Of a stretch of DNA of 64,000 nucleotides, positions 1 through 64,000 are shown one piece after another. The number at the start of each line of letters is the position of its first letter. Position 1 is the stretch's first letter. The DNA lies in the NCBI RefSeq assembly GCF_001583495.1, contig NZ_LQAQ01000018.1:124001-188000 (forward strand). Direction: 5' to 3'. A model generated the notes under the pieces. The model did no database searches. It was not told the DNA's origin and saw nothing but the letters and a program-made list of their open reading frames with translations. Position numbers and translations under genes: made by a program. Origin of the DNA: Flammeovirga sp. SJP92 (GTDB lineage: Bacteria > Bacteroidota > Bacteroidia > Cytophagales > Flammeovirgaceae).

Positions 1-420
1 ATCGTGTCTTCTACCTTGTTGTGCCCATTCTAATCCACCTAAGAATCTTTGGTTGTCATAAGAGATCATTTGACGACCTACTTTTAAACCAAACTTCTCA
101 GTGAAGTTGTACTGTGCCCATGCCTCTGAAATATTCGTTAAAGAGTTTGGATCTGTCTTATAAATCTGATTAGTAGAACCCCACACACGAACATCTTGTA
201 ATGAAATTCTCATTGTAAATTTGTCCGATTTATAGTCAAGGTTTAATCTCGATCTTTGCTCTGTGAAAAATGCCGGCTCCTGAGTATCTGTTCTTAGCTT
301 CTTAAAACCGTTTCTTAATTCAGAACGTGGTCTTATCTCTGCTGATAATTTGAACTCTTGTGCAGTAGCTTGGAATCCTACACCTAATAGCAATACGATA
401 GCGTAAATAAACTTTTTCAT
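1..420 (-). CDS. Alginate-export-type outer-membrane porin, 5' part only
   Basis: The first 140 codons are present; the gene continues beyond the left edge. The protein begins MKKFIYAIVLLLGVGFQATA, a signal peptide ending near AQ. It continues with a beta-strand-rich stretch (KLSAEIRPRSELRNGF, then RSRLNLDYKSDKFTMRISLQ) and 'SEAWAQYNFTEKFGLKVGRQ'. This is the usual start of Bacteroidota porins of the alginate-export family (Alginate_exp), a 16-18-stranded outer-membrane barrel. The frame is open from the start at 420 to base 1. A TATGTTTG -7 box lies about 60 bases upstream. The substrate cannot be read from this fragment, and other barrel porin families are possible. Confidence 0.7.
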   Translation of the reverse strand, partial: MKKFIYAIVLLLGVGFQATAQEFKLSAEIRPRSELRNGFKKLRTDTQEPAFFTEQRSRLNLDYKSDKFTMRISLQDVRVWGSTNQIYKTDPNSLTNISEAWAQYNFTEKFGLKVGRQMISYDNQRFLGGLEWAQQGRRHD

Positions 421-478
421 TAGCCTTAAGTTTGTTAAACTGATTGAAGTATTTAAGTAATTATACTTAGATTATACG

Positions 479-486
479 CAAACATA
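479..486 (-). promoter_or_regulatory. Bacteroidota -7 box for the porin gene
   Basis: The minus strand reads TATGTTTG, a full match to the Bacteroidota -7 consensus TAnnTTTG. It would place the transcription start near 472 and give a leader of about 50 nt before the ATG at 420. No clear -33 TTTG is present (TTTA at about the right distance). Confidence 0.5.
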
Positions 487-725
487 GACCGATCCTTAAA
501 GAATATAAACGGTATTTTTCATAAAAAAAGATGTTTTTTAAACAAATCAAAAACTGCATTTTAGCAGTTTATATAATTTAAAAAACTGACTTACAGATAT
601 TTAAACACATTAAGTACAACTACTTAAATAACTAAAGGGTAAAAAAAATACTACTTAATTTTATACTTATTTTTACGTAATCATCGAAAAAATACGCATT
701 TCACTACTTAAAAATGAAAACAAAA

Positions 726-755
726 AAAAACTGCTTCAAACATGAAACAGTTTTT
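726..755 (-). terminator. Rho-independent terminator of the gene at 791-1153
   Basis: AAAAACTG and CAGTTTTT pair across a short loop, with further TTC/GAA pairing inside. On the minus strand the stem runs into a T-tract, as expected just after the stop codon at 791. Confidence 0.7.
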
Positions 756-790
756 CTAAATACTTTATCTATAATTTTTCTATAATTTTT

Positions 791-1153
791 TTATAATGTC
801 GGTGTAAACTTTCTCATGGACATACGTGCGTCTTGCTGTGCTTGTCTAACCCATTTTTTGAATAATTCCATTTTTCTATTCAAATCTTCAGGTCTTTGTC
901 CAACTACTGTCTTATACACCACAAGTTCGTTGTGATTGACATCTTCAATCTGAAAGTCTTCTCTAAAACGGTAATTACTTAATAATTCTCTTATAATACT
1001 TTCCGTTCTTTCTCGACTTTCAAAAATGTTATCACTCGATACTTTAAATGCAAAAGTAGCTGCATGAGCAACTCCTTCTTTTACTTTCAAACTCCACTTG
1101 AAATCAAGTTCAAATGGAATTGTATCCAATAATGTCGAATTGAACTGATTCAT
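791..1153 (-). CDS. Hypothetical protein, 120 aa
   Basis: I do not recognise the family. The protein is soluble, with no signal peptide or membrane segment. It has a mixed N-terminal half (DFKWSLKVKEGVAHAATFAF) and a basic C-terminal helix (LNRKMELFKKWVRQAQQDAR). It has its own -7 box (TATTTTTG, 1202-1195) and its own terminator, so it is probably a monocistronic real gene. It could be a small DNA- or RNA-binding protein judging by the basic tail, but that is only an inference. Confidence 0.65.
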   Translation of the reverse strand: MNQFNSTLLDTIPFELDFKWSLKVKEGVAHAATFAFKVSSDNIFESRERTESIIRELLSNYRFREDFQIEDVNHNELVVYKTVVGQRPEDLNRKMELFKKWVRQAQQDARMSMRKFTPTL

Positions 1154-1194
1154 TTTATAAGTATTTATGGTATGTGTTTAAGGATATGGTAACA

Positions 1195-1202
1195 CAAAAA
1201 TA
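1195..1202 (-). promoter_or_regulatory. Bacteroidota -7 box for the gene at 791-1153
   Basis: The minus strand reads TATTTTTG, matching TAnnTTTG, about 42 bases before the ATG at 1153. No good -33 element is visible. Confidence 0.45.
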
Positions 1203-1413
1203 AACCATAGGAATTAAGTTCCCTAATAATTTAAACGTAAATTTCACACTTCAGTAAATATTTTAAGAAATTATATTATTTCAATACCACAAGTTCTTCT
1301 TAAAACCCTATTCATACTAAAACAATATTTTTTTCATATTGCTTTAGGGTTTTCTTTTTTGTTTTGCCCTTCTAATATTGAATAGATAGTTACTACTAAA
1401 AAGATTTACAATC

Positions 1414-2759
1414 ATGAAGACGCAACACAAATTATTAAGTTTACTTATAGGATTAATTGGGATGATACTATTCTTCGCTTTTAATCAAAAGAAGACGATT
1501 GACAACCCTAAACTGATCTATAATAAATATGCTACAGCAAAAGAGATTGGATTAATGGAAGGATTTCCAACGCCAGTTGAAAAACAAGTCAATAAAAAAA
1601 ATGCATTACTCACTCCTCCCTACAACCGCTGGTCTTATTTACATATGAGAGAAATATATCCAACAGCACCCATTAGTGCAGCTGAAAAGACTTATTCTCT
1701 AGAAAAAAACATTGACACTTCTTTTAATCACATCAAAGTATTTCATCCTGAATCAAAAGATTCTATTTCTTGGAACAGCTATTTCCAACAAACATATTCG
1801 GATGCCATTGTAGTTATTAAAGACACAAATATTGTATATGAAAAATATGACAACGGCATGCACCCTGACCAACCACATCAAATGATGTCTGTTACCAAAT
1901 CATTTGGAGGGTTACTTGGCTTGCTAGCTGTTGAAAATAAGCTGATCAAAGAAGACGACTACGTAGTCAACTACGTACCTGAGTTAAAAAAGGCAGGTGC
2001 TTTCTCAGATGCTACTTTCAGGGAAGTATTGGATATGACCAACTCAATGGATTTTGATGAAACATATGCTGACCCAACATCAGGTATTCGCCAATATGGT
2101 GCTGTAATTGGATGGACAGAAAAGGAAAAGGAATTCATTATAAAAATAACTTATATGATTATTTGCAGACTTTGCAGAAAGACCCACTTCATCAGCATGG
2201 AGAAATTTTCCATTACCAAACTCCAAAAACTGATGTGGTAAATTGGGTAACTAATAGAGTAAATAAAGCTTCTTTTCAAGATGCACTTTACCAACAACTT
2301 TGGTCTAAGTTAGGAACAGAAGGAGATACCTATGTTTTATTGGACAACAATGCTACAATTGTAGCTGGAGGTGGACTGAATGCTACACCTTACAATCTTG
2401 CACGATTTGGAATGATGATGATTAATGATGGAAAACTGAATAATAAACAGATTATCCCTCAAAATGTCATTCAAAAACTAGAGAAAGGCGGAAGCATTCA
2501 TGCATTTGACATGGGATCTGAATCCGATGGAGTTGTTTTTCCTAAAGGAGAATGGAGTTATAGAGGTCAGTGGTGGGTAAAACATACCAAAGACCAAGAA
2601 GCAATTGTCGCTATTGGAATCCATGGACAATGGATTTACTTAGACATCAATCATAAGATTGCTATCATAAAACAATCTTCACAACCATTATCCAAAGATG
2701 ATACTTTAAACGGACTTGACTTAAACGCATTTTACTCTATCGTAAATCATTTAAATTAA
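1414..2759 (+). pseudogene. Serine hydrolase (beta-lactamase class C family), frameshifted
   Basis: Two overlapping reading frames together make one about 448-aa protein of the beta-lactamase/6-aminohexanoate-dimer-hydrolase family. The first (from 1414) has an N-terminal membrane anchor (LLSLLIGLIGMILFFAF) and the S-x-x-K catalytic motif S159-V-T-K162 in 'MMSVTKSFGGLLGLLA'. It runs out of frame around 2120-2132 and ends at 2241. The second frame continues the homologous protein (KGIHYKNNLYDYLQ through GGGLNATPYNLARFGMMM) to 2759. The junction lies in the purine run GAAAAGGAAAAGGAATT and needs a -1 shift, which fits one lost base. Either the gene is broken or the base is a sequencing error, because both halves look well conserved. 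The role would be hydrolysis of a periplasmic ester or amide. Confidence 0.75.
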
Positions 2760-2853
2760 TACAGTGCTTTTAATAGCTTCTAATTACAAATTCAAAATTA
2801 ACTATGATTTATTTTTGAATTTGTACTTATTTTTAGTTTTCTATAAAAAGAAA

Positions 2854-2879
2854 GGCTCAAGAAGTAAAATTCCTGAGCC
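2854..2879. terminator. Bidirectional terminator between convergent genes
   Basis: GGCTCA pairs with TGAGCC, with additional GAA/TTC pairing toward the loop. T-rich tracts follow on both strands. It lies between the serine hydrolase (+) and the oxidoreductase (-) and can serve both. Confidence 0.75.
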
Positions 2880-2885
2880 CTATTT

Positions 2886-4046
2886 TTATATTAATTCTTT
2901 CTCTTTATGAATACCTTCACCTAACCATTCCTTAATGTGCTTTTCGGCTAAGCCAAATGATAGTGTCATACCATTACTGCCTAATCCATTGACGAGATGA
3001 ACATTTTCTTCTACTTCTGAATGAAAATAAGCTTTGCCAATTGTTTTCAGATAAGTACCATTCCAAGTTTCTTGTACTTTAAAATCCCCAAGGTCAATAA
3101 TCTCTTTCATCTGATTAATTAAAAATTCATTGATTTCATTATTATTCTTGAACTTCTCTGTACCGTATTCATGAGAATCTCCCAAAATCACATCTTTACT
3201 TGGAGTTGTTCCTATCATAAGATTAATCCCCCATTCATTAAGCAATGGTGAATCAGCACTAAGCTGTTCTTTAAGTTTACTCATTGAAGGACAAATATCA
3301 AACGAAGGATAATGCGTCAGTGAAGTGCCTGTTGCGATGGGAAGTTTAGGAAGTTTGGTTTTGTCATGTACTTTCAACTTCATCATCTGCAATGTACACA
3401 GCGTTGTATTTTGATGTTTGATTTCCTCTGGGAATAAGCTATAAATATCACTACCGGTTGACAGCAACACCTTCTTTGCAGTCAATGTTCTTGAGCTTGT
3501 AATCACTTTTCCTGTCTCCACATATAATATTGGTTCTGAAAAGAAAATGTCAACCCCTTTAAATTTAAGGTATTCTATCAGCTGAAAAATGGCTTGAAAA
3601 GGAGAAACTTGAATTTCAGTGGCACTCAAAAGTCCCTTCTCAATAGAAGATGACGACATTGAAGGAATATACTTTCCAAGTTCATCTCGATTCAAAAGTG
3701 TTGTTTCATAAGGCTGATTCTGCGTCAGCGAATGAAATTCATCTAATACATCAGCTTCTGTTTTTGAATTAGCTAAAAATAAAGAACCTCTTTTACGAGC
3801 CCATATCTTAGCTTCTTGAATCATTTCCAACCACACCTCTCTGCTTCTCAATGCAAGGTCAAAATGCTCACCGTTCTGTTGTCCGATTAGCCAGTAGAAA
3901 CCAAAATTTCTTACCGAAGCACCCATTGGTTTAGGTGTTCTTTCTATAACAGCCACTTTCAATCCTTTTTTGACGGCAGCTAAAGCATGTGATAGTCCTA
4001 CGATTCCAGCCCCTCCAACAATTAAGTCATAAGTATTACTTTTCAT
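2886..4046 (-). CDS. FAD-dependent oxidoreductase, TIGR03364-like (DAO family)
   Basis: This 386-aa protein starts with a Rossmann FAD-binding motif (DLIVGGAGIVGLSHALAA, residues about 7-24). It has the D-amino-acid-oxidase family layout, with 'GASVRNFGFYWLIGQQ' in the substrate-side segment and a C-terminal FAD-closing motif 'VHLVNGLGSNGMTLSFGLAE'. The RNFG...W.IGQ signature fits TIGR03364, a clade often found beside phosphonate genes and thought to oxidise amines such as N-alkylated aminophosphonates. No phosphonate genes are nearby, so the substrate is open. It stands alone, with a terminator directly downstream. Confidence 0.75.
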   Translation of the reverse strand: MKSNTYDLIVGGAGIVGLSHALAAVKKGLKVAVIERTPKPMGASVRNFGFYWLIGQQNGEHFDLALRSREVWLEMIQEAKIWARKRGSLFLANSKTEADVLDEFHSLTQNQPYETTLLNRDELGKYIPSMSSSSIEKGLLSATEIQVSPFQAIFQLIEYLKFKGVDIFFSEPILYVETGKVITSSRTLTAKKVLLSTGSDIYSLFPEEIKHQNTTLCTLQMMKLKVHDKTKLPKLPIATGTSLTHYPSFDICPSMSKLKEQLSADSPLLNEWGINLMIGTTPSKDVILGDSHEYGTEKFKNNNEINEFLINQMKEIIDLGDFKVQETWNGTYLKTIGKAYFHSEVEENVHLVNGLGSNGMTLSFGLAEKHIKEWLGEGIHKEKELI

Positions 4047-4308
4047 AATATTTCAGCACGTTGGGTTTCTAAACTTTTAGTACTCAATCGAAATTAGTTT
4101 ATCGTTTATAGAGTAATTTTGATTACGTACCAATTGTGCAATAATATTACAAGAAGTAAGCAACTTAGTGATGTATTAATAGTAAACTATAGATGAATTA
4201 AAGACTGTAAACCCAATTGTTATATTTCTTTTTTTACTTTTATGTTATTTAATTTCGACACTTATAAATATCCTACAATAACACATTAGTATATTACAAA
4301 TCAACAAC

Positions 4309-5844
4309 TTAATCCCCCGTCATTCCTTCTGGATTGATAAAAACAAATTGTCCACCTTCATCCCCCACTTGGAACAATACTCCAAACTGCGGTACATTAT
4401 AACTATTATTCCCCACTGCTTCATTAAAGCTATAAAACAACGAAGAGGCCGTTAAATATTTTTTCTTGTTTTCTCTCAAAGCTTTCAACAAGTATTTCAT
4501 AAAAACACTTTCATCGGGCACGGTCTTCAATGTACCGCTTGTCATACCTTTCCTACTGACTTTTTCATAAGATTGAACAATACTCCTTCCCGCATCAGAA
4601 AAGGCTGATCGTGAAGGTTTGAAAATACTTCCACCAAAACAGGCATCAGATATCAATAATGTATGTTTGGAGTGTATGGCGTCAATCTTAGTTCTGAGTC
4701 CTGAATTAGCAATCCACCCAGAATCATCTCCTTCTTCCGCATTGGAAGGCAACCAATACCCTTCTTTTACTTTATCATCATAAAATCCATGACCTGCGTA
4801 GAAAATGATCAAATTATCATTTTTGGTAATTCGGTTTCTTAATTGATTAAAGGCTTTATAAATCTGTGATCGATTGGGATCTTGAAGAAAAACGATATTC
4901 TCTGAAGCAAAACTGTATTTAGACACCAAAATATCTCTGAATAGTTTGGCATCTCTTATTGGAAATTGTAAATCTTTAATTGAGTTATGTGTGTAATTCT
5001 GAACCCCAATAATTAATGCATAATAATTTCCTTTTACATTGGTAGAAGAACCTGTTTTATCGTTAATTACTTTTAATGCCCTGGTTTCACTTTTGGTTTC
5101 TTCTTTCTTTGGTTCAGGCGGGTTTGATACTATTGTCTGCACTGATTTGTAATGCTGGGATTGAATTTCCTCTGTAGACTTTTCCTCTGTATTATTTGTT
5201 TTTGTGATGACTTCATAGACTATAAATTCATCTAAAGCAATGGAAGTTCCATCTGCAACAAAGCCTGTAAGGTCATGGTCTGAAGGGATAGGTTCTGCCT
5301 TAAAACTGAAAAAATTATCATCATTGACAAACAAGTGATATTCGTTTCCGATTTTTTCAACTGCTAGAATATTAAAATCATCATACTCTAAATAAGGATT
5401 GTCTGTCCAAGGTAAGAGATCTACCCAATAACCATTTTCAACTTTCATCACATGCACCTGTCCTTGTGCATTGAAACCCATTCTAAACCCAGAGGAAAAA
5501 TCTGGAGCTCCACCCCAAAACATATCATTAGAATTGGTTCCTTCTCCTTCTAAATAATGTACTGTGCCTTCTATTATATAATTGTCCAGTTTTGGATACC
5601 CTAACCCTGTAATCATTTTGATAGCAGGTGTTTTATTTCCATAAGACATCAAATACGCTAAACCATTATGAAACTCATAATGTACAGCATCTTCATCTTC
5701 ATAAGTATAACCAACCCAAGGATTGTTAGCGTCATTAAATTCTTCCACAAAGTATTCATTAATGGTAGAATTATAAGCATCAATCACTTGTGCATAGGAT
5801 GTTGTCACTGAAAGCAAAAATAAAAGCAGTAGTAGCAGTTTCAT
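4309..5844 (-). CDS. Exported caspase-family (C14) protease
   Basis: About 511 aa from the chosen start MKLLLLLLFLLSVTTSYAQ, a typical signal peptide. A longer frame opens at 5880, but a perfect -7 box lies at 5887-5880, so transcription must begin downstream of that ATG. The N-terminal half (about residues 25-200) looks like a concanavalin/LamG-type jelly roll, followed by a Glu/Lys-rich linker. The C-terminal half is a caspase fold: 'YYALIIGVQNYTHNSIKDL', the His motif 'LIIFYAGHGFYDD', and the Cys motif 'LLISDACFGGS'. The catalytic His-Cys dyad is therefore intact. An exported caspase with a lectin-like front suggests action on the cell surface or outside the cell, perhaps in processing or cell death. 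Confidence 0.8.
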   Translation of the reverse strand: MKLLLLLLFLLSVTTSYAQVIDAYNSTINEYFVEEFNDANNPWVGYTYEDEDAVHYEFHNGLAYLMSYGNKTPAIKMITGLGYPKLDNYIIEGTVHYLEGEGTNSNDMFWGGAPDFSSGFRMGFNAQGQVHVMKVENGYWVDLLPWTDNPYLEYDDFNILAVEKIGNEYHLFVNDDNFFSFKAEPIPSDHDLTGFVADGTSIALDEFIVYEVITKTNNTEEKSTEEIQSQHYKSVQTIVSNPPEPKKEETKSETRALKVINDKTGSSTNVKGNYYALIIGVQNYTHNSIKDLQFPIRDAKLFRDILVSKYSFASENIVFLQDPNRSQIYKAFNQLRNRITKNDNLIIFYAGHGFYDDKVKEGYWLPSNAEEGDDSGWIANSGLRTKIDAIHSKHTLLISDACFGGSIFKPSRSAFSDAGRSIVQSYEKVSRKGMTSGTLKTVPDESVFMKYLLKALRENKKKYLTASSLFYSFNEAVGNNSYNVPQFGVLFQVGDEGGQFVFINPEGMTGD

Positions 5845-5879
5845 TCTTATTTGTATTAAATTATTGAAGAGTGTTAGCA

Positions 5880-5887
5880 CAAAGTTA
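5880..5887 (-). promoter_or_regulatory. -7 box that decides the caspase gene start
   Basis: The minus strand reads TAACTTTG, a match to TAnnTTTG. Transcription should begin near 5873, downstream of the upstream in-frame ATG at 5880. The ATG at 5844 is therefore the likely start, and it also gives a proper signal peptide. Confidence 0.55.
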
Positions 5888-6010
5888 CGGATTTAAATTA
5901 TTCAATTCTAAAGTGGATACATAATCTCCTTTTCAAAACCATTACTGCTTCTTTTTCAATTACAGATTAAAGGATGAATGGAACCTTCCTTATTATTTAG
6001 TCAGTATCGA

Positions 6011-6289
6011 CTATTTCATATATTCCTCAAAATTCTCAATATATTCATCAAGATTTTCCTCTAACATGATTTTATATTGGGTCACAAAATAGTCTAATAC
6101 TTCCTCTTTTTTCTCTTTCATTTCTTCCTTTTCTGAAAAACCACAAGCTGTCACCCAAGCATTAAACCTAGCCACACTATACATCATAGAAGCACTGACT
6201 TTCCCTTTTTCTGTCTCTTGTAGTTGTGAATTAGAAAGGTTAATATGTTCATCAGCTCTTTCGTAAAATTTATCATCTGTTTTACTCAT
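6011..6289 (-). CDS. DUF3144-family small protein, 92 aa
   Basis: The sequence 'FYERADEHINLSNSQ' followed by 'GKVSASMMYSVARFNAWV' and the acidic tail 'MLEENLDEYIENFEEYMK' matches my memory of DUF3144. These are short helical proteins of unknown function, known mostly from Proteobacteria. The ATG at 6289 lies 3 bases after the upstream gene's stop codon (6293), which implies translational coupling. No signal peptide or membrane segment is seen. Confidence 0.7.
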   Translation of the reverse strand: MSKTDDKFYERADEHINLSNSQLQETEKGKVSASMMYSVARFNAWVTACGFSEKEEMKEKKEEVLDYFVTQYKIMLEENLDEYIENFEEYMK

Positions 6290-6292
6290 CGT

Positions 6293-6940
6293 TTATTTTA
6301 TTAAAGTGTAAGGTTCCCAATCTACCGTTTCTACATTAATGTAGTCTGAGAAAGATATGTAGTCTTTTTCAGATTCTAATATTGCACAAGGTAAAAAGTC
6401 TTGTATACTTTCTGAAGAAGAGTTATCAATACTTTTACTCCAAAAAGAACGAACATTATAGAATATTGCTTTGCACTTGAGTAAGTGATATACTTGCTCT
6501 ACAATTTCACTCACTTTATCTTCTCCAAATTGCTGAAAAAACACTTTATTGAAACTTAATTGAGTACCACTCCCTACTGCTTTCATATGATAGGAATCAT
6601 GAATGATAAGACTAACTGAAGGAGTAGTATGGTTTTTATGACAATATTTGATGCTTGGAATAAATGATTTTAAAGAGGAAATATAAAAATCTTGTCTTTC
6701 CTCAAATAGTTTTGCCTTTATTTTCTCTAAAGCTTTATCATTCATACTCATATCTCCAAACTTAATGTTCTTAGCATCTGCAATCACATTTAGTTTCAAA
6801 CTATTTCTACCTTCAATATTTTGTATTAATGGAACTATGAATTGGAATAATTGATCCCAATCTGATGGTTTGCTTAAGATCTCATTTAATGACAAGTCAG
6901 AGTACATCAAATAATTAATATGTTTGTCTGAAATATGCAT
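6293..6940 (-). CDS. Hypothetical cytoplasmic protein, 215 aa
   Basis: I do not recognise this family. The protein is soluble, with no signal peptide. Its middle carries a possible histidine cluster ('YCHKNHTTPSVSLIIHDSYHMKAVG') and the C-terminal third is rich in aromatic and acidic residues. It is the first gene of a two-gene unit with the DUF3144 protein (3-base spacing), so the two products may act together. Function is unknown. Confidence 0.6.
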   Translation of the reverse strand: MHISDKHINYLMYSDLSLNEILSKPSDWDQLFQFIVPLIQNIEGRNSLKLNVIADAKNIKFGDMSMNDKALEKIKAKLFEERQDFYISSLKSFIPSIKYCHKNHTTPSVSLIIHDSYHMKAVGSGTQLSFNKVFFQQFGEDKVSEIVEQVYHLLKCKAIFYNVRSFWSKSIDNSSSESIQDFLPCAILESEKDYISFSDYINVETVDWEPYTLIK

Positions 6941-6996
6941 ACGTTCTCTGTTTATATAGTTTGCTAATCATAATATGAATCATCAATTATAAAAAA

Positions 6997-7034
6997 ATGA
7001 CACAACAATTTAATTTTTTAAATCATTGTGTCAT
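6997..7034 (-). terminator. Terminator of the siroheme synthase gene
   Basis: ATGACACAA pairs with TTGTGTCAT, with further A/T pairing inside. The minus strand ends in a run of seven Ts. It directly follows the stop codon at 7042. Confidence 0.75.
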
Positions 7035-7041
7035 CTCTGTT

Positions 7042-7620
7042 TTATTCTTTTTTATCAAAAACTTGCTGGGTGATATCGTTTAGCTTTTTCACTTTAAAAG
7101 CAAAATCACCTTTCAGTTTATCTCGGATCGTTCTAAGGTTATCCAATAATTGTTGTGTTTCATTTGGAAGAGCATCTTCTAAAAACTCTCTCATTCTTTT
7201 CGCTAAAGTTGGAGATTTACCATTCGTGGAAATACCAATTTTCAAATCTCCTCTTGTTACTACTGATCCTAAATAGAAATCACATAAATCTGGCGTATCT
7301 GCTACATTGACCAACATTTTTCTTTTGTTGGCTTCCTTTTGAATCTCAACATGCAAACCGTAATCATCCGTAGCCAATAAAGCGATATGATGAGGATCTA
7401 AATCTGAAAACTCAAATGCTTTCTTATGCAATGTCACATTAGGAAAATCTTTGGCTAAATCCAATAACGCTTCTCCAAAGTCAATAGAAACTACCGATAC
7501 TACAGCGTTAGGGCTGTTTTTCAATATGGCCTCTAATTTTTCATGTCCTACATTACCACCTCCTACTATAAGTGTAGAGATTTCTGACATCTTTATAAAT
7601 ATGGGAAACATATGATTCAT
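7042..7620 (-). CDS. Precorrin-2 dehydrogenase / sirohydrochlorin ferrochelatase (Met8/CysG N-terminal type)
   Basis: This enzyme oxidises precorrin-2 with NAD and inserts iron to give siroheme. The 192-aa protein starts 'MNHMFPIFIKMSEISTLIVG', then GGGNVGHEKL, the NAD-binding glycine motif of this family. It continues through 'ATDDYGLHVEIQKEANKRKM', 'VNVADTPDLCDFYLGSVVTR' and 'LKIGISTNGKSPTLAKRMRE', all hallmarks of the CysG N-terminal domain. It is stand-alone rather than fused to CobA, which is separate at 7988-8764. Siroheme is the cofactor of the sulfite/nitrite reductase at 8846-10963. A terminator lies between this gene and cobA, so it has its own promoter. Confidence 0.88.
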   Translation of the reverse strand: MNHMFPIFIKMSEISTLIVGGGNVGHEKLEAILKNSPNAVVSVVSIDFGEALLDLAKDFPNVTLHKKAFEFSDLDPHHIALLATDDYGLHVEIQKEANKRKMLVNVADTPDLCDFYLGSVVTRGDLKIGISTNGKSPTLAKRMREFLEDALPNETQQLLDNLRTIRDKLKGDFAFKVKKLNDITQQVFDKKE

Positions 7621-7987
7621 AATAGGAAGTATTTTAGTTTTAAAAATCTTATGGTCTATAAAACAAATATTGAGCTACTAGTGTTTTAAAATTCATTTTA
7701 AAAATTAGCCGTAATCACTTCAACACAGAAATATTGATTGTATGAAGTATAAAATCTTTTACAATTAAAGTTATAAAAGATCCCAATATTCTTTGCTCAT
7801 AATTGCTGACATGACGTCAATCAAAATGTAAAAATAAAAAAAGCAGGAAACAATATCCTGCTCTCTTATTAAATAAAATGAGTCAAAACCATCAGCGGTA
7901 CGCAACGACACTGTTGAACCACTAACCGATGCATGCCTCTAATTGATAAATTAAAACACACAACGCCACGTACGCACTGATCGTTTA
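7621..7987. other. Intergenic region between siroheme synthase and cobA
   Basis: The gap contains the cobA terminator at 7843-7861 and presumably the promoter of the gene at 7620. Bases 7888-7950 are less AT-rich than their surroundings but show no ORF or clear fold. Confidence 0.5.
7843..7861 (-). terminator. Terminator of the sir-cobA operon
   Basis: GCAGGA pairs with TCCTGC. On the minus strand the stem is followed by a run of Ts. It lies about 126 bases past the cobA stop codon. Confidence 0.75.
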
Positions 7988-8764
7988 TTATGCATTGACT
8001 GTAGCGTTTACCACTACATCTGAAAGTCTATTTGGATATTTGGCGTGATGCCTAACCACATCACCTACCACAATTACTGCAGGAGACCCTAAATTGTCTC
8101 TTCTCATAATATCAGCGATATCATGAACATGACCTATACCTATTCTCTCTTCAGGAGTGGAAGCATTTTGGATAATGGCTACAGGTGTATTTTCTTTCCC
8201 TGCCGTCTTAAAACTATCCATGATCTGATCGATCTTTTTAGTACCCATCAAGATGATTACTGTTGCTGAAGATTGAGCAGCTAATGCAATATCTTTAGAA
8301 ACATCACCTTCTTTTGTTGTTCCAGTGATTACCCAAAAGCTTTGACTGTCTCCTCTTCTTGTTACAGGAATCCCTTGTAATGCAGGTGCAGCTACTGAAC
8401 TACTAATCCCTGGAACTAAATTAACTCTGATACCATGTTTCTGTGCATAAAGCATTTCTTCGTGCCCTCTACCAAAAACATAAGGATCTCCTCCTTTTAA
8501 ACGAACAACGTGACCTCCGCCCATCGCATGAGATACAATCAGACGATTGATTTCTTCTTGCTTGAAAGAATGCTGATCTACTCTTTTACCAACATATACT
8601 TTCTTTGCTTGGGGTGCATATTCCAAGAGTTCCTCTGAGACCAAAGCATCATACAAAACCACATCTGCTCTTCTTAGTGCCTTCATCCCTTTTACCGTAA
8701 TCAAATCCGGATCTCCAATCCCTGCCCCAACAAGGGTCAATTCTGGTTGTATAGTCTTTGTCAT
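7988..8764 (-). CDS. cobA: Uroporphyrinogen-III C-methyltransferase
   Basis: CobA adds two SAM-derived methyl groups to uroporphyrinogen III, giving precorrin-2 for siroheme. The protein shows 'LTLVGAGIGDPDLITVKGMK', 'DVVLYDALVS', 'VVRLKGGDPYVFGRGHEE', 'VPGISSSVAAPA' and 'IPVTRRG', all standard for the family. I choose MTKTIQPELTLVGAG at 8764 as start. A longer frame opens at 8827, but that stretch contains an intercistronic hairpin (8805-8834). cobA follows the sulfite reductase gene in one operon, so cofactor and apoenzyme are made together. Confidence 0.9.
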   Translation of the reverse strand: MTKTIQPELTLVGAGIGDPDLITVKGMKALRRADVVLYDALVSEELLEYAPQAKKVYVGKRVDQHSFKQEEINRLIVSHAMGGGHVVRLKGGDPYVFGRGHEEMLYAQKHGIRVNLVPGISSSVAAPALQGIPVTRRGDSQSFWVITGTTKEGDVSKDIALAAQSSATVIILMGTKKIDQIMDSFKTAGKENTPVAIIQNASTPEERIGIGHVHDIADIMRRDNLGSPAVIVVGDVVRHHAKYPNRLSDVVVNATVNA

Positions 8765-8804
8765 AGTGATTCGCTTGGTGTTCGTTTGTTGATAGATTAA
8801 ATGT

Positions 8805-8834
8805 CCCCCGACTGACATTAAAGTCAATCAGGGG
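8805..8834 (-). repeat. Intercistronic RNA stem-loop between sir and cobA
   Basis: In the mRNA (minus) sense a 12-bp stem forms (CCCCUGAUUGAC with GUCAGUCGGGGG) using two G.U wobbles. On the plus strand those positions would be A/C-type mismatches, so the structure suits RNA of this operon. There is no T-tract, so it is more likely a processing or stability element than a terminator. Confidence 0.6.
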
Positions 8835-8845
8835 TATAGTAGTAT

Positions 8846-10963
8846 CTAGGCGTCTTCAGTCGCTAAATCCTCTTTTCTTAAGTTTGAAACGTCATTTAAG
8901 AATACTTTCGACTCTTCAATGTACTGTTTAGCAAACTCTTCTGATGGTTCGTTTTTGTTGATTCTCAATACATGATCAACAAATGAACCTTCAGCAAAAT
9001 TGAACTGAGCATCATAGTGTTCTGCAAAACGGTTGATCACCGTCATGTGGCTGTTTAATTTTACCTTTTTATCTAAAAGCAACGCTTTCGCTGCATTTAC
9101 ATAGCTACTGTAAGCATGGTAGATCGCATCAGCAAATAAACCTTTCTTGAAGGCCTCTTCTGCCCAACCTGCTTTCTCCTCTGCTTCGAAGATCAATGTT
9201 TGAACTAAGTCAATGATTACACCTGCACACTCACCTACTGCTTTATGCAATTGGAATTTGTCTTCTTCAGTGTACCAATCCAAGTAATCTTCTGGTGTAA
9301 GATCATCCAATACTGCCAATGGCTTTAAGATATCATAGAAGTAATCTTTACCTTGACGCTTGTAATAATCTACAAAGTACTCACCCTCTGTTGAGTTTTC
9401 ATCATAGTTGTCTACTACAATTCTGAAAGCATCTTCGATTCTCTTACTAGGAATCTTGATCACTTTATCTGCAATATGAGGAGTGTTTGTACTGTCAAAA
9501 CCACCACCCAATAAGATTTGAGCTGCTGGTAATAACATTTTGTTCGCTTTGTTTCTCAACGAACTACCGTGAATACCAAATTGTGCAATAGTGTGTTGAC
9601 CACATGCGTTTGGACATCCACTGATTTTTATTTTGAAAGTATCATCCGTCACTAAGTTAGGATATTCAACTTTTACTAAATCTTCTAAAACTCTGGCAAT
9701 ACCAGTACTTGATGAGATACCCAATACACAAGTATCAGTACCTGGACAAGCTGTGATATCTGCTGTAGTATCGTAACCTAGTTCTGCAAAACCGATTTTA
9801 TCTAACTCATTGTAGATCGCTTTCAAATCAGCTTCACGAACGTACTTTAATAAGATACCTTGGCGGATAGTTAATCTGAAATCGTCAGCAGTGTACTTCT
9901 CAACGATTTTGATTAATTCTCTTGCTGTAGTTGTATCGAAGTTACCTAAAGTCAAACGAACTAAGATACCGTAGAAACCTTCTTGCTTTTGAGCAAATAC
10001 GTTCGCTTCTTTCCACTTTTGGAATTTCGCTTCGTCCGTTACTTCTACTTCAACAGCAGCATGTTCTTGAGGAAGCACTACTGAATCCACTTTAGATCTG
10101 TCTACCCAAATCTCTTGGTTCTTCAATGATTTTCTTTCCTCTTCTGCTAAACGTAATAATTCTTCTTTACCGATATCCTGTAACAAGAACTTCATTCTTG
10201 CTTTCATTCTACGGTTACGCTCACCATGACGGTCAAATACTCTTACTAATGACTCAATGAAAGGGATTAATTTTTCCTCTTCCATAAACTCAGCAGCAGT
10301 TTCAGCGATGTAAGGCTGTGCACCTAAACCACCACCGATTAGTACTTTAAAACCTCTTCTTTCTTCACCATCAATTGTTTTTACTACCGGAATAGCTCCA
10401 ACGTCATGAATAAATGCAAAAGCTGTATCTGCTTCTGATGATGAGAATGCGATTTTGAACTTACGTCCCATCTCTTGACAGATAGGATTTCTTAAGAAGT
10501 ACTCAAATGTAGCGTGAGCATAAGGAGTTACGTCAAATGGCTCTTCTGCATCAATACCTGCTTTTTCTGAAGCAGTGATGTTTCTTACTGTGTTACCACA
10601 AGCCTCTCTTAATGTAACTTCGTCCTTCTCTAGCTCAGCCCATAATTGTGGAGCATCATCTAAAGAAACGTAGTGAATTTGAATATCCTGACGTGTAGTG
10701 ATATGCAATTTACCATTAGAGTATGTATCAGAAACCTCACAAATACGGTTCAATTGTCTCATTGTCAATTTACCGTAAGGTATCTTAATACGAATCATTT
10801 GTACACCAGGCTGACGCTGACCATAAACACCTCTCGCTAAACGAAGGCTACGGAATTTTTCGTCATCAATATTTCCCTCATGAAACAATCTGATTTTTTT
10901 CTCTAAATCTAAGATATCCTGCTCCACTACTGGGTTTTCAAGTTCGGTTCTAAAGCTACGCAT
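8846..10963 (-). CDS. Ferredoxin-type sulfite/nitrite reductase with C-terminal helical (HEPN-like) domain
   Basis: This siroheme/[4Fe-4S] enzyme carries out six-electron reduction of sulfite to sulfide or nitrite to ammonia. The 705-aa protein has the two-fold NirA/Sir repeat, with 'VYGQRQPGVQMIRIKIPYGK' near residue 45. The cluster ligands are C406-x5-C412 ('TACPGTDTC') and C450-x3-C454 ('SGCPNACG'). After the reductase core (about residue 540) comes an added helical domain ('AVGECAGVIIDLVQTLIFEA' through 'FADAIYHAYSSYVNAAKALL'), which resembles HEPN-type folds and is seen in Bacteroidota homologues. The operon with cobA supplies siroheme. I cannot separate sulfite from nitrite as substrate by eye; no nitrate genes are nearby. 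Confidence 0.85.
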   Translation of the reverse strand: MRSFRTELENPVVEQDILDLEKKIRLFHEGNIDDEKFRSLRLARGVYGQRQPGVQMIRIKIPYGKLTMRQLNRICEVSDTYSNGKLHITTRQDIQIHYVSLDDAPQLWAELEKDEVTLREACGNTVRNITASEKAGIDAEEPFDVTPYAHATFEYFLRNPICQEMGRKFKIAFSSSEADTAFAFIHDVGAIPVVKTIDGEERRGFKVLIGGGLGAQPYIAETAAEFMEEEKLIPFIESLVRVFDRHGERNRRMKARMKFLLQDIGKEELLRLAEEERKSLKNQEIWVDRSKVDSVVLPQEHAAVEVEVTDEAKFQKWKEANVFAQKQEGFYGILVRLTLGNFDTTTARELIKIVEKYTADDFRLTIRQGILLKYVREADLKAIYNELDKIGFAELGYDTTADITACPGTDTCVLGISSSTGIARVLEDLVKVEYPNLVTDDTFKIKISGCPNACGQHTIAQFGIHGSSLRNKANKMLLPAAQILLGGGFDSTNTPHIADKVIKIPSKRIEDAFRIVVDNYDENSTEGEYFVDYYKRQGKDYFYDILKPLAVLDDLTPEDYLDWYTEEDKFQLHKAVGECAGVIIDLVQTLIFEAEEKAGWAEEAFKKGLFADAIYHAYSSYVNAAKALLLDKKVKLNSHMTVINRFAEHYDAQFNFAEGSFVDHVLRINKNEPSEEFAKQYIEESKVFLNDVSNLRKEDLATEDA

Positions 10964-11030
10964 GATGAGTATATTACTAGTTTTATATCTTATTCCCTAT
11001 CGATTTACTATACTAATAGTAAAAATGAAA

Positions 11031-11050
11031 AGACCATTATCCTATGGTCT
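11031..11050 (-). promoter_or_regulatory. Hairpin with T-tract at the start of the sir leader
   Basis: AGACCAT pairs with ATGGTCT (7 bp), and the minus strand continues TTTTCATTTTT. It lies at the predicted transcription start of the sir operon, so it would be a 5'-end mRNA hairpin or an attenuator. Confidence 0.5.
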
Positions 11051-11054
11051 CATG

Positions 11055-11086
11055 CAATTTTAAGGAGGAAAATAAATATTTCAAAA
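11055..11086 (-). promoter_or_regulatory. Putative sir-cobA promoter
   Basis: On the minus strand TTTTG (11086-11082) is followed after 19 bases by TAAAATTG (11062-11055), close to the Bacteroidota pattern TTTG-N19-TAnnTTTG with one mismatch. Transcription would begin near 11048. Confidence 0.5.
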
Positions 11087-11087
11087 G

Positions 11088-11120
11088 AAAAAGGGATATT
11101 TCTTATAAATATCCCTTTTT
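11088..11120 (-). terminator. Perfect 14-bp hairpin with T-tract upstream of sir
   Basis: AAAAAGGGATATTT pairs exactly with AAATATCCCTTTTT around a 5-base loop. It works as a terminator on either strand and seems to be a second stop for maeB transcription before the sir promoter. Confidence 0.7.
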
Positions 11121-11240
11121 AAGTATGTTTTCATTACAAAAAAGATAGAATCAGCCTTTTAATTATGGTGACTTGCATTACTTTTTTCAAAATGGAAAAA
11201 AGTATATAATTTACACTTATTCATCCTTTTATTGAAGAAA

Positions 11241-11284
11241 AATCAAGTCAGATTCCAAATCAGTTTTGTTCATCTGACTTGATT
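11241..11284 (-). terminator. maeB terminator
   Basis: AATCAAGTCAGAT pairs exactly with ATCTGACTTGATT (13 bp) across an 18-base loop, and the minus strand continues TTTCTTC. It starts 12 bases after the maeB stop codon. Confidence 0.75.
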
Positions 11285-11295
11285 GTTATTTCAAA

Positions 11296-13575
11296 TTAAA
11301 CTTGATTTTGTGCATCAAGGTTTGCAATTGTAATCATATCCAAAATTTGCTGTACATTGGCTCCCATTTCAAGAACATGGGCTGGTTTTTTCATACCCAT
11401 TACAATTGGACCAACAACAGTTGAATCAGAAACTTCTTCTAACATTTTCAATGCAATATTTGCAGATGAAAGATTAGGGAAGATCAATACGTTGGCTGAT
11501 TTTTCTGCTAACTCTGAGAATGGGAAATTTGTTTTCGTTTTCTCTGGGTTCAAAGCAAAGTCAGCTTGGATATCACCATCCACTACCAAGTTAGGATTTC
11601 TTTCCTTCAAGATTTCCCTTGCTTGTCTCATCTTAGAGGCGTCATCACCTTTCTTCGATGCTCCAAAGTTAGAGTAACTTAGCAATGCAACTCTTGGCTC
11701 CAACTTAAAGAATTCTTTTACTCTCTTAGTCACAGCTTCAGTGATCTCTACAATTTCTTGTTTTGTAGGGTTCTCGATCATCGTTGTATCTGCGAAGAAT
11801 AATGGTCCTTTGTTGGTCAATACCATATACATTGTAGCTACCGGCTTGTCATCTACAGTACCGATTACACGAAGTGAAGGAGCTAATGATGAAATATAGT
11901 TACGGTGAATACCTGCAATCATTGCGTCAGCATCTCCTTGTTCTACCATCATTGAAGCAAAATAACTACGCTTACTCATCAAGTCGTGAGCCTCATACAA
12001 TGTTGTACCCATTCTTTGACGTTTCGCGTAGAACTTCTGACCGTATTCTTCACGCTTCTCTTTACTGTCGTCCGATCTTGGATTTAGAATCTCTGCATTC
12101 ATCAATTCATCCAATTCCAATGCTTCAATCATCGCTTTAATTCTCGAACGGCGTCCTAATAAGATTGGCTCAATGATACCTTCATCCATGGCAATACGCG
12201 CTGCTCTCAATACATGCGGATTATCTGCTTCAGCAAATACTACACGCTTGCAAGCATTTTTGGCTTTCACACCTAAACGACGCATAATGTCATTACCAGT
12301 ACCCATTCTCTGGATCAGCTCTTCTTTGTAAGCCTCCATATCATCAATAGTAGCTTGAGCTACACCACTGTCCATAGCGGCTTGAGCAACTGCTGGTGCT
12401 ACTGTTGTCAATAAACGAGTATCTAATGGTTTTGGAATAAAGTAGTCTCTACCAAAAATCAAACGGTCTACATTGTAAGCTTGAGTTACTGCTTCAGGCA
12501 CTGGCTCTTTCGCCAATTCTGCAATCGCTCTTACACAAGCTAACTTCATCTCCTCATTAATTTCAGTCGCTCTAACGTCTAAAGCACCTCTGAAAATATA
12601 AGGGAAACCTAATACGTTGTTCACTTGGTTAGGATGATCTGAACGACCTGTCGCCATCATTACATCATCTCTAGTGCTCATCGCTAAATCGTATGCGATT
12701 TCTGGTGTTGGGTTTGCCAATGCAAAAACGATAGGGTTATCAGCCATCGATTTCAACATCTCAGCAGTCATCACATTTCCTTTAGACAATCCTAAGAAAA
12801 CGTCTGCACCTACTAATGCTTCTTCTAAATTGTGAACATCGATGTCAGTAGCTAAATCTAATTTGTTACCCGTTAAGCCTTCTCTGTCTTTACGGATTAC
12901 GCCTCTACTGTCACAAACAATGGCATTCTCTCTTTGAACTCCTAATTCAAAGAATATATTAATACATGATACTGCCGATGCACCTGCACCTGACACTACC
13001 ACTTTCAAATCTTTTAAATCTTTACCAATAATCTCTGCCGCATTCAATAAAGCAGCACCTGAAATGATAGCTGTACCATGCTGATCATCGTGCATGACAG
13101 GAATGTTCATTTCCTTCTTTAAAGTCTGCTCGATCTCAAAACAATCTGGTGCTTTGATATCCTCAAGGTTGATACCACCGAAAGTTGGCTCTAACGTTTT
13201 ACACGCTTCAATAAATTTCTTTGGGTCTCTGGCATCTAATTCAATATCAAAAACGTCGATACCTGCAAAGATTTTGAATAATACACCTTTACCTTCCATT
13301 ACAGGTTTAGAGGCTTCAGGACCAATATCACCTAAACCTAAAACGGCTGTACCATTGGAAACTACTCCCACTAAGTTACCCTTAGCTGTATATTTATAAA
13401 CATCTTCTTTTCTTTCAGCAATTTCCAAACATGGATCAGCCACACCTGGAGAATAAGCTAAAGAAAGGTCACGTTGTGTTTTGGTCTTTTTAGTTGGTAT
13501 TACTTCAATTTTACCCGGAATAGGCTGTTCATGGTACTCTAATGAGTCCTTTTTACGTATTACGTTTTTAGACAT
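11296..13575 (-). CDS. maeB: NADP-dependent malic enzyme with phosphotransacetylase-like domain
   Basis: MaeB oxidatively decarboxylates malate to pyruvate, giving NADPH. The 759-aa length is the usual two-domain form. Residues about 1-400 are the malic enzyme ('DLSLAYSPGVADPCLEIAER', 'VPVMHDDQHGTAIISGAALL', and 'VVVSGAGASAVSCINIFFEL' for the dinucleotide). Residues about 430-755 are a phosphotransacetylase-like domain ('KRVVFAEADNPHVLRAARIA', 'NFPFSELAEKSANVLIFPNL'), which is regulatory in known enzymes. The gene is monocistronic, with a -7 box at 13701-13694 and a strong terminator. Confidence 0.92.
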   Translation of the reverse strand: MSKNVIRKKDSLEYHEQPIPGKIEVIPTKKTKTQRDLSLAYSPGVADPCLEIAERKEDVYKYTAKGNLVGVVSNGTAVLGLGDIGPEASKPVMEGKGVLFKIFAGIDVFDIELDARDPKKFIEACKTLEPTFGGINLEDIKAPDCFEIEQTLKKEMNIPVMHDDQHGTAIISGAALLNAAEIIGKDLKDLKVVVSGAGASAVSCINIFFELGVQRENAIVCDSRGVIRKDREGLTGNKLDLATDIDVHNLEEALVGADVFLGLSKGNVMTAEMLKSMADNPIVFALANPTPEIAYDLAMSTRDDVMMATGRSDHPNQVNNVLGFPYIFRGALDVRATEINEEMKLACVRAIAELAKEPVPEAVTQAYNVDRLIFGRDYFIPKPLDTRLLTTVAPAVAQAAMDSGVAQATIDDMEAYKEELIQRMGTGNDIMRRLGVKAKNACKRVVFAEADNPHVLRAARIAMDEGIIEPILLGRRSRIKAMIEALELDELMNAEILNPRSDDSKEKREEYGQKFYAKRQRMGTTLYEAHDLMSKRSYFASMMVEQGDADAMIAGIHRNYISSLAPSLRVIGTVDDKPVATMYMVLTNKGPLFFADTTMIENPTKQEIVEITEAVTKRVKEFFKLEPRVALLSYSNFGASKKGDDASKMRQAREILKERNPNLVVDGDIQADFALNPEKTKTNFPFSELAEKSANVLIFPNLSSANIALKMLEEVSDSTVVGPIVMGMKKPAHVLEMGANVQQILDMITIANLDAQNQV

Positions 13576-13693
13576 ACCTGATTACTTTATGTTTTGTGTA
13601 ATTAGTACTTAGAAATAATGATCGATTATTAAATGCTACGAAAACTTATATCGTGGTACTTTGTTTAATTTAATGAGTGTCTATAATCGAAGT

Positions 13694-13701
13694 CAAAAGT
13701 A
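13694..13701 (-). promoter_or_regulatory. Bacteroidota -7 box for maeB
   Basis: The minus strand reads TACTTTTG, matching TAnnTTTG, about 120 bases before the ATG. It implies a 5' leader of roughly 110 nt. Confidence 0.45.
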
Positions 13702-13850
13702 GTTACTTTCGTTTGGATTAAAAATTAGTTTTCTTTATTCTGTAAAGTTTTTTATAATTTAGAGTAAGTTTGGCTTCTCCCATTGAAGAAAATTGGGAAC
13801 CAAACCAACACTCAAGTCAAATTCAGTCTTAATTAATCATACATCAAACT

Positions 13851-14384
13851 ATGAAATTCTGTAGCAATTGCGGTAATGGAGATTTAGAATATATTATTCC
13901 AGAAGGGGATCATAAGCACCGCTATTACTGCCCAAATTGTGATACTATACATTATCAAAACCCAAGAATCATAGCGGGATGCGTTCCTATGTATGAAGGG
14001 AAAGTATTATTAGCGAAAAGAGCTATTGAACCGCGTTATGGTTTCTGGAACCTTCCTGCGGGATTTTTAGAAAACGGTGAAAGCCCTGAAGATGGTGCTT
14101 TGAGAGAACTGTTTGAGGAAACAGGTGCCAAAGGTGAAGTCAACCGCTTGCATACGGTATTTTCACTTCCTAATTTTAATCAGGTATACCTTTTATTCTT
14201 AGTGGATTTAACTTCAGAGGAATATGAAGCCTCTACTTCTGAAAGTTTGGAAGTACGCTTTTTTGAGCTGGATGAAATTCCATGGAAGGAGATCGCTTTT
14301 GAATCTTCTACATTTGCTTTAGAAAGCTACATTGCTTCACCTTCCAAGGAAAAAGTGAATCTAGGTCAATTTGTAAAATACTAA
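13851..14384 (+). CDS. Nudix hydrolase with N-terminal zinc ribbon
   Basis: The 177-aa protein begins with a zinc ribbon (C4-x2-C7 and C27-x2-C30). Then follows the Nudix box 'GFLENGESPEDGALRELFEETGA', shown here by its key residues: G...E...REL..EE.GA, near residues 72-94. Such zinc-ribbon Nudix enzymes resemble NudC-type NADH or ADP-ribose pyrophosphatases and remove nucleoside diphosphate derivatives. It is divergent from maeB and its stop codon lies 9 bases from that of the convergent PHP gene. The precise substrate is not readable. Confidence 0.85.
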   Translation: MKFCSNCGNGDLEYIIPEGDHKHRYYCPNCDTIHYQNPRIIAGCVPMYEGKVLLAKRAIEPRYGFWNLPAGFLENGESPEDGALRELFEETGAKGEVNRLHTVFSLPNFNQVYLLFLVDLTSEEYEASTSESLEVRFFELDEIPWKEIAFESSTFALESYIASPSKEKVNLGQFVKY

Positions 14385-14393
14385 CCAAGTATA

Positions 14394-15251
14394 TTAAGGC
14401 AGGTAAACGCCTTTTTCATCAAATGGGAAAGGTTGCCATTCTCCGTCCCATAGTACATGCATGGTCTTGAACCCTATTTCTTTAAGTTGTAATGCTGTCT
14501 CTGCAAAACCTTTGGTAATTTCTGCAGTAGTATGAGCATCAGAGCTTAAGGTAATAGGTATATTTTTTTCTAGTACTTTTTCTAAAATCCACGGACTAGG
14601 ATAAAGCTGTGAATAGCCTTTGTAAAAACCTCTAGTATTCACTTCTACAATAATGTTTTTGGCTTTGATAACTTCAAGGTATTTTTCAATTAATTCCTGA
14701 TACCATTCTTCGCTTTCCTCAAACCATTTTCCCGTAGAGTTGTGCATTTTCATTTTATCCAAATGCCCTAATACTGTTGGTGTATCCTCTTCAATCATTT
14801 TGATATTTAGGTCCACATATCTTTGGAAGGCCCTTTTTATACTTCCTCCAAAAATCTCCTGCAATCCTTTATCATAATGCGTTTTTGTATAGTCAATCTC
14901 CCAATAATTGCCATCTTCAAACTGATTGACATAGTGCACTGACCCCACTGAATAATCTAATTCTCTAAAATTATGCACACCACATTTTCCTTCAATATAA
15001 TCCACTTCTAAACCAGCATAAATCTGAATTTGATCCTTGTATTTTTCTTTCAGGCGTTCAATTTCAGCTAAATACTCCCTGTATTTTTCCATTTTCATAT
15101 TCCATGTAGAAGGAAAAGGAACTGGAGAATGCGTAGAGAATCCATAAGATTTCACATTCTGTTCAATAGCTGCAGTTATATAGTCTTCCAAGGGGGATTT
15201 TCCATCATCATAAAAAGTATGGCTGTGGAAATTTGTCCATGAGGGTTTCAT
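14394..15251 (-). CDS. PHP-family phosphatase, probable histidinol-phosphatase (HisJ-like)
   Basis: Metal-binding PHP motifs are clear: 'NFHSHTFYDDGKSPLEDYI' at the N-terminus, 'YAGLEVDYIEG', 'SVHYVNQF', 'VLGHLDKMKM' and the C-terminal 'ITLSSDAHTTAEI'. Together these give the trinuclear metal site of HisJ-type histidinol phosphatases. I choose the ATG at 15251 (MKPSWTNFHSH); a 13-residue longer frame opens at 15290. No other histidine genes are nearby, so the role in histidine synthesis rests on family resemblance. Length (285 aa) is normal. Confidence 0.8.
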   Translation of the reverse strand: MKPSWTNFHSHTFYDDGKSPLEDYITAAIEQNVKSYGFSTHSPVPFPSTWNMKMEKYREYLAEIERLKEKYKDQIQIYAGLEVDYIEGKCGVHNFRELDYSVGSVHYVNQFEDGNYWEIDYTKTHYDKGLQEIFGGSIKRAFQRYVDLNIKMIEEDTPTVLGHLDKMKMHNSTGKWFEESEEWYQELIEKYLEVIKAKNIIVEVNTRGFYKGYSQLYPSPWILEKVLEKNIPITLSSDAHTTAEITKGFAETALQLKEIGFKTMHVLWDGEWQPFPFDEKGVYLP

Positions 15252-15457
15252 ATTCAATGGTTTATAAATTTTGATAATAGTTTCACTCAAAATATTTCTG
15301 AAACACTTCTTAATATAATTTCCATTTGGGAATATGCCATAGTAATATCTTATTTTTTTATAGTCCTGATTGAAGATTTATTGTTAAGGTTTTTGCGTCA
15401 TCCATCCATTTTTAATACAATACAAATAACCTAATTACTAATGAATCACCTAAAGCC

Positions 15458-16024
15458 ATGAATATCTTAGTTGTATTTGCACACCCAAACTATAACCAAT
15501 CCATTATAAACAGGAGGTTTGTTGAAGAGATCAAAAAAATATGTGCTATTGATTTCCATCCACTTAATGAACTATACCCTGATGGAAAAATTGATATTCC
15601 CTTTGAGAAAAATGCATTACTAAGAGCGGATAGAGTGGTTTTTCAATTCCCTTTACATTGGTATAATGTTACTCCTATTTTAAAGAAATATGTAGAAAAT
15701 GTATTAGAACATGGTTTTGCTTATGGCTTGGATGGTGATAAACTTAAAGGGAAAGAATTTCTGACAGCAGTTACTGTTGGAGGCCCTGAAGAAGCTTACA
15801 GCAGATCAAGTGCAAATAGCTTTACCATGGATGATTTTATTAAACCTTTTGAACAGACAGCAATGTTAACAGGAATGAATTTCAGAAAAACATACGCGGT
15901 TTATAATGCGCTTACTTTAGGTAGAGAAAATAATGAATCAAAGTTAGCTCAATTAGCTAAAGAATTTATCCATCATATCACTGACCCGTACTTGGACCCC
16001 AGTATGAAACGCAATGTATCTTAG
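15458..16024 (+). CDS. Flavodoxin-like NAD(P)H oxidoreductase (KefF/NQO1 type)
   Basis: The 188-aa protein starts 'MNILVVFAHPNYNQSIINRR', the FMN/FAD phosphate loop of the Flavodoxin_2 family. It has 'ADRVVFQFPLHWYNVTPILK' and 'VTVGGPEEAYSR', typical of quinone reductases related to KefF, MdaB and NQO1. It would reduce quinones by two electrons using NAD(P)H. The stop codon TAG at 16022-16024 is made partly by an inserted inverted-repeat element: TA from the target site and G from the element's first base. The natural C-terminus may therefore have been altered by the insertion. Confidence 0.82.
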   Translation: MNILVVFAHPNYNQSIINRRFVEEIKKICAIDFHPLNELYPDGKIDIPFEKNALLRADRVVFQFPLHWYNVTPILKKYVENVLEHGFAYGLDGDKLKGKEFLTAVTVGGPEEAYSRSSANSFTMDDFIKPFEQTAMLTGMNFRKTYAVYNALTLGRENNESKLAQLAKEFIHHITDPYLDPSMKRNVS

Positions 16025-16184
16025 AGCATATTTAGAATATATATTTTAATAGTCAAAATTTTCCATTTTAGGTTATGAGGCAATTAAATTTCTGAGAAAA
16101 TAGAGAATCTATAATTGATAAAATTAATAAACTTACGTTCTGAAAGGACAAATTTTTACTAAAAGAAATGTTTCAAACATGTTC
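16024..16184. mobile_element. MITE-like element, copy A (161 bp)
   Basis: The ends form an imperfect terminal inverted repeat: left GAGCATATTTAGAATATATA, right (reverse complement) GAACATGTTTGAAACATTTC. TTA duplications flank it (16021-16023 and 16185-16187). It shares its ends and an inner block (AATTAATAAACTTACGTTCT) with copy B at 63015-63135 but has about 40 extra central bases. It encodes no protein. The 3-bp TNA-type duplication suggests mobilisation by an IS5-family transposase, which is an inference. Confidence 0.8.
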
Positions 16185-16202
16185 TTAAAGATATTAAAGT
16201 GA

Positions 16203-17111
16203 TTATAATTTCCATCGTATTCCTAATCCAATTAGGGAAGGAAAAAGGATATTGATACCCCAGATCATCAACGCTGAGACTAAAGCTGTATTGGGGTCCA
16301 AACTGAAATATTCAAAAATATACAAGGTAGATAGTTCTCTGATACCTAAATCTAAAAATCCACCAAGATTTGGAGAAATAGTCTTTATAAGGAAAATCAC
16401 TGGCACTACAAAAAAGAGAAGCTGAAAGGAGATTGATGTATCAATAGCGTGGATAACACATACAAACTGAATCGTAAACACACCGTAACGTACAAAGCCT
16501 AACGTTAAAGTGGCAATTAATAGTTTTAAGGTGTATTCTTTCAAAAGTAAAAAATACCGCTGGAGGAAGTTTATGACAATCTTATTCCGGTAAAGTTTTT
16601 TGAGGAAAAAAAAGAATATAGTACCTCCCAGAATTAAACCTCCAATAAGTAAATTTTCATGCTGCAACTGGATAATATGGTTTCTTAAAAACCACATAGT
16701 ACATGGAATTCCAATCCAAAAGGTGTGTATTCCTTGCGTCAATTGACTGACAAATAATGCTCCTATCGATTGGTTTCTGTCTACTGTTTTGGGAATAGCC
16801 CAGTACCTACCTAAAGCACTTCCTACTGTTTTGCCTGCAAGAAAAGATGCTCCTAAACCAGATAGAACACCTAATAACGCTCTCAATAAAGACACATTAA
16901 AAAGTGGTCTTAGCAATATTTGCCACCTTTTAGACTCCAACAGCCAATTCAAAGGCATTAAAAAACAGGCTAAAACAAGAAAGTACGGTGATTGAATACT
17001 TACTTTTTCCCATGGGGAATGACTATAAAACTGATAGAAAGCAAATAAAGCAAAAAGTATTGCTACACCTTTGAGACTGTGATTTAATACTTTCTGATAC
17101 TTCTCTACCAT
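16203..17111 (-). CDS. LPG-synthase-TM-type (UPF0104-like) integral membrane protein
   Basis: Start chosen at 17111 (MVEKYQKVLNHSLKG). The longer frame from 17195 lies inside the upstream transporter gene. About 302 aa with seven or eight hydrophobic segments. 'LNWLLESKRWQILLRPL' followed by 'GLGASFLAGKTVGSALGRYW' resembles the membrane domain of lysylphosphatidylglycerol synthases (PF03706), but no aminoacyl-transferase domain is attached. Stand-alone members are thought to act as lipid flippases or glycosyl-lipid handling proteins. The ATG overlaps the transporter's TAG by a few bases, so translation is coupled. Confidence 0.7.
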   Translation of the reverse strand: MVEKYQKVLNHSLKGVAILFALFAFYQFYSHSPWEKVSIQSPYFLVLACFLMPLNWLLESKRWQILLRPLFNVSLLRALLGVLSGLGASFLAGKTVGSALGRYWAIPKTVDRNQSIGALFVSQLTQGIHTFWIGIPCTMWFLRNHIIQLQHENLLIGGLILGGTIFFFFLKKLYRNKIVINFLQRYFLLLKEYTLKLLIATLTLGFVRYGVFTIQFVCVIHAIDTSISFQLLFFVVPVIFLIKTISPNLGGFLDLGIRELSTLYIFEYFSLDPNTALVSALMIWGINILFPSLIGLGIRWKL

Positions 17112-18481
17112 ATTCCCAGATACATTGGACCTAATAATAAAATTCCTGCTACTACCATTAATATAGCAAGAAGTGGTCCCATCCATTTCACCCAAACTTC
17201 ATAAGGAATCTTTGCGATGGAAAGCACCCCCATTGTCACTCCACTTGTTGGAATAATCAGGTTCGTTAGCCCATCTCCAAATTGGAAAGCCAATACGGCA
17301 ATTTGACGTGAAATTCCTAATAGATCACTCAGTGGTGCCATAATAGGCATCGTCAACGCTGCTTGTCCACTACCTGAAGGCAAGAAAGTATTTAGAAAGC
17401 TTTGGAATACAAACATGGCTTCAATTGAGGCTACTTTTGGTAATCCGTTGACTGCTGTGGCAATGCCGTGTAATACGGTATCAATAATTTTTCCATCAGA
17501 AGCAATAATCAAAATACCTTTACAAAATGCCACCACTAATGCGGCTGTCATCATTTCTTTGGCACCTTTTACAAAACCACCACTCATTTTATCCATGTTC
17601 ACTCCACAAACCAGACATGAAATCACGCCAATAGCAAAGAATAAGCCTCCAATTTCAACCATGTACCATTTATACTTTGCTACTCCAATAACCAATGTAA
17701 TTATACCTAATGCAAAAAGAAATAAAACCAGCATTCTCTGCCAGGTAAAGCTTACTTTCTCAGCACTCTTCAAATCTTCATCAGAACCTACACTTTCAGG
17801 CATTAGACTTTTGGAAGGGTCAGCTGAAATCATCAATACATAACGCATAATATAAGCAACTCCGATAGCTGTAAATACGCCCCAGATAAAAATCCTATAC
17901 TGCCACCCACTAAACAATGGCACCTCTGCAATAGCCTGTGCAATTCCAATGGTAAATGGATTACTCACTGCTCCTGCAAATCCTACTCCAGCACCTACAA
18001 ACGGAATTGCAACTCCCACAATTGGGTCTAATTTCATTGCTTTTGCCATTGGTATTGTAACCAAAATAAAGACTAGTACCTCTTCAGACATACCAAACGT
18101 AGCACCTGCAATAGAGAAAATGACTGTAATAAAAGGAATAATGATTTTTTTATATAAAGCATGCTTATTACTCCAGTTTACTAGACCTTGTAAACCTGCT
18201 TCAATGGCTCCCGTCACATTCATCATTCCAAAAGCTCCTCCCACTATAAAAATAAACGCAATGATTTCTGAAGCAGAAATAAATCCTTTTAGAGGTGCCG
18301 TGAAAAATGAAGCAATACCTTGAGGAGAAGCCGCTACTTTTTGATAAGATCCGGGCACTAAAATATTTCTACCATTAAGCAGCTCTCTACTATACTCTCC
18401 TGCTGGTATAAGCCATGTTAGACCAATAAAAATTAATAGGATAACAGAGGCAATGACTAATGTATCTGGAAGTTTTTTCAT
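17105..18481 (-). CDS. YfcC-family / C4-dicarboxylate anaerobic carrier-like transporter
   Basis: The 458-aa inner-membrane protein has about 12 hydrophobic segments. It shows the family sequence 'PDTLVIASVILLIFIGLTWL', 'IPAGEYSR', 'VGGAFGMMNVTGAIEAG', 'GATFGMSEEVLVFILVTIPM' and 'FLNTFLPSGSGQAALTMPIM'. It fits YfcC/DcuC-like carriers (PF03606), which move dicarboxylates, amino acids or arginine-type compounds. The downstream membrane gene overlaps it, so the pair forms an operon. The substrate is not predictable from sequence alone. Confidence 0.8.
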   Translation of the reverse strand: MKKLPDTLVIASVILLIFIGLTWLIPAGEYSRELLNGRNILVPGSYQKVAASPQGIASFFTAPLKGFISASEIIAFIFIVGGAFGMMNVTGAIEAGLQGLVNWSNKHALYKKIIIPFITVIFSIAGATFGMSEEVLVFILVTIPMAKAMKLDPIVGVAIPFVGAGVGFAGAVSNPFTIGIAQAIAEVPLFSGWQYRIFIWGVFTAIGVAYIMRYVLMISADPSKSLMPESVGSDEDLKSAEKVSFTWQRMLVLFLFALGIITLVIGVAKYKWYMVEIGGLFFAIGVISCLVCGVNMDKMSGGFVKGAKEMMTAALVVAFCKGILIIASDGKIIDTVLHGIATAVNGLPKVASIEAMFVFQSFLNTFLPSGSGQAALTMPIMAPLSDLLGISRQIAVLAFQFGDGLTNLIIPTSGVTMGVLSIAKIPYEVWVKWMGPLLAILMVVAGILLLGPMYLGIW

Positions 18482-18618
18482 TAGGAATAGGTTTCAAGTC
18501 GATAAGAATACAAACTTATCGAACACAGAGTAAACAAACTAAAAAAAATCACTTTTATTAATGCGTAACATTGACTATTTTTCAAGAATAAATAAAAATT
18601 ACAATTACATATTTTAAA

Positions 18619-21189
18619 ATGAAAATTAAAGAATTAGATGAAATTTTTGACGATTATGAAAGTTACAAAGCATTAGGAGAAGATAGTTATATAATTGGTG
18701 CTCAGCACCCTCAGAATTTTAAGCAGCATAAAAAATTTATAATTCCTTTATTTTATTTCGATGGTGAAGATTGGTTTAAATTAGATATCAATAAATTAGG
18801 TGAATCCATATTTCTGGCAAGTGCACCCTATACATTAACAACTGATTTTAAGTTAGAGGAATTAATAAAAGTTAAAGGCGTACGTCCTAATAAACAGCTC
18901 ACGGATGACGATGAGCACAATAAGGAACACTCTTTAACGAAGCATATCACACATGCAGACCGCTTAAGCGTACTTTCTGAAGATCAATTATTAGAAATTT
19001 TCCCTGGTGAGATTGACTTTGAATTACATCTGTTTCATCCAGACAAACATTATTATGACATCATCAACGAGGTGTATGTCGCTCAGGAACGTAAATTTTT
19101 CGTAGAATCTAAAGATGGATTAATTTACGGTCCTTTTGTAGGTGTTAAAACGAGTACTGAAGCCAAAGCAATACGCTTATCAGCTACAGGTGTTCGTAAA
19201 AGTGTAGAAGCTTATAACCTACCATCAGAAGCTTTTCTGGAATTCAATATGCCGGAGGAAGGACTAAAACGTAAGTTAGTCCGAAGCACGCATGATATTG
19301 AATACTACATTGAAGATACCGTTGACTTTATCAGCCGACAAGATTTATTCAAATGGGCTGAAGAGCAATTGAATAAAAAGCAATCGTTAGAAGTAGCCGA
19401 TAAAGTTTGGAAAGCAATCTCAAAAGATAATGCCATTCACTCTTTTCAAGAACGTTATCAACGTTTGGAGAAGCTTTTCCAAAAACCGCAGGAGAACCTG
19501 CAGTATCTTCAACAATTCGTTACTTCTTTAGCTGAAAATGACTTTTTTAAAGCCAGTCTTGATTCTCTCCAAAATGAAAAATTGGAATTAGACAATGCTG
19601 TTGCTCAACAAAAAAGGGAACGAGATCTTGTAAGAAGAGAAACGGGGCGTTTGCAGGAAGAAATGCAAGACCTTGAAGAAGGCATTAATAATTTGAAAGC
19701 CAATGAGCAGAAAATTAGAGAGAGTCTTCAGAAGGAGAGAGAGTTCGCCATCAACAAAGAAATTGAAGAAGGCTTATCCAAATTGGAAAAAGTACGTGAA
19801 GAACTTTCTGACCGTGCTGAAGCGATTGAATTGGCCCACAATTTCGACAACCTTGCACGTATCAATGAAGAAATTGATAATGCCAAGGAGATCAAACATA
19901 ATTTAGAAATCTCAATTTCAGCCTTAAAAGAAGAGTTTGTAAAAGCTCAAGAAGATGCCGATACAGCGCTGAAGAATTTATTGAAAACCAAAATGCAATT
20001 GGACGTTTTCAGTAATGGTTCTGCCAATTCAAAGAAGAACACTCCAGCAATTGAAGTATTGGACATCAAGGACTATAGAATTGAGAAACCAACTGCGATT
20101 ACGACACTAAAGGAGTTATCGCAAAAGCTTCATAAGCGATTGGGACGTTTGGGAAGAAGTTATCCAGACCACTTCATTGCCAACTTACTGATCTCCATGC
20201 ATCAAAACTCTTTAACGTTGCTTTGGGGCCCTCCAGGTTCTGGTAAAACGTCATTGGGTCGATACATGATCCAATCACTTACAAAAGCAGATCGTTACTC
20301 GGAGATTTCTGTCGCTAGAGGTTGGTCTTCACAAAAAGACATCATTGGTTTTGCCAATCCACTTTCAAAACGTTTTCAGAGAGCAAATACCGATTTGTAT
20401 GACCTCTTAAAGCAGTTGGACGGAGAATTCAATAATTCTACTTACTTACAATCTCCAATGTCTTATTGTCTATTGGATGAAGCGAATCTTAGCCCTATTG
20501 AACATTATTGGGCTTCATTCTATTCGCTGACGGACTCTAAAGCACAATTAGACAAGGGTTTAAAGATTTCATTGGGTAATAATGAATCGATTGAGTATGC
20601 CAATAACTTACGTTTCTTAGGCACATTGAATTTAGATTCTACAACGGAGCAAATCTCTCCACGATTATTGGACCGTTGTCATATCATTAGATTGGATCTT
20701 CCAAGAAGTAATATGCCTTTGATCGGGTCCGAAATTATAATGCCTGAACCTTTTGAAATTCCATTTGACAACATTCGTTCATTGTTTGAGTTAAAAGATT
20801 TCAAACAAGAATTAGCTCCTGATCAATTAGAATTTATTGATACAGAACTAGAGGAACGTTTCGAGCAAATTGCTTCAGAATTAAGAAATTTAGGTATTCA
20901 GATTAGTTTACGTACTCGAAAAGCAGTCATTGAATACTGTAATTTGGCTCACTCTGCGATGAATGAGCAATTCAGACCATTGGATTATTGCTTAGCTCAA
21001 AGAGTATTCACAAGAATTAATCTTCAAGGTGCTGAATCGAGAGAAGGTATTAAGGCTTTATTAGAAATTGTAAAGAGCTTTGCTTTAAAAGATTCACACG
21101 CTGAATGGACCTTACAGAAAATGTTGGAAAGAGGCGGTAAAGAAGGCTTCAACCATCACTTCTACAATTATTTCTCAATAGATGGATAA
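18619..21189 (+). CDS. McrB-like AAA+ NTPase with long coiled coil (CoCoNuT-like defence)
   Basis: 856 aa. Residues 1-290 are an unrecognised globular region that may be the sensor. About 310-470 is a heptad-rich coiled coil (e.g. 'RETGRLQEEMQDLEEGINNL'). About 500-750 is an AAA+ domain: Walker A G537PPGSGKT544, Walker B 'YCLLDEANLS' with D620 and E621, and 'GTLNLDSTTEQISPRLLDRC' around residues 668-687. The DEANLSPIEHYW and TTE..SPRL..R signature is that of McrB relatives paired with DUF2357 proteins. The classical McrB NxxD guanine motif is absent (N-L-D-S here). It is followed after two bases by the nuclease gene. By analogy with McrBC it would be a nucleotide-driven translocase that activates its partner against foreign nucleic acid. 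Confidence 0.8.
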   Translation: MKIKELDEIFDDYESYKALGEDSYIIGAQHPQNFKQHKKFIIPLFYFDGEDWFKLDINKLGESIFLASAPYTLTTDFKLEELIKVKGVRPNKQLTDDDEHNKEHSLTKHITHADRLSVLSEDQLLEIFPGEIDFELHLFHPDKHYYDIINEVYVAQERKFFVESKDGLIYGPFVGVKTSTEAKAIRLSATGVRKSVEAYNLPSEAFLEFNMPEEGLKRKLVRSTHDIEYYIEDTVDFISRQDLFKWAEEQLNKKQSLEVADKVWKAISKDNAIHSFQERYQRLEKLFQKPQENLQYLQQFVTSLAENDFFKASLDSLQNEKLELDNAVAQQKRERDLVRRETGRLQEEMQDLEEGINNLKANEQKIRESLQKEREFAINKEIEEGLSKLEKVREELSDRAEAIELAHNFDNLARINEEIDNAKEIKHNLEISISALKEEFVKAQEDADTALKNLLKTKMQLDVFSNGSANSKKNTPAIEVLDIKDYRIEKPTAITTLKELSQKLHKRLGRLGRSYPDHFIANLLISMHQNSLTLLWGPPGSGKTSLGRYMIQSLTKADRYSEISVARGWSSQKDIIGFANPLSKRFQRANTDLYDLLKQLDGEFNNSTYLQSPMSYCLLDEANLSPIEHYWASFYSLTDSKAQLDKGLKISLGNNESIEYANNLRFLGTLNLDSTTEQISPRLLDRCHIIRLDLPRSNMPLIGSEIIMPEPFEIPFDNIRSLFELKDFKQELAPDQLEFIDTELEERFEQIASELRNLGIQISLRTRKAVIEYCNLAHSAMNEQFRPLDYCLAQRVFTRINLQGAESREGIKALLEIVKSFALKDSHAEWTLQKMLERGGKEGFNHHFYNYFSIDG

Positions 21190-21191
21190 AT

Positions 21192-22892
21192 ATGGAGTTC
21201 AAAATTTTTCATATTCGAAAAGATAGTGCTCCACCTTACAATACAGAAAGAGAAGAGGTGCTCCCAATCGACGGTTTCCACGTCGTTTTGGAGCATCATT
21301 TCTATGAACTAGAATTTCATTATTTCGAACTGCCTGTCAGTACAGATGTTTTTATTGATGAAATTGAGGTCGATAAATCCCTTATCACCAACGACGAGCA
21401 AATCGGCATCGTCAAAGTAGGGTTAGGGCAACATTTCTCCAACCAATTAGGACATGCTACAGTAAAGATAGATCAAGATTCTTTTCAAGTTCGAGTAGAT
21501 GCTTCTAAATTGAGTAGTGAGGACGCAGAAGGCATGATTACTTACCTTTATCGTAAGAATAAATCATTGATCCTCCAGCTTTTCACAAAAGAAGAAGTAG
21601 GTGGAGAAAAGAACAATTCCACTATTAGTATGACTAGACTTTCTCCTTTGGAGAAGTTTATCAACGAGATGGAAAACATTCTGCCAGCCTTAGCACATAG
21701 CCCAAGATACAGTACTATTCAAGACCGTGAAATCCAAGATTTTGCTACCGCAAATATTGATGAGCAAAGTATTGATTGGCTGTTAGAACATCTTGATGAA
21801 TTGTATTTTGATGATTCATTAAAAGATCATCCTGACGCTATTGAGATTGATGGGCAATATACTGTTATAGACAGAATTGATGCTCCAGTAATTAAAATGG
21901 AGTATGCAACTTATGAAAATGAGTGCATTCTAGGAGGTTTCTATTGGGCGCGAAAACTTGTCGATGACCTCATTAGTCATATTGAAAGAATCAATGGGCA
22001 GAAAAGCCTTATTCAGAATGAAGGAAGCGGATACGCCACTTTTGAATCGGCTCAAGTGATCATTAATGCTCAGGCCATTGAGGACGCACAAGACATTAGA
22101 ACGAGGTTGTACAGACTGGAAAGGAAATACATGCAACTTTTCCCCAATACAACACCTAATGTTCACCCTCCCCTTTTGACCAAGCGTTTTAGTTCAGTGA
22201 ATGTCTATTCCAATATCTTCTTGAATCTACTTCAAGTTTATAATCTTAAGTTAGATACTCAAAACGATACGGGAGCCGTTAAAACTTCCTTTCTGGATCA
22301 AATTTACGAGCTGTATACTTATTATCAGTTGTATGATGCGTTATTGGAATGCTTCAAGGATTTTAATTATAAACTGGAAATAAGCGACACTGAGGAAGGC
22401 GAATTTATCCCTAAGCGTGTTTCCATACAGCCTATCAATGGTAAATGGCAAATGAACTTGCTCTATCAACCACAAATTGGTAGAGAACCGGGAGATACAC
22501 ACTTGGTATTGCATGGGAAACCACATCGAGATAGCTTCTACTATACGCCTGACTTTGTATTGGAATACTGCGATCCTCACCTATCATTGCGATATGGTAT
22601 TTTGGATGCCAAATACAAGATGGCTAAAACGGTACTGGAACAAGATCTTAAGGAATCCTCTTTCAAATATTATACTTGTGTAAGGGTAATTGGAGAAAAA
22701 AGGGACCATCAGAAACCAGATTTCTTATGGCTGATTTGTCCTAATGCATGCTATGGTCGTCCTGTATGGACCATGAATTATGATGATAATTTCTTACCGA
22801 TTATCGGTATAGTAATGAATAATGCAGAGAGCAATGATCCAATCAAGCAAAGTATCAAGAAGATGATGCGAGAGTGGAATGTAGGAATTTAA
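21192..22892 (+). CDS. DUF2357/McrC-like protein with PD-(D/E)xK nuclease domain
   Basis: 566 aa. The N-terminal and middle parts look like the DUF2357/McrC N-domain (e.g. 'LARKL...' replaced here by 'GFYWARKLVDDLISHIERIN'). The C-terminus carries a PD-(D/E)xK nuclease core: 'YYTPDFVLEYCD' with P453-D454, then 'RYGILDAKYKMAK' with D472-x-K474, then 'KYYTCVRVIGEKRD'. All three catalytic positions are present. It is separated by two bases from the AAA+ gene, so the two are expected to form one complex, as McrB and McrC do. A perfect 19-bp terminator follows. No methylase or helicase gene accompanies the pair. Confidence 0.8.
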   Translation: MEFKIFHIRKDSAPPYNTEREEVLPIDGFHVVLEHHFYELEFHYFELPVSTDVFIDEIEVDKSLITNDEQIGIVKVGLGQHFSNQLGHATVKIDQDSFQVRVDASKLSSEDAEGMITYLYRKNKSLILQLFTKEEVGGEKNNSTISMTRLSPLEKFINEMENILPALAHSPRYSTIQDREIQDFATANIDEQSIDWLLEHLDELYFDDSLKDHPDAIEIDGQYTVIDRIDAPVIKMEYATYENECILGGFYWARKLVDDLISHIERINGQKSLIQNEGSGYATFESAQVIINAQAIEDAQDIRTRLYRLERKYMQLFPNTTPNVHPPLLTKRFSSVNVYSNIFLNLLQVYNLKLDTQNDTGAVKTSFLDQIYELYTYYQLYDALLECFKDFNYKLEISDTEEGEFIPKRVSIQPINGKWQMNLLYQPQIGREPGDTHLVLHGKPHRDSFYYTPDFVLEYCDPHLSLRYGILDAKYKMAKTVLEQDLKESSFKYYTCVRVIGEKRDHQKPDFLWLICPNACYGRPVWTMNYDDNFLPIIGIVMNNAESNDPIKQSIKKMMREWNVGI

Positions 22893-22916
22893 TTTCAAAA
22901 CAATTGTTCTTCAAAC

Positions 22917-22960
22917 ATAATTAAGGGTTAGACTACCATTTTAGTCTAACCCTTAATTAT
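22917..22960 (+). terminator. Terminator of the McrBC-like operon
   Basis: A perfect 19-bp stem (arms 22917-22935 and 22942-22960) with a 6-base loop; each arm contains AAGGGTTAGACTA or its complement. A short T-rich stretch follows. It closes the two-gene unit. Confidence 0.8.
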
Positions 22961-22988
22961 TTCATACTTTGTTATAAGTAGTACTTTT

Positions 22989-23062
22989 CGTTAACTTTCA
23001 ATCAGTCTTTCTACAAGTATTGATAGGATCTACTTTCAAAGTTTCTTCATCTTCATTTTTTC
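22989..23062. repeat. Imperfect direct repeat, copy 1, downstream of the DUF6377 gene
   Basis: About 73 bases share roughly 80% identity with 24909-24982 in the same orientation. Shared blocks are ACTTTCAA, TTCTACA, TAGGA followed by CTACTTTCAAA, and CTTCATTTTT. The two copies flank the regulator gene. Confidence 0.6.
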
Positions 23063-23108
23063 CTAAAATCACAAATAAAAAGCCTGATATAGAGTGTAAT
23101 TATTTTCA

Positions 23109-24794
23109 TTAGATCGATGAGATATTCATCAACTGCTCTTCAAAGTCTTTTACATCAGATGGAATTTTTGCTTTGATACGATTTCTGTAAGCGTAAATCG
23201 TATTTTTTGTCAGACCTAATATATTGGCTACCCTGTCAGTATCTGAGATGCCTAAACGCATCAGTGCAAAAACACGAAGTTCTGGCGTTAATTTCTTCTC
23301 TTTAGTAGAACCAAAGCCACCTTTATCATTGGTTATTTTCTCAAGGTCTTTGATAAAAGTGGGGTACAAATCCAGAAACAGTTCATCGAAATTTTGATAA
23401 AAAAGGTCTCTTTGTTTCTTCGGTTTAAAAGCCTTAATAAGATCATCAATTTTAGTATATTTCTTTTGAACTAATAAACTACCTACCGTATAATGGAAGT
23501 AATCTAGCTGTTCAAAAAACTGGGCACTGATTTCAAAAAACCGCTTGACATACATCTCCCTTAAACTATTGGCATTTTGAAGCTGAACATTGATTTCTTC
23601 TAACTGTTCATTCTTCTTATTCAATAGCTTTTGGTTTTCTTTAATCTGCTGATTATTTGTCTCTAGCTCCAAGTTCTGTTTTTTCATCAACTTCTGAGAG
23701 CTTTGAATCTGACGGTTTCTTTTATTTAATCTTACTGTTTGTAAGAAAAGTGATGAAATGAAAATGGAGAGAATCACGATCAGACTAAACCATATCATTT
23801 CTTTTTTCTGATGTAAATTTTCGATTTGTGCTTCAATAATGGGAAGAAAGCTATTGATTTGTGAAATACGCTGACGGGCACCATATTGTCGTGCATTTCT
23901 CAATGCCATTTGCATAAAGTGATCTGCCAATTCTAATTCTTTCCTATCAAAAAATAAAACCGCTAAGGCCTGATCTGATATTGCTTCATAAGTACATGAG
24001 CGGATATCATAAATAGCACTTTGCTGTAGCTCTAATATTCTTGCTTCATTGTCTTCCAACAACCAAGATTTACTAGCGTGGGTCATGGCTAATTCATGCA
24101 AAGTCACTTTATCTTCATGGATAATTCGATCGTAGATGGCAATTGCACTGTCTAATTTTCCTCTCCGTGCAAAGTTCGACGCTTTGGTGAATAAATAGGT
24201 AAACGAGTCTTCATCGGCATATTTCAAAACCGAATCTCCATAAATCATCCCCTGTTCATAGTACTTCCAATAATATTCCTCGTATTCATTATACTCCGCT
24301 ACATCAAAACTTAAACGATTTTTTAATGTGTAATACTTCACAATATATTCTCGTTTAATTAGTGTGTGAGGAGCAATATTTTTCAAAATTTTCTCCGTCT
24401 CAAGAAATATTCCCAGAGAAATTAAAACTTCAGCCTTGCTAAGTTGTGCCTCCAATTTTAATTGAGGATCATCCTGTTGATTGGCCGTTTCTATTAAGAC
24501 ATTGGCTTGTGCCAAAGCTTCTTCCCCTTTATAAGAAATAAGCAATTCTAAAATTTGTCCTTGAGTTTGAAAAGCACGCTGATACTGTTTTGTCTCTAAA
24601 AAATTATCCGCTTTTTCTCTTAATCGTTTGAGTTGATCATCTCTTTGCTGATCATAGATATATCGACGTTCTTGCTCTTTTTCTAATTCCTCTAGTTTCT
24701 TCTCAATCTTAGGTGTGATGCTTCCCCACACCTTTGAAAAAGGATTCATCAATAAAAAATAGAACATTAGAGAAAGTAAATAAAAATGCTTCAT
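23109..24794 (-). CDS. Membrane-anchored TPR regulator, DUF6377 type
   Basis: 561 aa. A signal or anchor segment (LLSLMFYFLLMNPFSKVWG) is followed by helical TPR-like repeats to about residue 325, a membrane segment (IWFSLIVILSIFISSLFLQ, about 335-355), and a coiled coil (about 360-410). The C-terminal helix-turn-helix, 'MRLGISDTDRVANILGLTKN' near residues 515-535, is followed by TIYAYRNRIKAKI. This layout matches DUF6377 regulators that sit beside SusC/SusD loci in Bacteroidota and sense sugars in the periplasm. It should control the adjacent GH97-SusC-SusD genes. A -7 box lies at 24850-24843. Confidence 0.8.
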   Translation of the reverse strand: MKHFYLLSLMFYFLLMNPFSKVWGSITPKIEKKLEELEKEQERRYIYDQQRDDQLKRLREKADNFLETKQYQRAFQTQGQILELLISYKGEEALAQANVLIETANQQDDPQLKLEAQLSKAEVLISLGIFLETEKILKNIAPHTLIKREYIVKYYTLKNRLSFDVAEYNEYEEYYWKYYEQGMIYGDSVLKYADEDSFTYLFTKASNFARRGKLDSAIAIYDRIIHEDKVTLHELAMTHASKSWLLEDNEARILELQQSAIYDIRSCTYEAISDQALAVLFFDRKELELADHFMQMALRNARQYGARQRISQINSFLPIIEAQIENLHQKKEMIWFSLIVILSIFISSLFLQTVRLNKRNRQIQSSQKLMKKQNLELETNNQQIKENQKLLNKKNEQLEEINVQLQNANSLREMYVKRFFEISAQFFEQLDYFHYTVGSLLVQKKYTKIDDLIKAFKPKKQRDLFYQNFDELFLDLYPTFIKDLEKITNDKGGFGSTKEKKLTPELRVFALMRLGISDTDRVANILGLTKNTIYAYRNRIKAKIPSDVKDFEEQLMNISSI

Positions 24795-24842
24795 CGATTG
24801 ATCGGATTCATTTACAACATATAGCTTTTATAAGCACTAATA

Positions 24843-24850
24843 CAAAGATA
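24843..24850 (-). promoter_or_regulatory. Bacteroidota -7 box for the DUF6377 regulator
   Basis: The minus strand reads TATCTTTG, matching TAnnTTTG, about 49 bases upstream of the ATG at 24794. Confidence 0.5.
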
Positions 24851-24908
24851 GCTTGTTTCTGAAGACAATAAATATTTCCATTTAAATACACTGTAAACTA
24901 AGCTTTCG

Positions 24909-24982
24909 TTTACTTTCAAACGGTCATTCTACATGATTTTATAGGAACTACTTTCAAACTTCCTTCTTCTTCATTTTTGTCT
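24909..24982. repeat. Imperfect direct repeat, copy 2, upstream of the DUF6377 gene
   Basis: This is the counterpart of 22989-23062. It lies upstream of the regulator promoter box, between regulator and SusD. It could be a regulator binding site or part of a dispersed repeat. Confidence 0.6.
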
Positions 24983-25291
24983 TAACACAAAAACGAAGAA
25001 AAAAAGTCAAGGCTTTGAAGTCAAAAGCTAAATTCCATTCCTCTCGCCTAAATGATTTTAAACTCGCTAAAGCTCAAACAAAAAAATCATTTTTAACGGC
25101 TCAATACATGAAATTCTTAACGCTTTTCCCTCCAAGGCCGGGGTAGAACTACCAAACTAAAAAAGAAGTAATTCCACTGGCTCGAATATTTAGTGCAAGC
25201 ATCGTTCGTGTCCTATAAATCATCAGAAAGATTCGAATTTCTAATCGAAAACGTAGTTTAAAGGATAAAAAATAATTTTAAAAAAAAGGCG

Positions 25292-25318
25292 ATACAGTTG
25301 GCAAATTGCCAACTGTAT
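25292..25318 (-). terminator. Terminator of the GH97-SusC-SusD operon
   Basis: ATACAGTTGGCAA pairs exactly with TTGCCAACTGTAT around a single central base. The minus strand continues through CGCC into a long T-tract. It lies about 70 bases past the SusD stop codon. Confidence 0.75.
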
Positions 25319-25388
25319 TACTTGCCTATTGTCAACGTTACTGTTTTATTTAAAAATCGTCAGCTGTATTATTTTTGAGGAATAAATA

Positions 25389-27128
25389 CTAATAACCATC
25401 TTTCTGTGATAAACTTGGGTTTGTTGACAAAACTCTTAGTGGGTAAGGATATACACTATATTTATTTTCAGAAGTTTCTTTATCCCACCAGCTACTTTCT
25501 GTAAACTTTCCGAAACGGATCAAGTCTGTTCTCCTTCTTTTTTCTGCTAGGAATTCCATACCCCAAACTTTTAACATATCTCCCATATCCATGGTTTGAT
25601 ACCCATGAAGAGTAGCATTAAAAGTTTCGAAGTTTCGCTCCAATACTGTGTTTACTAAATTGGCAGCTTCACTTCCATTTCCAGTTCTAATATGGCATTC
25701 CGCTAACATAAAGTAAGCTTCCGCAATTCTCATTTCTGGGTAATCTGCATTCATATAACCTTCTGTAAATGTAGCTGGATAAATAGGACGTTTTACTAAT
25801 CTGTAACCTGAGTTTTCCTCTCCCAAATCAGTAGCACTTTCACTTAAACCTTCTGAAGCTCTACATACAAAGTCCACAAATACTAATGGAGATCCATTAT
25901 ATTCATTAGAAGCCATTGAAGTATTTCCTGTAATTGGAGACTGCTGTAATCCCATCAAAAACATTCCTTGAATTTGCTGGTAATCTTTACTGCCAATTGC
26001 CCCCTCAAAATCAAAACCTCTTTTTCTTAAATCATCAGCATGATAATTTTCAAAAGGCGTTCCCAATCCTTTTTCAAAAGAAAGATTAGCTAAACTACTT
26101 GGATCATAATCTGCAGTTGGATCAAAATCTCCATCATAATCAGTACCTGAAACAGGAGCTACTTTTGAAGGCTGTAAGCCTAAACCGTTGGCGGGTGTCC
26201 CTAATGAACCAAAATAAGCCGGCGAGTCATAATGATATAATCTCCAATAACTTTGAGCATCCCCTGTATTTTCAAAAGTTTTAGGGAAACCAAAAACAAT
26301 TTCACGACTGTTTGTTGCATTATCAAAAGCAAAAGGAGCATAAAAAGTATCATCTAATTCAAAAGAACCGTACATCCCATTGATCAAATTTTGGGAAGTC
26401 TCCGCACAACGATCATACATTGCATTTCCTGTCCATGTTTCAGCATTTAAATAATACCTCGCCAATAACATCGCCGCCGCCGCTCTGTTCAATCGACCTC
26501 TTGTCTCTGCATAAGTTCCAACAGGCATACTATCAATATTATCTTCTACTTCATTCAAAGCCCAAGTAAACACTTCTACTCTTGGTGATTCATCTGGAAT
26601 CGTTCCTTCAACAGATGTACTGATTGGCACATCTCCCCATAAACTGATAATATGGAAATAGAAAAGAGCACGTAAGATTTTCATTTCTGCAATATGTGCT
26701 TGACGATCTTCTTCCGTCAAACCATCTCCAATTTCCTCATAATCCAACATTTCAAGATCTTTGATCATGTTGTTACAATGCGATACTCCTGCAAATAAAC
26801 TGTTCCAACCTGCATAGAGCTCAGGCTCATCAGCCGTCCACTCATGACGGTGATAACGTAAAAAACGTCCTTGATCAAACCAATGTGATCCTTTTGCTGC
26901 AATAACTAGGTGATCAGCCGAAAGCTCTTCTAATAAAAGTAATGTTTCATCTGAACTAAACGCCCAAGAGGCGTGCTCATAAACCCTCAACAAAGCCGCT
27001 TTTACTTGTGTTTTATTTTCATAATAATCTTCAGGTCGTACTTGACTGAATGGTTCTTCGGTTAGATCTGTACACGAAGAAAAGAATGTTAAGGTGGCTA
27101 AAAATAATAATATATAAGATGTTTTCAT
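25389..27128 (-). CDS. SusD/RagB-family glycan-binding lipoprotein (locus 1)
   Basis: The 579-aa protein has a lipoprotein signal peptide (MKTSYILLFLATLTFFSSC, Cys19). SusD family features follow: 'VRPEDYYENKTQVKAALLRV' near the N-terminus, 'LRALFYFHIISLWGDVPIST' in the TPR core, 'YPEMRIAEAYFMLAECHIRT' and 'FLAEKRRRTDLIRFGKFTES' near the C-terminus. It caps the SusC channel at the cell surface and hands over oligosaccharide. The SusC gene lies 10 bases upstream. With GH97 in the operon, an alpha-glucan is the likely ligand. Confidence 0.93.
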   Translation of the reverse strand: MKTSYILLFLATLTFFSSCTDLTEEPFSQVRPEDYYENKTQVKAALLRVYEHASWAFSSDETLLLLEELSADHLVIAAKGSHWFDQGRFLRYHRHEWTADEPELYAGWNSLFAGVSHCNNMIKDLEMLDYEEIGDGLTEEDRQAHIAEMKILRALFYFHIISLWGDVPISTSVEGTIPDESPRVEVFTWALNEVEDNIDSMPVGTYAETRGRLNRAAAAMLLARYYLNAETWTGNAMYDRCAETSQNLINGMYGSFELDDTFYAPFAFDNATNSREIVFGFPKTFENTGDAQSYWRLYHYDSPAYFGSLGTPANGLGLQPSKVAPVSGTDYDGDFDPTADYDPSSLANLSFEKGLGTPFENYHADDLRKRGFDFEGAIGSKDYQQIQGMFLMGLQQSPITGNTSMASNEYNGSPLVFVDFVCRASEGLSESATDLGEENSGYRLVKRPIYPATFTEGYMNADYPEMRIAEAYFMLAECHIRTGNGSEAANLVNTVLERNFETFNATLHGYQTMDMGDMLKVWGMEFLAEKRRRTDLIRFGKFTESSWWDKETSENKYSVYPYPLRVLSTNPSLSQKDGY

Positions 27129-27138
27129 GGTCCGTATT

Positions 27139-30123
27139 TTATAAGGTCATATTAAGCATTAGTGAATAAGTAGCAGTACGCGGATAGAAACTATTTCCAT
27201 CTATACCTGGTGTTAATCCTGAATTCCAAACCTCTGGATCAAGTCCTGTATAGTTTGTAATTGTCAAGATATTTTGAGCAGATGCACTTATTCTCAACCT
27301 TTTAATTGGAGATGATTCTTGTAATGGGAAATTGTAACCTAGACTGATGTTGTCCAGTTTTAAGTAATCTCCTTTTTCGAGGTAATAATCAGAATAGAAA
27401 ACGACATCATTAATATGCTCATGGGTAGTTAATGCGGTCTCCAATTGATTAAAACCATTGAGATTGGCTTTATTGGCATAGAACATTTCTTTTTGATTTA
27501 GAATATCAAAACCTAATTCTCCTCTAAAAAAGAAACTAAAGTCCCATTGCTTATAACTGAAATTACTTCCAAAACCTAGGTTAGTAGTTGGCAATCCATT
27601 ACCAATATATTGTCTATCTTCAGTGGTAGGGTCTGTGGTTAACTCTCCATCTTGAGTAAAAAATAACCATTCTCCTTCAGGAGTAAATCCTGCATTTCTA
27701 TATCCATAAAATGATCCTACTCTTCTTCCTTCCTCTAACCTCATCGCATCGTTGAGGAATGCTGTTGAACCACTTAACCCATACAAATCTATGTACCCTG
27801 CCTGATAATACTCATTCGATAATTTAGTCAATTCATTATCCAGGAAACTAATATTAAAGTAAGCATTCCATTTGAAATTCTTTTTACGAACCACTTCAGC
27901 ATTTAAGCCTAATTCAATACCCGAATTGCTCATTGAACCTACGTTCGTGAAAATAGTAGGGTGAATATTTGGAGGAGTTGGGGCATCATAAGTAAATAAC
28001 AAATCATCTGTAATTCGTTTATATACATCCAAAGTTCCGCTTAATCTTTCATCAAAAAGTGTAAAGTCCAAACCAACGTTCCATTCCGACTTACGTTCCC
28101 AACCAAGATTAGGGTTAGTATTTTGCCCAGGGCCATAACCTGTAATCCATTTTCCTGTTTCCACATCATAATAGCGTCCAAAAGAGCTCATAGTGGTAAT
28201 TGAACGATAGTTACCAAAATCCTGATTACCTGTTACTCCATAACCTGCTCTAATTTTCAGCTCATCTATCATATCAATATCTTTCAAGAAATTCTCTTGT
28301 GAAATTCTCCAACCCGCTGAAACTGCTGGGAACAAACCCCACTTATTATCATCTCCAAAACGAGTTGATCCTTCATAACGAGCACTCACTGATAATAGGT
28401 ATTTGTTGTCAAAAGCATAATTTGCTCGTCCAAAGAAACCAATCAAACGGCTACTTTCTCTAAAACTCCCCATACCTGCACGACCTTCTTTTAAAAGGTT
28501 TCCACTTCCAATATCCCACCACTTGGTATGGTCAAAAACAAAATCGCCGTTACTCACTGAAATATTTTCATAAGAAAAATCTTGATAACTATAACCGCCT
28601 AATACATCAAAGTTGTGTTTGTTATTGGTAAGCAATTTGTATTTCAAGGTGAGATCTAACGTACGGTTTTGACTGAAATGATCTGTTCTGCTCGCTCTAC
28701 CTGCTACTTGATCACTGATCGATTGTCTTGCATCAGAATCGAGATACTCATTGTACTTTTTAATGTCTCTGGTTACGGCACCAAAAACGGAAGCTTCTAA
28801 CCCTTCAAAGAATTCATAGCTCACACGTCCACTTGCTAAAAGGTAAGACTGTTGCTCTGTTTTTTCTAATTGATTCTGCTTTGCCACTGGATTAAAATGT
28901 CCGTATGCTCCAATTGGATCATAGTATTTTGTTGGATCATCAGGGTCCATTACTGGAAAAGTAGGGTTACGTACAATGGATTGTTCAAAGATATCATTAT
29001 CCATAAAGCGAGCGTCAACTACAGTATTTTGCAAGTCAGCTTGAATTTTCAGTCTGTTATTCAACGCTTTATGATTAATACTCACTTTTCCGCCATATTC
29101 TTGCCTTCCTGTATTCTCTACAATAGGTGTTGCATCTCTAAGAAAGCCTGAAGCTCTATAACTAAACTGGTTATTTCCACCTGATAAAGATAAATTATGA
29201 TATTGTGTAACAGGTGTTTGAATCAATTCATCAAACCATTTTGTATCGTAACCTAAATCAGGACTAGAAGTAATTGTTCCATCTTCAATTAATGCTCTAA
29301 ATTGAGATGCCGAAATCGCTTCTGGACGATTTGTAATGTATTCAGATTGTACACTTCCTGTATAAGAAAGTTCTGAATAACCTTCTTTATTTTGAGCTCT
29401 TTTGGTAGTGATCAAAATCACACCGTTTGTTCCTCTTGTACCATAAATAGCAGCAGCTGAACCATCTTTTAATACTTCAATCGATTCAATTTCATCTTGA
29501 GATAATAATTTCATATCAGCCCCTGGCACTCCATCAATAATAACCAAAGGTGCCGTTCCTGCACTTACGGATGAAACCCCTCTAAGTTGGATCGAAGCAG
29601 ATGAGTTGGGATCGTTACCATTTCCCCTACTAATTGATAATCCTGGAACTTTACCCTGTATTAATTGTGCAGCAGAAGTCACTACGCCTTGCTGGAAATC
29701 TTCCTGTTTAACAGACGCTACAGAAGAGGTAATATCTTCTTTTCTCATGGTTCCATATCCCACAACGACAACCTCCGAAAGTTGCTCTAACGATTGTTGC
29801 ATTTGAATCGTCAATGGTTTATTTCCTACAATTTGAATGACTTGTGCTTTATAACCGATAAAAGAAACAATAATGTTTTCCCCTTCCTCAATGAGCAGTT
29901 CGAACCCTCCATTGAAACCTGTAATTGTTCCAACAGATGTTCCTTCAATCTTGACGTTCACACCAGGAAGAGGAGTCCCAGTCTCATCCAAAACTGTCCC
30001 CTCCACTTTTATCTTATCTTGAGAAGAGGAATTATCTAATGTGCTTTGGGCTAAAGTGCTATTCCATCCAATAGAAAGTACTAACCAAAGCAATGTGAAT
30101 AGTTGGTATTTTTTGTAATTCAT
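27139..30123 (-). CDS. SusC/RagA-family TonB-dependent outer-membrane transporter (locus 1)
   Basis: 994 aa. After a signal peptide comes the CarboxypepD_reg-like domain ('VEGTVLDETGTPLPGVNVKI', about 38-115). Then the plug ('SEVVVVGYGTMRKEDITSSV', 'PLVIIDGVPGADMKLLSQDE', 'IYGTRGTNGVILITTKR') and a long beta barrel ending 'FYPRTATYSLMLNMTL'. It imports oligosaccharides into the periplasm using TonB energy. It sits between the starch-binding lipoprotein (38 bases upstream) and SusD (10 bases downstream). Confidence 0.94.
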   Translation of the reverse strand: MNYKKYQLFTLLWLVLSIGWNSTLAQSTLDNSSSQDKIKVEGTVLDETGTPLPGVNVKIEGTSVGTITGFNGGFELLIEEGENIIVSFIGYKAQVIQIVGNKPLTIQMQQSLEQLSEVVVVGYGTMRKEDITSSVASVKQEDFQQGVVTSAAQLIQGKVPGLSISRGNGNDPNSSASIQLRGVSSVSAGTAPLVIIDGVPGADMKLLSQDEIESIEVLKDGSAAAIYGTRGTNGVILITTKRAQNKEGYSELSYTGSVQSEYITNRPEAISASQFRALIEDGTITSSPDLGYDTKWFDELIQTPVTQYHNLSLSGGNNQFSYRASGFLRDATPIVENTGRQEYGGKVSINHKALNNRLKIQADLQNTVVDARFMDNDIFEQSIVRNPTFPVMDPDDPTKYYDPIGAYGHFNPVAKQNQLEKTEQQSYLLASGRVSYEFFEGLEASVFGAVTRDIKKYNEYLDSDARQSISDQVAGRASRTDHFSQNRTLDLTLKYKLLTNNKHNFDVLGGYSYQDFSYENISVSNGDFVFDHTKWWDIGSGNLLKEGRAGMGSFRESSRLIGFFGRANYAFDNKYLLSVSARYEGSTRFGDDNKWGLFPAVSAGWRISQENFLKDIDMIDELKIRAGYGVTGNQDFGNYRSITTMSSFGRYYDVETGKWITGYGPGQNTNPNLGWERKSEWNVGLDFTLFDERLSGTLDVYKRITDDLLFTYDAPTPPNIHPTIFTNVGSMSNSGIELGLNAEVVRKKNFKWNAYFNISFLDNELTKLSNEYYQAGYIDLYGLSGSTAFLNDAMRLEEGRRVGSFYGYRNAGFTPEGEWLFFTQDGELTTDPTTEDRQYIGNGLPTTNLGFGSNFSYKQWDFSFFFRGELGFDILNQKEMFYANKANLNGFNQLETALTTHEHINDVVFYSDYYLEKGDYLKLDNISLGYNFPLQESSPIKRLRISASAQNILTITNYTGLDPEVWNSGLTPGIDGNSFYPRTATYSLMLNMTL

Positions 30124-30161
30124 TTCTTAAAAAGTAAATAAGTAATAAAACATCCTTGAGT

Positions 30162-30884
30162 TTATTCGATGATAGAAAGAGAGAACTCAAGAGTTTCGTC
30201 ATTAAAAGTATAAGTGTAGCTACCTGATGTTGTTACTTCAAAGGAAGCATTAGGAGCTCCTCCTGTAGTTAATTCTAAGGTTCCATTAGTACCTACACTA
30301 TTTCCCCAATCGTTACCGCTCCAATCTCCCGAATTGGCGATTTTGTAACCATACGTTGTACCAGCTTCTAATGGAACACCAGAAACTTCCCAAGTATGAT
30401 CACCTACTAAAGTGAGTGGATTATTATTTCCCCAGCCATTAAAATCACCTTTGAGGTATAGTTCTGTCTCGTTCGCTTCAAAAGCCAATTCGACATATTC
30501 TTTAATTTTAAAATTGCTGTGGAATTCTTGTGTGTAGTCTTGAGCACTAACTACTTTAAGATTGATCTGATAAGAGCCCACGGGAAGTATCCCGATATTT
30601 TCAGTATAAGTCCAAGCCAATTGTTCTGGAATTGCTTCTTGTTCCATCACTTGAGTATCATCATCAAGATGAACTAACTCAAAAGAAACATTTTTCAACA
30701 TTGCTTGATCTTCTGCTGCTAACGAGATGGTGACATCCTCATTATCAAAAAAACTGGCTCCACTTTCGGGAGATACTACCTTAGCAGAAAAGGTAATAAG
30801 GTTTACTTCATATGGGTTTTCACACCCAAAAAGGGCACAAAAAACCGGCATCAGTAAAACTAGAAATAAGTGATTACGTTGCAT
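30162..30884 (-). CDS. SusE/F-like starch-binding surface lipoprotein
   Basis: 240 aa with a lipoprotein signal (FLVLLMPVFCALFGC, Cys about 21). An Ig-like domain (about 30-125) is followed by a carbohydrate-binding module of the CBM20/48-like starch type: 'LYLKGDFNGWGNNNPLTLVG', 'GTTYGYKIANSGDWSGNDWG'. Aromatic residues of this G-D-F-N-G-W type stack on maltose units in SusE and SusF. It is smaller than canonical SusE and lies before SusC, whereas susE follows susD in the classical operon. Confidence 0.8.
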   Translation of the reverse strand: MQRNHLFLVLLMPVFCALFGCENPYEVNLITFSAKVVSPESGASFFDNEDVTISLAAEDQAMLKNVSFELVHLDDDTQVMEQEAIPEQLAWTYTENIGILPVGSYQINLKVVSAQDYTQEFHSNFKIKEYVELAFEANETELYLKGDFNGWGNNNPLTLVGDHTWEVSGVPLEAGTTYGYKIANSGDWSGNDWGNSVGTNGTLELTTGGAPNASFEVTTSGSYTYTFNDETLEFSLSIIE

Positions 30885-30953
30885 GAATAGATTGATTAAA
30901 CAATAAAAAAATAAATAGTACGCTTTCCTTTCTTGTGAAAAGGTTTTTAGTGG

Positions 30954-31042
30954 AAAGTACTAGGACTCATTGGCCAATGGCCCTAATTGGATGTATAGAG
31001 AGCAATGAATGTTACATTAATCCAATAGAGTCCTAATACTTT
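30954..31042 (-). repeat. 89-nt intercistronic stem-loop between GH97 and the SusE-like gene
   Basis: In the mRNA sense the outer arms pair over about 20 bp with one bulged U and one G.U wobble (AAAGUAUUAGGACUC with GAGUCCUAGUACUUU, plus AUUGG with CCAAU). The loop contains a smaller inverted repeat (CCAAT...ATTGG). No T-tract follows in the operon direction, so it is more likely to set mRNA stability or processing between the two genes. Confidence 0.65.
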
Positions 31043-31056
31043 TTCATTTCAATATC

Positions 31057-33048
31057 TTATCTGTTGATTTGCTCTAAGCGAATGGCTGTTCCCCCTCCAG
31101 GGGCTAATGAAAGTTGAACAGTATCTCCTTTCTTCACCATTTTATTTGATATGCGATAATTGTAGGGTTCAAATTCCCAATCTGCATTTTCACCATCTTC
31201 AAAATGCGTCATTTGATACATCTTTCCTTCTTCCAAGAAATCTAACTGTATTGTCAACTCTCTTGAATTTTCATTTGTAATACTCCCTATATACCAATTG
31301 GGTGTATCCATATCTTTTCTTGCGACTGTATAATACTCTCCAATAGAAGCATTCAGTACTTTTGATTCTTCCCAATTGACCGGAACATGTGTGATAAATT
31401 GGAACATTTCTGGGAATTCTTCATAATGTTTTGGTAGATCACAAGCCATCTGAACGGGCGAGTACATTGTCACATACAAAGCCAATTGTTTAGCTAATGT
31501 TGTACTGACTCTACTTGGGTATCCTTCTTCTCTATAAGTTCCGTCAAACGTCATTCGGAATGCTCCAGGTGTAAAATCAATTGGCCCTGCCAATCCTCTT
31601 GTAAAAGGTAAAATCACGGTATGTTCCGGAGGGTTAGAAGGGTAAGCCCATGCATTATACTCTTGACCTCTCACTCCTTCACGTGCTAAGAAGTGCGGGT
31701 AAGTTCGGCGTAAACCTGTTGCTTTGATTGGCTCATGAGCAATAATTGCTACTTTATATTTTGCCCCCAAGTCTACTACTCTTTGATAATGATTCACCAT
31801 CCACTGTCCGTGATGATATTCCCCATTATCAATTTTACCAACGTACCCAGTTTTTACAGCCTTAATCCCTAATCGATGATACAGTTTAAAAGCTTCCTCC
31901 ATTTGAGGTTCATATTGATAAGCAACCTTACCTCCTGTCTCATGATGGCCAATCAGTGTCATCCCATTTTCTTGAGCATAACGCTGTACTTCTTCAATAT
32001 CAAAATCATCATAAGCTTCAGTGAAATTCCAGTTATCCCACTTTTCCCAACCGATATTCCAACCTTCGACTAATAAACCTTCAAAACCGTTTTTAGAAGC
32101 AAAATCAATATACTCTTTGGCGTATTCTGTTGTTGCACCGTGCTTTTCATCTTTTTTCCATCCACGAGTATTTAAGTGCATATCCCACCAAATTCCCATG
32201 TATCTCATCGGCTGAATCCAATCCGTTTCTTTCAATACGTTGGGCTTATTCAAGTTTAATACCATTGTAGATTCCACCAAATCTCCAGCATTATCACCAA
32301 TAATAACTGTTCTCCAAGGTGAAATTAAATCCCCGTCTTTTTTGACTTTAATTCCATCAGCCCAAGGCACTAAGTCACAATCAACTCCTTGACCGTTGTT
32401 TTTTAAAGTCATGGATGCGTAATCAATCAAAGCCGCCTCGTGAATTGAAACATGAACACCCGAATTCAATTCCATAGTCATCGGTGTATGAGCTGAATCC
32501 ACTTCACTTAACTGTGTCTTTTGATAAAGCAATTCATACGAATCATAATCAGCATGAATCCACCAAGTTACTGGATTTTCAGGTAGATTGAAGTCTGTTT
32601 TCTCATCCAATAAATCAAGATGTTTCCCTTCATCATTTAAGACCTTGTAACGGAAGGATACTCCATCATTAAATATTCTGAATTCTAATACCAATTTATC
32701 TTTATTCTTTGTCAGTGCATTCCATTGTGCTTCATGATAATTATTCACCACTTCTTTTTGCTCACCCCAAATCATTTCCCATTTCTCATTTACTGAGTTA
32801 GTAGAAACTTGTTTGACTTGCTTAAACTGGCTTAGATCAAATTGCTTAAATGTTAAACCAAGTGATGATTTTGTAATAAGAGTTTCTCCCTCTCTTTTAA
32901 TTTCATAAAATAGTTTTCCTCCAGTAAATATTACTTTTACTTCATTCTTGTTATCAGGAGAATTCAGCACCCATTCTTTTGCGGAAGCTGAAAAACAAAA
33001 ACTCAAAGCTAAAAGAAATACTAGTCCAATTCTTTTCATTTTCTTCAA
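31057..33048 (-). CDS. GH97 alpha-glucosidase (SusB-like, inverting type)
   Basis: 663 aa with a signal peptide (MKRIGLVFLLALSFCFSASA). The N-terminal GH97 beta-sandwich ('SPDNKNEVKVIFTGGKLFYE') is followed by a TIM barrel and a C-terminal beta domain. Key residues are E370 ('HHETGG'), E439 ('AHEPIK') and E463 ('RGQEYNAW'). Their spacing of 69 and 24 residues equals that of E439, E508 and E532 in Bacteroides SusB as I recall them. The segment 'GIKAVKTGYVG' has glycine where retaining GH97 enzymes carry the Asp nucleophile. It should release glucose from maltooligosaccharides in the periplasm and is the first gene of the locus. Confidence 0.92.
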   Translation of the reverse strand: MKKMKRIGLVFLLALSFCFSASAKEWVLNSPDNKNEVKVIFTGGKLFYEIKREGETLITKSSLGLTFKQFDLSQFKQVKQVSTNSVNEKWEMIWGEQKEVVNNYHEAQWNALTKNKDKLVLEFRIFNDGVSFRYKVLNDEGKHLDLLDEKTDFNLPENPVTWWIHADYDSYELLYQKTQLSEVDSAHTPMTMELNSGVHVSIHEAALIDYASMTLKNNGQGVDCDLVPWADGIKVKKDGDLISPWRTVIIGDNAGDLVESTMVLNLNKPNVLKETDWIQPMRYMGIWWDMHLNTRGWKKDEKHGATTEYAKEYIDFASKNGFEGLLVEGWNIGWEKWDNWNFTEAYDDFDIEEVQRYAQENGMTLIGHHETGGKVAYQYEPQMEEAFKLYHRLGIKAVKTGYVGKIDNGEYHHGQWMVNHYQRVVDLGAKYKVAIIAHEPIKATGLRRTYPHFLAREGVRGQEYNAWAYPSNPPEHTVILPFTRGLAGPIDFTPGAFRMTFDGTYREEGYPSRVSTTLAKQLALYVTMYSPVQMACDLPKHYEEFPEMFQFITHVPVNWEESKVLNASIGEYYTVARKDMDTPNWYIGSITNENSRELTIQLDFLEEGKMYQMTHFEDGENADWEFEPYNYRISNKMVKKGDTVQLSLAPGGGTAIRLEQINR

Positions 33049-33131
33049 TCGCTCATTTAGTAGACCTTCTGTCTTTTAGAGGTAGAACTGTCAAGTATTT
33101 TGCTCTTTCCAAAAGACATTTAATTATGTGT

Positions 33132-33139
33132 CAAAGGTA
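33132..33139 (-). promoter_or_regulatory. Bacteroidota -7 box for the GH97 operon
   Basis: The minus strand reads TACCTTTG, matching TAnnTTTG, about 84 bases upstream of the GH97 ATG. A TTTC lies at the usual -33 distance. Confidence 0.5.
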
Positions 33140-33496
33140 CGATTGAAGACTCCAGAAATGATAGCTCTCACGATTTGATCAACCTAAAAGTATAGAAAAA
33201 TAAATATATAAAACATTAAATATGAGGATGTTACAAATAAATACATATAGATAATGTATAAACTCAGAAAGGCTAGATTATTGAATCTTTATAGAGATTT
33301 TTAAGTTAAAACGCCCCTTTTTTTGAATCTGAGTGAAGAATCTCACCGAGTTATCTCTATAAAGTGGATGTAATTCTATGGCTAGATAAAACGAGGAATG
33401 TATCAATTGAGGAGAACTTCACTTTTTGGGAAAATGATATGCCTGATCGATCTGTTCTATAAATACAGGTGCAATAGGGAAAAAGAACAAAAAAAT

Positions 33497-33548
33497 AAGA
33501 GTCAAAATAAAATACAGTAAATTAATTCTGCCTTTTATTTTAACTCTT
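33497..33548 (-). terminator. Terminator of the Lrp-family gene
   Basis: AAGAGT pairs with ACTCTT, followed inward by AAAATAAAA/TTTTATTTT pairing with one mismatch. The minus strand then has a T-tract. Confidence 0.65.
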
Positions 33549-33584
33549 GATTTTTTCCAATTAGGTCTAATTCAAAAAAGATCG

Positions 33585-34088
33585 CTATACGATTTCTTCA
33601 GTCATATCAGACTCATCAAACGCTAATGGTCTGTTGAATTTCTCTTCTAGAGAGATGAAAGTTTCTGTTCTTGTAATCCCGTTGATGCTTTGAATTTTAT
33701 CATGCAACACCTGACGAAGATGATTTGTATCGCGACAAGCGATTCTAACAAAAATACTCCAATCTCCAGTAGTATAGTGTAAGTTTAAGATTTCTGGAAT
33801 CTTAGCCAAATCCTCACACACCTGTTCGTATAGACTACTCTTTTCTAAATATATGCCTAGGAAGGACGTGATATCATACCCTAATTTTGAAAAATCAAGG
33901 TCCAAAGTTGATCCTTTGACGATACCCATCTTCTCCATTTTTTTCATTCTCACGTGCACCGTACCACCCGAAACGAAGATTCTTTCTGCTATTTCAGTAT
34001 AAGGAGTCTTCGCATCTTTCAGCAATTCGGACAGAATTTTAATATCCACGTGGTCAATCTCAGGTATTTTTTCCATTAGTTCTGCCAT
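33585..34088 (-). CDS. Lrp/AsnC-family transcriptional regulator
   Basis: 167 aa. The N-terminal winged helix-turn-helix 'VDIKILSELLKDAKTPYTEI' followed by 'AERIFVSGGTVHVRMKKMEK' is the AsnC HTH. The C-terminal part ('YDITSFLGIYLEKSSLYEQV' through 'ITRTETFISLEEKFNRPL') is the RAM ligand-binding/oligomerisation domain. It probably responds to an amino acid. It has its own -7 box (TAAATTTG, 34123-34116) and terminator. Its target is not obvious from position. Confidence 0.9.
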   Translation of the reverse strand: MAELMEKIPEIDHVDIKILSELLKDAKTPYTEIAERIFVSGGTVHVRMKKMEKMGIVKGSTLDLDFSKLGYDITSFLGIYLEKSSLYEQVCEDLAKIPEILNLHYTTGDWSIFVRIACRDTNHLRQVLHDKIQSINGITRTETFISLEEKFNRPLAFDESDMTEEIV

Positions 34089-34115
34089 TTTATTAAATCC
34101 ACTTCATTAATAACC

Positions 34116-34123
34116 CAAATTTA
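34116..34123 (-). promoter_or_regulatory. Bacteroidota -7 box for the Lrp gene
   Basis: The minus strand reads TAAATTTG, a full consensus match 28 bases before the ATG. Confidence 0.5.
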
Positions 34124-34186
34124 TTACAATTATTGAAAATATGGATTAATAACTTTAAAAAGATTTCAAATTTTTGAAATATACAC

Positions 34187-34194
34187 TAAATTTG
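34187..34194 (+). promoter_or_regulatory. Bacteroidota -7 box for a plus-strand transcript
   Basis: TAAATTTG matches the consensus exactly. It points to a start near 34200, immediately before a structured region with its own terminator. No plus-strand ORF follows. Confidence 0.5.
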
Positions 34195-34199
34195 TAGTT

Positions 34200-34346
34200 C
34201 AAATACAGAAAAGCTACGTCGAATTAGATGAAAATTCTAATACAGACAGCAGAGGTGTAAATCCTCATAGCTTTAAGCATGTGTTTATTTTATGTGTTGT
34301 TTATTGGTTAAGGTTAAAGGTATGTGGATTTTTCGCATACCTTTTT
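34200..34346 (+). ncRNA. Candidate small structured RNA, about 150 nt
   Basis: A consensus -7 box precedes it and a rho-independent terminator ends it. Between them a three-way junction can form: P1 AAAGCTA (34210-34216) with TAGCTTT (34268-34274), P2 ATTAGA (34223-34228) with TCTAAT (34236-34241), and P3 GAGG (34252-34255) with CCTC (34263-34266). Both neighbouring protein genes run on the other strand, so it is not a leader. It does not fit the conserved cores of purine, TPP or hammerhead RNAs that I know. It could be an unclassified sRNA. Confidence 0.5.
34316..34346 (+). terminator. Terminator of the candidate RNA
   Basis: AAAGGTATG pairs with CATACCTTT, and the plus strand runs into TTTTTCATTTC. 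No plus-strand protein gene precedes it, which is why an RNA gene is proposed. Confidence 0.7.
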
Positions 34347-34373
34347 CATTTCTAAAAATACGGACATAAAAAA

Positions 34374-34403
34374 AATAGTGTACTCCTTTCGGAATACACT
34401 ATT
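34374..34403 (-). terminator. Terminator of the gene at 34427-35287
   Basis: AATAGTGTA pairs with TACACTATT, with TCC/GGA pairing inside around a TTTC loop. The minus strand continues with eight Ts. Confidence 0.75.
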
Positions 34404-34426
34404 CTAAAAATATTTTATTTATGCTT

Positions 34427-35287
34427 TCATTTTAGATCTACTGTCGAGGGAATGATTTCGTTCTTCATCAACCAGCTCTTTAATTCTCCTTCGAAAGGCT
34501 CACCATAAGTTGCATTGACATAAGTTCCCACTTCTTTAATGATCTCCTCGTCTTTACCTTTAATATTTAAAACTTTGATTAAAGTCTGTACTTCTCTGTA
34601 AAGTAATTTCTCATTGACAAAACAGATTTTCAATGAAGCAATTTTCTCAGTCTTTTTTGAGATGACACTTGTAATGAAAATTTCTACGGCAGATCCATGT
34701 TCAGGAATATCATATCTATCGATTGGGTATAAAGCCGCTTTGTTCAAAAGCATTTCACCATCATAGATTTTTAATACTTTGTTGACAGCCTGTTTATCGA
34801 TTTCATATCTATAGATATAAGTTGTGCCTCCTTTTTTCTTGAAGACTTCTTTATCTAAGTTCAACGTATATTCATTTCCAAGAACCACTCTTTGGTTTTC
34901 TCCGAAATAACTGCCAATATCTTTAATATCCTTATTTGGAACTTCCGCTAGTCTTCTGCTACTCATATTGACATTTGCGGCAACTGGCATAATAACTTGT
35001 GTCAGCAAAGCTTCAAACTCTCCGTGACGGTTGTCTTTTGCTTTTGAGCCATCCAAAAGCATTCTACCTTTTTCTTTGCTGATTACAATAGCTTTTGCAT
35101 TCGACTCAAAAAAGATAAGCTCTGTGTCTGAATGTATAATATCACCCACCATTAAATTTCTTTGAGAACTTGCGTCTTTTATATTTCCTGTCAGATGAAG
35201 GACGTAATAATCTTGGGAGAAACAAAGTGTAGTGCTTAGACCAAAGCTGATCAATACTAATATTAAGGTTTTCATAAATTTGTTCAT
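34427..35287 (-). CDS. Secreted hypothetical protein, 286 aa
   Basis: I do not recognise the family. A signal peptide is clear (MKTLILVLISFGLSTTLCFS, from the second Met at 35275, which may be the true start given the -7 box at 35310-35303). After it comes a small beta-rich, FecR/SH3-like region ('LMVGDIIHSDTELIFFESNA' and 'ISKEKGRMLLDGSK'). The rest alternates charged and beta-prone stretches without membrane segments. It is monocistronic. It probably resides in the periplasm or is surface-exposed. Confidence 0.65.
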   Translation of the reverse strand: MNKFMKTLILVLISFGLSTTLCFSQDYYVLHLTGNIKDASSQRNLMVGDIIHSDTELIFFESNAKAIVISKEKGRMLLDGSKAKDNRHGEFEALLTQVIMPVAANVNMSSRRLAEVPNKDIKDIGSYFGENQRVVLGNEYTLNLDKEVFKKKGGTTYIYRYEIDKQAVNKVLKIYDGEMLLNKAALYPIDRYDIPEHGSAVEIFITSVISKKTEKIASLKICFVNEKLLYREVQTLIKVLNIKGKDEEIIKEVGTYVNATYGEPFEGELKSWLMKNEIIPSTVDLK

Positions 35288-35302
35288 TATCTAAAGCTCT
35301 TA

Positions 35303-35310
35303 CAAAGATA
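35303..35310 (-). promoter_or_regulatory. Bacteroidota -7 box for the secreted hypothetical gene
   Basis: The minus strand reads TATCTTTG. Transcription would begin near 35297, 10 bases before the first ATG and 22 before the second. Confidence 0.5.
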
Positions 35311-35407
35311 GAGTTATATCATGAGCTTTCACTAAATCAACGTGATAAAACATGACATTCGTACCCTAAATTTTAAAAACAATGTTAATAATAATTGTTT
35401 TCACCTC

Positions 35408-35899
35408 TTAAACGGCCTTAAAAAGTATGTAATCATCCATCACATACCCTTCCCCAATATCAGCTACCACTTCATCTATCACACTGAATCCCATTCTTTT
35501 ATACACTTCAATTGATGCTGTGTTATATTTATTCACCGTTAGTCGAATACCTTCTTTTTGGTGTTGTTTCGCCTCAATTGCAACAAAGTCCATCCCTGAT
35601 TTTCCAATCTTATTTCCCCTGTATCTGGCCAGTACATAGATCTTACTCAAGAAGACCTGAGAACCCTCCAATTTGAACCCCAGATAACCAGCAGGTTCGT
35701 CATCAAAATAGAATAAATAATATTGAAGACCATCTTGCATTTGCTGTTTCATGGCCGGTACAGATTGGAACTTTTCTAACATATAGTCTACCTGCTTCTG
35801 ACCAATTATTGCTACATAATGCTCATTCCATATTTCTATGGCTAATTTTTCAACAACTAAAATTTCTTTCTCTGATTGTACTTTTTTTATGGATAACAT
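35408..35899 (-). CDS. GNAT-family N-acetyltransferase
   Basis: 163 aa with the GNAT core: 'YYLFYFDDEPAGYLGFKLEG' (beta 2-4), the acetyl-CoA loop region 'KIYVLARYRGNKIGKSGMDF' (R/Q-x-x-G-x-G/A-like), and 'GIRLTVNKYNTASIEVYKRM' followed by GF, the typical C-terminal motif. The acceptor substrate is unknown; amino groups of small molecules or protein N-termini are usual. It has its own -7 box close to the ATG. Confidence 0.85.
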   Translation of the reverse strand: MLSIKKVQSEKEILVVEKLAIEIWNEHYVAIIGQKQVDYMLEKFQSVPAMKQQMQDGLQYYLFYFDDEPAGYLGFKLEGSQVFLSKIYVLARYRGNKIGKSGMDFVAIEAKQHQKEGIRLTVNKYNTASIEVYKRMGFSVIDEVVADIGEGYVMDDYILFKAV

Positions 35900-35915
35900 A
35901 GTATGTTTTTTTTGA

Positions 35916-35923
35916 CAAAAGTA
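35916..35923 (-). promoter_or_regulatory. Bacteroidota -7 box for the GNAT gene
   Basis: The minus strand reads TACTTTTG, matching TAnnTTTG, giving a very short leader before the ATG at 35899. Confidence 0.45.
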
Positions 35924-36041
35924 GCCATAATTAATTTCTCAACTATCACTATTGCCTTAAAAATTAAAAGAGATTAAACAGGCAAAATTAGGATAAACAC
36001 TTTCACTCAATTAATTTGTAAAAAATAAAACTAATACAAAA

Positions 36042-39000
36042 ATGACTCTTACTGATAAAACAAATTATGTAGTTGGGATTGGAGCTTCAGCAGGAGGTCT
36101 AGAGGCTATTAAAAGCCTTTTTGAAAATTATCATTCCGACCTAGGGATTGCTTTTGTGATTGTGCAACACTTATCACAGTCACACAAGAGTCTTATGCCT
36201 GAACTTTTACAGAAAATCACACACTTACCAGTTATAGAAGTAAACTCAAACCATGCTATAGAACCGAACCATATTTACATCATCAACAACCATTCTACCT
36301 TAACGATTAAGAAGAAAATGCTTATCAATCAAGAAAGAAGAAAAGAAGATAAGCAATTAACTTTTCCAATTAATACGTTGTTCAGTAGTTTAGCCGAAGA
36401 ATATAAAAAAAAGGCGATTGGTGTTATTCTATCAGGTACTGGCAGTGATGGTACTGAGGGCCTAAAAGCAATAAAAGAACATGGGGGAATTACGTTTGTT
36501 CAACACCCTAATTCCGCTAAGTTCAATGGCATGCCTTTCTCTGCTATTAAATCAGCCAAAATAGATTTCATTATCAGCGCTGAAGAAATAGCAGATTCAC
36601 TTTCCAACATCATCAATGGAGAAGGTGAAATCAACTTGAGTTATTATCACAAAATTGAAAATATATTAGAACTAATTGGTCAACAGGAAAATATTGATTA
36701 TTCCGCCTATAAGCCTCAAACATTGTACAGAAGAGTGCTAAAGATGATGGAATACCAAAATATTAGTTCTATCAGTGAATATTATAGTCTTTTAGAAAAT
36801 TCTCCTTTTGAGTGTAAAAAATTAGCTCAGAGTTTTCTGATTGGTGTTACAAGCTTTTTTAGAGATGCAGATGAATGGGTATATCTGGAAAAGGAGATCG
36901 TTCCAAAAGTCATAGAAAAAGATGTGATCCGTATTTGGTCCATTGGTTGTAGTTTGGGGCATGAAGCATATTCAGTTGCAATGCTTGCATTGGAAAGTGC
37001 ACAAGACACACATCAGCTGAAAGAAATCAAGATATTTGCCACAGATTTAAATGCACATTCTATTCAAAAAGCCTCTGAAGGTATCTATGGCTCAGATGAT
37101 GTAAAAAATATACCGAAGAAGTATGTTGCAAAATATCTAGATAAAATTGGCGAATATTATCAGGTGAAAGAGTCATTAAGAAATGTCATCACATTTGTAC
37201 AGCATGACATACTTTCTACTCCCCCATTCCTCAACATCGATTTGATATTGTGTAGAAACTTATTGATCTATTTAAAACCAAAAGTTCAACAACAAATACT
37301 CAATACAATCAAATTTTCTCTTAATAAAGATGGGTATTTATTTTTAGGCCCTTCTGAGAAGAATTTTTCTGATAAATACCTTGTAGAGGAAGATGGAAAA
37401 CATAAGTTTTTCAGGCTAACTGAGAAATTCAGAGGATTTGAAATTGACAAATCTAAAAAGATAAAGACAAATAAAATAAGGGTTCCAAAACAAAATAGAG
37501 TGCAAGTAGTCAACAAAGATTCTTTTGAATATGAGAATATTGAAAAGCAATTAATTGAATATTATTGTCAACCTATCATCGTTATAAACGAAAAAGAACA
37601 ATTGGTGTTTTCTTCTGATGAAGTAGGGAAATACCTTAAGTTCCCCAAAAATGAACTTGTTCTTAAAGAAGTATTTGATTTTGATGTATACATTGACATT
37701 GTCCGTACTGTAAACAAAGCAAAAGAGGACGGAAAAAACCGTAAAATCTCCAACCTTAAGCTACAGTCACAAAGTAAAGTCAGTACAGATATTATTATCC
37801 GAAGACTAAAAACAGAGACCAACGACGATCTCTTTATTTTAGAGTTTTTTGATGGAAAAGAGCACAATAGTGAAAATGTCATTGAGCAGGACAGCACTAT
37901 TCAAAACCTGAAAAGTGAAATCAAACACCTCCATCAAGAACTGAAAATTGCACACCGTCGTATTGAAAGAATCAATGAAGATTATCAGGTGAACAATGAA
38001 GAACTGATGTCTTCAAACGAGGAACTGCAGTCTAGCAATGAGGAATTGCAATCGGTCAACGAAGAATTGTATACCGTCAATCAAGAATATAAAGATAAAC
38101 TGGATGAGATTTCTGTATTGAATGATGACTTCTTAAATCTCTTCCAATCAGCAGGAATTGCTTCACTGTACCTTGATAAAGATTTCAGTATCAGAAGAAT
38201 TGCTCCTAACACTTCTGAGTTCTTTGGTATTGAAAAAGAAGATATCGGGCGAAATATCATGCAGTTCAATACTTTCTTCGAAATTCAAGGAGGGTTATTA
38301 GCTACTATTGAAAAGGCAGTTCTTGAAAATAAAATTCAGGAGCACGAAGTCAAAACCAAGAAAAATAAAACCTACTTACTAAGAGTTTCACCATTTGGCG
38401 AAAGGAAAAATAATACGGATGGAATAATATTATCATTTATTCCTATCAGCTCCCTGAAGCCTATCCAAAAACTGAAACAGAAAAACCATGTTTTAAGAGA
38501 ACAAGTGACTCATTTTCTTCAATATTTCAGTTTGTTGAACATAGAAACATGGACTTGGGTAGCCGAAACCAATACTTTTAATTTTTCAGAGAATGTAAAA
38601 CAGATTTTCAATTTTGATCAATATGAATCCTTCTTATGGAGATATATTGAGTCTCAATTACCTGCTGAAAATAGCCAAGTGTTTTCTGACAAAATCAATA
38701 AGTGCCTCAACAGTGGTCAAGCATTTGATATAATTCTTCATCTAAATGACCGTTTTTATAATTTTATCTGTCTTGCTGAAAAAAGCGACAATGGTAAGAT
38801 CATGGGCATGTATGGAAGCATTGAAGACATTACCAATAAATACAATAGAGAGAGGTCTTTAGAAGATATAACTTCTACTTATCAGGGACTTTCAGAACTG
38901 AATCAATTTGGTACTATCAAAATCTTACAAGATGATCCAAACTACCTTAAAGTCAATGATACTTTATTGAACTGGCTGGGGTTAAATTCTTTGAAGAATA

Positions 39001-39956
39001 CAATAAAAATTGAAGATTTTGTCTCGTTTATCCACCCTGATGACCATGGTATTTTTGAGAGTATTTTTGAAAAGAAACAGAAGAAATTTGATATCACTAT
39101 TCGCGTAGAGCGTAAAGATAGACAGATTACCTATCTCAACATCACGGGCCTCAACAAGAGTGACAAAAAAGGGAATATAAAAATTCTTGCTATTGTATTT
39201 GACAACACTTACAACAAGTCAATTGAATCACAATGGGAAGAAACAGTGGAATTGGCTGAAAAAACAGCCCAAACGCTGGCTGTGCAAAACGAACAGCTTG
39301 AAAGCTATACTTATATTGCTTCTCACAACATACGCTCTCCTTTATCCAATTTATTGGCGTTAATGGAATTGTATCAGAATGAGGAGAAACAGGAAGCTAA
39401 AGAGAATTATTTAACGCTCTTTGAAAAGGCACTCGTTCAGCTTGAAAATACAGTCAACAACCTCACCGACGCAATCAAAGTACAGCAAAAGACGAAACTT
39501 GAACGCAAAAAGATCAGCGTCAAAGATGAGTTGATGAAAGTTTTGGATATTCTTTCTGGACAAATCAATAAATATGGTGTAGTCATAAGCCTTGATGTTG
39601 AAAAAAATCTAGAAATCAACTATCATGAGGAATACCTGAAGAGTATTTTCCTTAACTTACTTAGTAATGCCATTAAGTACCGTTCTCCGGAAAGATTGCC
39701 TAAAATAGAAGTAGAAGCCTTCCAGGAGAAGAAGTCTATTTATATTAGAATCAAGGACAACGGAAGAGGAATAGATCTTAAAAAATACGGACATAGAATT
39801 TTTGGTATGAACCAAACTTTTCATCATAATGAAGATGCAAGAGGGTTGGGCTTATTTCTTACTAAAACGCAAATAGAAGCTACTGGAGGAAATATTAATG
39901 TTTCTTCAGAAGTAAACAAAGGGACCACTTTTTCAATAAACATACCAAAATCATAA
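36042..39956 (+). CDS. CheB-CheR-PAS-histidine kinase fusion protein
   Basis: 1304 aa. The CheB methylesterase domain (about 8-190) has S16 (GASAGG), H43 (VQHLS) and D136 (GTGSDGTEG). The CheR methyltransferase (about 205-480) has 'SFLIGVTSFFRDADEW' and the SAM loop G302-C-S-L-G-H-E, where His307 replaces the usual Glu/Gln. A coiled coil follows with repeated SSNEELQS/VNEELYTV units (about 615-690), then two or more PAS-like domains (about 695-1060). The kinase has phosphoacceptor H1095 ('IASHNIRSPLSN') and an ATPase with 'NLLSNAIKYRSP', 'DNGRGID' and 'GLGLFLT'. It has no receiver domain and no membrane segment. It overlaps the BLUF gene by one base (TAATG), so the two are coupled. Confidence 0.9.
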   Translation: MTLTDKTNYVVGIGASAGGLEAIKSLFENYHSDLGIAFVIVQHLSQSHKSLMPELLQKITHLPVIEVNSNHAIEPNHIYIINNHSTLTIKKKMLINQERRKEDKQLTFPINTLFSSLAEEYKKKAIGVILSGTGSDGTEGLKAIKEHGGITFVQHPNSAKFNGMPFSAIKSAKIDFIISAEEIADSLSNIINGEGEINLSYYHKIENILELIGQQENIDYSAYKPQTLYRRVLKMMEYQNISSISEYYSLLENSPFECKKLAQSFLIGVTSFFRDADEWVYLEKEIVPKVIEKDVIRIWSIGCSLGHEAYSVAMLALESAQDTHQLKEIKIFATDLNAHSIQKASEGIYGSDDVKNIPKKYVAKYLDKIGEYYQVKESLRNVITFVQHDILSTPPFLNIDLILCRNLLIYLKPKVQQQILNTIKFSLNKDGYLFLGPSEKNFSDKYLVEEDGKHKFFRLTEKFRGFEIDKSKKIKTNKIRVPKQNRVQVVNKDSFEYENIEKQLIEYYCQPIIVINEKEQLVFSSDEVGKYLKFPKNELVLKEVFDFDVYIDIVRTVNKAKEDGKNRKISNLKLQSQSKVSTDIIIRRLKTETNDDLFILEFFDGKEHNSENVIEQDSTIQNLKSEIKHLHQELKIAHRRIERINEDYQVNNEELMSSNEELQSSNEELQSVNEELYTVNQEYKDKLDEISVLNDDFLNLFQSAGIASLYLDKDFSIRRIAPNTSEFFGIEKEDIGRNIMQFNTFFEIQGGLLATIEKAVLENKIQEHEVKTKKNKTYLLRVSPFGERKNNTDGIILSFIPISSLKPIQKLKQKNHVLREQVTHFLQYFSLLNIETWTWVAETNTFNFSENVKQIFNFDQYESFLWRYIESQLPAENSQVFSDKINKCLNSGQAFDIILHLNDRFYNFICLAEKSDNGKIMGMYGSIEDITNKYNRERSLEDITSTYQGLSELNQFGTIKILQDDPNYLKVNDTLLNWLGLNSLKNTIKIEDFVSFIHPDDHGIFESIFEKKQKKFDITIRVERKDRQITYLNITGLNKSDKKGNIKILAIVFDNTYNKSIESQWEETVELAEKTAQTLAVQNEQLESYTYIASHNIRSPLSNLLALMELYQNEEKQEAKENYLTLFEKALVQLENTVNNLTDAIKVQQKTKLERKKISVKDELMKVLDILSGQINKYGVVISLDVEKNLEINYHEEYLKSIFLNLLSNAIKYRSPERLPKIEVEAFQEKKSIYIRIKDNGRGIDLKKYGHRIFGMNQTFHHNEDARGLGLFLTKTQIEATGGNINVSSEVNKGTTFSINIPKS

Positions 39957-40393
39957 TGATATCATCATACATTTACTCAAGTCAGACTAATAATGAAATT
40001 GAGGTTGAATCTCTCAGAGATATTCAAACGATAGCAAAGAGAGAAAATTTAGCCCACGGCATTACTGGTTATCTGACTTATAAAAAAGAGACTTTTATTC
40101 AATATATTGAAGGGCCGGAGGAAGATATTAAACAACTGATTACCAACCTCCATAATGATAAAAGGCATAATATCATTAAATCCATTCATTTTCCACCAAA
40201 AAAGGAAAGGGTTTTCAAAGATTGGAGTATGAGATACATTGAATACGATGAACTCATTGAAATTGGTTTTCATGAACTGTTGGAAACGGTATTTTTCACC
40301 GTTGGAAATAAAATTTTCGATGAAGAACAAGTCATTCAGAAACTGAATAATATGTTAGAAAAAATAGCTGTTACTCAGAAAAACATGAAATAA
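39956..40393 (+). CDS. BLUF-domain blue-light receptor
   Basis: 145 aa. The BLUF fold occupies residues 1-95. The flavin-site residues are all present: Y7 (YIYSSQ), N31 (RENLAHGITG), Q49 (FIQYIEG), W90 and M92 (DWSM), aligning with Y8, N32, Q50, W91 and M93 of cyanobacterial Slr1694. It should bind FAD and switch its hydrogen bonding in blue light. A short helical tail (about 100-145) may contact a partner. Translational coupling to the CheB/CheR/kinase protein makes that the likely partner. Confidence 0.9.
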   Translation: MISSYIYSSQTNNEIEVESLRDIQTIAKRENLAHGITGYLTYKKETFIQYIEGPEEDIKQLITNLHNDKRHNIIKSIHFPPKKERVFKDWSMRYIEYDELIEIGFHELLETVFFTVGNKIFDEEQVIQKLNNMLEKIAVTQKNMK

Positions 40394-40398
40394 AAAAG

Positions 40399-40432
40399 AG
40401 AGGGAAATAATCATCTGGTATTATTTCCCTCT
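40399..40432. terminator. Bidirectional terminator between BLUF and response regulator genes
   Basis: AGAGGGAAATAAT pairs exactly with ATTATTTCCCTCT; T-tracts follow on both strands. It separates the convergent genes. Confidence 0.8.
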
Positions 40433-40437
40433 TTTCA

Positions 40438-40827
40438 TTAAACTGATACATTCACACCTAGACATTCTCGTACTTTTGATTTAGAAAGGGGTTTTTCGAT
40501 ATACTTCTCTATACAAGGGTGCTTATTTGCCCTTTCTTTGTCTTTAGGATGTAAACTTGAACTAAGGACATAAATCTCAAAATGCTCCAAAAGGTTCCTA
40601 TCCCTAATCTCATCTACGACCTGCCAACCGTCTAAACCGGGCATATTTAAGTCTAAAAACATTACATTTTCTTTTGAAAGGTCAATGTCATCGATGGATT
40701 GGAAGAAAGCATCACCACTCTTAAAGTAGAATTTGTCGATATCTGCTGTTTCTGGTAAGGAGTCAATAATAATTTTTGAGATATCAATTACCAACTGGTC
40801 GTCATCAATAAATATAAGCTGTTTCAT
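40438..40827 (-). CDS. Single-domain response regulator (receiver only)
   Basis: 129 aa, a stand-alone CheY-like receiver. Acidic pocket D8-D9-D10 (IDDDQLV), phosphoacceptor D59 (FLDLNMPGLDG), switch Ser near 89-90 (VLSSS) and K112 (EKPLS) are all present. There is no output domain, so it acts by protein contact. It is convergent with the hybrid kinase and BLUF genes and is a good candidate for their phosphorylation target, since the kinase lacks a receiver. Confidence 0.9.
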   Translation of the reverse strand: MKQLIFIDDDQLVIDISKIIIDSLPETADIDKFYFKSGDAFFQSIDDIDLSKENVMFLDLNMPGLDGWQVVDEIRDRNLLEHFEIYVLSSSLHPKDKERANKHPCIEKYIEKPLSKSKVRECLGVNVSV

Positions 40828-41171
40828 GTGTAGTAAAAATAGAATAGATAAAGTGTAATAGCATTAGCGATTCTTCAAAATTAGATACTATTCTGAGATC
40901 AACTTTGATTAGAACTACATATAATTTAATCGAATCAAAGAACATTGTCAAAAAAAAATTAACTATAATTAAGAACCTCTTAACAATGTATACCTTGTGT
41001 AACATAATTACTTGAAATAGTTTTATTTACAATCATTAAAACTTCATTAATTACCGATAAACATATAAACCATTCAAGATCAGCGTGATGACATTAAAAA
41101 ATTATTATATATAAAAAGAGGTTGTTTCTGACGAAACAACCTCTTAAGTCTATTTGTTAAGGATACTGCTA
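40828..41171. other. Intergenic region between response regulator and SusE genes
   Basis: AT-rich. The only clear element is the terminator of the second Sus operon (41116-41145). The promoter of the response regulator must lie here, but no good -7 box is seen. Confidence 0.5.
41116..41145 (-). terminator. Terminator of the second Sus operon
   Basis: AAGAGGTTGTTTC pairs exactly with GAAACAACCTCTT around TGAC. The minus strand continues TTTTATATAT. Confidence 0.8.
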
Positions 41172-43160
41172 TTATTTCTTCTCAATAGTGTAAGAGAATT
41201 TCTTAGTATCATTATCGTAAGTTAAAGTGATAGTGTAATTACCAGCATCTTCAACTTGGATATTAGCACCATCATAGTCAACCTCGTTGTCTACATCAGT
41301 TGCACCCATGTTATAATCCCAATTTCCATTAGCTCTGAACTTAAATTGACCATAAACTAATTCAATATCGATTGTCCATTTTTGAGTTCCAGCATCCAAT
41401 GTCATAGGAACTTCAGAATCCCATCCTGTTCCTTTAACAGCATCACCAATCACACCCCACTCTAACACTTCTAATTCATAAGTTAAAGTAGAAGGGTTCA
41501 TTTTCACATTGTAGTGATTAGCGTCAGCTACATCAATGTTTCCTGCACCACCATCAGTTGATAGTACACCATCAGACTCATAGCCGTAGTTTGTACCACC
41601 CCAGCCTGCTACAGAAGTGAATTTAAATCCACCTGCTGGCATCCAAAACCAGTTAGAGTAATCACCTTCAGGGTTTTGTAAGTTTACAACATCTTCCTCA
41701 TTGTGTCCCCAATCGTTTACATCACCTACTACATAAAGTGTCTCAGCAAATGCTTGGTATGGAGTAATTGTAAGTTCTTGAGCATCTGACTCTAATTTAG
41801 AATTATCTACAAATAACGCTACAACTTTTACAGAGTGAGTTCCTGATACTTCAGCCTCACCACCATTTTTAAGTGCCGCTGCGTTTAATTCTGCTACTGT
41901 TAATGTAGTTGATAATTCAGTACCTTCATAGATTACTTGAGAACCTAAAAGCACTTGATATTTGTCTAATGCTACCTCACCGTAAACAGCTTCAGTCCAA
42001 GAAATTGTTTCGATATTTTGATCTTCATTTTCCTTCACAAGAACATAATCCAACACTGTTAGTGGTGTCATTACTGGTGCTGTGATTTCTACAGCTCCTT
42101 GGTAATAGTAGATGTAAGTACCAGGGTTTTTCAAGTCAAGAATAACCATTTTGTTACCTGCTGTCACTTCGATTGCTGGACCACCAATTTCAGCTACACC
42201 TGAAGCCTCACCCATACCGAAGTTATGCTCTTCAGATCCGTAGAAAGTATATGTACCAGCTACAAAATCAACATTTGCATATAAATAACGGCCTGTAGGG
42301 TCGTAATCCATTACAATTTCACCATTAGGAATTGCAGAACCTTTCAATTTGAATGTCATCGGCTCAATGTATAAAGAAGAAGAACCGTTTGTATTCATAT
42401 AGAAGATACCTGGAGCTGGAGTAACTTTGATATCACCGCCTTCAGTAGACATTGTAGTTGTAAAACCATTTCCTTCACTAGCCCATTCTCCTTCTTGGCC
42501 GTAGTTTGCATCACCCCAAGTAGGTCCTGCACAAACTTTAAAGTTTGCATTCAAGTACATGTAACCTGTGTAAGGGCCTCCTTCTTCTTCTTCTGATCCT
42601 AAGATAGTAGTATCATCACCTTCTGTCCAATCTTGGTGATCACCACGAACATACATTTTATTATTTGGTAATGTAGGCTTGAAGAAAGGTAGAATATTCG
42701 CTGTTGCATCTTTAGTAGAAGCCACAACACCTGATCCTGTAGGAGCATCACCAATGAAAGCTCTGATACTTAATTTTACATTTTCTTCAGTTACCATACC
42801 TTCAGATAAAGCACCTGTAATTTTCATGATGGCATCGTTCATCTCTTTCTGAGAGATATCAACATGAGTTGCACTACCATTTACTAAAGTCACAACTTCT
42901 TGTTGGTCATAACCTTCAATTGCAGCTAAGATTTGGTAGTTGTACTCACTTTTTGCTCCAAAATTTGCTGCTGTCCACTCTAAAGATTCGAAATCATCTC
43001 CTGAAGTTTCTTCAGTAAAAACATAAAGCTCTTCTGAATCTGGAACTTTTGTAAACTCTGGGCTTACATACTCATCAGGGTTTCCAGTTTGTGTTAACTC
43101 TTTCTCACGGCAAGAGAAAAATGCCAAAAGAATAGTTAAAATTGATAATGCTTTTCTCAT
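41172..43160 (-). CDS. SusE/SusF-like multidomain starch-binding lipoprotein (locus 2)
   Basis: About 662 aa from MRKALSILTILLAFFSC at 43160, a lipoprotein signal; a longer frame opens at 43202. The layout looks duplicated: a SusE N-terminal Ig domain ('LEWTAANFGAKSEYNYQILA') and binding modules ('NKMYVRGDHQDWTEGDD'), then a second Ig domain ('ISWTEAVYGEVALDKYQVLL') and more modules ('LYVVGDVNDWGHNEEDVVNL', 'FRANGNWDYNMGATD'). Such proteins hold starch on the cell surface. It is last in the SusC-SusD-SusE operon. Confidence 0.85.
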   Translation of the reverse strand: MRKALSILTILLAFFSCREKELTQTGNPDEYVSPEFTKVPDSEELYVFTEETSGDDFESLEWTAANFGAKSEYNYQILAAIEGYDQQEVVTLVNGSATHVDISQKEMNDAIMKITGALSEGMVTEENVKLSIRAFIGDAPTGSGVVASTKDATANILPFFKPTLPNNKMYVRGDHQDWTEGDDTTILGSEEEEGGPYTGYMYLNANFKVCAGPTWGDANYGQEGEWASEGNGFTTTMSTEGGDIKVTPAPGIFYMNTNGSSSLYIEPMTFKLKGSAIPNGEIVMDYDPTGRYLYANVDFVAGTYTFYGSEEHNFGMGEASGVAEIGGPAIEVTAGNKMVILDLKNPGTYIYYYQGAVEITAPVMTPLTVLDYVLVKENEDQNIETISWTEAVYGEVALDKYQVLLGSQVIYEGTELSTTLTVAELNAAALKNGGEAEVSGTHSVKVVALFVDNSKLESDAQELTITPYQAFAETLYVVGDVNDWGHNEEDVVNLQNPEGDYSNWFWMPAGGFKFTSVAGWGGTNYGYESDGVLSTDGGAGNIDVADANHYNVKMNPSTLTYELEVLEWGVIGDAVKGTGWDSEVPMTLDAGTQKWTIDIELVYGQFKFRANGNWDYNMGATDVDNEVDYDGANIQVEDAGNYTITLTYDNDTKKFSYTIEKK

Positions 43161-43241
43161 TACTTTTTCTATGTAAAGTTTTTGAAATATTTTGATTATC
43201 ACAGCAATAAGTAGAGCTTATTGCTGTGATTTATGTTCTTT

Positions 43242-44849
43242 CTAGTATCCTTTATTCTGAACTAAGTTAGGGTTTGCACCAATCTCAGCAGAAGGGATTG
43301 GGTACACTTCATATCTTTCATCAACGTTAGTCAAACCACCTGCTGCAGTCTGGCTTCCTTTGAATGGCCAAGTTTGAACAACAGTTCCTCTAGTGAACGT
43401 GTTGAATCTTCTTAAATCTTGGCGTCTATGTCCTTCCCAGTATAACTCTCTTGCTCTTTCTTTTAATAATACTTCTGCAGAAACCGCAGGAACAGACTCA
43501 ACTGAACGTCCTGCTCTTTCCCATAGTGTTCTGATGTTTCTATTATTTGCAGCACCATTCATTCTCCACTCAATCTCAGTTTGCATTAACAATGCATCAG
43601 CAACACGGAATACAGGGTAGTTAGTCTCTGCATAAGTAGCATGACCTTGAACTCCTTTTGAGTTTACATTTCTGAACTTAGTTACTTGAACACCTTGGTT
43701 AAACTCCATAAAGTTTACAATGTCTGCCATTTCATTACCATCACCATCTTTGTGTATGAAGAATAATGCTCTATCATCAGTTAAGCCACCGAAGTAATCT
43801 CTTAATGTAGAAGTTGATCTGTTACCACCCCAACCTGGAGCACCCATCATATCTCTATCCATATCACCACCTGTTGCAGCATTGATAATATATGTCATAC
43901 CGCCCCAAGTTCTTGTTTGGTCACCGAAGTAGTTGATTGAGAAAATGATTTCCTTATACTCTTCATAATTATCCATTACGAATAACGATTGGTATGCTGA
44001 AACATCATTCTTTGCAGTATTAGAAATTGCATAATTGTTTACAACAAGATCAGTATATTTTTTAGCTTCATCTAAGTGAGCTTCGTTAATATAAACCTCA
44101 GCATTTAAGTATACTTTCGCCAATAACATATATGCTACACCTTTGTTCGCTTGACCAAACAAACTTGAAGAAACGTCTACTAAGTGATGATCATTCGCAT
44201 CATCAATAATATATTTCAATTCAGTAGTAATGTAATCAAACAATTCTCTACCACCTTGTTTACCCCAAGGCATTGGAAGGTCTGAACCTACAGCATTTTC
44301 TTCTGTTACTTTCGGCACACCATTACCATATAAATCTAATGCATGCCAGTAAGAGTATGCTCTTAAGAAACGAGCCTCCGCTACTTGTCTTGTTAGATCA
44401 AATTCAGCACCTTCACAGTCTCTGATAAACTGGTTTGCTAAAGAAATTTGGTAAATGATTCTGTAGTAAAGAGCCTCGTTTAATGTGTTAGACGTTGTCC
44501 AAGACATTGTAGACATATCTGGTTGACCTGGGTCAGTCCAGCAGTTGATTGCTTCGTCAGTCGGTAATTCCTGAGCTTCCCAATATCTACGAAGATATTG
44601 AGAGGCTCCTTCATCGATACCACCTAAATCACCATTACCATCAGGTCCTTGCTGACCAGTTACTGCATAACCTGCGTATAACTTTGCCAAACCCTGATTG
44701 TAATCCTCAACTGTTTGATACACTTTATCTTTAGTATCCACATTTGGATCTACTGGAGTTGTGTCCAACTGGTGCAAGCATGATGTAAACGTAGTAGTCG
44801 CTACAATCAGTGCCGGTGCAATATATTTTTTTAATGAATTTAAGTTCAT
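43242..44849 (-). CDS. SusD/RagB-family glycan-binding lipoprotein (locus 2)
   Basis: 535 aa with a lipoprotein signal (IAPALIVATTTFTSC, Cys about 24). Family sequences are 'YQTVEDYNQGLAKLYAGYAV', 'EARFLRAYSYWHALDLYGNG' with PKVTEENA, 'RVADALLMQTEIEWRMNG' and 'LYWEGHRRQDLRRFNTFTRG'. It pairs with the SusC protein encoded 23 bases upstream and hands glycan to it. Its close SusE neighbour suggests an alpha-glucan ligand. Confidence 0.93.
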   Translation of the reverse strand: MNLNSLKKYIAPALIVATTTFTSCLHQLDTTPVDPNVDTKDKVYQTVEDYNQGLAKLYAGYAVTGQQGPDGNGDLGGIDEGASQYLRRYWEAQELPTDEAINCWTDPGQPDMSTMSWTTSNTLNEALYYRIIYQISLANQFIRDCEGAEFDLTRQVAEARFLRAYSYWHALDLYGNGVPKVTEENAVGSDLPMPWGKQGGRELFDYITTELKYIIDDANDHHLVDVSSSLFGQANKGVAYMLLAKVYLNAEVYINEAHLDEAKKYTDLVVNNYAISNTAKNDVSAYQSLFVMDNYEEYKEIIFSINYFGDQTRTWGGMTYIINAATGGDMDRDMMGAPGWGGNRSTSTLRDYFGGLTDDRALFFIHKDGDGNEMADIVNFMEFNQGVQVTKFRNVNSKGVQGHATYAETNYPVFRVADALLMQTEIEWRMNGAANNRNIRTLWERAGRSVESVPAVSAEVLLKERARELYWEGHRRQDLRRFNTFTRGTVVQTWPFKGSQTAAGGLTNVDERYEVYPIPSAEIGANPNLVQNKGY

Positions 44850-44872
44850 CTTAATTTCTAATTAATCGGTTA

Positions 44873-47800
44873 TTAAAAGTTCACGTTGAAACCTAACATG
44901 TAAGTAGTTGGTCTTGGATACATATTGTTATCAATACCACCTTGAATCTCTGGGTCAACACCCTTGTAGCTTGAGAATACAAATGGGTTATTCACTGTAC
45001 CAAATACTCTTACACTTGAGTTACTTCCCCATAAGTTATTGAAGTTGTAACCTACCATAATGTTATCGATTCTCAAAAAGTTAGCATCTTGAATGTAGTA
45101 ATCAGAGTGTAACTGATTAGCTTGGAATCCTGTATTATAAATATCAGTCGTTACGTTGTTAGTGTTGTTGTTCGCAGGTACATACAATTGGTTGTAAGCC
45201 GAGTTGTTTGAATCAACGTTGTTGTATACTTGAGCACCAAACTGTGCACGGCCTGCAAGACTGAATTCCCAGTTTTTGTACATTACACGAGTTGTAAAAC
45301 CAAAGTATACGTTTGCCATTGGATCACCTGCAATGTATTTATCTCTGTCATCAATAATGCCGTCTCCGTTTCTATCTACATAAGCACCTTCAATTGGCTT
45401 ACCATTGTCATCGTAAATTTGCTCATATACTAAGAATGAATAAGGAGTGTAACCTACTCTGTGGATTTGGATTGTTTCACCAGTACCACCAGAAATACCA
45501 CCTACTTTCACACCTTCGTAATCAGGATCGTCTACAGTAGTCAACTTCGTAATTTTCGAGTCGTTCCAAGTCATGTTAACACCGAAGTCCCAGTGGAAAT
45601 CTTGCTTTTGGATCACTTTGTAATTCAATGATAATTCAAAACCTTTGTTTTCCATTGAACCTACGTTTGTTAACAACATGTTAGTCAAGTTAGAACCACC
45701 AGGAACAGGGATTACGTTCAATAAGTCATCTGTTACTCTGTAGTATGCTTCTGCTGAACCTGTCAATCTATCATTGAAGAAACCGAAGTCTAAACCAACG
45801 TTGTAAGTAGTTGTTTGCTCCCATTTAATGTTTTCATCATAACCTTCAGGACGAGTAGTGTTGATATATTCCCACTGACCTGTTTGAGGGTTGTAGAAAC
45901 CATATCTTGAGTATTCGTCACCTCTTGTATAAACATTCATGTAAGGATAATCACCTTGTCCGATATTTTGCTGACCTGTTACACCAACACCTGCTCTTAA
46001 TTTCAAATCAGAAACGAAGTTTACTGATTGCATCCAAGATTCCTCTTTGATTTTCCAAGCTAATGCTAATGAAGGGAAAGTACCCCATCTGTTATTAGGA
46101 GAGAAGCGAGATGTACCATCTTGACGAACAGTAACAGTAGCCATATACTTATTGTTGAAAGTATAGTTTGCTCTACCAAAGAATGACATTAAGTAATACT
46201 CAGTAGCCCAAGGTTGGTTTTTCATTTCATAACCGTAACCGTTTTGTTCAACTGTAGTACCTTCTTGGTAGAAGTGTTGCCAAGAATAACCACCCATTAC
46301 ATCAAACTTATGCTTACCAATTTCTTTGTTGTATTGTGCGAATAAGTCTAATAATTCATTTCTTTTCTCTTGTGTGTAATCTGAAACAAAACCACCTTTT
46401 TGCTCAATGCCTGAAGGTGCATTGTTCTCGTTCCATGAAGTTTCAATTCCTTCATATACACCACCTTGTGCAGATGAGTAATCATAACCAGCATTTACTT
46501 TTAATACTAGGTCTTCAAAACCGTGGATTTTATAATCAATCTGAGCGTTACCAATACTTCTGTTTACATTTGAAGTATTTGAATTTTGATTAATCATCGC
46601 CATTGGGTTAGAAGGAGCATTTACTGATCTTCCTGACATTGGATCATCAGAGTTTGTCCAAGTATGATATCCACCATATTGTGGGTATCTGCTGTCATAA
46701 ATAGGCTGTGTAGGATCATAAGCAACAGCACTACCAATTGCACCTGTATTACCAAACTTGTTGTTTACAAACATACCTTTGATGGATGCATTTACTGACA
46801 AGTGGTCATCTAAGAACTTAGGAGAAACGTTTAAGTTTAATGTAGTACGATCCATTGATGAACCTTTCAAAGTACCATTATCTAAAGTATAACCAGCTGA
46901 AGCACGGTAAGGTAACCAACCTTTCACATTACCAGATACACCTACGTTGTGGTCAGTAGATACTGAAGTATTGAATACTTCTTCTTGCCAGTCAGTGCTT
47001 GCTGAACCTAGTAAATGCTCACCTGGTCTACCCGACATAATTTCTCTGTATTGATCTGCTGATAATACGTCAACTTGATTGTTTAATGTATTTACTGAAA
47101 CTGAACCGTTGTAGCTTACATTGATAGTTGATTCATTAGTAGAACCTTTCTTTGTAGTAATGATGATTACACCATTTGATGCTCTTGAACCGTAAATTGC
47201 TGTTGCAGAAGCATCCTTCAATACTGTCATTGACTCAATATCCGCTGGGTTAATTGCATTCAATGGGTTTCTCATACCTGAAATACCATCTGAATCTACT
47301 GGCACACCATCAATTACGATTAATGGGTCATTTGAAGCTGTAAGTGATGAACCACCACGAATACGGATTGTTGAACCTGAACCAGGAGCACCACCACCTG
47401 TAGTAATCTGAACACCAGCAACCTTACCTTGTAATAACCCTTGAGGTGAGTTGATTGCACCTTTATTAAAACCATCAGCAGTAATTGCTTCAACTGAACC
47501 AGTTGCGTCTTTCTTAGTCGTACTACCGTAACCAATAACTAGTACCTCATCTAATTGCTCTGCATCTACATCCATTGGAACGTCAATCACTTGCTGAGAA
47601 CCAATTACAATATCTTTCGTTACATAACCAATATAACTAAATGATAAAATTTCATCTGTAGATGAGACATTTAAGATATACTGCCCATCAAAGTTGGTTG
47701 TTGTACCTTGAGTAGTACCTTTAATAATGACAGCTACACCAGGAAGTGGCGTCCCGTTTTCATCTACTACAGTACCTTTAATAGACTTTTCCTGTGCAAA

Positions 47801-47884
47801 TACTAGGCTACTACCTAAAGTAAAGAGCATACACAAGAGGGTACAAACAAAATGCTTGTTTGTAAAACGTAATTTTACATTCAT
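44873..47884 (-). CDS. SusC/RagA-family TonB-dependent outer-membrane transporter (locus 2)
   Basis: 1003 aa. Signal peptide (LCMLFTLGSSLVFAQ), CarboxypepD_reg-like domain ('IKGTVVDENGTPLPGVAVII', about 35-110), plug ('LDEVLVIGYGSTTKKDATGS', 'PLIVIDGVPVDSDGISGMRN', 'IYGSRASNGVIIITTKKG') and barrel ending 'MYPRPTTYMLGFNVNF'. It is the first gene of an operon with SusD and SusE but no enzyme, so it relies on hydrolases encoded elsewhere, perhaps the GH97 of locus 1. Confidence 0.94.
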   Translation of the reverse strand: MNVKLRFTNKHFVCTLLCMLFTLGSSLVFAQEKSIKGTVVDENGTPLPGVAVIIKGTTQGTTTNFDGQYILNVSSTDEILSFSYIGYVTKDIVIGSQQVIDVPMDVDAEQLDEVLVIGYGSTTKKDATGSVEAITADGFNKGAINSPQGLLQGKVAGVQITTGGGAPGSGSTIRIRGGSSLTASNDPLIVIDGVPVDSDGISGMRNPLNAINPADIESMTVLKDASATAIYGSRASNGVIIITTKKGSTNESTINVSYNGSVSVNTLNNQVDVLSADQYREIMSGRPGEHLLGSASTDWQEEVFNTSVSTDHNVGVSGNVKGWLPYRASAGYTLDNGTLKGSSMDRTTLNLNVSPKFLDDHLSVNASIKGMFVNNKFGNTGAIGSAVAYDPTQPIYDSRYPQYGGYHTWTNSDDPMSGRSVNAPSNPMAMINQNSNTSNVNRSIGNAQIDYKIHGFEDLVLKVNAGYDYSSAQGGVYEGIETSWNENNAPSGIEQKGGFVSDYTQEKRNELLDLFAQYNKEIGKHKFDVMGGYSWQHFYQEGTTVEQNGYGYEMKNQPWATEYYLMSFFGRANYTFNNKYMATVTVRQDGTSRFSPNNRWGTFPSLALAWKIKEESWMQSVNFVSDLKLRAGVGVTGQQNIGQGDYPYMNVYTRGDEYSRYGFYNPQTGQWEYINTTRPEGYDENIKWEQTTTYNVGLDFGFFNDRLTGSAEAYYRVTDDLLNVIPVPGGSNLTNMLLTNVGSMENKGFELSLNYKVIQKQDFHWDFGVNMTWNDSKITKLTTVDDPDYEGVKVGGISGGTGETIQIHRVGYTPYSFLVYEQIYDDNGKPIEGAYVDRNGDGIIDDRDKYIAGDPMANVYFGFTTRVMYKNWEFSLAGRAQFGAQVYNNVDSNNSAYNQLYVPANNNTNNVTTDIYNTGFQANQLHSDYYIQDANFLRIDNIMVGYNFNNLWGSNSSVRVFGTVNNPFVFSSYKGVDPEIQGGIDNNMYPRPTTYMLGFNVNF

Positions 47885-48542
47885 AACTAAACAGTTAAAA
47901 TTGATTGCTTTTTATTTTTTAAATAATGCGTAAGCGAGTCAAGGTGAAAAATATCACTTTTCTACCAAGCTCTAAAAAAAATTAGGTCTGACTTTTTATG
48001 GATTCTTAATAATAAGTTTAACAAATTTCTTTTTTTATTTCATCATTCCATCATTGCTTAAAAATTTACAAGTGCAATATAAACACTTTAAGGATCAGAA
48101 TATGATTAATTTTTTATAAATAAAAATCTTAAATTTAACACAGATAATATATATAACAATCTCAATTACCTATTTTAATCCCTAAACTCTTTGTTTTATG
48201 TTAAAATTTACAAAGCAAACGGTTGTTGGTCATGTTAATTTTAAGTTAAATGAAATGAGTCATTTTAACTTCTGTAGAATGTTTTTTGGATTTTATTGAG
48301 ATATTAACACTCATATTTTAATTAAAAATCATTCGAGAATTTCCGAAATCGGTTGCTGAGAAAAATGTTTATATTATTACATATAACCAAACAAAATAAA
48401 ATCCCTCTACAAAAATGTAACAACGTTAACTTTTGTAGAGGGATTTTTGAAAAAATTGAACTATTCTAACTTAAAAACTCTTATTTTTTATAATAGAAAT
48501 TTATAAGGGTTCTTTTCTGGCTTTTAAAGACTTTTATAGGTT
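47885..48542. other. Long regulatory gap upstream of the second SusC gene
   Basis: 658 bases without a gene. It contains an inverted repeat AAGTTAAATGA/TCATTTTAACTT (48243-48253 and 48260-48271), which could be an operator, and the DsbA-like gene's terminator (48399-48446). No consensus -7 box for SusC was found, so the promoter may depend on an activator. Confidence 0.5.
48399..48446 (-). terminator. Terminator of the DsbA-like gene
   Basis: AAATCCCTCTACAAAA pairs exactly with TTTTGTAGAGGGATTT (16 bp). The minus strand continues TATTTTGTTTGG. Confidence 0.75.
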
Positions 48543-49166
48543 TTAGAGCGTATGTCCATAGACTTTATCTACCATCTCATCTCCATCAAAATAACCCGCC
48601 GCTAATTCAATTATCTCTCCTCCTGTTTTTTCAAGTACCAAAGATGGAAACCCCTTTGCTAGATGACGGGCTTTATTAATTTCTGTAATCGTATCTTTTT
48701 GATCTTCTTCTGCTCCCCAGGAATCCATAAATTTGGTAATATCTATGTCTAAATTTTTCAAAAGGGTTAAGTAAGTTTTAAAGTCATCAAAACGTTGTCC
48801 GAAATAAAACTGTGCCTTCTGCAATTCTGAAATAAAGGCAAGGGTCTTTTCTGGAGCATTCTTTTTTATCCATGTAATTGCCAATGCAGGCTCAAAGCTA
48901 GAAAAAGTATACGTTTCATCTTGTGCCAACTCATAAAACTCCGTACTTACTAGTGCACCTGTTTTTTGTTCCATTACAGGTGAATGCTGTTTCATAAACT
49001 GATAGGTTTGTGTACCTCCTTTTGGAGCTTGTTCACCGATCCACATTCCTCCTACAAGAAATTCAAATTGAATTTCATCTTTATATGCATCGTAAACTTT
49101 CTGAATATTCTTGCTATTACCATAGCACCACCCACATTGTGGATCCATTATGTATATAATTTTCAT
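48543..49166 (-). CDS. DsbA-family (FrnE-like) thioredoxin-fold protein
   Basis: 207 aa. The redox motif is C11-G-W-C14 in 'YIMDPQCGWCYGNS', followed by an inserted helical domain and the cis-Pro region 'AKGFPSLVLEKTGGEI'. There is no signal peptide, so it acts in the cytoplasm, like FrnE-type DsbA relatives linked to oxidative stress. It is a single gene. Confidence 0.85.
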   Translation of the reverse strand: MKIIYIMDPQCGWCYGNSKNIQKVYDAYKDEIQFEFLVGGMWIGEQAPKGGTQTYQFMKQHSPVMEQKTGALVSTEFYELAQDETYTFSSFEPALAITWIKKNAPEKTLAFISELQKAQFYFGQRFDDFKTYLTLLKNLDIDITKFMDSWGAEEDQKDTITEINKARHLAKGFPSLVLEKTGGEIIELAAGYFDGDEMVDKVYGHTL

Positions 49167-49415
49167 CCTATTTTTATTGTTTGAACAAATATTGATTATT
49201 TTTTAGTATAAAAAAATAGTTCACCTTATTCAAAAAGTGAACTACTAAAAAATATGGGCTAATTACCTTTATATTTTTTTGATGTTTAATTTCTTCTGGT
49301 AATGATTCTAGTTTATCAAACACAAGATAACATTATATACTTTATTATTTCACTCTCAATTATCGTATTAGTTTAAAAACTTCATTTAATCCAAATGAAT
49401 ACCATTAATTGAAAA

Positions 49416-50312
49416 CTATTTTTGAGCTACAATTTCAATAAGTGCTCTATCACCTATACACTTTATCCTGTATTGTTGTCCAAACATCATTGGCGTATTA
49501 GGAGTGTCATGTCCTGCTGCAACATCAGTAATAACAGGTACATCCACTTTTTCCTTAACCATTCTATTAATACTTAATGGAAAAAAGGGTTCTTCTTCGT
49601 CTGGTATATTAGAAAACTGTCCTAAGATAATTGCTTTAACTCCCTTCAAAGCACCACTTCTTTTAAGATGAGTTAAATAACGGTCTATCTGATAGGGCTT
49701 TTCTCCAATCTCTTCCAGAAATAGAATTTTATTTTCAGTATTCAATTCAGTATAAGTAGCAATCTGATCTGCCAAAAGACATAAATTTCCTCCCACAATT
49801 TCTCCCTCAATAATCTGATCACTGAATTTCTCATTGACTTCTCCCTTAATACAAGGAAATTCATCATAAAAAAGAATACCTTTTAATTGACTTATACTAA
49901 CCTCTAGTTCCTTATTAGAAAACTGTCCAACCATGGGAGCATGCAATGATGGAAAACCAAGATTGTTGATACAGGTATGAAGTGCTGTAACATCCGAAAA
50001 ACCAATGATGAGTTTAGGATGATCAATAAATTTTGCCCAATCAATTCTATCAATAATTCGAGTAAGTCCATATCCTCCTCTTGCCATAAATATTGCCTTG
50101 ACTTCAGGATCATCCAATGCCATCTGTAGCTTTCCAATTCTTCTACTATCAGCTCCGGCAAGACTACCCCATTCAGCAGCCCATTCTTGATCATTAGGCA
50201 CTATCAATCCCCACTCTCTTAATATCTCTATACCTTGAAGTGTTGCTTCCACATCCACTTTTCCAGAACTTGCCACCACAGCCACTTTATCTCCTCGCTT
50301 TAAAGTCATCAT
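49416..50312 (-). CDS. LD-carboxypeptidase (peptidase S66, LdcA-like)
   Basis: 298 aa. It removes the terminal D-Ala from tetrapeptides during peptidoglycan recycling in the cytoplasm. Motifs are 'KVAVVASSGKVD' at the N-terminus, 'IFMARGGYGLTRIIDRIDW', the nucleophile in 'LIIGFSDVTALH', the Glu in 'LFLEEIGEKPYQIDRYL' and the His in 'AAGHDTPNTPMMFG'. The Ser-Glu-His triad is complete. No signal peptide is present, as expected. Confidence 0.9.
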   Translation of the reverse strand: MMTLKRGDKVAVVASSGKVDVEATLQGIEILREWGLIVPNDQEWAAEWGSLAGADSRRIGKLQMALDDPEVKAIFMARGGYGLTRIIDRIDWAKFIDHPKLIIGFSDVTALHTCINNLGFPSLHAPMVGQFSNKELEVSISQLKGILFYDEFPCIKGEVNEKFSDQIIEGEIVGGNLCLLADQIATYTELNTENKILFLEEIGEKPYQIDRYLTHLKRSGALKGVKAIILGQFSNIPDEEEPFFPLSINRMVKEKVDVPVITDVAAGHDTPNTPMMFGQQYRIKCIGDRALIEIVAQK

Positions 50313-50496
50313 ATATTACTACCTGTTAATAGTTTAAGCCAAAGTGAATGTTAGAAACCCAATTGAGAATAATGGAGACCTCAAACGTACCCTTTGCACT
50401 TTCTTTGATTCTACTAAAAATAACAATTACTGACTATATTCATTATTATTCAAGGTCAAACTTCTCTTTCCGTCTTATTTTATCTTTTAAAAAAAC

Positions 50497-50528
50497 AAAG
50501 GCTGACTCCAAAAATGGAATCAGCCTTT
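50497..50528 (-). terminator. Terminator of the gene at 50553-51161
   Basis: AAAGGCTGA pairs with TCAGCCTTT, with TCC/GGA inside. The minus strand continues with a T-tract. Confidence 0.75.
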
Positions 50529-50552
50529 AACGTAACAAACAAGGGTATTACA

Positions 50553-51161
50553 CTAAAACATTGTAATTGTCTCAGTATAAGTCACATCATTTTCAACAAC
50601 ATTCAAAATAAATTGACTGACACCCAAAGTTCTTAAATCTATATTTGTAATGGCATTTTCTCCTGACAGAAAAGATGTTTCATACAACAACTCGTCATCT
50701 CCGTTTGGAGATTTAAATACTAAGTTTACATTTTCTGATAAAACGTTTGTTGTTTCTACTTTCATCATTTGTCCATTCATTCTTACAACAATTCCTCTGT
50801 TTCTTGTTTGAATTGAATAATCTCTTAATGAAATTCTTTTAGATTTAGAAAGTTTAAACTCTCTTCTTACAACTTTATCTTCAAAAGACATTTTGAAAGT
50901 ATATGTTCCTTTTTCTAAAATTGCTAAATCAATATTTTCAATTTTATCTGCATTTACAACGAAATTCTCTTCCATGTATTCGTTACCTTCATCATCAATA
51001 ATTTCGATTTTAACATCTTTATTATCTTGAATTTGAGAAGAAAAATTAATGGATACAATCGACTTTTTTACAGAGATTGAATACGAAAGGTCATTAGCAA
51101 TAGCTGTAAAAGAAAGAACATTTAGTATTAGCGTTGTGATTAATATTGTTAATTTTTTCAT
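50553..51161 (-). CDS. Secreted hypothetical beta-rich protein
   Basis: About 202 aa from MKKLTILITTLILNVLSFTA, a signal peptide; a frame three residues longer starts at 51170. The mature part is a run of beta strands with Ig-like character ('VKIEIIDDEGNEYMEENFVV', 'KGTYTFKMSFEDKVVRREFK', 'GVSQFILNVVENDVTYTETI'). It resembles small secreted Bacteroidota proteins with two Ig/T9SS-like sandwich domains, but I cannot name the family. It is monocistronic. Confidence 0.6.
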   Translation of the reverse strand: MKKLTILITTLILNVLSFTAIANDLSYSISVKKSIVSINFSSQIQDNKDVKIEIIDDEGNEYMEENFVVNADKIENIDLAILEKGTYTFKMSFEDKVVRREFKLSKSKRISLRDYSIQTRNRGIVVRMNGQMMKVETTNVLSENVNLVFKSPNGDDELLYETSFLSGENAITNIDLRTLGVSQFILNVVENDVTYTETITMF

Positions 51162-51511
51162 GTCTAGCAAAAAGTTTAAATAATATTTAGTTCAAAAGTT
51201 TGTACCGTAAAGATAGCAATAGTAGTCAATGTAAAACATGCTAAATAACATATTTTGCAAAATATTCTACTGAAAAATCAATTAAACGTAAAACAAACAA
51301 TTATTAATTGTACTTTAAAAAGGAGAAAAAGTATTATTTAATGATGTATTTTGAACACTTTTTAAAGATCATTTTGGAGCTACAAATCAATATTTTACGA
51401 TTTATCAAAAGTAAAATCGAGAAAAAAGCATTTACTGTTGCTTTGGAAAAAACATTATATATATTACAACAGTACTAGATCAAATCATAAACCATCCAAC
51501 TTTTCAATCTA
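51162..51511. other. Divergent intergenic region
   Basis: 350 AT-rich bases between the secreted unknown (-) and the first YwqK-like gene (+). Both promoters must lie here; no strong -7 box, repeat or hairpin is visible. Confidence 0.5.
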
Positions 51512-52561
51512 ATGAAATTTGTATGTCTAATTCTTCTCTTATTCACATCCTCTTTGTCAGTGACTGCCCAAAAAAGAGTTTATTATAATAACGATTTACA
51601 GGAAGTACCCTCTTCCTCACCCGAGAAAAAATATTATAGTGAATATGAGTTTATGGAGGTGAACCAAGATGGATATTATCAACATAGTTTGTATGACCTT
51701 AACGGTCAATTGGCAAAACAATTTCTCACTGAAGGGTCATCAATATTAAGCAAGCAATTTGGGGTATTTACATCTTACTATACAAACGGGCAAATAGAGT
51801 CTAAAGGGAATTTTATTGTCGGAAAAAAAGCTGGAACTTGGAAGCTCTTTTATAATAATGGTAGCTTAAAAGAGGTCGGGCAATATGAAAATGATATTAA
51901 AGTTGGCACTTGGAAAAGATTTTACAAAAATGGACAACTACAATACACTTATACAGATAGTTACACTTCTGAAAGTCAATATGTAAAGAGAGTTTATGAA
52001 AATGCATGGAACACTTCTGGACAGCAGACACTTTCTGATCAAACTGGAACCATCAAATATTACAATGAAAAGAGGAAATGTACTGAAGAAGGAGAATTGA
52101 AAGGAGGAAAAAAAGAAGGAAACTGGATTGGGATATATGAAAATGGCCAAAAATATTATGAGGAAAAGTATGAGGCTGATTCTTTAATCAATGGAATAAG
52201 CTGGGATAAGAATAATCAAAAATATGAATATAACACTTTAATGATTGAAGCTTATCCAGAAATTGGTTATAGAAAGTTTGATAAGAAGTTTTACAATAAA
52301 TTTCAAGCCAAGTATCTTACAAAAAATATTTTCAATAATAGCTATACTTATGCAGAAAAGCTTTTCCTTGTTTTTGATATTAATCTAGATGGATCTATTA
52401 CTAACATTCACTTTTTAAACCCTCAACTTCCAAGTGTGAATAACGCCGCCAAGAATACTTTATTAGAATTAAAAAAATGGGTTCCTGCAGTTGAAAGAGG
52501 ACAAAAAGTTCCATCTACATTTGTTCTCCCAATTGAATTATTTTCGAGCGACGAATATTAA
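51512..52561 (+). CDS. MORN_2 (YwqK-like) repeat protein with TonB-C-like domain, copy 1
   Basis: 349 aa with a signal peptide (LILLLFTSSLSVTAQ). Residues about 75-225 hold MORN_2-type repeats ('YYTNGQIESKGNFIVGKKAG', 'FYNNGSLKEVGQYENDIKVG', 'YKNGQLQYTY', 'IYENGQKYYEEKY'). The C-terminus ('AAKNTLLELKKWVPAVERGQ', 'VPSTFVLPIELF') resembles the TonB C-terminal domain. It is probably periplasmic or surface-bound. Databases often call such proteins YwqK antitoxins, which does not fit an exported protein. Copy 2 follows 100 bases downstream. Confidence 0.75.
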   Translation: MKFVCLILLLFTSSLSVTAQKRVYYNNDLQEVPSSSPEKKYYSEYEFMEVNQDGYYQHSLYDLNGQLAKQFLTEGSSILSKQFGVFTSYYTNGQIESKGNFIVGKKAGTWKLFYNNGSLKEVGQYENDIKVGTWKRFYKNGQLQYTYTDSYTSESQYVKRVYENAWNTSGQQTLSDQTGTIKYYNEKRKCTEEGELKGGKKEGNWIGIYENGQKYYEEKYEADSLINGISWDKNNQKYEYNTLMIEAYPEIGYRKFDKKFYNKFQAKYLTKNIFNNSYTYAEKLFLVFDINLDGSITNIHFLNPQLPSVNNAAKNTLLELKKWVPAVERGQKVPSTFVLPIELFSSDEY

Positions 52562-52661
52562 CCCGCAGTTGCATTTCTGTATAACATAGTCTTGGATTGG
52601 TCTAAATATTACTTTACTTTTAGCGTTTACAAAAGTATTTTTTTTATAAGCAAACCACCTA

Positions 52662-53711
52662 ATGCGTCATTTTTTTATTTTTCAAATTCTCTTACATCTC
52701 TCATTTACATCCTACAGTCAAGACCGTATTTTTCTTAATGCTGATTTGGAAGTTGTTGAGCAAGAAGATAAAAAAGCACTCTATTATACTAAAAGCAATC
52801 CTATTGGGATGAGTGAAAGAGGATATTATTTACAACAAGTCTATCATCTAAATAATACAATTGCTAAACAGTTTGAAACAGAGGGCGAAGTTGTCAACAG
52901 TGCTAAAATAGGTTCTTACATCTCTTATTTTGAAGATGGAACAATTCATTCCAAGGGATCTTTCAAGAAAAATTTCAAAACTGGTTTTTGGAAAGAATAT
53001 TATCAAAATGGTCACTTAAAAGACAATGGAAAATATATAGAAGGACTAAAAGAAGGTGTTTGGATTAAAAACTTTAATAATGGGAAAATCAACTATAAAT
53101 ACATAGTGAAATATGATGAAAATGGCTTCAACTATATAAGAACCGATTTCATAAATGCCTGGGATTCTACTGGTATTCAAACTATGATTGACCGAAATGG
53201 ATCTATATCGTATTGGAATGAAATAGAACAATGTTTTGAGAGCGGAAGTTTTATTAATGGCAAAAAAGAAGGAACATGGAAAGGTTTTTACGCTGATTCA
53301 TCTGCTTATTACATTGAGACATATGAAAATGGAGACTTGATCAGCGGAAAAAGCTGGAACAAATTCAATGATGAATATTCATATACTACCTTAAAAACGT
53401 TTGCTCATCCTCAAAAAGAGTATAAAAAATTCTACCGTGAATTCAATAGACAATTTGAAACCAGGCTTTTAGGGAATAACTTCTTTAAAATTCCAGAATA
53501 TTTTTACTTCGGGACAGTTTTTCTAAAATTTGAGGTCAAGGTTGATGGTTCTTTAACGGGGTTTGAGTTCTTAGTTCATCAAAGAGATGAAGTCAATGGA
53601 GCTGCTCAAAAAACACTGATGAGTTTTGGTAGATGGGTTCCTGAAAGAAAAAGAGGGCAATTAGTACATTCTAGTTATTTCATCCCTATAAATTTCTCTA
53701 CCACTTTCTAA
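52662..53711 (+). CDS. MORN_2 (YwqK-like) repeat protein with TonB-C-like domain, copy 2
   Basis: A paralogue of the preceding gene with identical length (349 aa) and the same order: signal peptide (FFIFQILLHLSFTSYSQ), MORN_2 repeats ('YFEDGTIHSKGSFKKNFKTG', 'YYQNGHLKDNGKYIEGLKEG') and a TonB-C-like end ('AAQKTLMSFGRWVPERKRGQ'). The tandem arrangement and clear divergence point to an old duplication. It shares a bidirectional terminator with argH. Confidence 0.75.
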   Translation: MRHFFIFQILLHLSFTSYSQDRIFLNADLEVVEQEDKKALYYTKSNPIGMSERGYYLQQVYHLNNTIAKQFETEGEVVNSAKIGSYISYFEDGTIHSKGSFKKNFKTGFWKEYYQNGHLKDNGKYIEGLKEGVWIKNFNNGKINYKYIVKYDENGFNYIRTDFINAWDSTGIQTMIDRNGSISYWNEIEQCFESGSFINGKKEGTWKGFYADSSAYYIETYENGDLISGKSWNKFNDEYSYTTLKTFAHPQKEYKKFYREFNRQFETRLLGNNFFKIPEYFYFGTVFLKFEVKVDGSLTGFEFLVHQRDEVNGAAQKTLMSFGRWVPERKRGQLVHSSYFIPINFSTTF

Positions 53712-53713
53712 AG

Positions 53714-53750
53714 AAAAGCCTCTTTAATTTCGAGAATTAAAGAGGCTTTT
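53714..53750. terminator. Bidirectional terminator between the YwqK-like gene and argH
   Basis: AAAAGCCTCTTTAATT pairs exactly with AATTAAAGAGGCTTTT (16 bp) around TCGAG. T-tracts follow on both strands. It ends the arginine operon and the plus-strand gene. Confidence 0.85.
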
Positions 53751-53766
53751 TCTAAAAGAAGTTTAC

Positions 53767-55053
53767 TTAAAAATATGTTTCTTCCATTCTCTTCTTAATA
53801 ATATCATTACCCAAGTTGCCAATACTACCTTCATGGCTATGATTGACTGTTCTTTCTGGATTGTACTCTCCTTTTTCGATTCCCTCACCAACGATCACAT
53901 ACGCTTCTCTGAAAGGAATACCTTGAAGCACTAGTTTGTTTACTTCCTCTACAGAGAATAAGTAATCATAAATAGGTGCTTCTAAAAGGTCTTTAGTTGG
54001 CTCCATTTTTTCAAACATCAACTTCGTCATCTCCAAGCAGTCATTCAACATCTCAATTGCTGGAAGTAAGATCTCCTTGATTTGCTGTAAATCTCTATGA
54101 TAACCTACTGGAAGGTTACTTAAGATTGACATGATTTGTGTAGGTAATGATGTAATTTGGTTACACTTCGCTCTTGTCAATTCCAAAACGTCAGGGTTTT
54201 TCTTATGAGGCATAATACTCGAACCTGTTGTGAACTCGTTAGGGAATTTGATGAAACCAAAGTTACCACCTGCATACATACAACCGTCCATTGATAGCTT
54301 TGCCACTGTTGCTGCTACAGAAGCCATCGCATTCGCTACATGGTATTCTGTTTTTCCTCTACCCATTTGAGCATAAACTACATTGACAGCCATCGATTGG
54401 AATTCCATCAACTCTGTCGTTTTTGTTCTGTTCAATGGGAAAGAAGAACCATACCCTGCCGCTGAACCTAGTGGGTTTCTATCTGTGATATCATAAGCTG
54501 CTTTCAGCATCACCATATCATCTACTAATGACTCAGCATAAGCGCCTAACCAAAGACCAAAAGAAGAAGGCATTGCCACTTGCATGTGCGTATAACCTGG
54601 CATTAAGTAATCCTTGAACTCTTCTGATTTCTCAATCAAAGTATCAAATAATGCTTTCGTATTGTTGGCTACTTCCTTCAATGCATCTCTTAGATACAAT
54701 TTAAGGTCTAATAAAACTTGGTCATTTCTCGATCTACCTGAGTGTAATCTTTTACCAACATCACCATATCGTTGTGTCAGTAACATTTCCACTTGAGAGT
54801 GAACATCTTCTACGCCATCCTCAATCACAAAATTACCTTTCTCAATTTCTTCGTAGATTTCCTGAAGTCCTTTTAATAAGATGTCTCTATCTTCTTCTGT
54901 CAGTAATCCTACCTCTGCCAACATTGTAGCATGAGCCATCGATCCTTTTACATCATAAGGAGCCAGTAAAATATCCAATTCTCTATCTTTACCTACTGTA
55001 AATTTATCCACTTTTTCATTTACAGTATAGGTAGACTTCTGCCAAAGTTTCAT
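53767..55053 (-). CDS. argH: Argininosuccinate lyase
   Basis: 428 aa; splits argininosuccinate into arginine and fumarate, the last step of arginine synthesis. The fumarase/lyase signature 'GSSIMPHKKNPDVLELTRAK' is present, along with 'HSGRSRNDQVLLDLKLYLRD', 'PGYTHMQVAMPSSFGLWLGA' and 'NPLGSAAGYGSSFPLNR'. Last gene of the arginine operon. A small hairpin repeat lies between argE and argH. Confidence 0.95.
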   Translation of the reverse strand: MKLWQKSTYTVNEKVDKFTVGKDRELDILLAPYDVKGSMAHATMLAEVGLLTEEDRDILLKGLQEIYEEIEKGNFVIEDGVEDVHSQVEMLLTQRYGDVGKRLHSGRSRNDQVLLDLKLYLRDALKEVANNTKALFDTLIEKSEEFKDYLMPGYTHMQVAMPSSFGLWLGAYAESLVDDMVMLKAAYDITDRNPLGSAAGYGSSFPLNRTKTTELMEFQSMAVNVVYAQMGRGKTEYHVANAMASVAATVAKLSMDGCMYAGGNFGFIKFPNEFTTGSSIMPHKKNPDVLELTRAKCNQITSLPTQIMSILSNLPVGYHRDLQQIKEILLPAIEMLNDCLEMTKLMFEKMEPTKDLLEAPIYDYLFSVEEVNKLVLQGIPFREAYVIVGEGIEKGEYNPERTVNHSHEGSIGNLGNDIIKKRMEETYF

Positions 55054-55112
55054 CTCTATCTATTTTTATTTTTTTATTTCTAATCAATTAAAGGGAACAT
55101 ACCAATGATTGC

Positions 55113-55134
55113 GGGTAGACACATAGGTCTACCC
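55113..55134 (-). repeat. Intercistronic hairpin repeat between argE and argH
   Basis: GGGTAGAC pairs with GTCTACCC. It begins at the argE stop codon, and the wider element (CGTAGGGGTAGAC in the mRNA sense) covers the last two argE codons. It resembles dispersed extragenic hairpins of the GTAGGGG...CCCC type. Confidence 0.6.
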
Positions 55135-56208
55135 CTACGGGGTCATGATAAATGCACCTTCTAGGATGCGAATATAATCATTAATTCCGTCTGCTATTTC
55201 GTCCAACAAAATATACTCATTAGCAGTATGTGACCTTGCTGAATCACCAGGTCCTAATTTTAAACTAGGAATCGGCATCAAAGCTTGATCTGATAACGTA
55301 GGAGAACCATACGTTTCTTTCTGATATTGCATTCCTGCTTTTACTACAGGATGATTTAATGGTGCTCCAGAAGGATTTAATCTTGTTGAACGAGGAGTCA
55401 CTTTACAACTCACATGCTCTCGGATATGCTCCAACGTTTCCACATTAGAATAAGCATCTGTGGTACGTACATCCACCACAAATTTACACTCTGATGGAAC
55501 CACGTTATGCTGTGTCCCTGCCTCAATGCAAGTCACCGACATTTTGATTGGGCCTAGTGTTTTAGATTCTTTAGGGAAATGATAGTTTCTAAACCACTCA
55601 ATATCCTTCATCGCATTGTAGATGGCATTTACTCCTTCATTTCTTGCTGCGTGCCCTGACTCTCCTTCAGCCACACAATCCAACACCATCAATCCTTTTT
55701 CGGCAACAGCCAATTGCATTTGTGTAGGCTCACCTACAATTGCAAAATCAATTTTCGGCAATTGATCCCATACATCTGCAATACCTTCTCTTCCCGAAAT
55801 TTCTTCTTCAGCAGAAGCACAAATCACTAGGTTGTAAGGAAGGTTTTCTTTTTCATAAAAATAAAGAAATGTGGCAATCAAACTCACTAAAGGACCTCCT
55901 GCATCATTACTTCCCAAACCATACAACACTCCATCTTCTACGGTAGGAGCAAAAGGATCTCTTGTCCAATCCTTATTTGGTTTTACAGTATCTATATGAG
56001 AATTTAAAAGAATAGTCTCTTTTGAGGGATCAAAATGAACATTTTTAGCCCATAGATTATTTTTATATTGATGAATCTCAATGTTGTTTTCAATAAAAAA
56101 ACGAGCCACTATTTCCGCTACGTCATCTTCCTCTCTACTTAAAGATTCTGTGGCTATCATTTGCTTTAAAAGCTCAATGGCTTTCTCGACTAATTCCTGA
56201 TGTTTCAT
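55135..56208 (-). CDS. argE: M20-family deacylase, N-acyl-citrulline/ornithine deacylase (ArgE-like)
   Basis: 357 aa zinc hydrolase. Metal ligands are in 'ILLNSHIDTVKPN' (His), 'GLGSNDAGGPLV' (Asp) and 'CASAEEEISGREG' (Glu-Glu). In Bacteroidota with an argF' gene the deacylase acts after carbamoylation, freeing citrulline from N-acetyl- or N-succinyl-citrulline. Given the Ala90 of the neighbouring ArgF', succinyl-citrulline is the more likely substrate. The encoded C-terminus (IMTP) is partly supplied by a hairpin repeat. Confidence 0.88.
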   Translation of the reverse strand: MKHQELVEKAIELLKQMIATESLSREEDDVAEIVARFFIENNIEIHQYKNNLWAKNVHFDPSKETILLNSHIDTVKPNKDWTRDPFAPTVEDGVLYGLGSNDAGGPLVSLIATFLYFYEKENLPYNLVICASAEEEISGREGIADVWDQLPKIDFAIVGEPTQMQLAVAEKGLMVLDCVAEGESGHAARNEGVNAIYNAMKDIEWFRNYHFPKESKTLGPIKMSVTCIEAGTQHNVVPSECKFVVDVRTTDAYSNVETLEHIREHVSCKVTPRSTRLNPSGAPLNHPVVKAGMQYQKETYGSPTLSDQALMPIPSLKLGPGDSARSHTANEYILLDEIADGINDYIRILEGAFIMTP

Positions 56209-56247
56209 CTTTATTTATTTTTCAGCTAAAAACGTAAATATGGAATT

Positions 56248-56310
56248 CAGATTTCTTGTTTTATACAAAATCTGATTGCTTATAATGTAAATTATGAAAA
56301 CAATCAGATT
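56248..56310 (-). promoter_or_regulatory. Two mutually exclusive hairpins between argB and argE
   Basis: AATCTGATTG (56269-56278) can pair with CAATCAGATT (56301-56310) over 10 bp, or its AAATCTG part (56268-56274) can pair with CAGATTT (56248-56254). The arms overlap, so only one stem can form at a time. The role is unknown. Confidence 0.45.
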
Positions 56311-56329
56311 AAAAGTAATCTACATTAAA

Positions 56330-57109
56330 TTACTCTCCAATAATCTTCGTCCCTTTTGGAGTATTGGCTAATAAACCTTCAACTTTTCCTAGCCATACTT
56401 CTTTTACAGAAGCTTCAATTGCATCAAAAGCATTTTTAAGTTTTGGCAACATACCATCTGCTACTACCCCTTCCGCTTTGAACTGCTCAAATTTTTGAGG
56501 ATCCAACTCTTCTACTAATGAATTATCATCATTGATATCCAACAATACACCCGCCTTCTCAAAGCAATATCTTAAAGACACTTCATGACCTGCCTGACCT
56601 AAAGCCACTGCCACTGCTTGTGCCATAGTATCGGCATTAGTATTTAATAATTGTCCTTTCTTATCATGTGTCAAAGGTGCAATTACTGGCGTGATACCCT
56701 CTTTTGCTAAATTGGCAATTGGCCCTGCATTTGCTTTTCGAACATCACCCACAAAACCAAAGTCAATTTCCCATCCCGTTCTTTTGTCCGCTTCAATGAT
56801 ATTAGCATCAGCACCTGTCAATCCAATGGCATTAGTACCTTTTGCTTGAAGTTGAGCTACAATTCTCTTGTTGACTAAACCTCCATATACCATTGTCACC
56901 ACTTCTAAAGTATCAGCATCTGTAATACGTCTTCCATCCACCATTTTAGGTTCAATGCCTAAACGCTGTGCCATAGCTGTCGCTAATTTACCTCCACCAT
57001 GCACTAATACTTTTGCTCCTTCTAGCTGAGAAAATTGTTCTAAAAAAGAGGATAATGCCACCTCATCGTTGATCACATTTCCTCCTACTTTGATTACTGA
57101 TATTTTCAT
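56330..57109 (-). CDS. argB: N-acylglutamate kinase (acetylglutamate kinase family)
   Basis: About 259 aa from MKISVIKVGGNVINDEVALS at 57109; a 10-residue longer frame has no similarity to the family. It phosphorylates the N-acylglutamate gamma-carboxyl. Motifs are 'VLVHGGGKLATAMAQRLG', 'GLVNKRIVAQLQAKGTNAIG' and 'LNTNADTMAQAVAVALGQ'. In this operon the acyl group may be succinyl rather than acetyl. Confidence 0.93.
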   Translation of the reverse strand: MKISVIKVGGNVINDEVALSSFLEQFSQLEGAKVLVHGGGKLATAMAQRLGIEPKMVDGRRITDADTLEVVTMVYGGLVNKRIVAQLQAKGTNAIGLTGADANIIEADKRTGWEIDFGFVGDVRKANAGPIANLAKEGITPVIAPLTHDKKGQLLNTNADTMAQAVAVALGQAGHEVSLRYCFEKAGVLLDINDDNSLVEELDPQKFEQFKAEGVVADGMLPKLKNAFDAIEASVKEVWLGKVEGLLANTPKGTKIIGE

Positions 57110-57123
57110 TTTTGTATTTTCAA

Positions 57124-57155
57124 AACAGGGACATAGCATTGCTACGTCCCTTGTT
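57124..57155 (-). repeat. Intercistronic RNA stem-loop between argF' and argB
   Basis: The mRNA-sense arms (AACAAGGGACGUAGC and GCUAUGUCCCUGUU) pair over 14 bp with one G.U wobble and a bulged A. The plus strand would have an A/C mismatch at the wobble. It belongs to the GGGACGTAGC...GCTACGTCCC class of extragenic hairpins. Confidence 0.65.
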
Positions 57156-57212
57156 ATTTATATATGTGGGATGTGAGACATTTATTTTACCTTGTCTCAA
57201 AAGTAATACTAG

Positions 57213-58163
57213 TTATTCTGTTTCAAGAATAGCTTTTAAAACTGCTGCTGCCGCAAAAGTTCTGTTGTTTGCTTCTTCTATGATCAAAGAGTTGTCACTA
57301 TCCAATACACCATCTGAAGCCACTACATTTCTTCTGATTGGAAGACAGTGCATAAACTTACCATTGTTGGTCAATGCCATTTTTTCTTCCGTCACTTGCC
57401 AAGAATTGTCTTTACAAACTACCTTACCATACTCAGTTGTAGAAGACCAGTTTTTAGCATAAACAAAATCAGCATCTTTTAATGCTTCATCTTGATCTGT
57501 TGTAAAAGTAGCTTCACCTACAAATTCAGGATCTAATTCATATCCTTCAGGAGCAGTGATGACCAATTCAACATCATCAGCAGCATTCATCCACTCTGCA
57601 AAAGAGTTTGGAACTGCTTGAGGTAATGCTCTTGGGTGAGGTGCCCAAGTCAATACTACTTTCTTCTTTGGCTTATCTGAATTCTCACGAATTGTCACCA
57701 AATCAGCTAAAGATTGAAGTGGGTGTCTTGTTGCAGATTCTAAACTTACAATTGGCACATGAGCGTACTTTACAAAGTCTTTCATGATACCATCTGCATT
57801 ATCCTCTTCTTTATCTTGAAGGTTTGGAAACGAACGAACACCAATAATATCACAATACTGACTGATAACCGCTGCAGCATCTTTCAAATGCTCTGCTTTA
57901 TCACCATCCATGATCACACCGTCTTCTGTTTCGATTTTCCAACCGTCTTTATCTATATTCATTACCATCACGTCCATTCCTAAGTGGCGTGCGGCACGTT
58001 GAGTACTAAGTCTTGTTCTTAAACTAGGATTGAAAAAAAGTAATCCTAACATTTTATTTTTTCCTACATCACCATAAGCTTCAGGATTGGCTTTAATTGA
58101 CAATGCACTTTTTACGATTTCATTTAAGTCCTGAACATCGTTTACTGATAAAAACTTTTCCAT
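57213..58163 (-). CDS. argF': N-acylornithine carbamoyltransferase, probably N-succinylornithine type
   Basis: 316 aa. It transfers carbamoyl phosphate to N-acylornithine. The carbamoyl-phosphate loop is 'FFNPSLRTRLSTQRAARHLG', and the family-specific segments 'ESATRHPLQSLADLVTI', 'TWAPHPRALPQAVPNSFAEW' and 'MHCLPIRRNVVASDGVLDS' are present. Position 90, in 'MDGDKAEHL', is Ala. The equivalent is Pro90 in Bacteroides fragilis succinylornithine enzyme and Glu92 in Xanthomonas acetylornithine enzyme. Mutating that Glu to Ala, Pro, Ser or Val is known to convert the acetyl enzyme to the succinyl type, so succinylornithine is predicted. Confidence 0.92.
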   Translation of the reverse strand: MEKFLSVNDVQDLNEIVKSALSIKANPEAYGDVGKNKMLGLLFFNPSLRTRLSTQRAARHLGMDVMVMNIDKDGWKIETEDGVIMDGDKAEHLKDAAAVISQYCDIIGVRSFPNLQDKEEDNADGIMKDFVKYAHVPIVSLESATRHPLQSLADLVTIRENSDKPKKKVVLTWAPHPRALPQAVPNSFAEWMNAADDVELVITAPEGYELDPEFVGEATFTTDQDEALKDADFVYAKNWSSTTEYGKVVCKDNSWQVTEEKMALTNNGKFMHCLPIRRNVVASDGVLDSDNSLIIEEANNRTFAAAAVLKAILETE

Positions 58164-58350
58164 TTCTAATTCTATGTCTTTGATTGTTTATGTACTAAGC
58201 CAAAAATAGATATTGACTAATTCTTAATTCTTTTTTGTGAGTACGACGCAGAAAAACGTACCAATAGTGATTCTATTTAAAGTTTTTTAAAGGAAGTAAT
58301 CGAAAACAATAAACAGAATTAGTATTATATAATTTTGTCTTAGTACTTAA

Positions 58351-58379
58351 GTAAGGACATTGTAATACAACATCCTTAC
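58351..58379 (-). repeat. Intercistronic RNA stem-loop between argD and argF'
   Basis: In the mRNA sense GUAAGGAUGUUGUA pairs along its whole length with UACAAUGUCCUUAC, using one U.G and one G.U wobble that would be mismatches on the plus strand. One unpaired base lies in the centre. No T-tract follows. Confidence 0.65.
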
Positions 58380-58386
58380 ACTTTAT

Positions 58387-59526
58387 TTATGCTATTTCTT
58401 TTGTTACATCATTAAAAGCATCAACAAATAACTGTGCTTGCTCTTTTGTCAATGTCAATGGAGGTAACAATCTGATTGTATTTTTATTGGATGACGCACC
58501 AGTGAAAATCTTATGCTTCATCAAAATTTCCTTTCTTAAAGGTGCTACAGCATCATTCAGCTCAATACCCAACATCAAACCTTTTCCTCTGATTTCTTTA
58601 ACGGCTGGGTTCTGCTTCAATTGCTCTACAATCCACTCTCCTACTTCAACTGATTTCTCAATCAAATTCTCTCCTTCCAACACATCTAATACAGCAATAC
58701 CTGCCGCACATGCTAAGTGGTTTCCTCCGAAAGTTGTTCCCAACATTCCGAATGAAGCTTCAAATTTTGGAGCAATGAAAACGCCGCCGATTGGGAAACC
58801 ATTCCCCATACCCTTTGCCATTGTCACAACATCTGGAACTACATCATACCATTGGTGAGCAAAGAAACGACCGCTTCTACCGTAACCCGACTGAATTTCA
58901 TCTGCAATAAATACAGCATCCTGATCATCACACAATGTTCTGATCGCTTGCATAAATTCCTCAGTTGGCTCATAGATACCACCAATTCCTTGAATACCTT
59001 CGACGATTACTGCACAGATTTCATTTTCTGCAAATGCTTTTTTCAAAGCGTCTACATCATTAAAAGGTAAAATCAAAGTATCGTGCACTGCATTTACAGG
59101 AGCTACAATATTCTTATTGTCAGTTGTAGCTACGGCTAATGAAGTTCTCCCATGAAAACCTTTTGAGAAGGAGATGATCTTTGTTTTCTTATTGTAGAAA
59201 GATGCTAATTTGAAAGCATTTTCATTCGCCTCAGCTCCAGAGTTACATAAGAAAAGGTTCCAATCGTGATAACATGAAGCTTCACCTAGTTTAGACGCCA
59301 ATTCTTTTTGTAATGGATTCTGAATACTGTTCGAGTAAAAAACTAAATTTTCTAATTGAGTGCTTAGTTTTTCTTTATAGTAAGGGTGAGTATGACCGAT
59401 AGAAATTACCGCATGACCACCATATAAATCTAAATATTTCTGTCCCTCTTTATCATAGATCCAAACATCTTCACCTTTAACAGGCTCAATGTCAAAAAGA
59501 GGATATACATCAAATAAATTTGCCAT
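58387..59526 (-). CDS. argD: N-acylornithine aminotransferase
   Basis: 379 aa class-III PLP aminotransferase. 'LDLYGGHAVISIGHTHPYY' near the N-terminus, 'FLCNSGAEANENAFKLASFY' for the PLP phosphate, 'VFIADEIQSGYGRSGRFFAH' and the PLP lysine in 'DVVTMAKGMGNGFPIGGVFI'. It makes N-acylornithine from N-acylglutamate semialdehyde with glutamate as donor. It lies 30 bases downstream of argC. Confidence 0.93.
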   Translation of the reverse strand: MANLFDVYPLFDIEPVKGEDVWIYDKEGQKYLDLYGGHAVISIGHTHPYYKEKLSTQLENLVFYSNSIQNPLQKELASKLGEASCYHDWNLFLCNSGAEANENAFKLASFYNKKTKIISFSKGFHGRTSLAVATTDNKNIVAPVNAVHDTLILPFNDVDALKKAFAENEICAVIVEGIQGIGGIYEPTEEFMQAIRTLCDDQDAVFIADEIQSGYGRSGRFFAHQWYDVVPDVVTMAKGMGNGFPIGGVFIAPKFEASFGMLGTTFGGNHLACAAGIAVLDVLEGENLIEKSVEVGEWIVEQLKQNPAVKEIRGKGLMLGIELNDAVAPLRKEILMKHKIFTGASSNKNTIRLLPPLTLTKEQAQLFVDAFNDVTKEIA

Positions 59527-59556
59527 TTTTCGAAACGTTGAATGTGAAAAGTGAGA

Positions 59557-60546
59557 TTAAAATGCCATTGGCTTAAGGTTCAAACCAAGCTTCTCGTCTA
59601 ACCCGAAGATTAAGTTCATGTTTTGAACTGCTTGTCCTACTGCACCTTTTAATAAGTTATCAATTGCTGAAGTGACTAATAATGTATCGTCATGCTTTTC
59701 AACACTGATAAATCCGCGGTTAGTATTGACTACTTGCTTCAAATCCAACGGACCGTCAATGACATGTGTAAATGCCGCATCAGCATAATAATCTTTGAAT
59801 AACTTCACTGCCTCTTCTTGAGAAAGGTCAGATTTCAAATAGCATGACGCTAAAATTCCTCTTGTGAAATTACCTCTATAAGGGATGAAATTGATTTTGT
59901 GATTAAATCCATCTTGTAACTGATTTAATGACTGACCAATTTCTAATAAGTGTTGGTGATTAAATGCTTTGTAATGCGAAATATTACTCGTTCTCCAAGT
60001 AAAAGCAGTACTTGCCATTAACTTCACACCTGCACCCGTAGAACCTGTAATTGCACTGATATGCACCTCATCATTCAGTTTTTGAGCTGAAGCCAATGGT
60101 AATAATGCAATTTGAATAGCAGTAGCAAAACAACCAGGGTTTGCAATATTCTTTGCAGATTGGATCGCTTCTTTATTTAATTCAGGTAAACCATAGATAA
60201 ACTCACGGTCACCTAATTGCATTGATCTATTTTCAACGATTCCTTCACCTAATCTAAAATCTTGACTTAAGTCGATAATGATAGTTTCAGGAGCAAATGT
60301 ATTTTCTTCTAAAAACTTAACAGACTCACCGTGCCCTAAACATAAGAAGATCACTTCCGAATCTTTTACCTCACCTGTAAACTCTAATTCTGTCTCTCCA
60401 AATAAATCTTTGTGTTGAGCATACAAAGGTTTTCCTACTTGACTACGGCTATGTACATAATCAATTTCTACTTCCGGATGATTAATTAATACTCTTAGTA
60501 ATTCGCCGCCAGTCATTCCGGCTCCACCTATAATTCCAACTTTCAT
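59557..60546 (-). CDS. argC: N-acyl-gamma-glutamyl-phosphate reductase
   Basis: 329 aa. NADP-binding start 'KVGIIGGAGMTGGELLRVLI', active-site Cys in 'AKNIANPGCFATAIQIALLP', and 'HYKAFNHQHLLEIGQ' containing the catalytic His region. It reduces acylglutamyl phosphate to the semialdehyde. A terminator-like hairpin separates it from argG, so it may be expressed less than argG or under attenuation. Confidence 0.93.
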   Translation of the reverse strand: MKVGIIGGAGMTGGELLRVLINHPEVEIDYVHSRSQVGKPLYAQHKDLFGETELEFTGEVKDSEVIFLCLGHGESVKFLEENTFAPETIIIDLSQDFRLGEGIVENRSMQLGDREFIYGLPELNKEAIQSAKNIANPGCFATAIQIALLPLASAQKLNDEVHISAITGSTGAGVKLMASTAFTWRTSNISHYKAFNHQHLLEIGQSLNQLQDGFNHKINFIPYRGNFTRGILASCYLKSDLSQEEAVKLFKDYYADAAFTHVIDGPLDLKQVVNTNRGFISVEKHDDTLLVTSAIDNLLKGAVGQAVQNMNLIFGLDEKLGLNLKPMAF

Positions 60547-60624
60547 CTTCTTATGTTTTTAATATTTGTGAGTTTGTATTGTTGTCTAATTTCTGTTGCC
60601 CTGATAAACTAAATTGATTTAAAA

Positions 60625-60652
60625 AAGGATGCAGAATTATTTCCGCACCCTT
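60625..60652 (-). terminator. Terminator-like hairpin between argG and argC
   Basis: In the mRNA sense AAGGGUGCGGAA pairs with UUCUGCAUCCUU (12 bp, two G.U wobbles) around AUAA and runs into UUUU. It lies inside the arginine operon, so it would lower expression of argC onward. Confidence 0.65.
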
Positions 60653-60692
60653 AGTTTTTTTACCAATTCAAGTTATCAGGTTTAAAAAAACT

Positions 60693-61904
60693 TTATTCAG
60701 AAACACTTTCTTCAGCAGCTTCTTTCACTTTACCAAAGATCATGTTTTGATTTGCTAAAATAGTTGCAAAACCACGAGCGTCTTCACCTGTCCATGCATT
60801 GTTCATTTCACCGTAAGCTCCGAATGTGCTGTTCATCAAGTCATATTTCGACTCAATGCCTTCTAATTCGAATCTGTAAGGGTACAATGTCACGAATACT
60901 TCACCTGATACGTGATCTTGTGTATCTTGAAGGAACTTCTCGATGTTACGCATTACCGGATCAATCCATTGTCCTTCGTGCGTCAACATACCATAGTAGT
61001 TACCTAATTGTTCTTTCCAATATAATTGCCACTTTGTAAGTGTGTGCTTCTCTAATAAGTGGTGAGCTTTAATAGTTACCACTGGAGCAGCTGCTTCAAA
61101 ACCAACACGTCCTTTAATACCGATGATTGTATCACCTACGTGAATATCTCTACCGATACCAAATGGAGAAGCGATTTTATTTAATTCTTGAATAGCTTGT
61201 ACTGGCTTGTCAAAAATATGACCGTCAATACCAACTAATTCACCTTTCTCAAAAGTCAATGCTACTTTCTTAGGAATAGTTTCCGTCACTTGCGTAGGGA
61301 AAGCCTCCTCAGGTAAAGTATTTCTTGAACCTAAAGTCTCTTTACCACCTACTGAAGTACCCCATAAACCTTGGTTGATAGAGTAAAGTGATTTTTCCCA
61401 GTTTCCTTCTACACCTTTTGAGATCAAGTAATCGATTTCGTCTTGTCTTGATAATTGATTATCTCTGATTGGTGTAATGATTTCAGCTTCAGGACAGATA
61501 ATTTTGAAAGCCATATCAAAACGGATTTGGTCATTACCAGCACCAGTAGATCCATGAGCAATACTATCTGCACCAATTTTCTTAGCATACTCAGCAATTG
61601 CCAACGCTTGGAATACACGCTCTGCACTTACTGACAATGGATAAGTATTATATCTTAAAGCATTACCAAATACTAAGTACTTTACACATTGATCATAAAA
61701 CGTTTCCGTTTGATCTAAAGTAATGTGAGACTTAACACCTAAAGTATATGCTTTCTCTTCAATTTCTTTTAACTCTTCGTCAGAGAAACCTCCCGTCTGA
61801 ACGATAGCGGTATGCACTTCTAACCCTCTTTCTTCTGAAAGATACTTTACACAATATGTTGTATCTAAACCACCACTAAAGGCTAAAACCACTTTTTGAC
61901 TCAT
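60693..61904 (-). CDS. argG: Argininosuccinate synthase
   Basis: 403 aa. The ATP-pyrophosphatase loop 'VVLAFSGGLDTTYCVKYLSE' is at the N-terminus. 'AHGSTGAGNDQIRFDMAFKI' and 'SINQGLWGTSVGGKETL' bind citrulline and aspartate. It joins citrulline and aspartate using ATP. It is the second gene of the operon, 41 bases after the acyltransferase gene. Confidence 0.95.
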   Translation of the reverse strand: MSQKVVLAFSGGLDTTYCVKYLSEERGLEVHTAIVQTGGFSDEELKEIEEKAYTLGVKSHITLDQTETFYDQCVKYLVFGNALRYNTYPLSVSAERVFQALAIAEYAKKIGADSIAHGSTGAGNDQIRFDMAFKIICPEAEIITPIRDNQLSRQDEIDYLISKGVEGNWEKSLYSINQGLWGTSVGGKETLGSRNTLPEEAFPTQVTETIPKKVALTFEKGELVGIDGHIFDKPVQAIQELNKIASPFGIGRDIHVGDTIIGIKGRVGFEAAAPVVTIKAHHLLEKHTLTKWQLYWKEQLGNYYGMLTHEGQWIDPVMRNIEKFLQDTQDHVSGEVFVTLYPYRFELEGIESKYDLMNSTFGAYGEMNNAWTGEDARGFATILANQNMIFGKVKEAAEESVSE

Positions 61905-61945
61905 TGTATATATTTCTTTTTTGTTTGTTAAATCTTTTTTGATGT

Positions 61946-62545
61946 CTACTCTACAGTTGATTTATATCTTGGATCGTTCGGATCGAAGATCATACCTGTA
62001 CATAAACAATGTTTTCTTTCAGTTCTCTGCAAGATATCATAGTTTACACAACTTTGACAACCTTTCCAGAACTGCTCATCATCTGTCAACTCAGAAAATG
62101 TAACCGGACGGTACCCCAACTCGCTGTTGATTCTCATCACAGGTAAACTTGTCGTCAATCCGAAAAGCTTTGCATCAGGATATTTCTTTCTTGATAATTG
62201 GAAAGCCTTTTTCTTAATCGCTTTTGCCAAGCCTGTCCCTCTAAACTTTGGATTTACAATCAAACCCGAGTTCGCCACATACTTGTTGTGTCCCCATGAT
62301 TCAATGTAACAAAAGCCCGCAAAGGTGCCATCATCAGCAATGGCAATTACACCTTTCCCTTCCTCGAATTTCTTTTCGATATAGTCCACACTTCTTTTAG
62401 CAATACCAGTACCTCTAGCTTTTGCTGATTCCTCAATCTGATGACAGATATCTTTTGCATAGCTTTTATGCTCACTGATACTTGCCTCAATAATTGAAAA
62501 ACTTGATATATGTTGCATCTCTTGAATTAGATTCTTAACTGTCAT
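61946..62545 (-). CDS. GNAT acyltransferase, probable N-acylglutamate synthase of the arginine pathway
   Basis: About 199 aa from the ATG at 62545 (MTVKNLIQEM); a frame opening at 62569 is longer. GNAT core: 'GVIAIADDGTFAGFCYIESW', 'VANSGLIVNPKFRGTGLAKA' (acetyl/succinyl-CoA loop), 'KLFGLTTSLPVMRINSELGY'. A Cys-rich tail ('FWKGCQSCVNYDILQRTERK' and HCLCTGM) could bind metal. This is the type of acyltransferase that heads the arginine operon in Bacteroides and supplies N-acyl-(probably succinyl-)glutamate in place of ArgA/ArgJ. As first gene it fits the first step. Confidence 0.83.
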   Translation of the reverse strand: MTVKNLIQEMQHISSFSIIEASISEHKSYAKDICHQIEESAKARGTGIAKRSVDYIEKKFEEGKGVIAIADDGTFAGFCYIESWGHNKYVANSGLIVNPKFRGTGLAKAIKKKAFQLSRKKYPDAKLFGLTTSLPVMRINSELGYRPVTFSELTDDEQFWKGCQSCVNYDILQRTERKHCLCTGMIFDPNDPRYKSTVE

Positions 62546-62678
62546 TTCCTTAAAAACTTTATAGAGCAAGCTGTAAGTTAGTTTTTAGACTTCCTCTCGT
62601 AAAACTTTGTTTGAAACACTATAATCGCGAGCCGGCTAATCAAAATAGTCATTGTATTTTAGCCGTCAATCAATAGGA

Positions 62679-62720
62679 CTATCGTCGAAAAAAGCGTCCC
62701 TTGATGGGGAACTTTTTCAT
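62679..62720 (-). CDS. Candidate 13-codon arginine leader peptide
   Basis: Reading MKKFPIKGRFFRR-stop, it has arginine at codons 9, 12 and 13, the last two being CGA CGA just before TAG. It lies about 50 bases downstream of the predicted transcription start and 133 bases upstream of the first arginine gene. A terminator-like hairpin (62691-62716) lies inside it and a GGCTA/TAGCC hairpin follows it. This resembles an amino-acid attenuator leader. The ORF is short and could be chance. Confidence 0.45.
   Translation of the reverse strand: MKKFPIKGRFFRR
62691..62716 (-). promoter_or_regulatory. Terminator-like hairpin in the arginine leader
   Basis: In the mRNA sense AAAAAG-U-UCCC pairs with GGGA-CG-CUUUUU around a CAUCAA loop. 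The U-run makes it a plausible terminator. It overlaps the candidate leader ORF, so ribosome position could control it. Confidence 0.5.
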
Positions 62721-62777
62721 AATTTTTAAACCTGTTATATGTCCTATTTTCTTTGTCATTATTCCTTATTTGATAAT

Positions 62778-62785
62778 CAAAATTA
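62778..62785 (-). promoter_or_regulatory. Putative -7 box of the arginine operon
   Basis: The minus strand reads TAATTTTG, matching TAnnTTTG, implying a leader of about 225 nt before the first gene. Confidence 0.45.
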
Positions 62786-62878
62786 GGAAATTAAATATGA
62801 TATATTCAAGTAAACCAGTGAATTATTAATACTTTTTTAAAATATAATTTTCATGGATGAAATATTTTCAAGACACCA

Positions 62879-62923
62879 TGTTAAATTTTGAACACAGCTA
62901 TTTAGTGTGTTAAATTTTGAACA
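62879..62923. repeat. Two direct copies of a 16-bp near-palindrome
   Basis: TGTTAAATTTTGAACA occurs at 62879-62894 and 62908-62923 (29-bp period). Each copy is itself a near dyad (12 of 16 positions symmetric). It could be an operator for the arginine operon, or the end of a lost IS21-type element, whose ends carry repeated TGTT-type sequences. Confidence 0.55.
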
Positions 62924-62967
62924 TTATGTGAAAAATATTTTTATTGAATTAATAATTTCAGAACATA

Positions 62968-63006
62968 AAAAAGCTCCTAAAAATTTAATATTCTTAAGAG
63001 CTTTTT
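62968..63006 (-). terminator. Terminator of the gene at 63152, displaced by the MITE
   Basis: AAAAAGCTC pairs with GAGCTTTTT; the minus strand ends in TTTTTT. It lies 145 bases from the stop codon because MITE copy B sits between. Confidence 0.7.
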
Positions 63007-63014
63007 ACGATTTA

Positions 63015-63135
63015 GAACATGTTTTGAATATATATTTTAGAAGTGAAAGTGTTCCATTTTAGGTTGCGTGGAAATTAATAAACTCACGTTCTGAAAAGGT
63101 GAATTTTCACTAAAAGAGATATTCCGAACATGCTC
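63015..63135. mobile_element. MITE-like element, copy B (121 bp)
   Basis: Terminal inverted repeats: left GAACATGTTTTGAATATATA, right (reverse complement) GAGCATGTTCGGAATATCTC. TTA duplications flank it (63012-63014 and 63136-63138). It is closely related to copy A at 16024-16184, sharing both ends and the AATTAATAAAC block. It encodes no protein and lies 14 bases after the stop codon of the last gene. Confidence 0.8.
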
Positions 63136-63151
63136 TTAATTGAGGTGATTA

Positions 63152-64000
63152 TTAAAAGTCTTTCAGCACTGTTTCACAAAACTCATCAAGGTTGATATCC
63201 GTATCCAACATTTCTGTAGAATCTATATATAATGAGTCTTCGTAAAACTCGGTTCCCCAATAAAAACCGAAGTAATAAGTAGAATCAATTTTAGGTAATG
63301 ATAAAGTAACTCGGCCTTTGTTTACATATCCTGCGTACTCATAAATTTCAGAGGCATTTTTTCTGTAAAGCCCGACAGATGGTGCTATTTCCCTATTACC
63401 ACAACGCCCCACATACTCAATGGTGACATCTATTTGAGGATTAATTCCTACACTTTGGATAATATCATAAATAGGAACACTTATATCTCCATCACAACCA
63501 TTAAAAGCTTCAGAGCGATAAACTTCTACAAACTCTCCAACATTGGCATCTTCAATCTCAAATGAGTATTGGGTATCATCATCAGGTAAGTTGGGCAATG
63601 GAATTGAGGTTTTCCCAGGTTTTTGAATATAAATTAGTAATTGCATTGATACATTCGGTGCATTTCTAAGTGTCAAATCTGTAGATTTATTATTGATCTT
63701 CCAACCTTTAGTTGCAAAACTACTTACTGGTTGTTTAGAGTTCTCTTGAACAAAAGATAATTTCATATTATAGTTTACATTTGCCGGCAAATTATCTACA
63801 CCTTCTAGTCTGACAATTGACCTTGTTGAAGAACACTTACCTGCAGACTTAAAATCTAAATTATAGGAAGATAAATGGGTTGTAGTATATTCTACTTTAA
63901 AACCTCCTGTATTTGAAAGTGCTACTGGACCATCACCATGATACACCCACTGTCCATCATCATTACTATAAGACCAGATTGGGATAATGTCTCCAACTTT
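63152..64000 (-). CDS. Large secreted or surface protein, C-terminal part only
   Basis: 283 codons are visible; the frame stays open to base 64000, so the true start is outside the window. The GTG at 63946 is internal to this open frame. The first visible residues (KVGDIIPIWSYSNDDGQWVY, then HGDGPVAL) and 'EYTTTHLSSYNLDFKSAGKC' match the pattern of Bacteroidota lipoproteins and adhesins that carry a 'P.WSYD...G.WV.EG' segment. Beta-sandwich repeats probably follow. Function unknown. Confidence 0.65.
   Translation of the reverse strand, partial: KVGDIIPIWSYSNDDGQWVYHGDGPVALSNTGGFKVEYTTTHLSSYNLDFKSAGKCSSTRSIVRLEGVDNLPANVNYNMKLSFVQENSKQPVSSFATKGWKINNKSTDLTLRNAPNVSMQLLIYIQKPGKTSIPLPNLPDDDTQYSFEIEDANVGEFVEVYRSEAFNGCDGDISVPIYDIIQSVGINPQIDVTIEYVGRCGNREIAPSVGLYRKNASEIYEYAGYVNKGRVTLSLPKIDSTYYFGFYWGTEFYEDSLYIDSTEMLDTDINLDEFCETVLKDF

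Follow-up and report, generated by a model that had tools for sequence, protein, structure and literature searches.

Analysis of a 64,000-nucleotide stretch of the Flammeovirga sp. SJP92 genome (hereafter, the window) led us to conclude that two adjacent genes (Table 1) probably encode a complete machine of McrBC type, belonging to the NxD branch, that is, an intact NTP-driven nuclease of the restriction type, which is resident in the genus. What is surprising about the pair is its evolution, as it is a McrBC-type machine that is both fixed in the genus and strongly preserved. Being nearly unchanged across the whole genus, it is a good candidate for biochemical work on the NxD branch, and it provides a natural case in which to test whether a restriction machine can take up a lasting role in the cell while both of its active sites stay intact.

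Table 1. Position and basis of the features assigned in and around the gene pair
Feature	Position in window	Strand	Basis
McrB-like coiled-coil AAA+ NTPase (CnuB-like), 856 aa	18619..21189	+	ORF; AAA_5 22.7 bits (cut-off 22); PDC-M26A E 1.2e-27
N-terminal module, residues 1-240; GPF motif at 171-173	18619..19338	+	alignment of 11 sequences
Predicted coiled coil, residues about 308-461	19540..20001	+	two long model helices; weak SMC-type matches
Walker A GPPGSGKT, residues 537-544 (K543)	20227..20250	+	ORF translation; alignment of 9 ATPases
Walker B LLDEAN, residues 618-623 (D620, E621)	20470..20487	+	ORF translation; alignment of 9 ATPases
NxD motif N-L-D, residues 671-673	20629..20637	+	aligned with NTAD of E. 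coli McrB
McrC-like DUF2357 / PD-(D/E)xK protein (CnuC-like), 566 aa	21192..22892	+	ORF; McrC structural matches
Seven-strand beta region, residues 1-106; suspected Ig-like beta-sandwich	21192..21509	+	low-confidence model secondary structure
YEN motif, residues 241-243, at start of long helix; suspected DUF2357 stalk region	21912..21920	+	alignments
PD-(D/E)xK nuclease domain, residues 365-520	22284..22751	+	invariant E373, D454, D472, K474
Perfect 19-bp inverted repeat 3' of operon	22917-22935 / 22942-22960 (span 22917..22960)	.	sequence
Conserved intergenic block, pair / divergent DcuC-type transporter gene	18510..18583	.	alignment of 9 congeners

Architecture of the gene pair

As an earlier sequence-only reading of this DNA had stated, just two bases separate the TAA stop codon of the ATPase from the ATG start codon of its partner, and the explanation that we favour treats the two genes as one operon. 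The same reading described a closing 19-bp terminator. The repeat is indeed perfect, and its function as a terminator is likely rather than certain, because the bases 3' of the hairpin are TTCATACTTT and not a T run. On the other side of the pair, the conserved intergenic block contains a 28-nt run that is invariant in an alignment of nine congeners; it is probably a divergent promoter region, judged against the Bacteroidota consensus.

In an alignment of nine ATPases, Walker A, Walker B, N671-L-D673, and R682/R686 are all invariant, which bears out the claim of intact Walker motifs. Judging by the alignment, N-L-D is a shortened form of the McrB NxxD motif, i.e., the NxD variant described for McrB GTPases (Bell et al., 2024; PMC11090510, as far as its available text goes). 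It had been put forward as an unusual replacement, perhaps with a different nucleotide use; that view was incorrect or incomplete. The motif is a published one and by itself does not point to another nucleotide. In a search with an AAA-only profile, E. coli McrB was hit at E 3e-5 over a stretch running from Walker A through the NxD motif, and ranked behind Midasin (2e-9, across its repeated domains) and a Pch2 protein (1.1e-5). The AlphaFold model of the ATPase, made from five input sequences, is weak (mean pLDDT 48), and in structural comparison its AAA domain matched McrB 6ut6_D with a Z of 15.3 (178 aa, 3.0 Å), tied with RavA (15.7), a MoxR-type ATPase (15.2), and dynein domains (14.7). Taken together, the motifs (Walker A, Walker B, and N-x(1-3)-D), the profile, and the weak model point to a McrB-like motor of the McrB family of AAA+ proteins. 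The PADLOC model PDC-M26A also matched all nine aligned ATPases (best E 5.3e-31), and its match on the Flammeovirga protein spans residues 343-641, corresponding to the coiled coil plus the beginning of the AAA domain.

The coiled coil, announced as about 160 residues long and joined to the AAA+ domain, is predicted at nearly that length: helices 308-399 and 407-461 of the AlphaFold model, which is of modest confidence here, span about 154 residues, and the region drew weak SMC-type matches in a family library search. The first 290 residues had been said to match no recognised domain, and we likewise found nothing above noise in Pfam, NCBIfam, or PHROGs. When 11 family N-termini were compared with Pfam, no match was stronger than E 0.1, and the N-terminal module gave none better than E 0.46 against PDB sequences. 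It is nevertheless a conserved module, in which P141, G171, and F173 are invariant, and P172 nearly so, among 11 aligned sequences. Residues 1-317 fall below pLDDT 50, and the N-terminal fold could not be read from the model.

The catalytic residues of the partner, E373, D454, D472, and K474, are invariant in alignments of eight and of five partners; the A. indicus partner, which was left out of the larger of these, keeps the PD and D-x-K columns in a 15-pair alignment. All of the PD-(D/E)xK positions named previously (D454, D472-x-K474) are therefore confirmed. The stretch D472-A-K474-Y aligned with VDAKY of E. coli McrC when compared by hhalign with that one McrC sequence (P 0.0039, probability only 8.7%). 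YEN is invariant in the eight-partner alignment, and E242 and N243 in the five-partner alignment. DUF2357 itself was recognised by Pfam in one of eight members of the partner family (E 1.3e-6), and is annotated on two of four plasmid homologues; none of the libraries Pfam, NCBIfam, PADLOC, and PHROGs matched the Flammeovirga partner, even with E values of up to 1 admitted. The partner model is again weak (five input sequences, mean pLDDT 56). Its three best structural matches were the McrC chains 7vsr_M, 6hz4_M, and 6ut6_G, with Z of 10.4-9.8 (VIA-align, from residue 105, rmsd 10-12 Å over two domains), tied with BsoBI (Z 9.4, 5.1 Å). Foldseek returned no significant E-value with this model, the best being 0.32, and the Ig-like top matches of the beta region (best E 0.32) were likewise non-significant. 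Within the limits of these weak models, and on the strength of the VIA-align matches and the motif alignment, the partner appears to be a McrC-like protein with DUF2357 and PD-(D/E)xK regions. The proposal of a McrBC-like NTPase with a DUF2357/PD-(D/E)xK partner is thus supported by the motifs, the profile match to E. coli McrB, and McrC as the best structural match.

Conservation within the genus

The pair is found at one syntenic locus in all nine Flammeovirga genomes, among metabolic genes, and has the same neighbours in each: a DcuC-type transporter gene on one side and an Lrp/AsnC gene on the other. None of the nine copies has an internal stop. The dN/dS values of the two genes are 0.013 and 0.022, resting on synonymous distances that are near saturation (dS of 0.83 and 1.22 to congener G004), and only 8% and 20%, respectively, of 50 nearby orthologues have lower values (16 of 66 were left out, with dS ≤0.15 or undefined). 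In protein identity, the two genes lie at the 76th and 63rd percentiles of 71 nearby orthologues; both sets of percentiles describe this one region rather than the whole genome. Residues 1-240 of the ATPase, the presumed sensor, are 87-93% identical to those of G006 and G008, and in the partner the nuclease domain ranks with the best-conserved regions (84-100% to G004, G006, and G008). Such genus-wide fixation and strong purifying selection, extending to the presumed sensor, are unlike those of an arms-race gene.

Other defence-related genes are patchier in the genus. Cas1 occurs in five of the nine genomes and another McrB-like AAA match in three; HSDR_N reaches 130 bits or more in only five, yet it passes the cut-off in eight of nine, which weakens the contrast between fixed and patchy genes. 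No defence neighbour of the pair was found in the congeners, and neither a methylase or helicase gene nor a TerY-like one was seen next to it, in agreement with the earlier reading. In G006, an extra gene beside the pair encodes, by eye, a secreted repeat protein and had no PADLOC match. The usual defence pattern of patchy spread and defence neighbours is thus not what the genus displays, and the pair is there a lasting, strongly conserved feature of the chromosome, unlike a defence gene that comes and goes.

Relatives outside the genus and competing explanations

Beyond the genus, the family is sporadic. The pair was not found in seven of nine other genomes of the bacterial family, and a close relative was present in only 1 of 59 genomes of the genus of Alteromonas oceani. 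Pairs of the same build occur on plasmids of A. baumannii, A. indicus, Citrobacter, and Klebsiella, as well as in Alteromonas oceani, one proteobacterial MAG, and one Clostridia MAG. In the AAA tree, these outside pairs and the Flammeovirga kin form a 16-row group with support of 99/100 (L016 was cut at the wrong motif, with 43% of columns filled); the root is unsure because E. coli McrB forms a very long branch. Among 395 Bacteroidota genomes, the only one with full-length relatives was the source genome itself, the other 11 over E 1e-30 matching in the AAA region only, and 6 passed E 1e-30 in 274 Gammaproteobacteria genomes, of which G446 and a short frame of G565 fell into the 16-row group; the negatives of both surveys are soft because the best two or three candidates per genome were scored. 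A scan of genome contigs with generic Walker patterns found at least 12 loci, with full pairs at L056, L057, and L058 and matches to short stretches only at the other nine. Viral scans gave one contig among the matches listed, of the same length and with the same gene as the A. baumannii plasmid, and phage records had no match to the pair.

Clear defence neighbours were present at three of seven loci outside the bacterial family: an MvaI/BcnI R-M system at one, a DpdE-like SNF2 helicase (37 bp downstream, same strand) at one, and an AbiC-type protein at one. The PADLOC scan took in four genes of congeners, four of G010/G012, and one of A. indicus, all of them absent from the window, together with a single shared-class gene of G012; for the plasmids, neighbours were assessed from annotation. 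A UvrD-type helicase of G010, lying 3.3 kb away from the partner, matched GajB models (E down to 4.6e-121) and an RTasHel model (1e-128), and a DEAD-type helicase beside it had many weak model matches; we take both to be generic helicases. Marginal matches were seen to PtuA in an A. indicus neighbour (4.4e-5) and to PDC-M08B in a G012 neighbour (6.8e-5). The designation of the pair as a defence module therefore receives support from some of the loci outside the bacterial family and runs counter to the genus, where homologues consistently lie in a housekeeping context. The earlier reading had named such a consistent context as grounds against itself; the objection applies within the genus and does not apply outside the bacterial family.

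In the explanation that we consider somewhat better than even, the ATPase, more likely a GTPase, would form a hexameric AAA+ ring, with its N-terminal module and coiled coil sensing or gripping a nucleic-acid target. The DUF2357 stalk of the partner would enter the ring and switch on NTP hydrolysis via the N-x-D motif, and the PD-(D/E)xK domain would cut DNA (or RNA) after the motor moves or stalls. Most likely, the resident pair would still be directed at nucleic acid that is foreign or abnormal, as a standing layer of restriction. This explanation draws on the invariant motifs, the McrB and McrC matches, the like-built pairs elsewhere with their tree group and the three loci near defence genes, and the fixed locus with its low dN/dS. 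The weak models, the ties with other AAA+ proteins and BsoBI, the higher profile ranks of Midasin and Pch2, the failure to find a defence neighbour in the genus, and the genus-wide fixation and purifying selection count against it. A bolder and less likely reading is that the whole intact machine has become core equipment of the genus, with a fixed locus, purifying selection at household level that extends to the sensor module, and a constitutive task that would concern nucleic acid of the cell itself or nucleic acid entering it.

The fixed locus, unbroken frames, low dN/dS, high identity percentiles, conserved spacer block, and patchy controls, together with the rarity of close matches in the genus of Alteromonas oceani, would also fit an intact pair recruited to a core task, such as processing of damaged or stalled DNA or RNA, or control of chromosome or division, and no longer mainly engaged in phage defence. 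Recruitment of this kind has a precedent in S. aureus PcdA, a McrB-family protein that acts in division (PMC10602043, available text). However, the text available on PcdA describes degraded NTPase motifs and no McrC or nuclease partner, whereas both active sites are intact here and the nuclease domain is among the partner's best conserved parts; moreover, the family is accessory elsewhere, partly beside defence genes, and was mostly not found in the other genomes of the bacterial family. We consider such domestication unlikely. A further explanation, which overlaps the favoured one and is not exclusive of it, is abortive infection of the CoCoNuT type, in which the pair would sense translation-related RNA and the nuclease would degrade RNA, killing or stalling the infected cell. 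The build fits the NxD systems with two genes and a coiled coil, whose predicted target, according to Bell et al., is RNA (PMC11090510, available text), but this is itself a prediction, its basis (CSD and YTH domains) was not detected by sequence in residues 1-240, where the model is unreadable, and the genes next to the pair include no recognisable HEPN or second nuclease gene; we regard it as possible, though doubtful. Finally, the alleles are mosaic: in 500-bp steps, nucleotide identity to G003 and G005 is 94-99% between 19.0 and 22.9 kb, compared with 79-84% at 17.0-18.4 kb, as might be expected of a mobile accessory operon that entered the genus a short time ago and was spread by recombination. 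Mosaicism also marks other parts of the region, so that exchange is not special to the pair; with the same locus in all nine genomes, the dS values to G004, no tRNA in the window, and no integrase among mapped neighbours, we disfavour this explanation as very improbable.

Comparison with known systems

The pair resembles McrBC (EcoKMcrBC, Type IV restriction, E. coli K-12) in having two adjacent genes with the AAA+ motor first, and a partner with a DUF2357-like region and a PD-(D/E)xK domain, with structural matches to McrB and McrC and an alignable D-A-K-Y strand. It differs in having NxD rather than NxxD, D685-R686 where McrB has an RRR stretch in the alignment, a long coiled coil and no recognised ADAM/DUF3578 reader in the ATPase, and about 105 extra beta-rich residues ahead of the McrC-like part of the partner.

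A second comparison is with the coiled-coil NxD branch and CoCoNuT Type I-C, and is based upon published descriptions rather than the reference proteins of that study. Bell et al. (2024; PMC11090510) state that none of the McrB GTPases with an NxD motif had been characterised at that time; Type I systems carry a CSD-like OB fold, often with a YTH-like domain, at the N-terminus of CnuB and an Ig-like beta-sandwich at that of CnuC, Type I-A has a helical insert between Walker B and NxD, and Type I-B usually has its coiled coil on a separate CnuA gene. Shared with this branch are NxD, a coiled coil fused to the motor, only two genes, and a PD-DxK partner that keeps its residues intact and has a beta region at the N-terminus. 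Aligned with E. coli McrB, the Flammeovirga ATPase shows no insert between Walker B and NxD, unlike Type I-A, and its fused coiled coil in a two-gene arrangement is unlike Type I-B. The pair is also chromosomal, genus-fixed, and free of companion defence genes. The label CoCoNuT-type given earlier therefore holds for the build, NxD, and coiled coil, but CSD and YTH domains were not found by sequence; the arrangement is compatible with Type I-C, and we left the subtype unassigned because the N-terminal fold is not readable.

The PADLOC candidate PDC-M26 resembles the pair in its ATPase model, which matches nine of nine ATPases, and differs in that none of eight nuclease partners matches any PADLOC model at E 0.01. 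PDC-M26 is a candidate listing, for which we found no test among the literature matches listed for that term. PcdA, according to the available text (PMC10602043), is likewise a McrB-family protein retained by a lineage outside a restriction role; on the question of permanent roles, the S. aureus example has decayed, whereas the Flammeovirga pair combines intact NTPase motifs with a nuclease partner.

Identity of the gene pair

The open reading frames for P0001, the McrB-like coiled-coil motor, and P0002, its McrC-like partner, were found where the sequence-only reading had placed them, with a gap of 2 bp between them. The motifs of both proteins proved to be conserved: Walker A (K543), Walker B (D620-E621), N671-L-D673 and R682/R686 are invariant among nine aligned homologues of the motor, as are E373, D454, D472 and K474 of the partner in one alignment of eight homologues and in another of five. 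The observation is not a product of chance. The perfect repeat behind the operon was also recovered; since no T run follows it, the terminator that had been claimed is likely rather than certain.

Features of the gene pair and its flanks
Feature	Coordinates	Remark
Conserved spacer between divergent transporter gene and pair, 74 bp	18510-18583	kept in 9/9 genomes of the genus; 28-nt invariant run
P0001, motor, 856 aa	18619-21189	ORF reading
P0002, partner, 566 aa	21192-22892	ORF reading
Perfect 19-bp inverted repeat, 3′ of operon	22917-22960	

Family libraries returned an AAA_5 match barely above the cut-off for P0001, and no match for P0002. A profile of the AAA domain alone reached E. coli McrB at an E-value of 3e-5, the match beginning at Walker A and running as far as the signature motif. 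Two other proteins scored better: Midasin, whose 2e-9 covers repeated domains, and a Pch2, at 1.1e-5. The model of the P0001 AAA domain matched McrB (6ut6_D) with a Z-score of 15.3 over 178 residues at 3.0 Å, and RavA, a MoxR-type ATPase and dynein domains tied with McrB in the same comparison. Fold similarity is thus not specific enough to identify the motor as McrB, and the assignment comes from the N-x-D motif and the partner. The model of P0002 is weak (mean pLDDT 56), and its three top matches by VIA-align were E. coli McrC chains (Z 9.8-10.4), with BsoBI (9.4) and archaeal McrC (9.3) next in rank. Its active-site strand, LDAKY, aligned to VDAKY of E. coli McrC, and two of the four plasmid homologues that were inspected carry a DUF2357 annotation. 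On this evidence we interpret the two genes as an McrB and an McrC, in keeping with the McrBC-like NTPase and partner nuclease proposed from the sequence.

The same reading had taken the N-L-D of P0001 for an unusual replacement of NxxD. In our alignment it lies opposite NTAD of E. coli McrB, and it is the NxD motif already published: according to Bell et al. (PMC11090510), the shortening of NxxD to NxD characterises a sizeable McrB branch to which the CoCoNuTs (coiled-coil McrBC-type systems) belong, and not one NxD GTPase had been characterised. The motif is thus known, and a different nucleotide use, though possible, does not follow from it. The arginine pattern differs as well: where E. 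coli McrB has an RRR stretch, P0001 has D685-R686, a pattern common to the other seven NxD-type rows of the E. coli McrB alignment.

Relatives and branch

Pairs of the same build were found on plasmids of Citrobacter, A. baumannii, A. indicus and K. pneumoniae, and also in Alteromonas oceani, a proteobacterial MAG and a Clostridia MAG. In an AAA-domain tree of 29 rows, the plasmid, Alteromonas and MAG pairs form a 16-row group with the window's kin (support 99/100). The rows from the window's bacterial family, eight in number, cluster at 100/99. All nine aligned motors match the PADLOC candidate PDC-M26A, and none of eight partners matched a PADLOC model. Klebsiella accounts for 24 of the 35 plasmid records with a match at E 1e-15; on the Klebsiella plasmid inspected (relative of the pair at L045 7614-11941), an integrase adjoins.

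The fused coiled coil, the two genes and the absence of an insert between Walker B and NxD are at odds with CoCoNuT Types I-A and I-B, as the paper defines them. Candidates would then be Type I-C or a neighbouring type that the paper does not list. Sequence search revealed neither the CSD nor the YTH domain that a CoCoNuT Type I motor should carry, and residues 1-317 stayed below pLDDT 50 in the structure model. The Type IV CoCoNuT group, which has an inactive CnuB (the McrB-like motor) according to PMC12458937, does not fit the window pair. The pair is of a known kind, and its branch is already described in print.

Fixation and exchange within the genus

The pair is present in all nine genomes of the genus that were analysed, in two of nine other genomes of the bacterial family, and in none of 40 further genomes of the same order. 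It adjoins the same DcuC-type transporter gene in 9/9 genomes of the genus, and the conserved spacer between them is likely to be a divergent promoter region. In six genomes the same Lrp/AsnC gene is the immediate neighbour on the opposite side; G006 has a single additional gene in between, and an inserted block separates the Lrp/AsnC gene from the pair in G005 and the window's genome. This block (23109-33048), which holds a DUF6377 protein and, by eye, SusC/SusD-like genes, occurs partly in G005; its genes are absent from the other seven congeners, with short similar stretches in G003.

No stop interrupts the pair in any genus copy. Between G006 and G008, identity is 84% for the motor (76th percentile) and 78% for the partner (63rd) among 71 orthologues in 200 kb. 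The dN/dS ratios against G004 are 0.013 and 0.022, respectively, and lower values occur in 8% and 20% of 50 nearby orthologues. Within P0001, the putative sensor (residues 1-240) and the AAA core are conserved to a similar degree, and the coiled coil varies most; in the partner, the nuclease domain and the C-terminal tail are conserved most.

For comparison across these nine genomes, Cas1 was found in five, HSDR_N above the cut-off in eight (strong, at 130 bits or more, in five), and another McrB-like AAA match in three. In the genus of Alteromonas oceani, one of 59 genomes, its own, has a close match to the pair's family; two more have weaker relatives (1.6e-44 and 9.5e-30), which are not stronger than AAA-only relatives in Bacteroidota. 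By these counts, two other defence markers are patchy in the genus and the pair's family is patchy elsewhere, whereas the pair in the genus is fixed.

Compared with G003 and G005, the window has 94-99% DNA identity per 500 bp at 19.0-22.9 kb and 79-84% at 17.0-18.4 kb. Compared with G004, identity is 99% only at ~18.5-19.0 kb and 83-88% across the rest of the pair. The motor protein is nevertheless 98.5% identical to that of G004, nearly unchanged even in diverged DNA. Congeners exchange the pair's stretch, and likewise other stretches nearby. Throughout 11000-24900, stretches of ~97%, 99% and 80% identity stand side by side, a mosaic that points to homologous exchange among species of the genus.

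Neighbouring genes and role

The window neighbours of the pair are a PHP protein, a flavodoxin-fold protein, an LPG-synthase-like membrane protein, the DcuC transporter and the DUF6377 protein, with no recognised defence gene among them. Congener genes around the pair are mostly the same, and four unshared ones that were scanned gave no PADLOC match. Elsewhere in the window, adjacent ORFs of equal length (349 aa) lie at 51512-52561 and 52662-53711, the first with a MORN-type repeat match. In the two pair-bearing family genomes outside the genus, the scan of neighbouring genes covered DUF349, a DEAD-type helicase, a UvrD-type helicase matching GajB models and one matchless gene (G010), and a TrmD-like methyltransferase, one marginal match and three matchless genes (G012). 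The G010 helicases are probably generic ones.

Outside the bacterial family, clear defence neighbours occur at three of seven loci: an MvaI/BcnI R-M system in A. baumannii, an AbiC-type protein in Alteromonas and, in the proteobacterial MAG (L056 5438-9607), a DpdE-like SNF2 helicase gene 37 bp downstream on the same strand, possibly making a three-gene variant. Clear defence neighbours are absent at the Klebsiella (integrase, IS), A. indicus (one marginal PtuA match), Citrobacter (mobile-element genes) and Clostridia (TelA/TerD) loci. The defence module proposed from the sequence draws support from some of the outside loci, but not from the genus, where the pair is fixed and the window copy has no recognised defence gene beside it.

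By homology, the motor would form an NTP-driven ring, the partner's stalk would pass through it, and the partner's PD-(D/E)xK domain would cleave. We think it fairly probable that the pair is an intact restriction-type nuclease against foreign or abnormal nucleic acid. That it serves mainly in a household role we consider rather unlikely; its fixed, household-like evolution in the genus is the part worth testing. Such a role has a precedent in PcdA, as described in PMC10602043. PcdA, however, has lost its motifs and its partner, whereas the window pair is intact, so that an intact pair in a household role would be a new situation.
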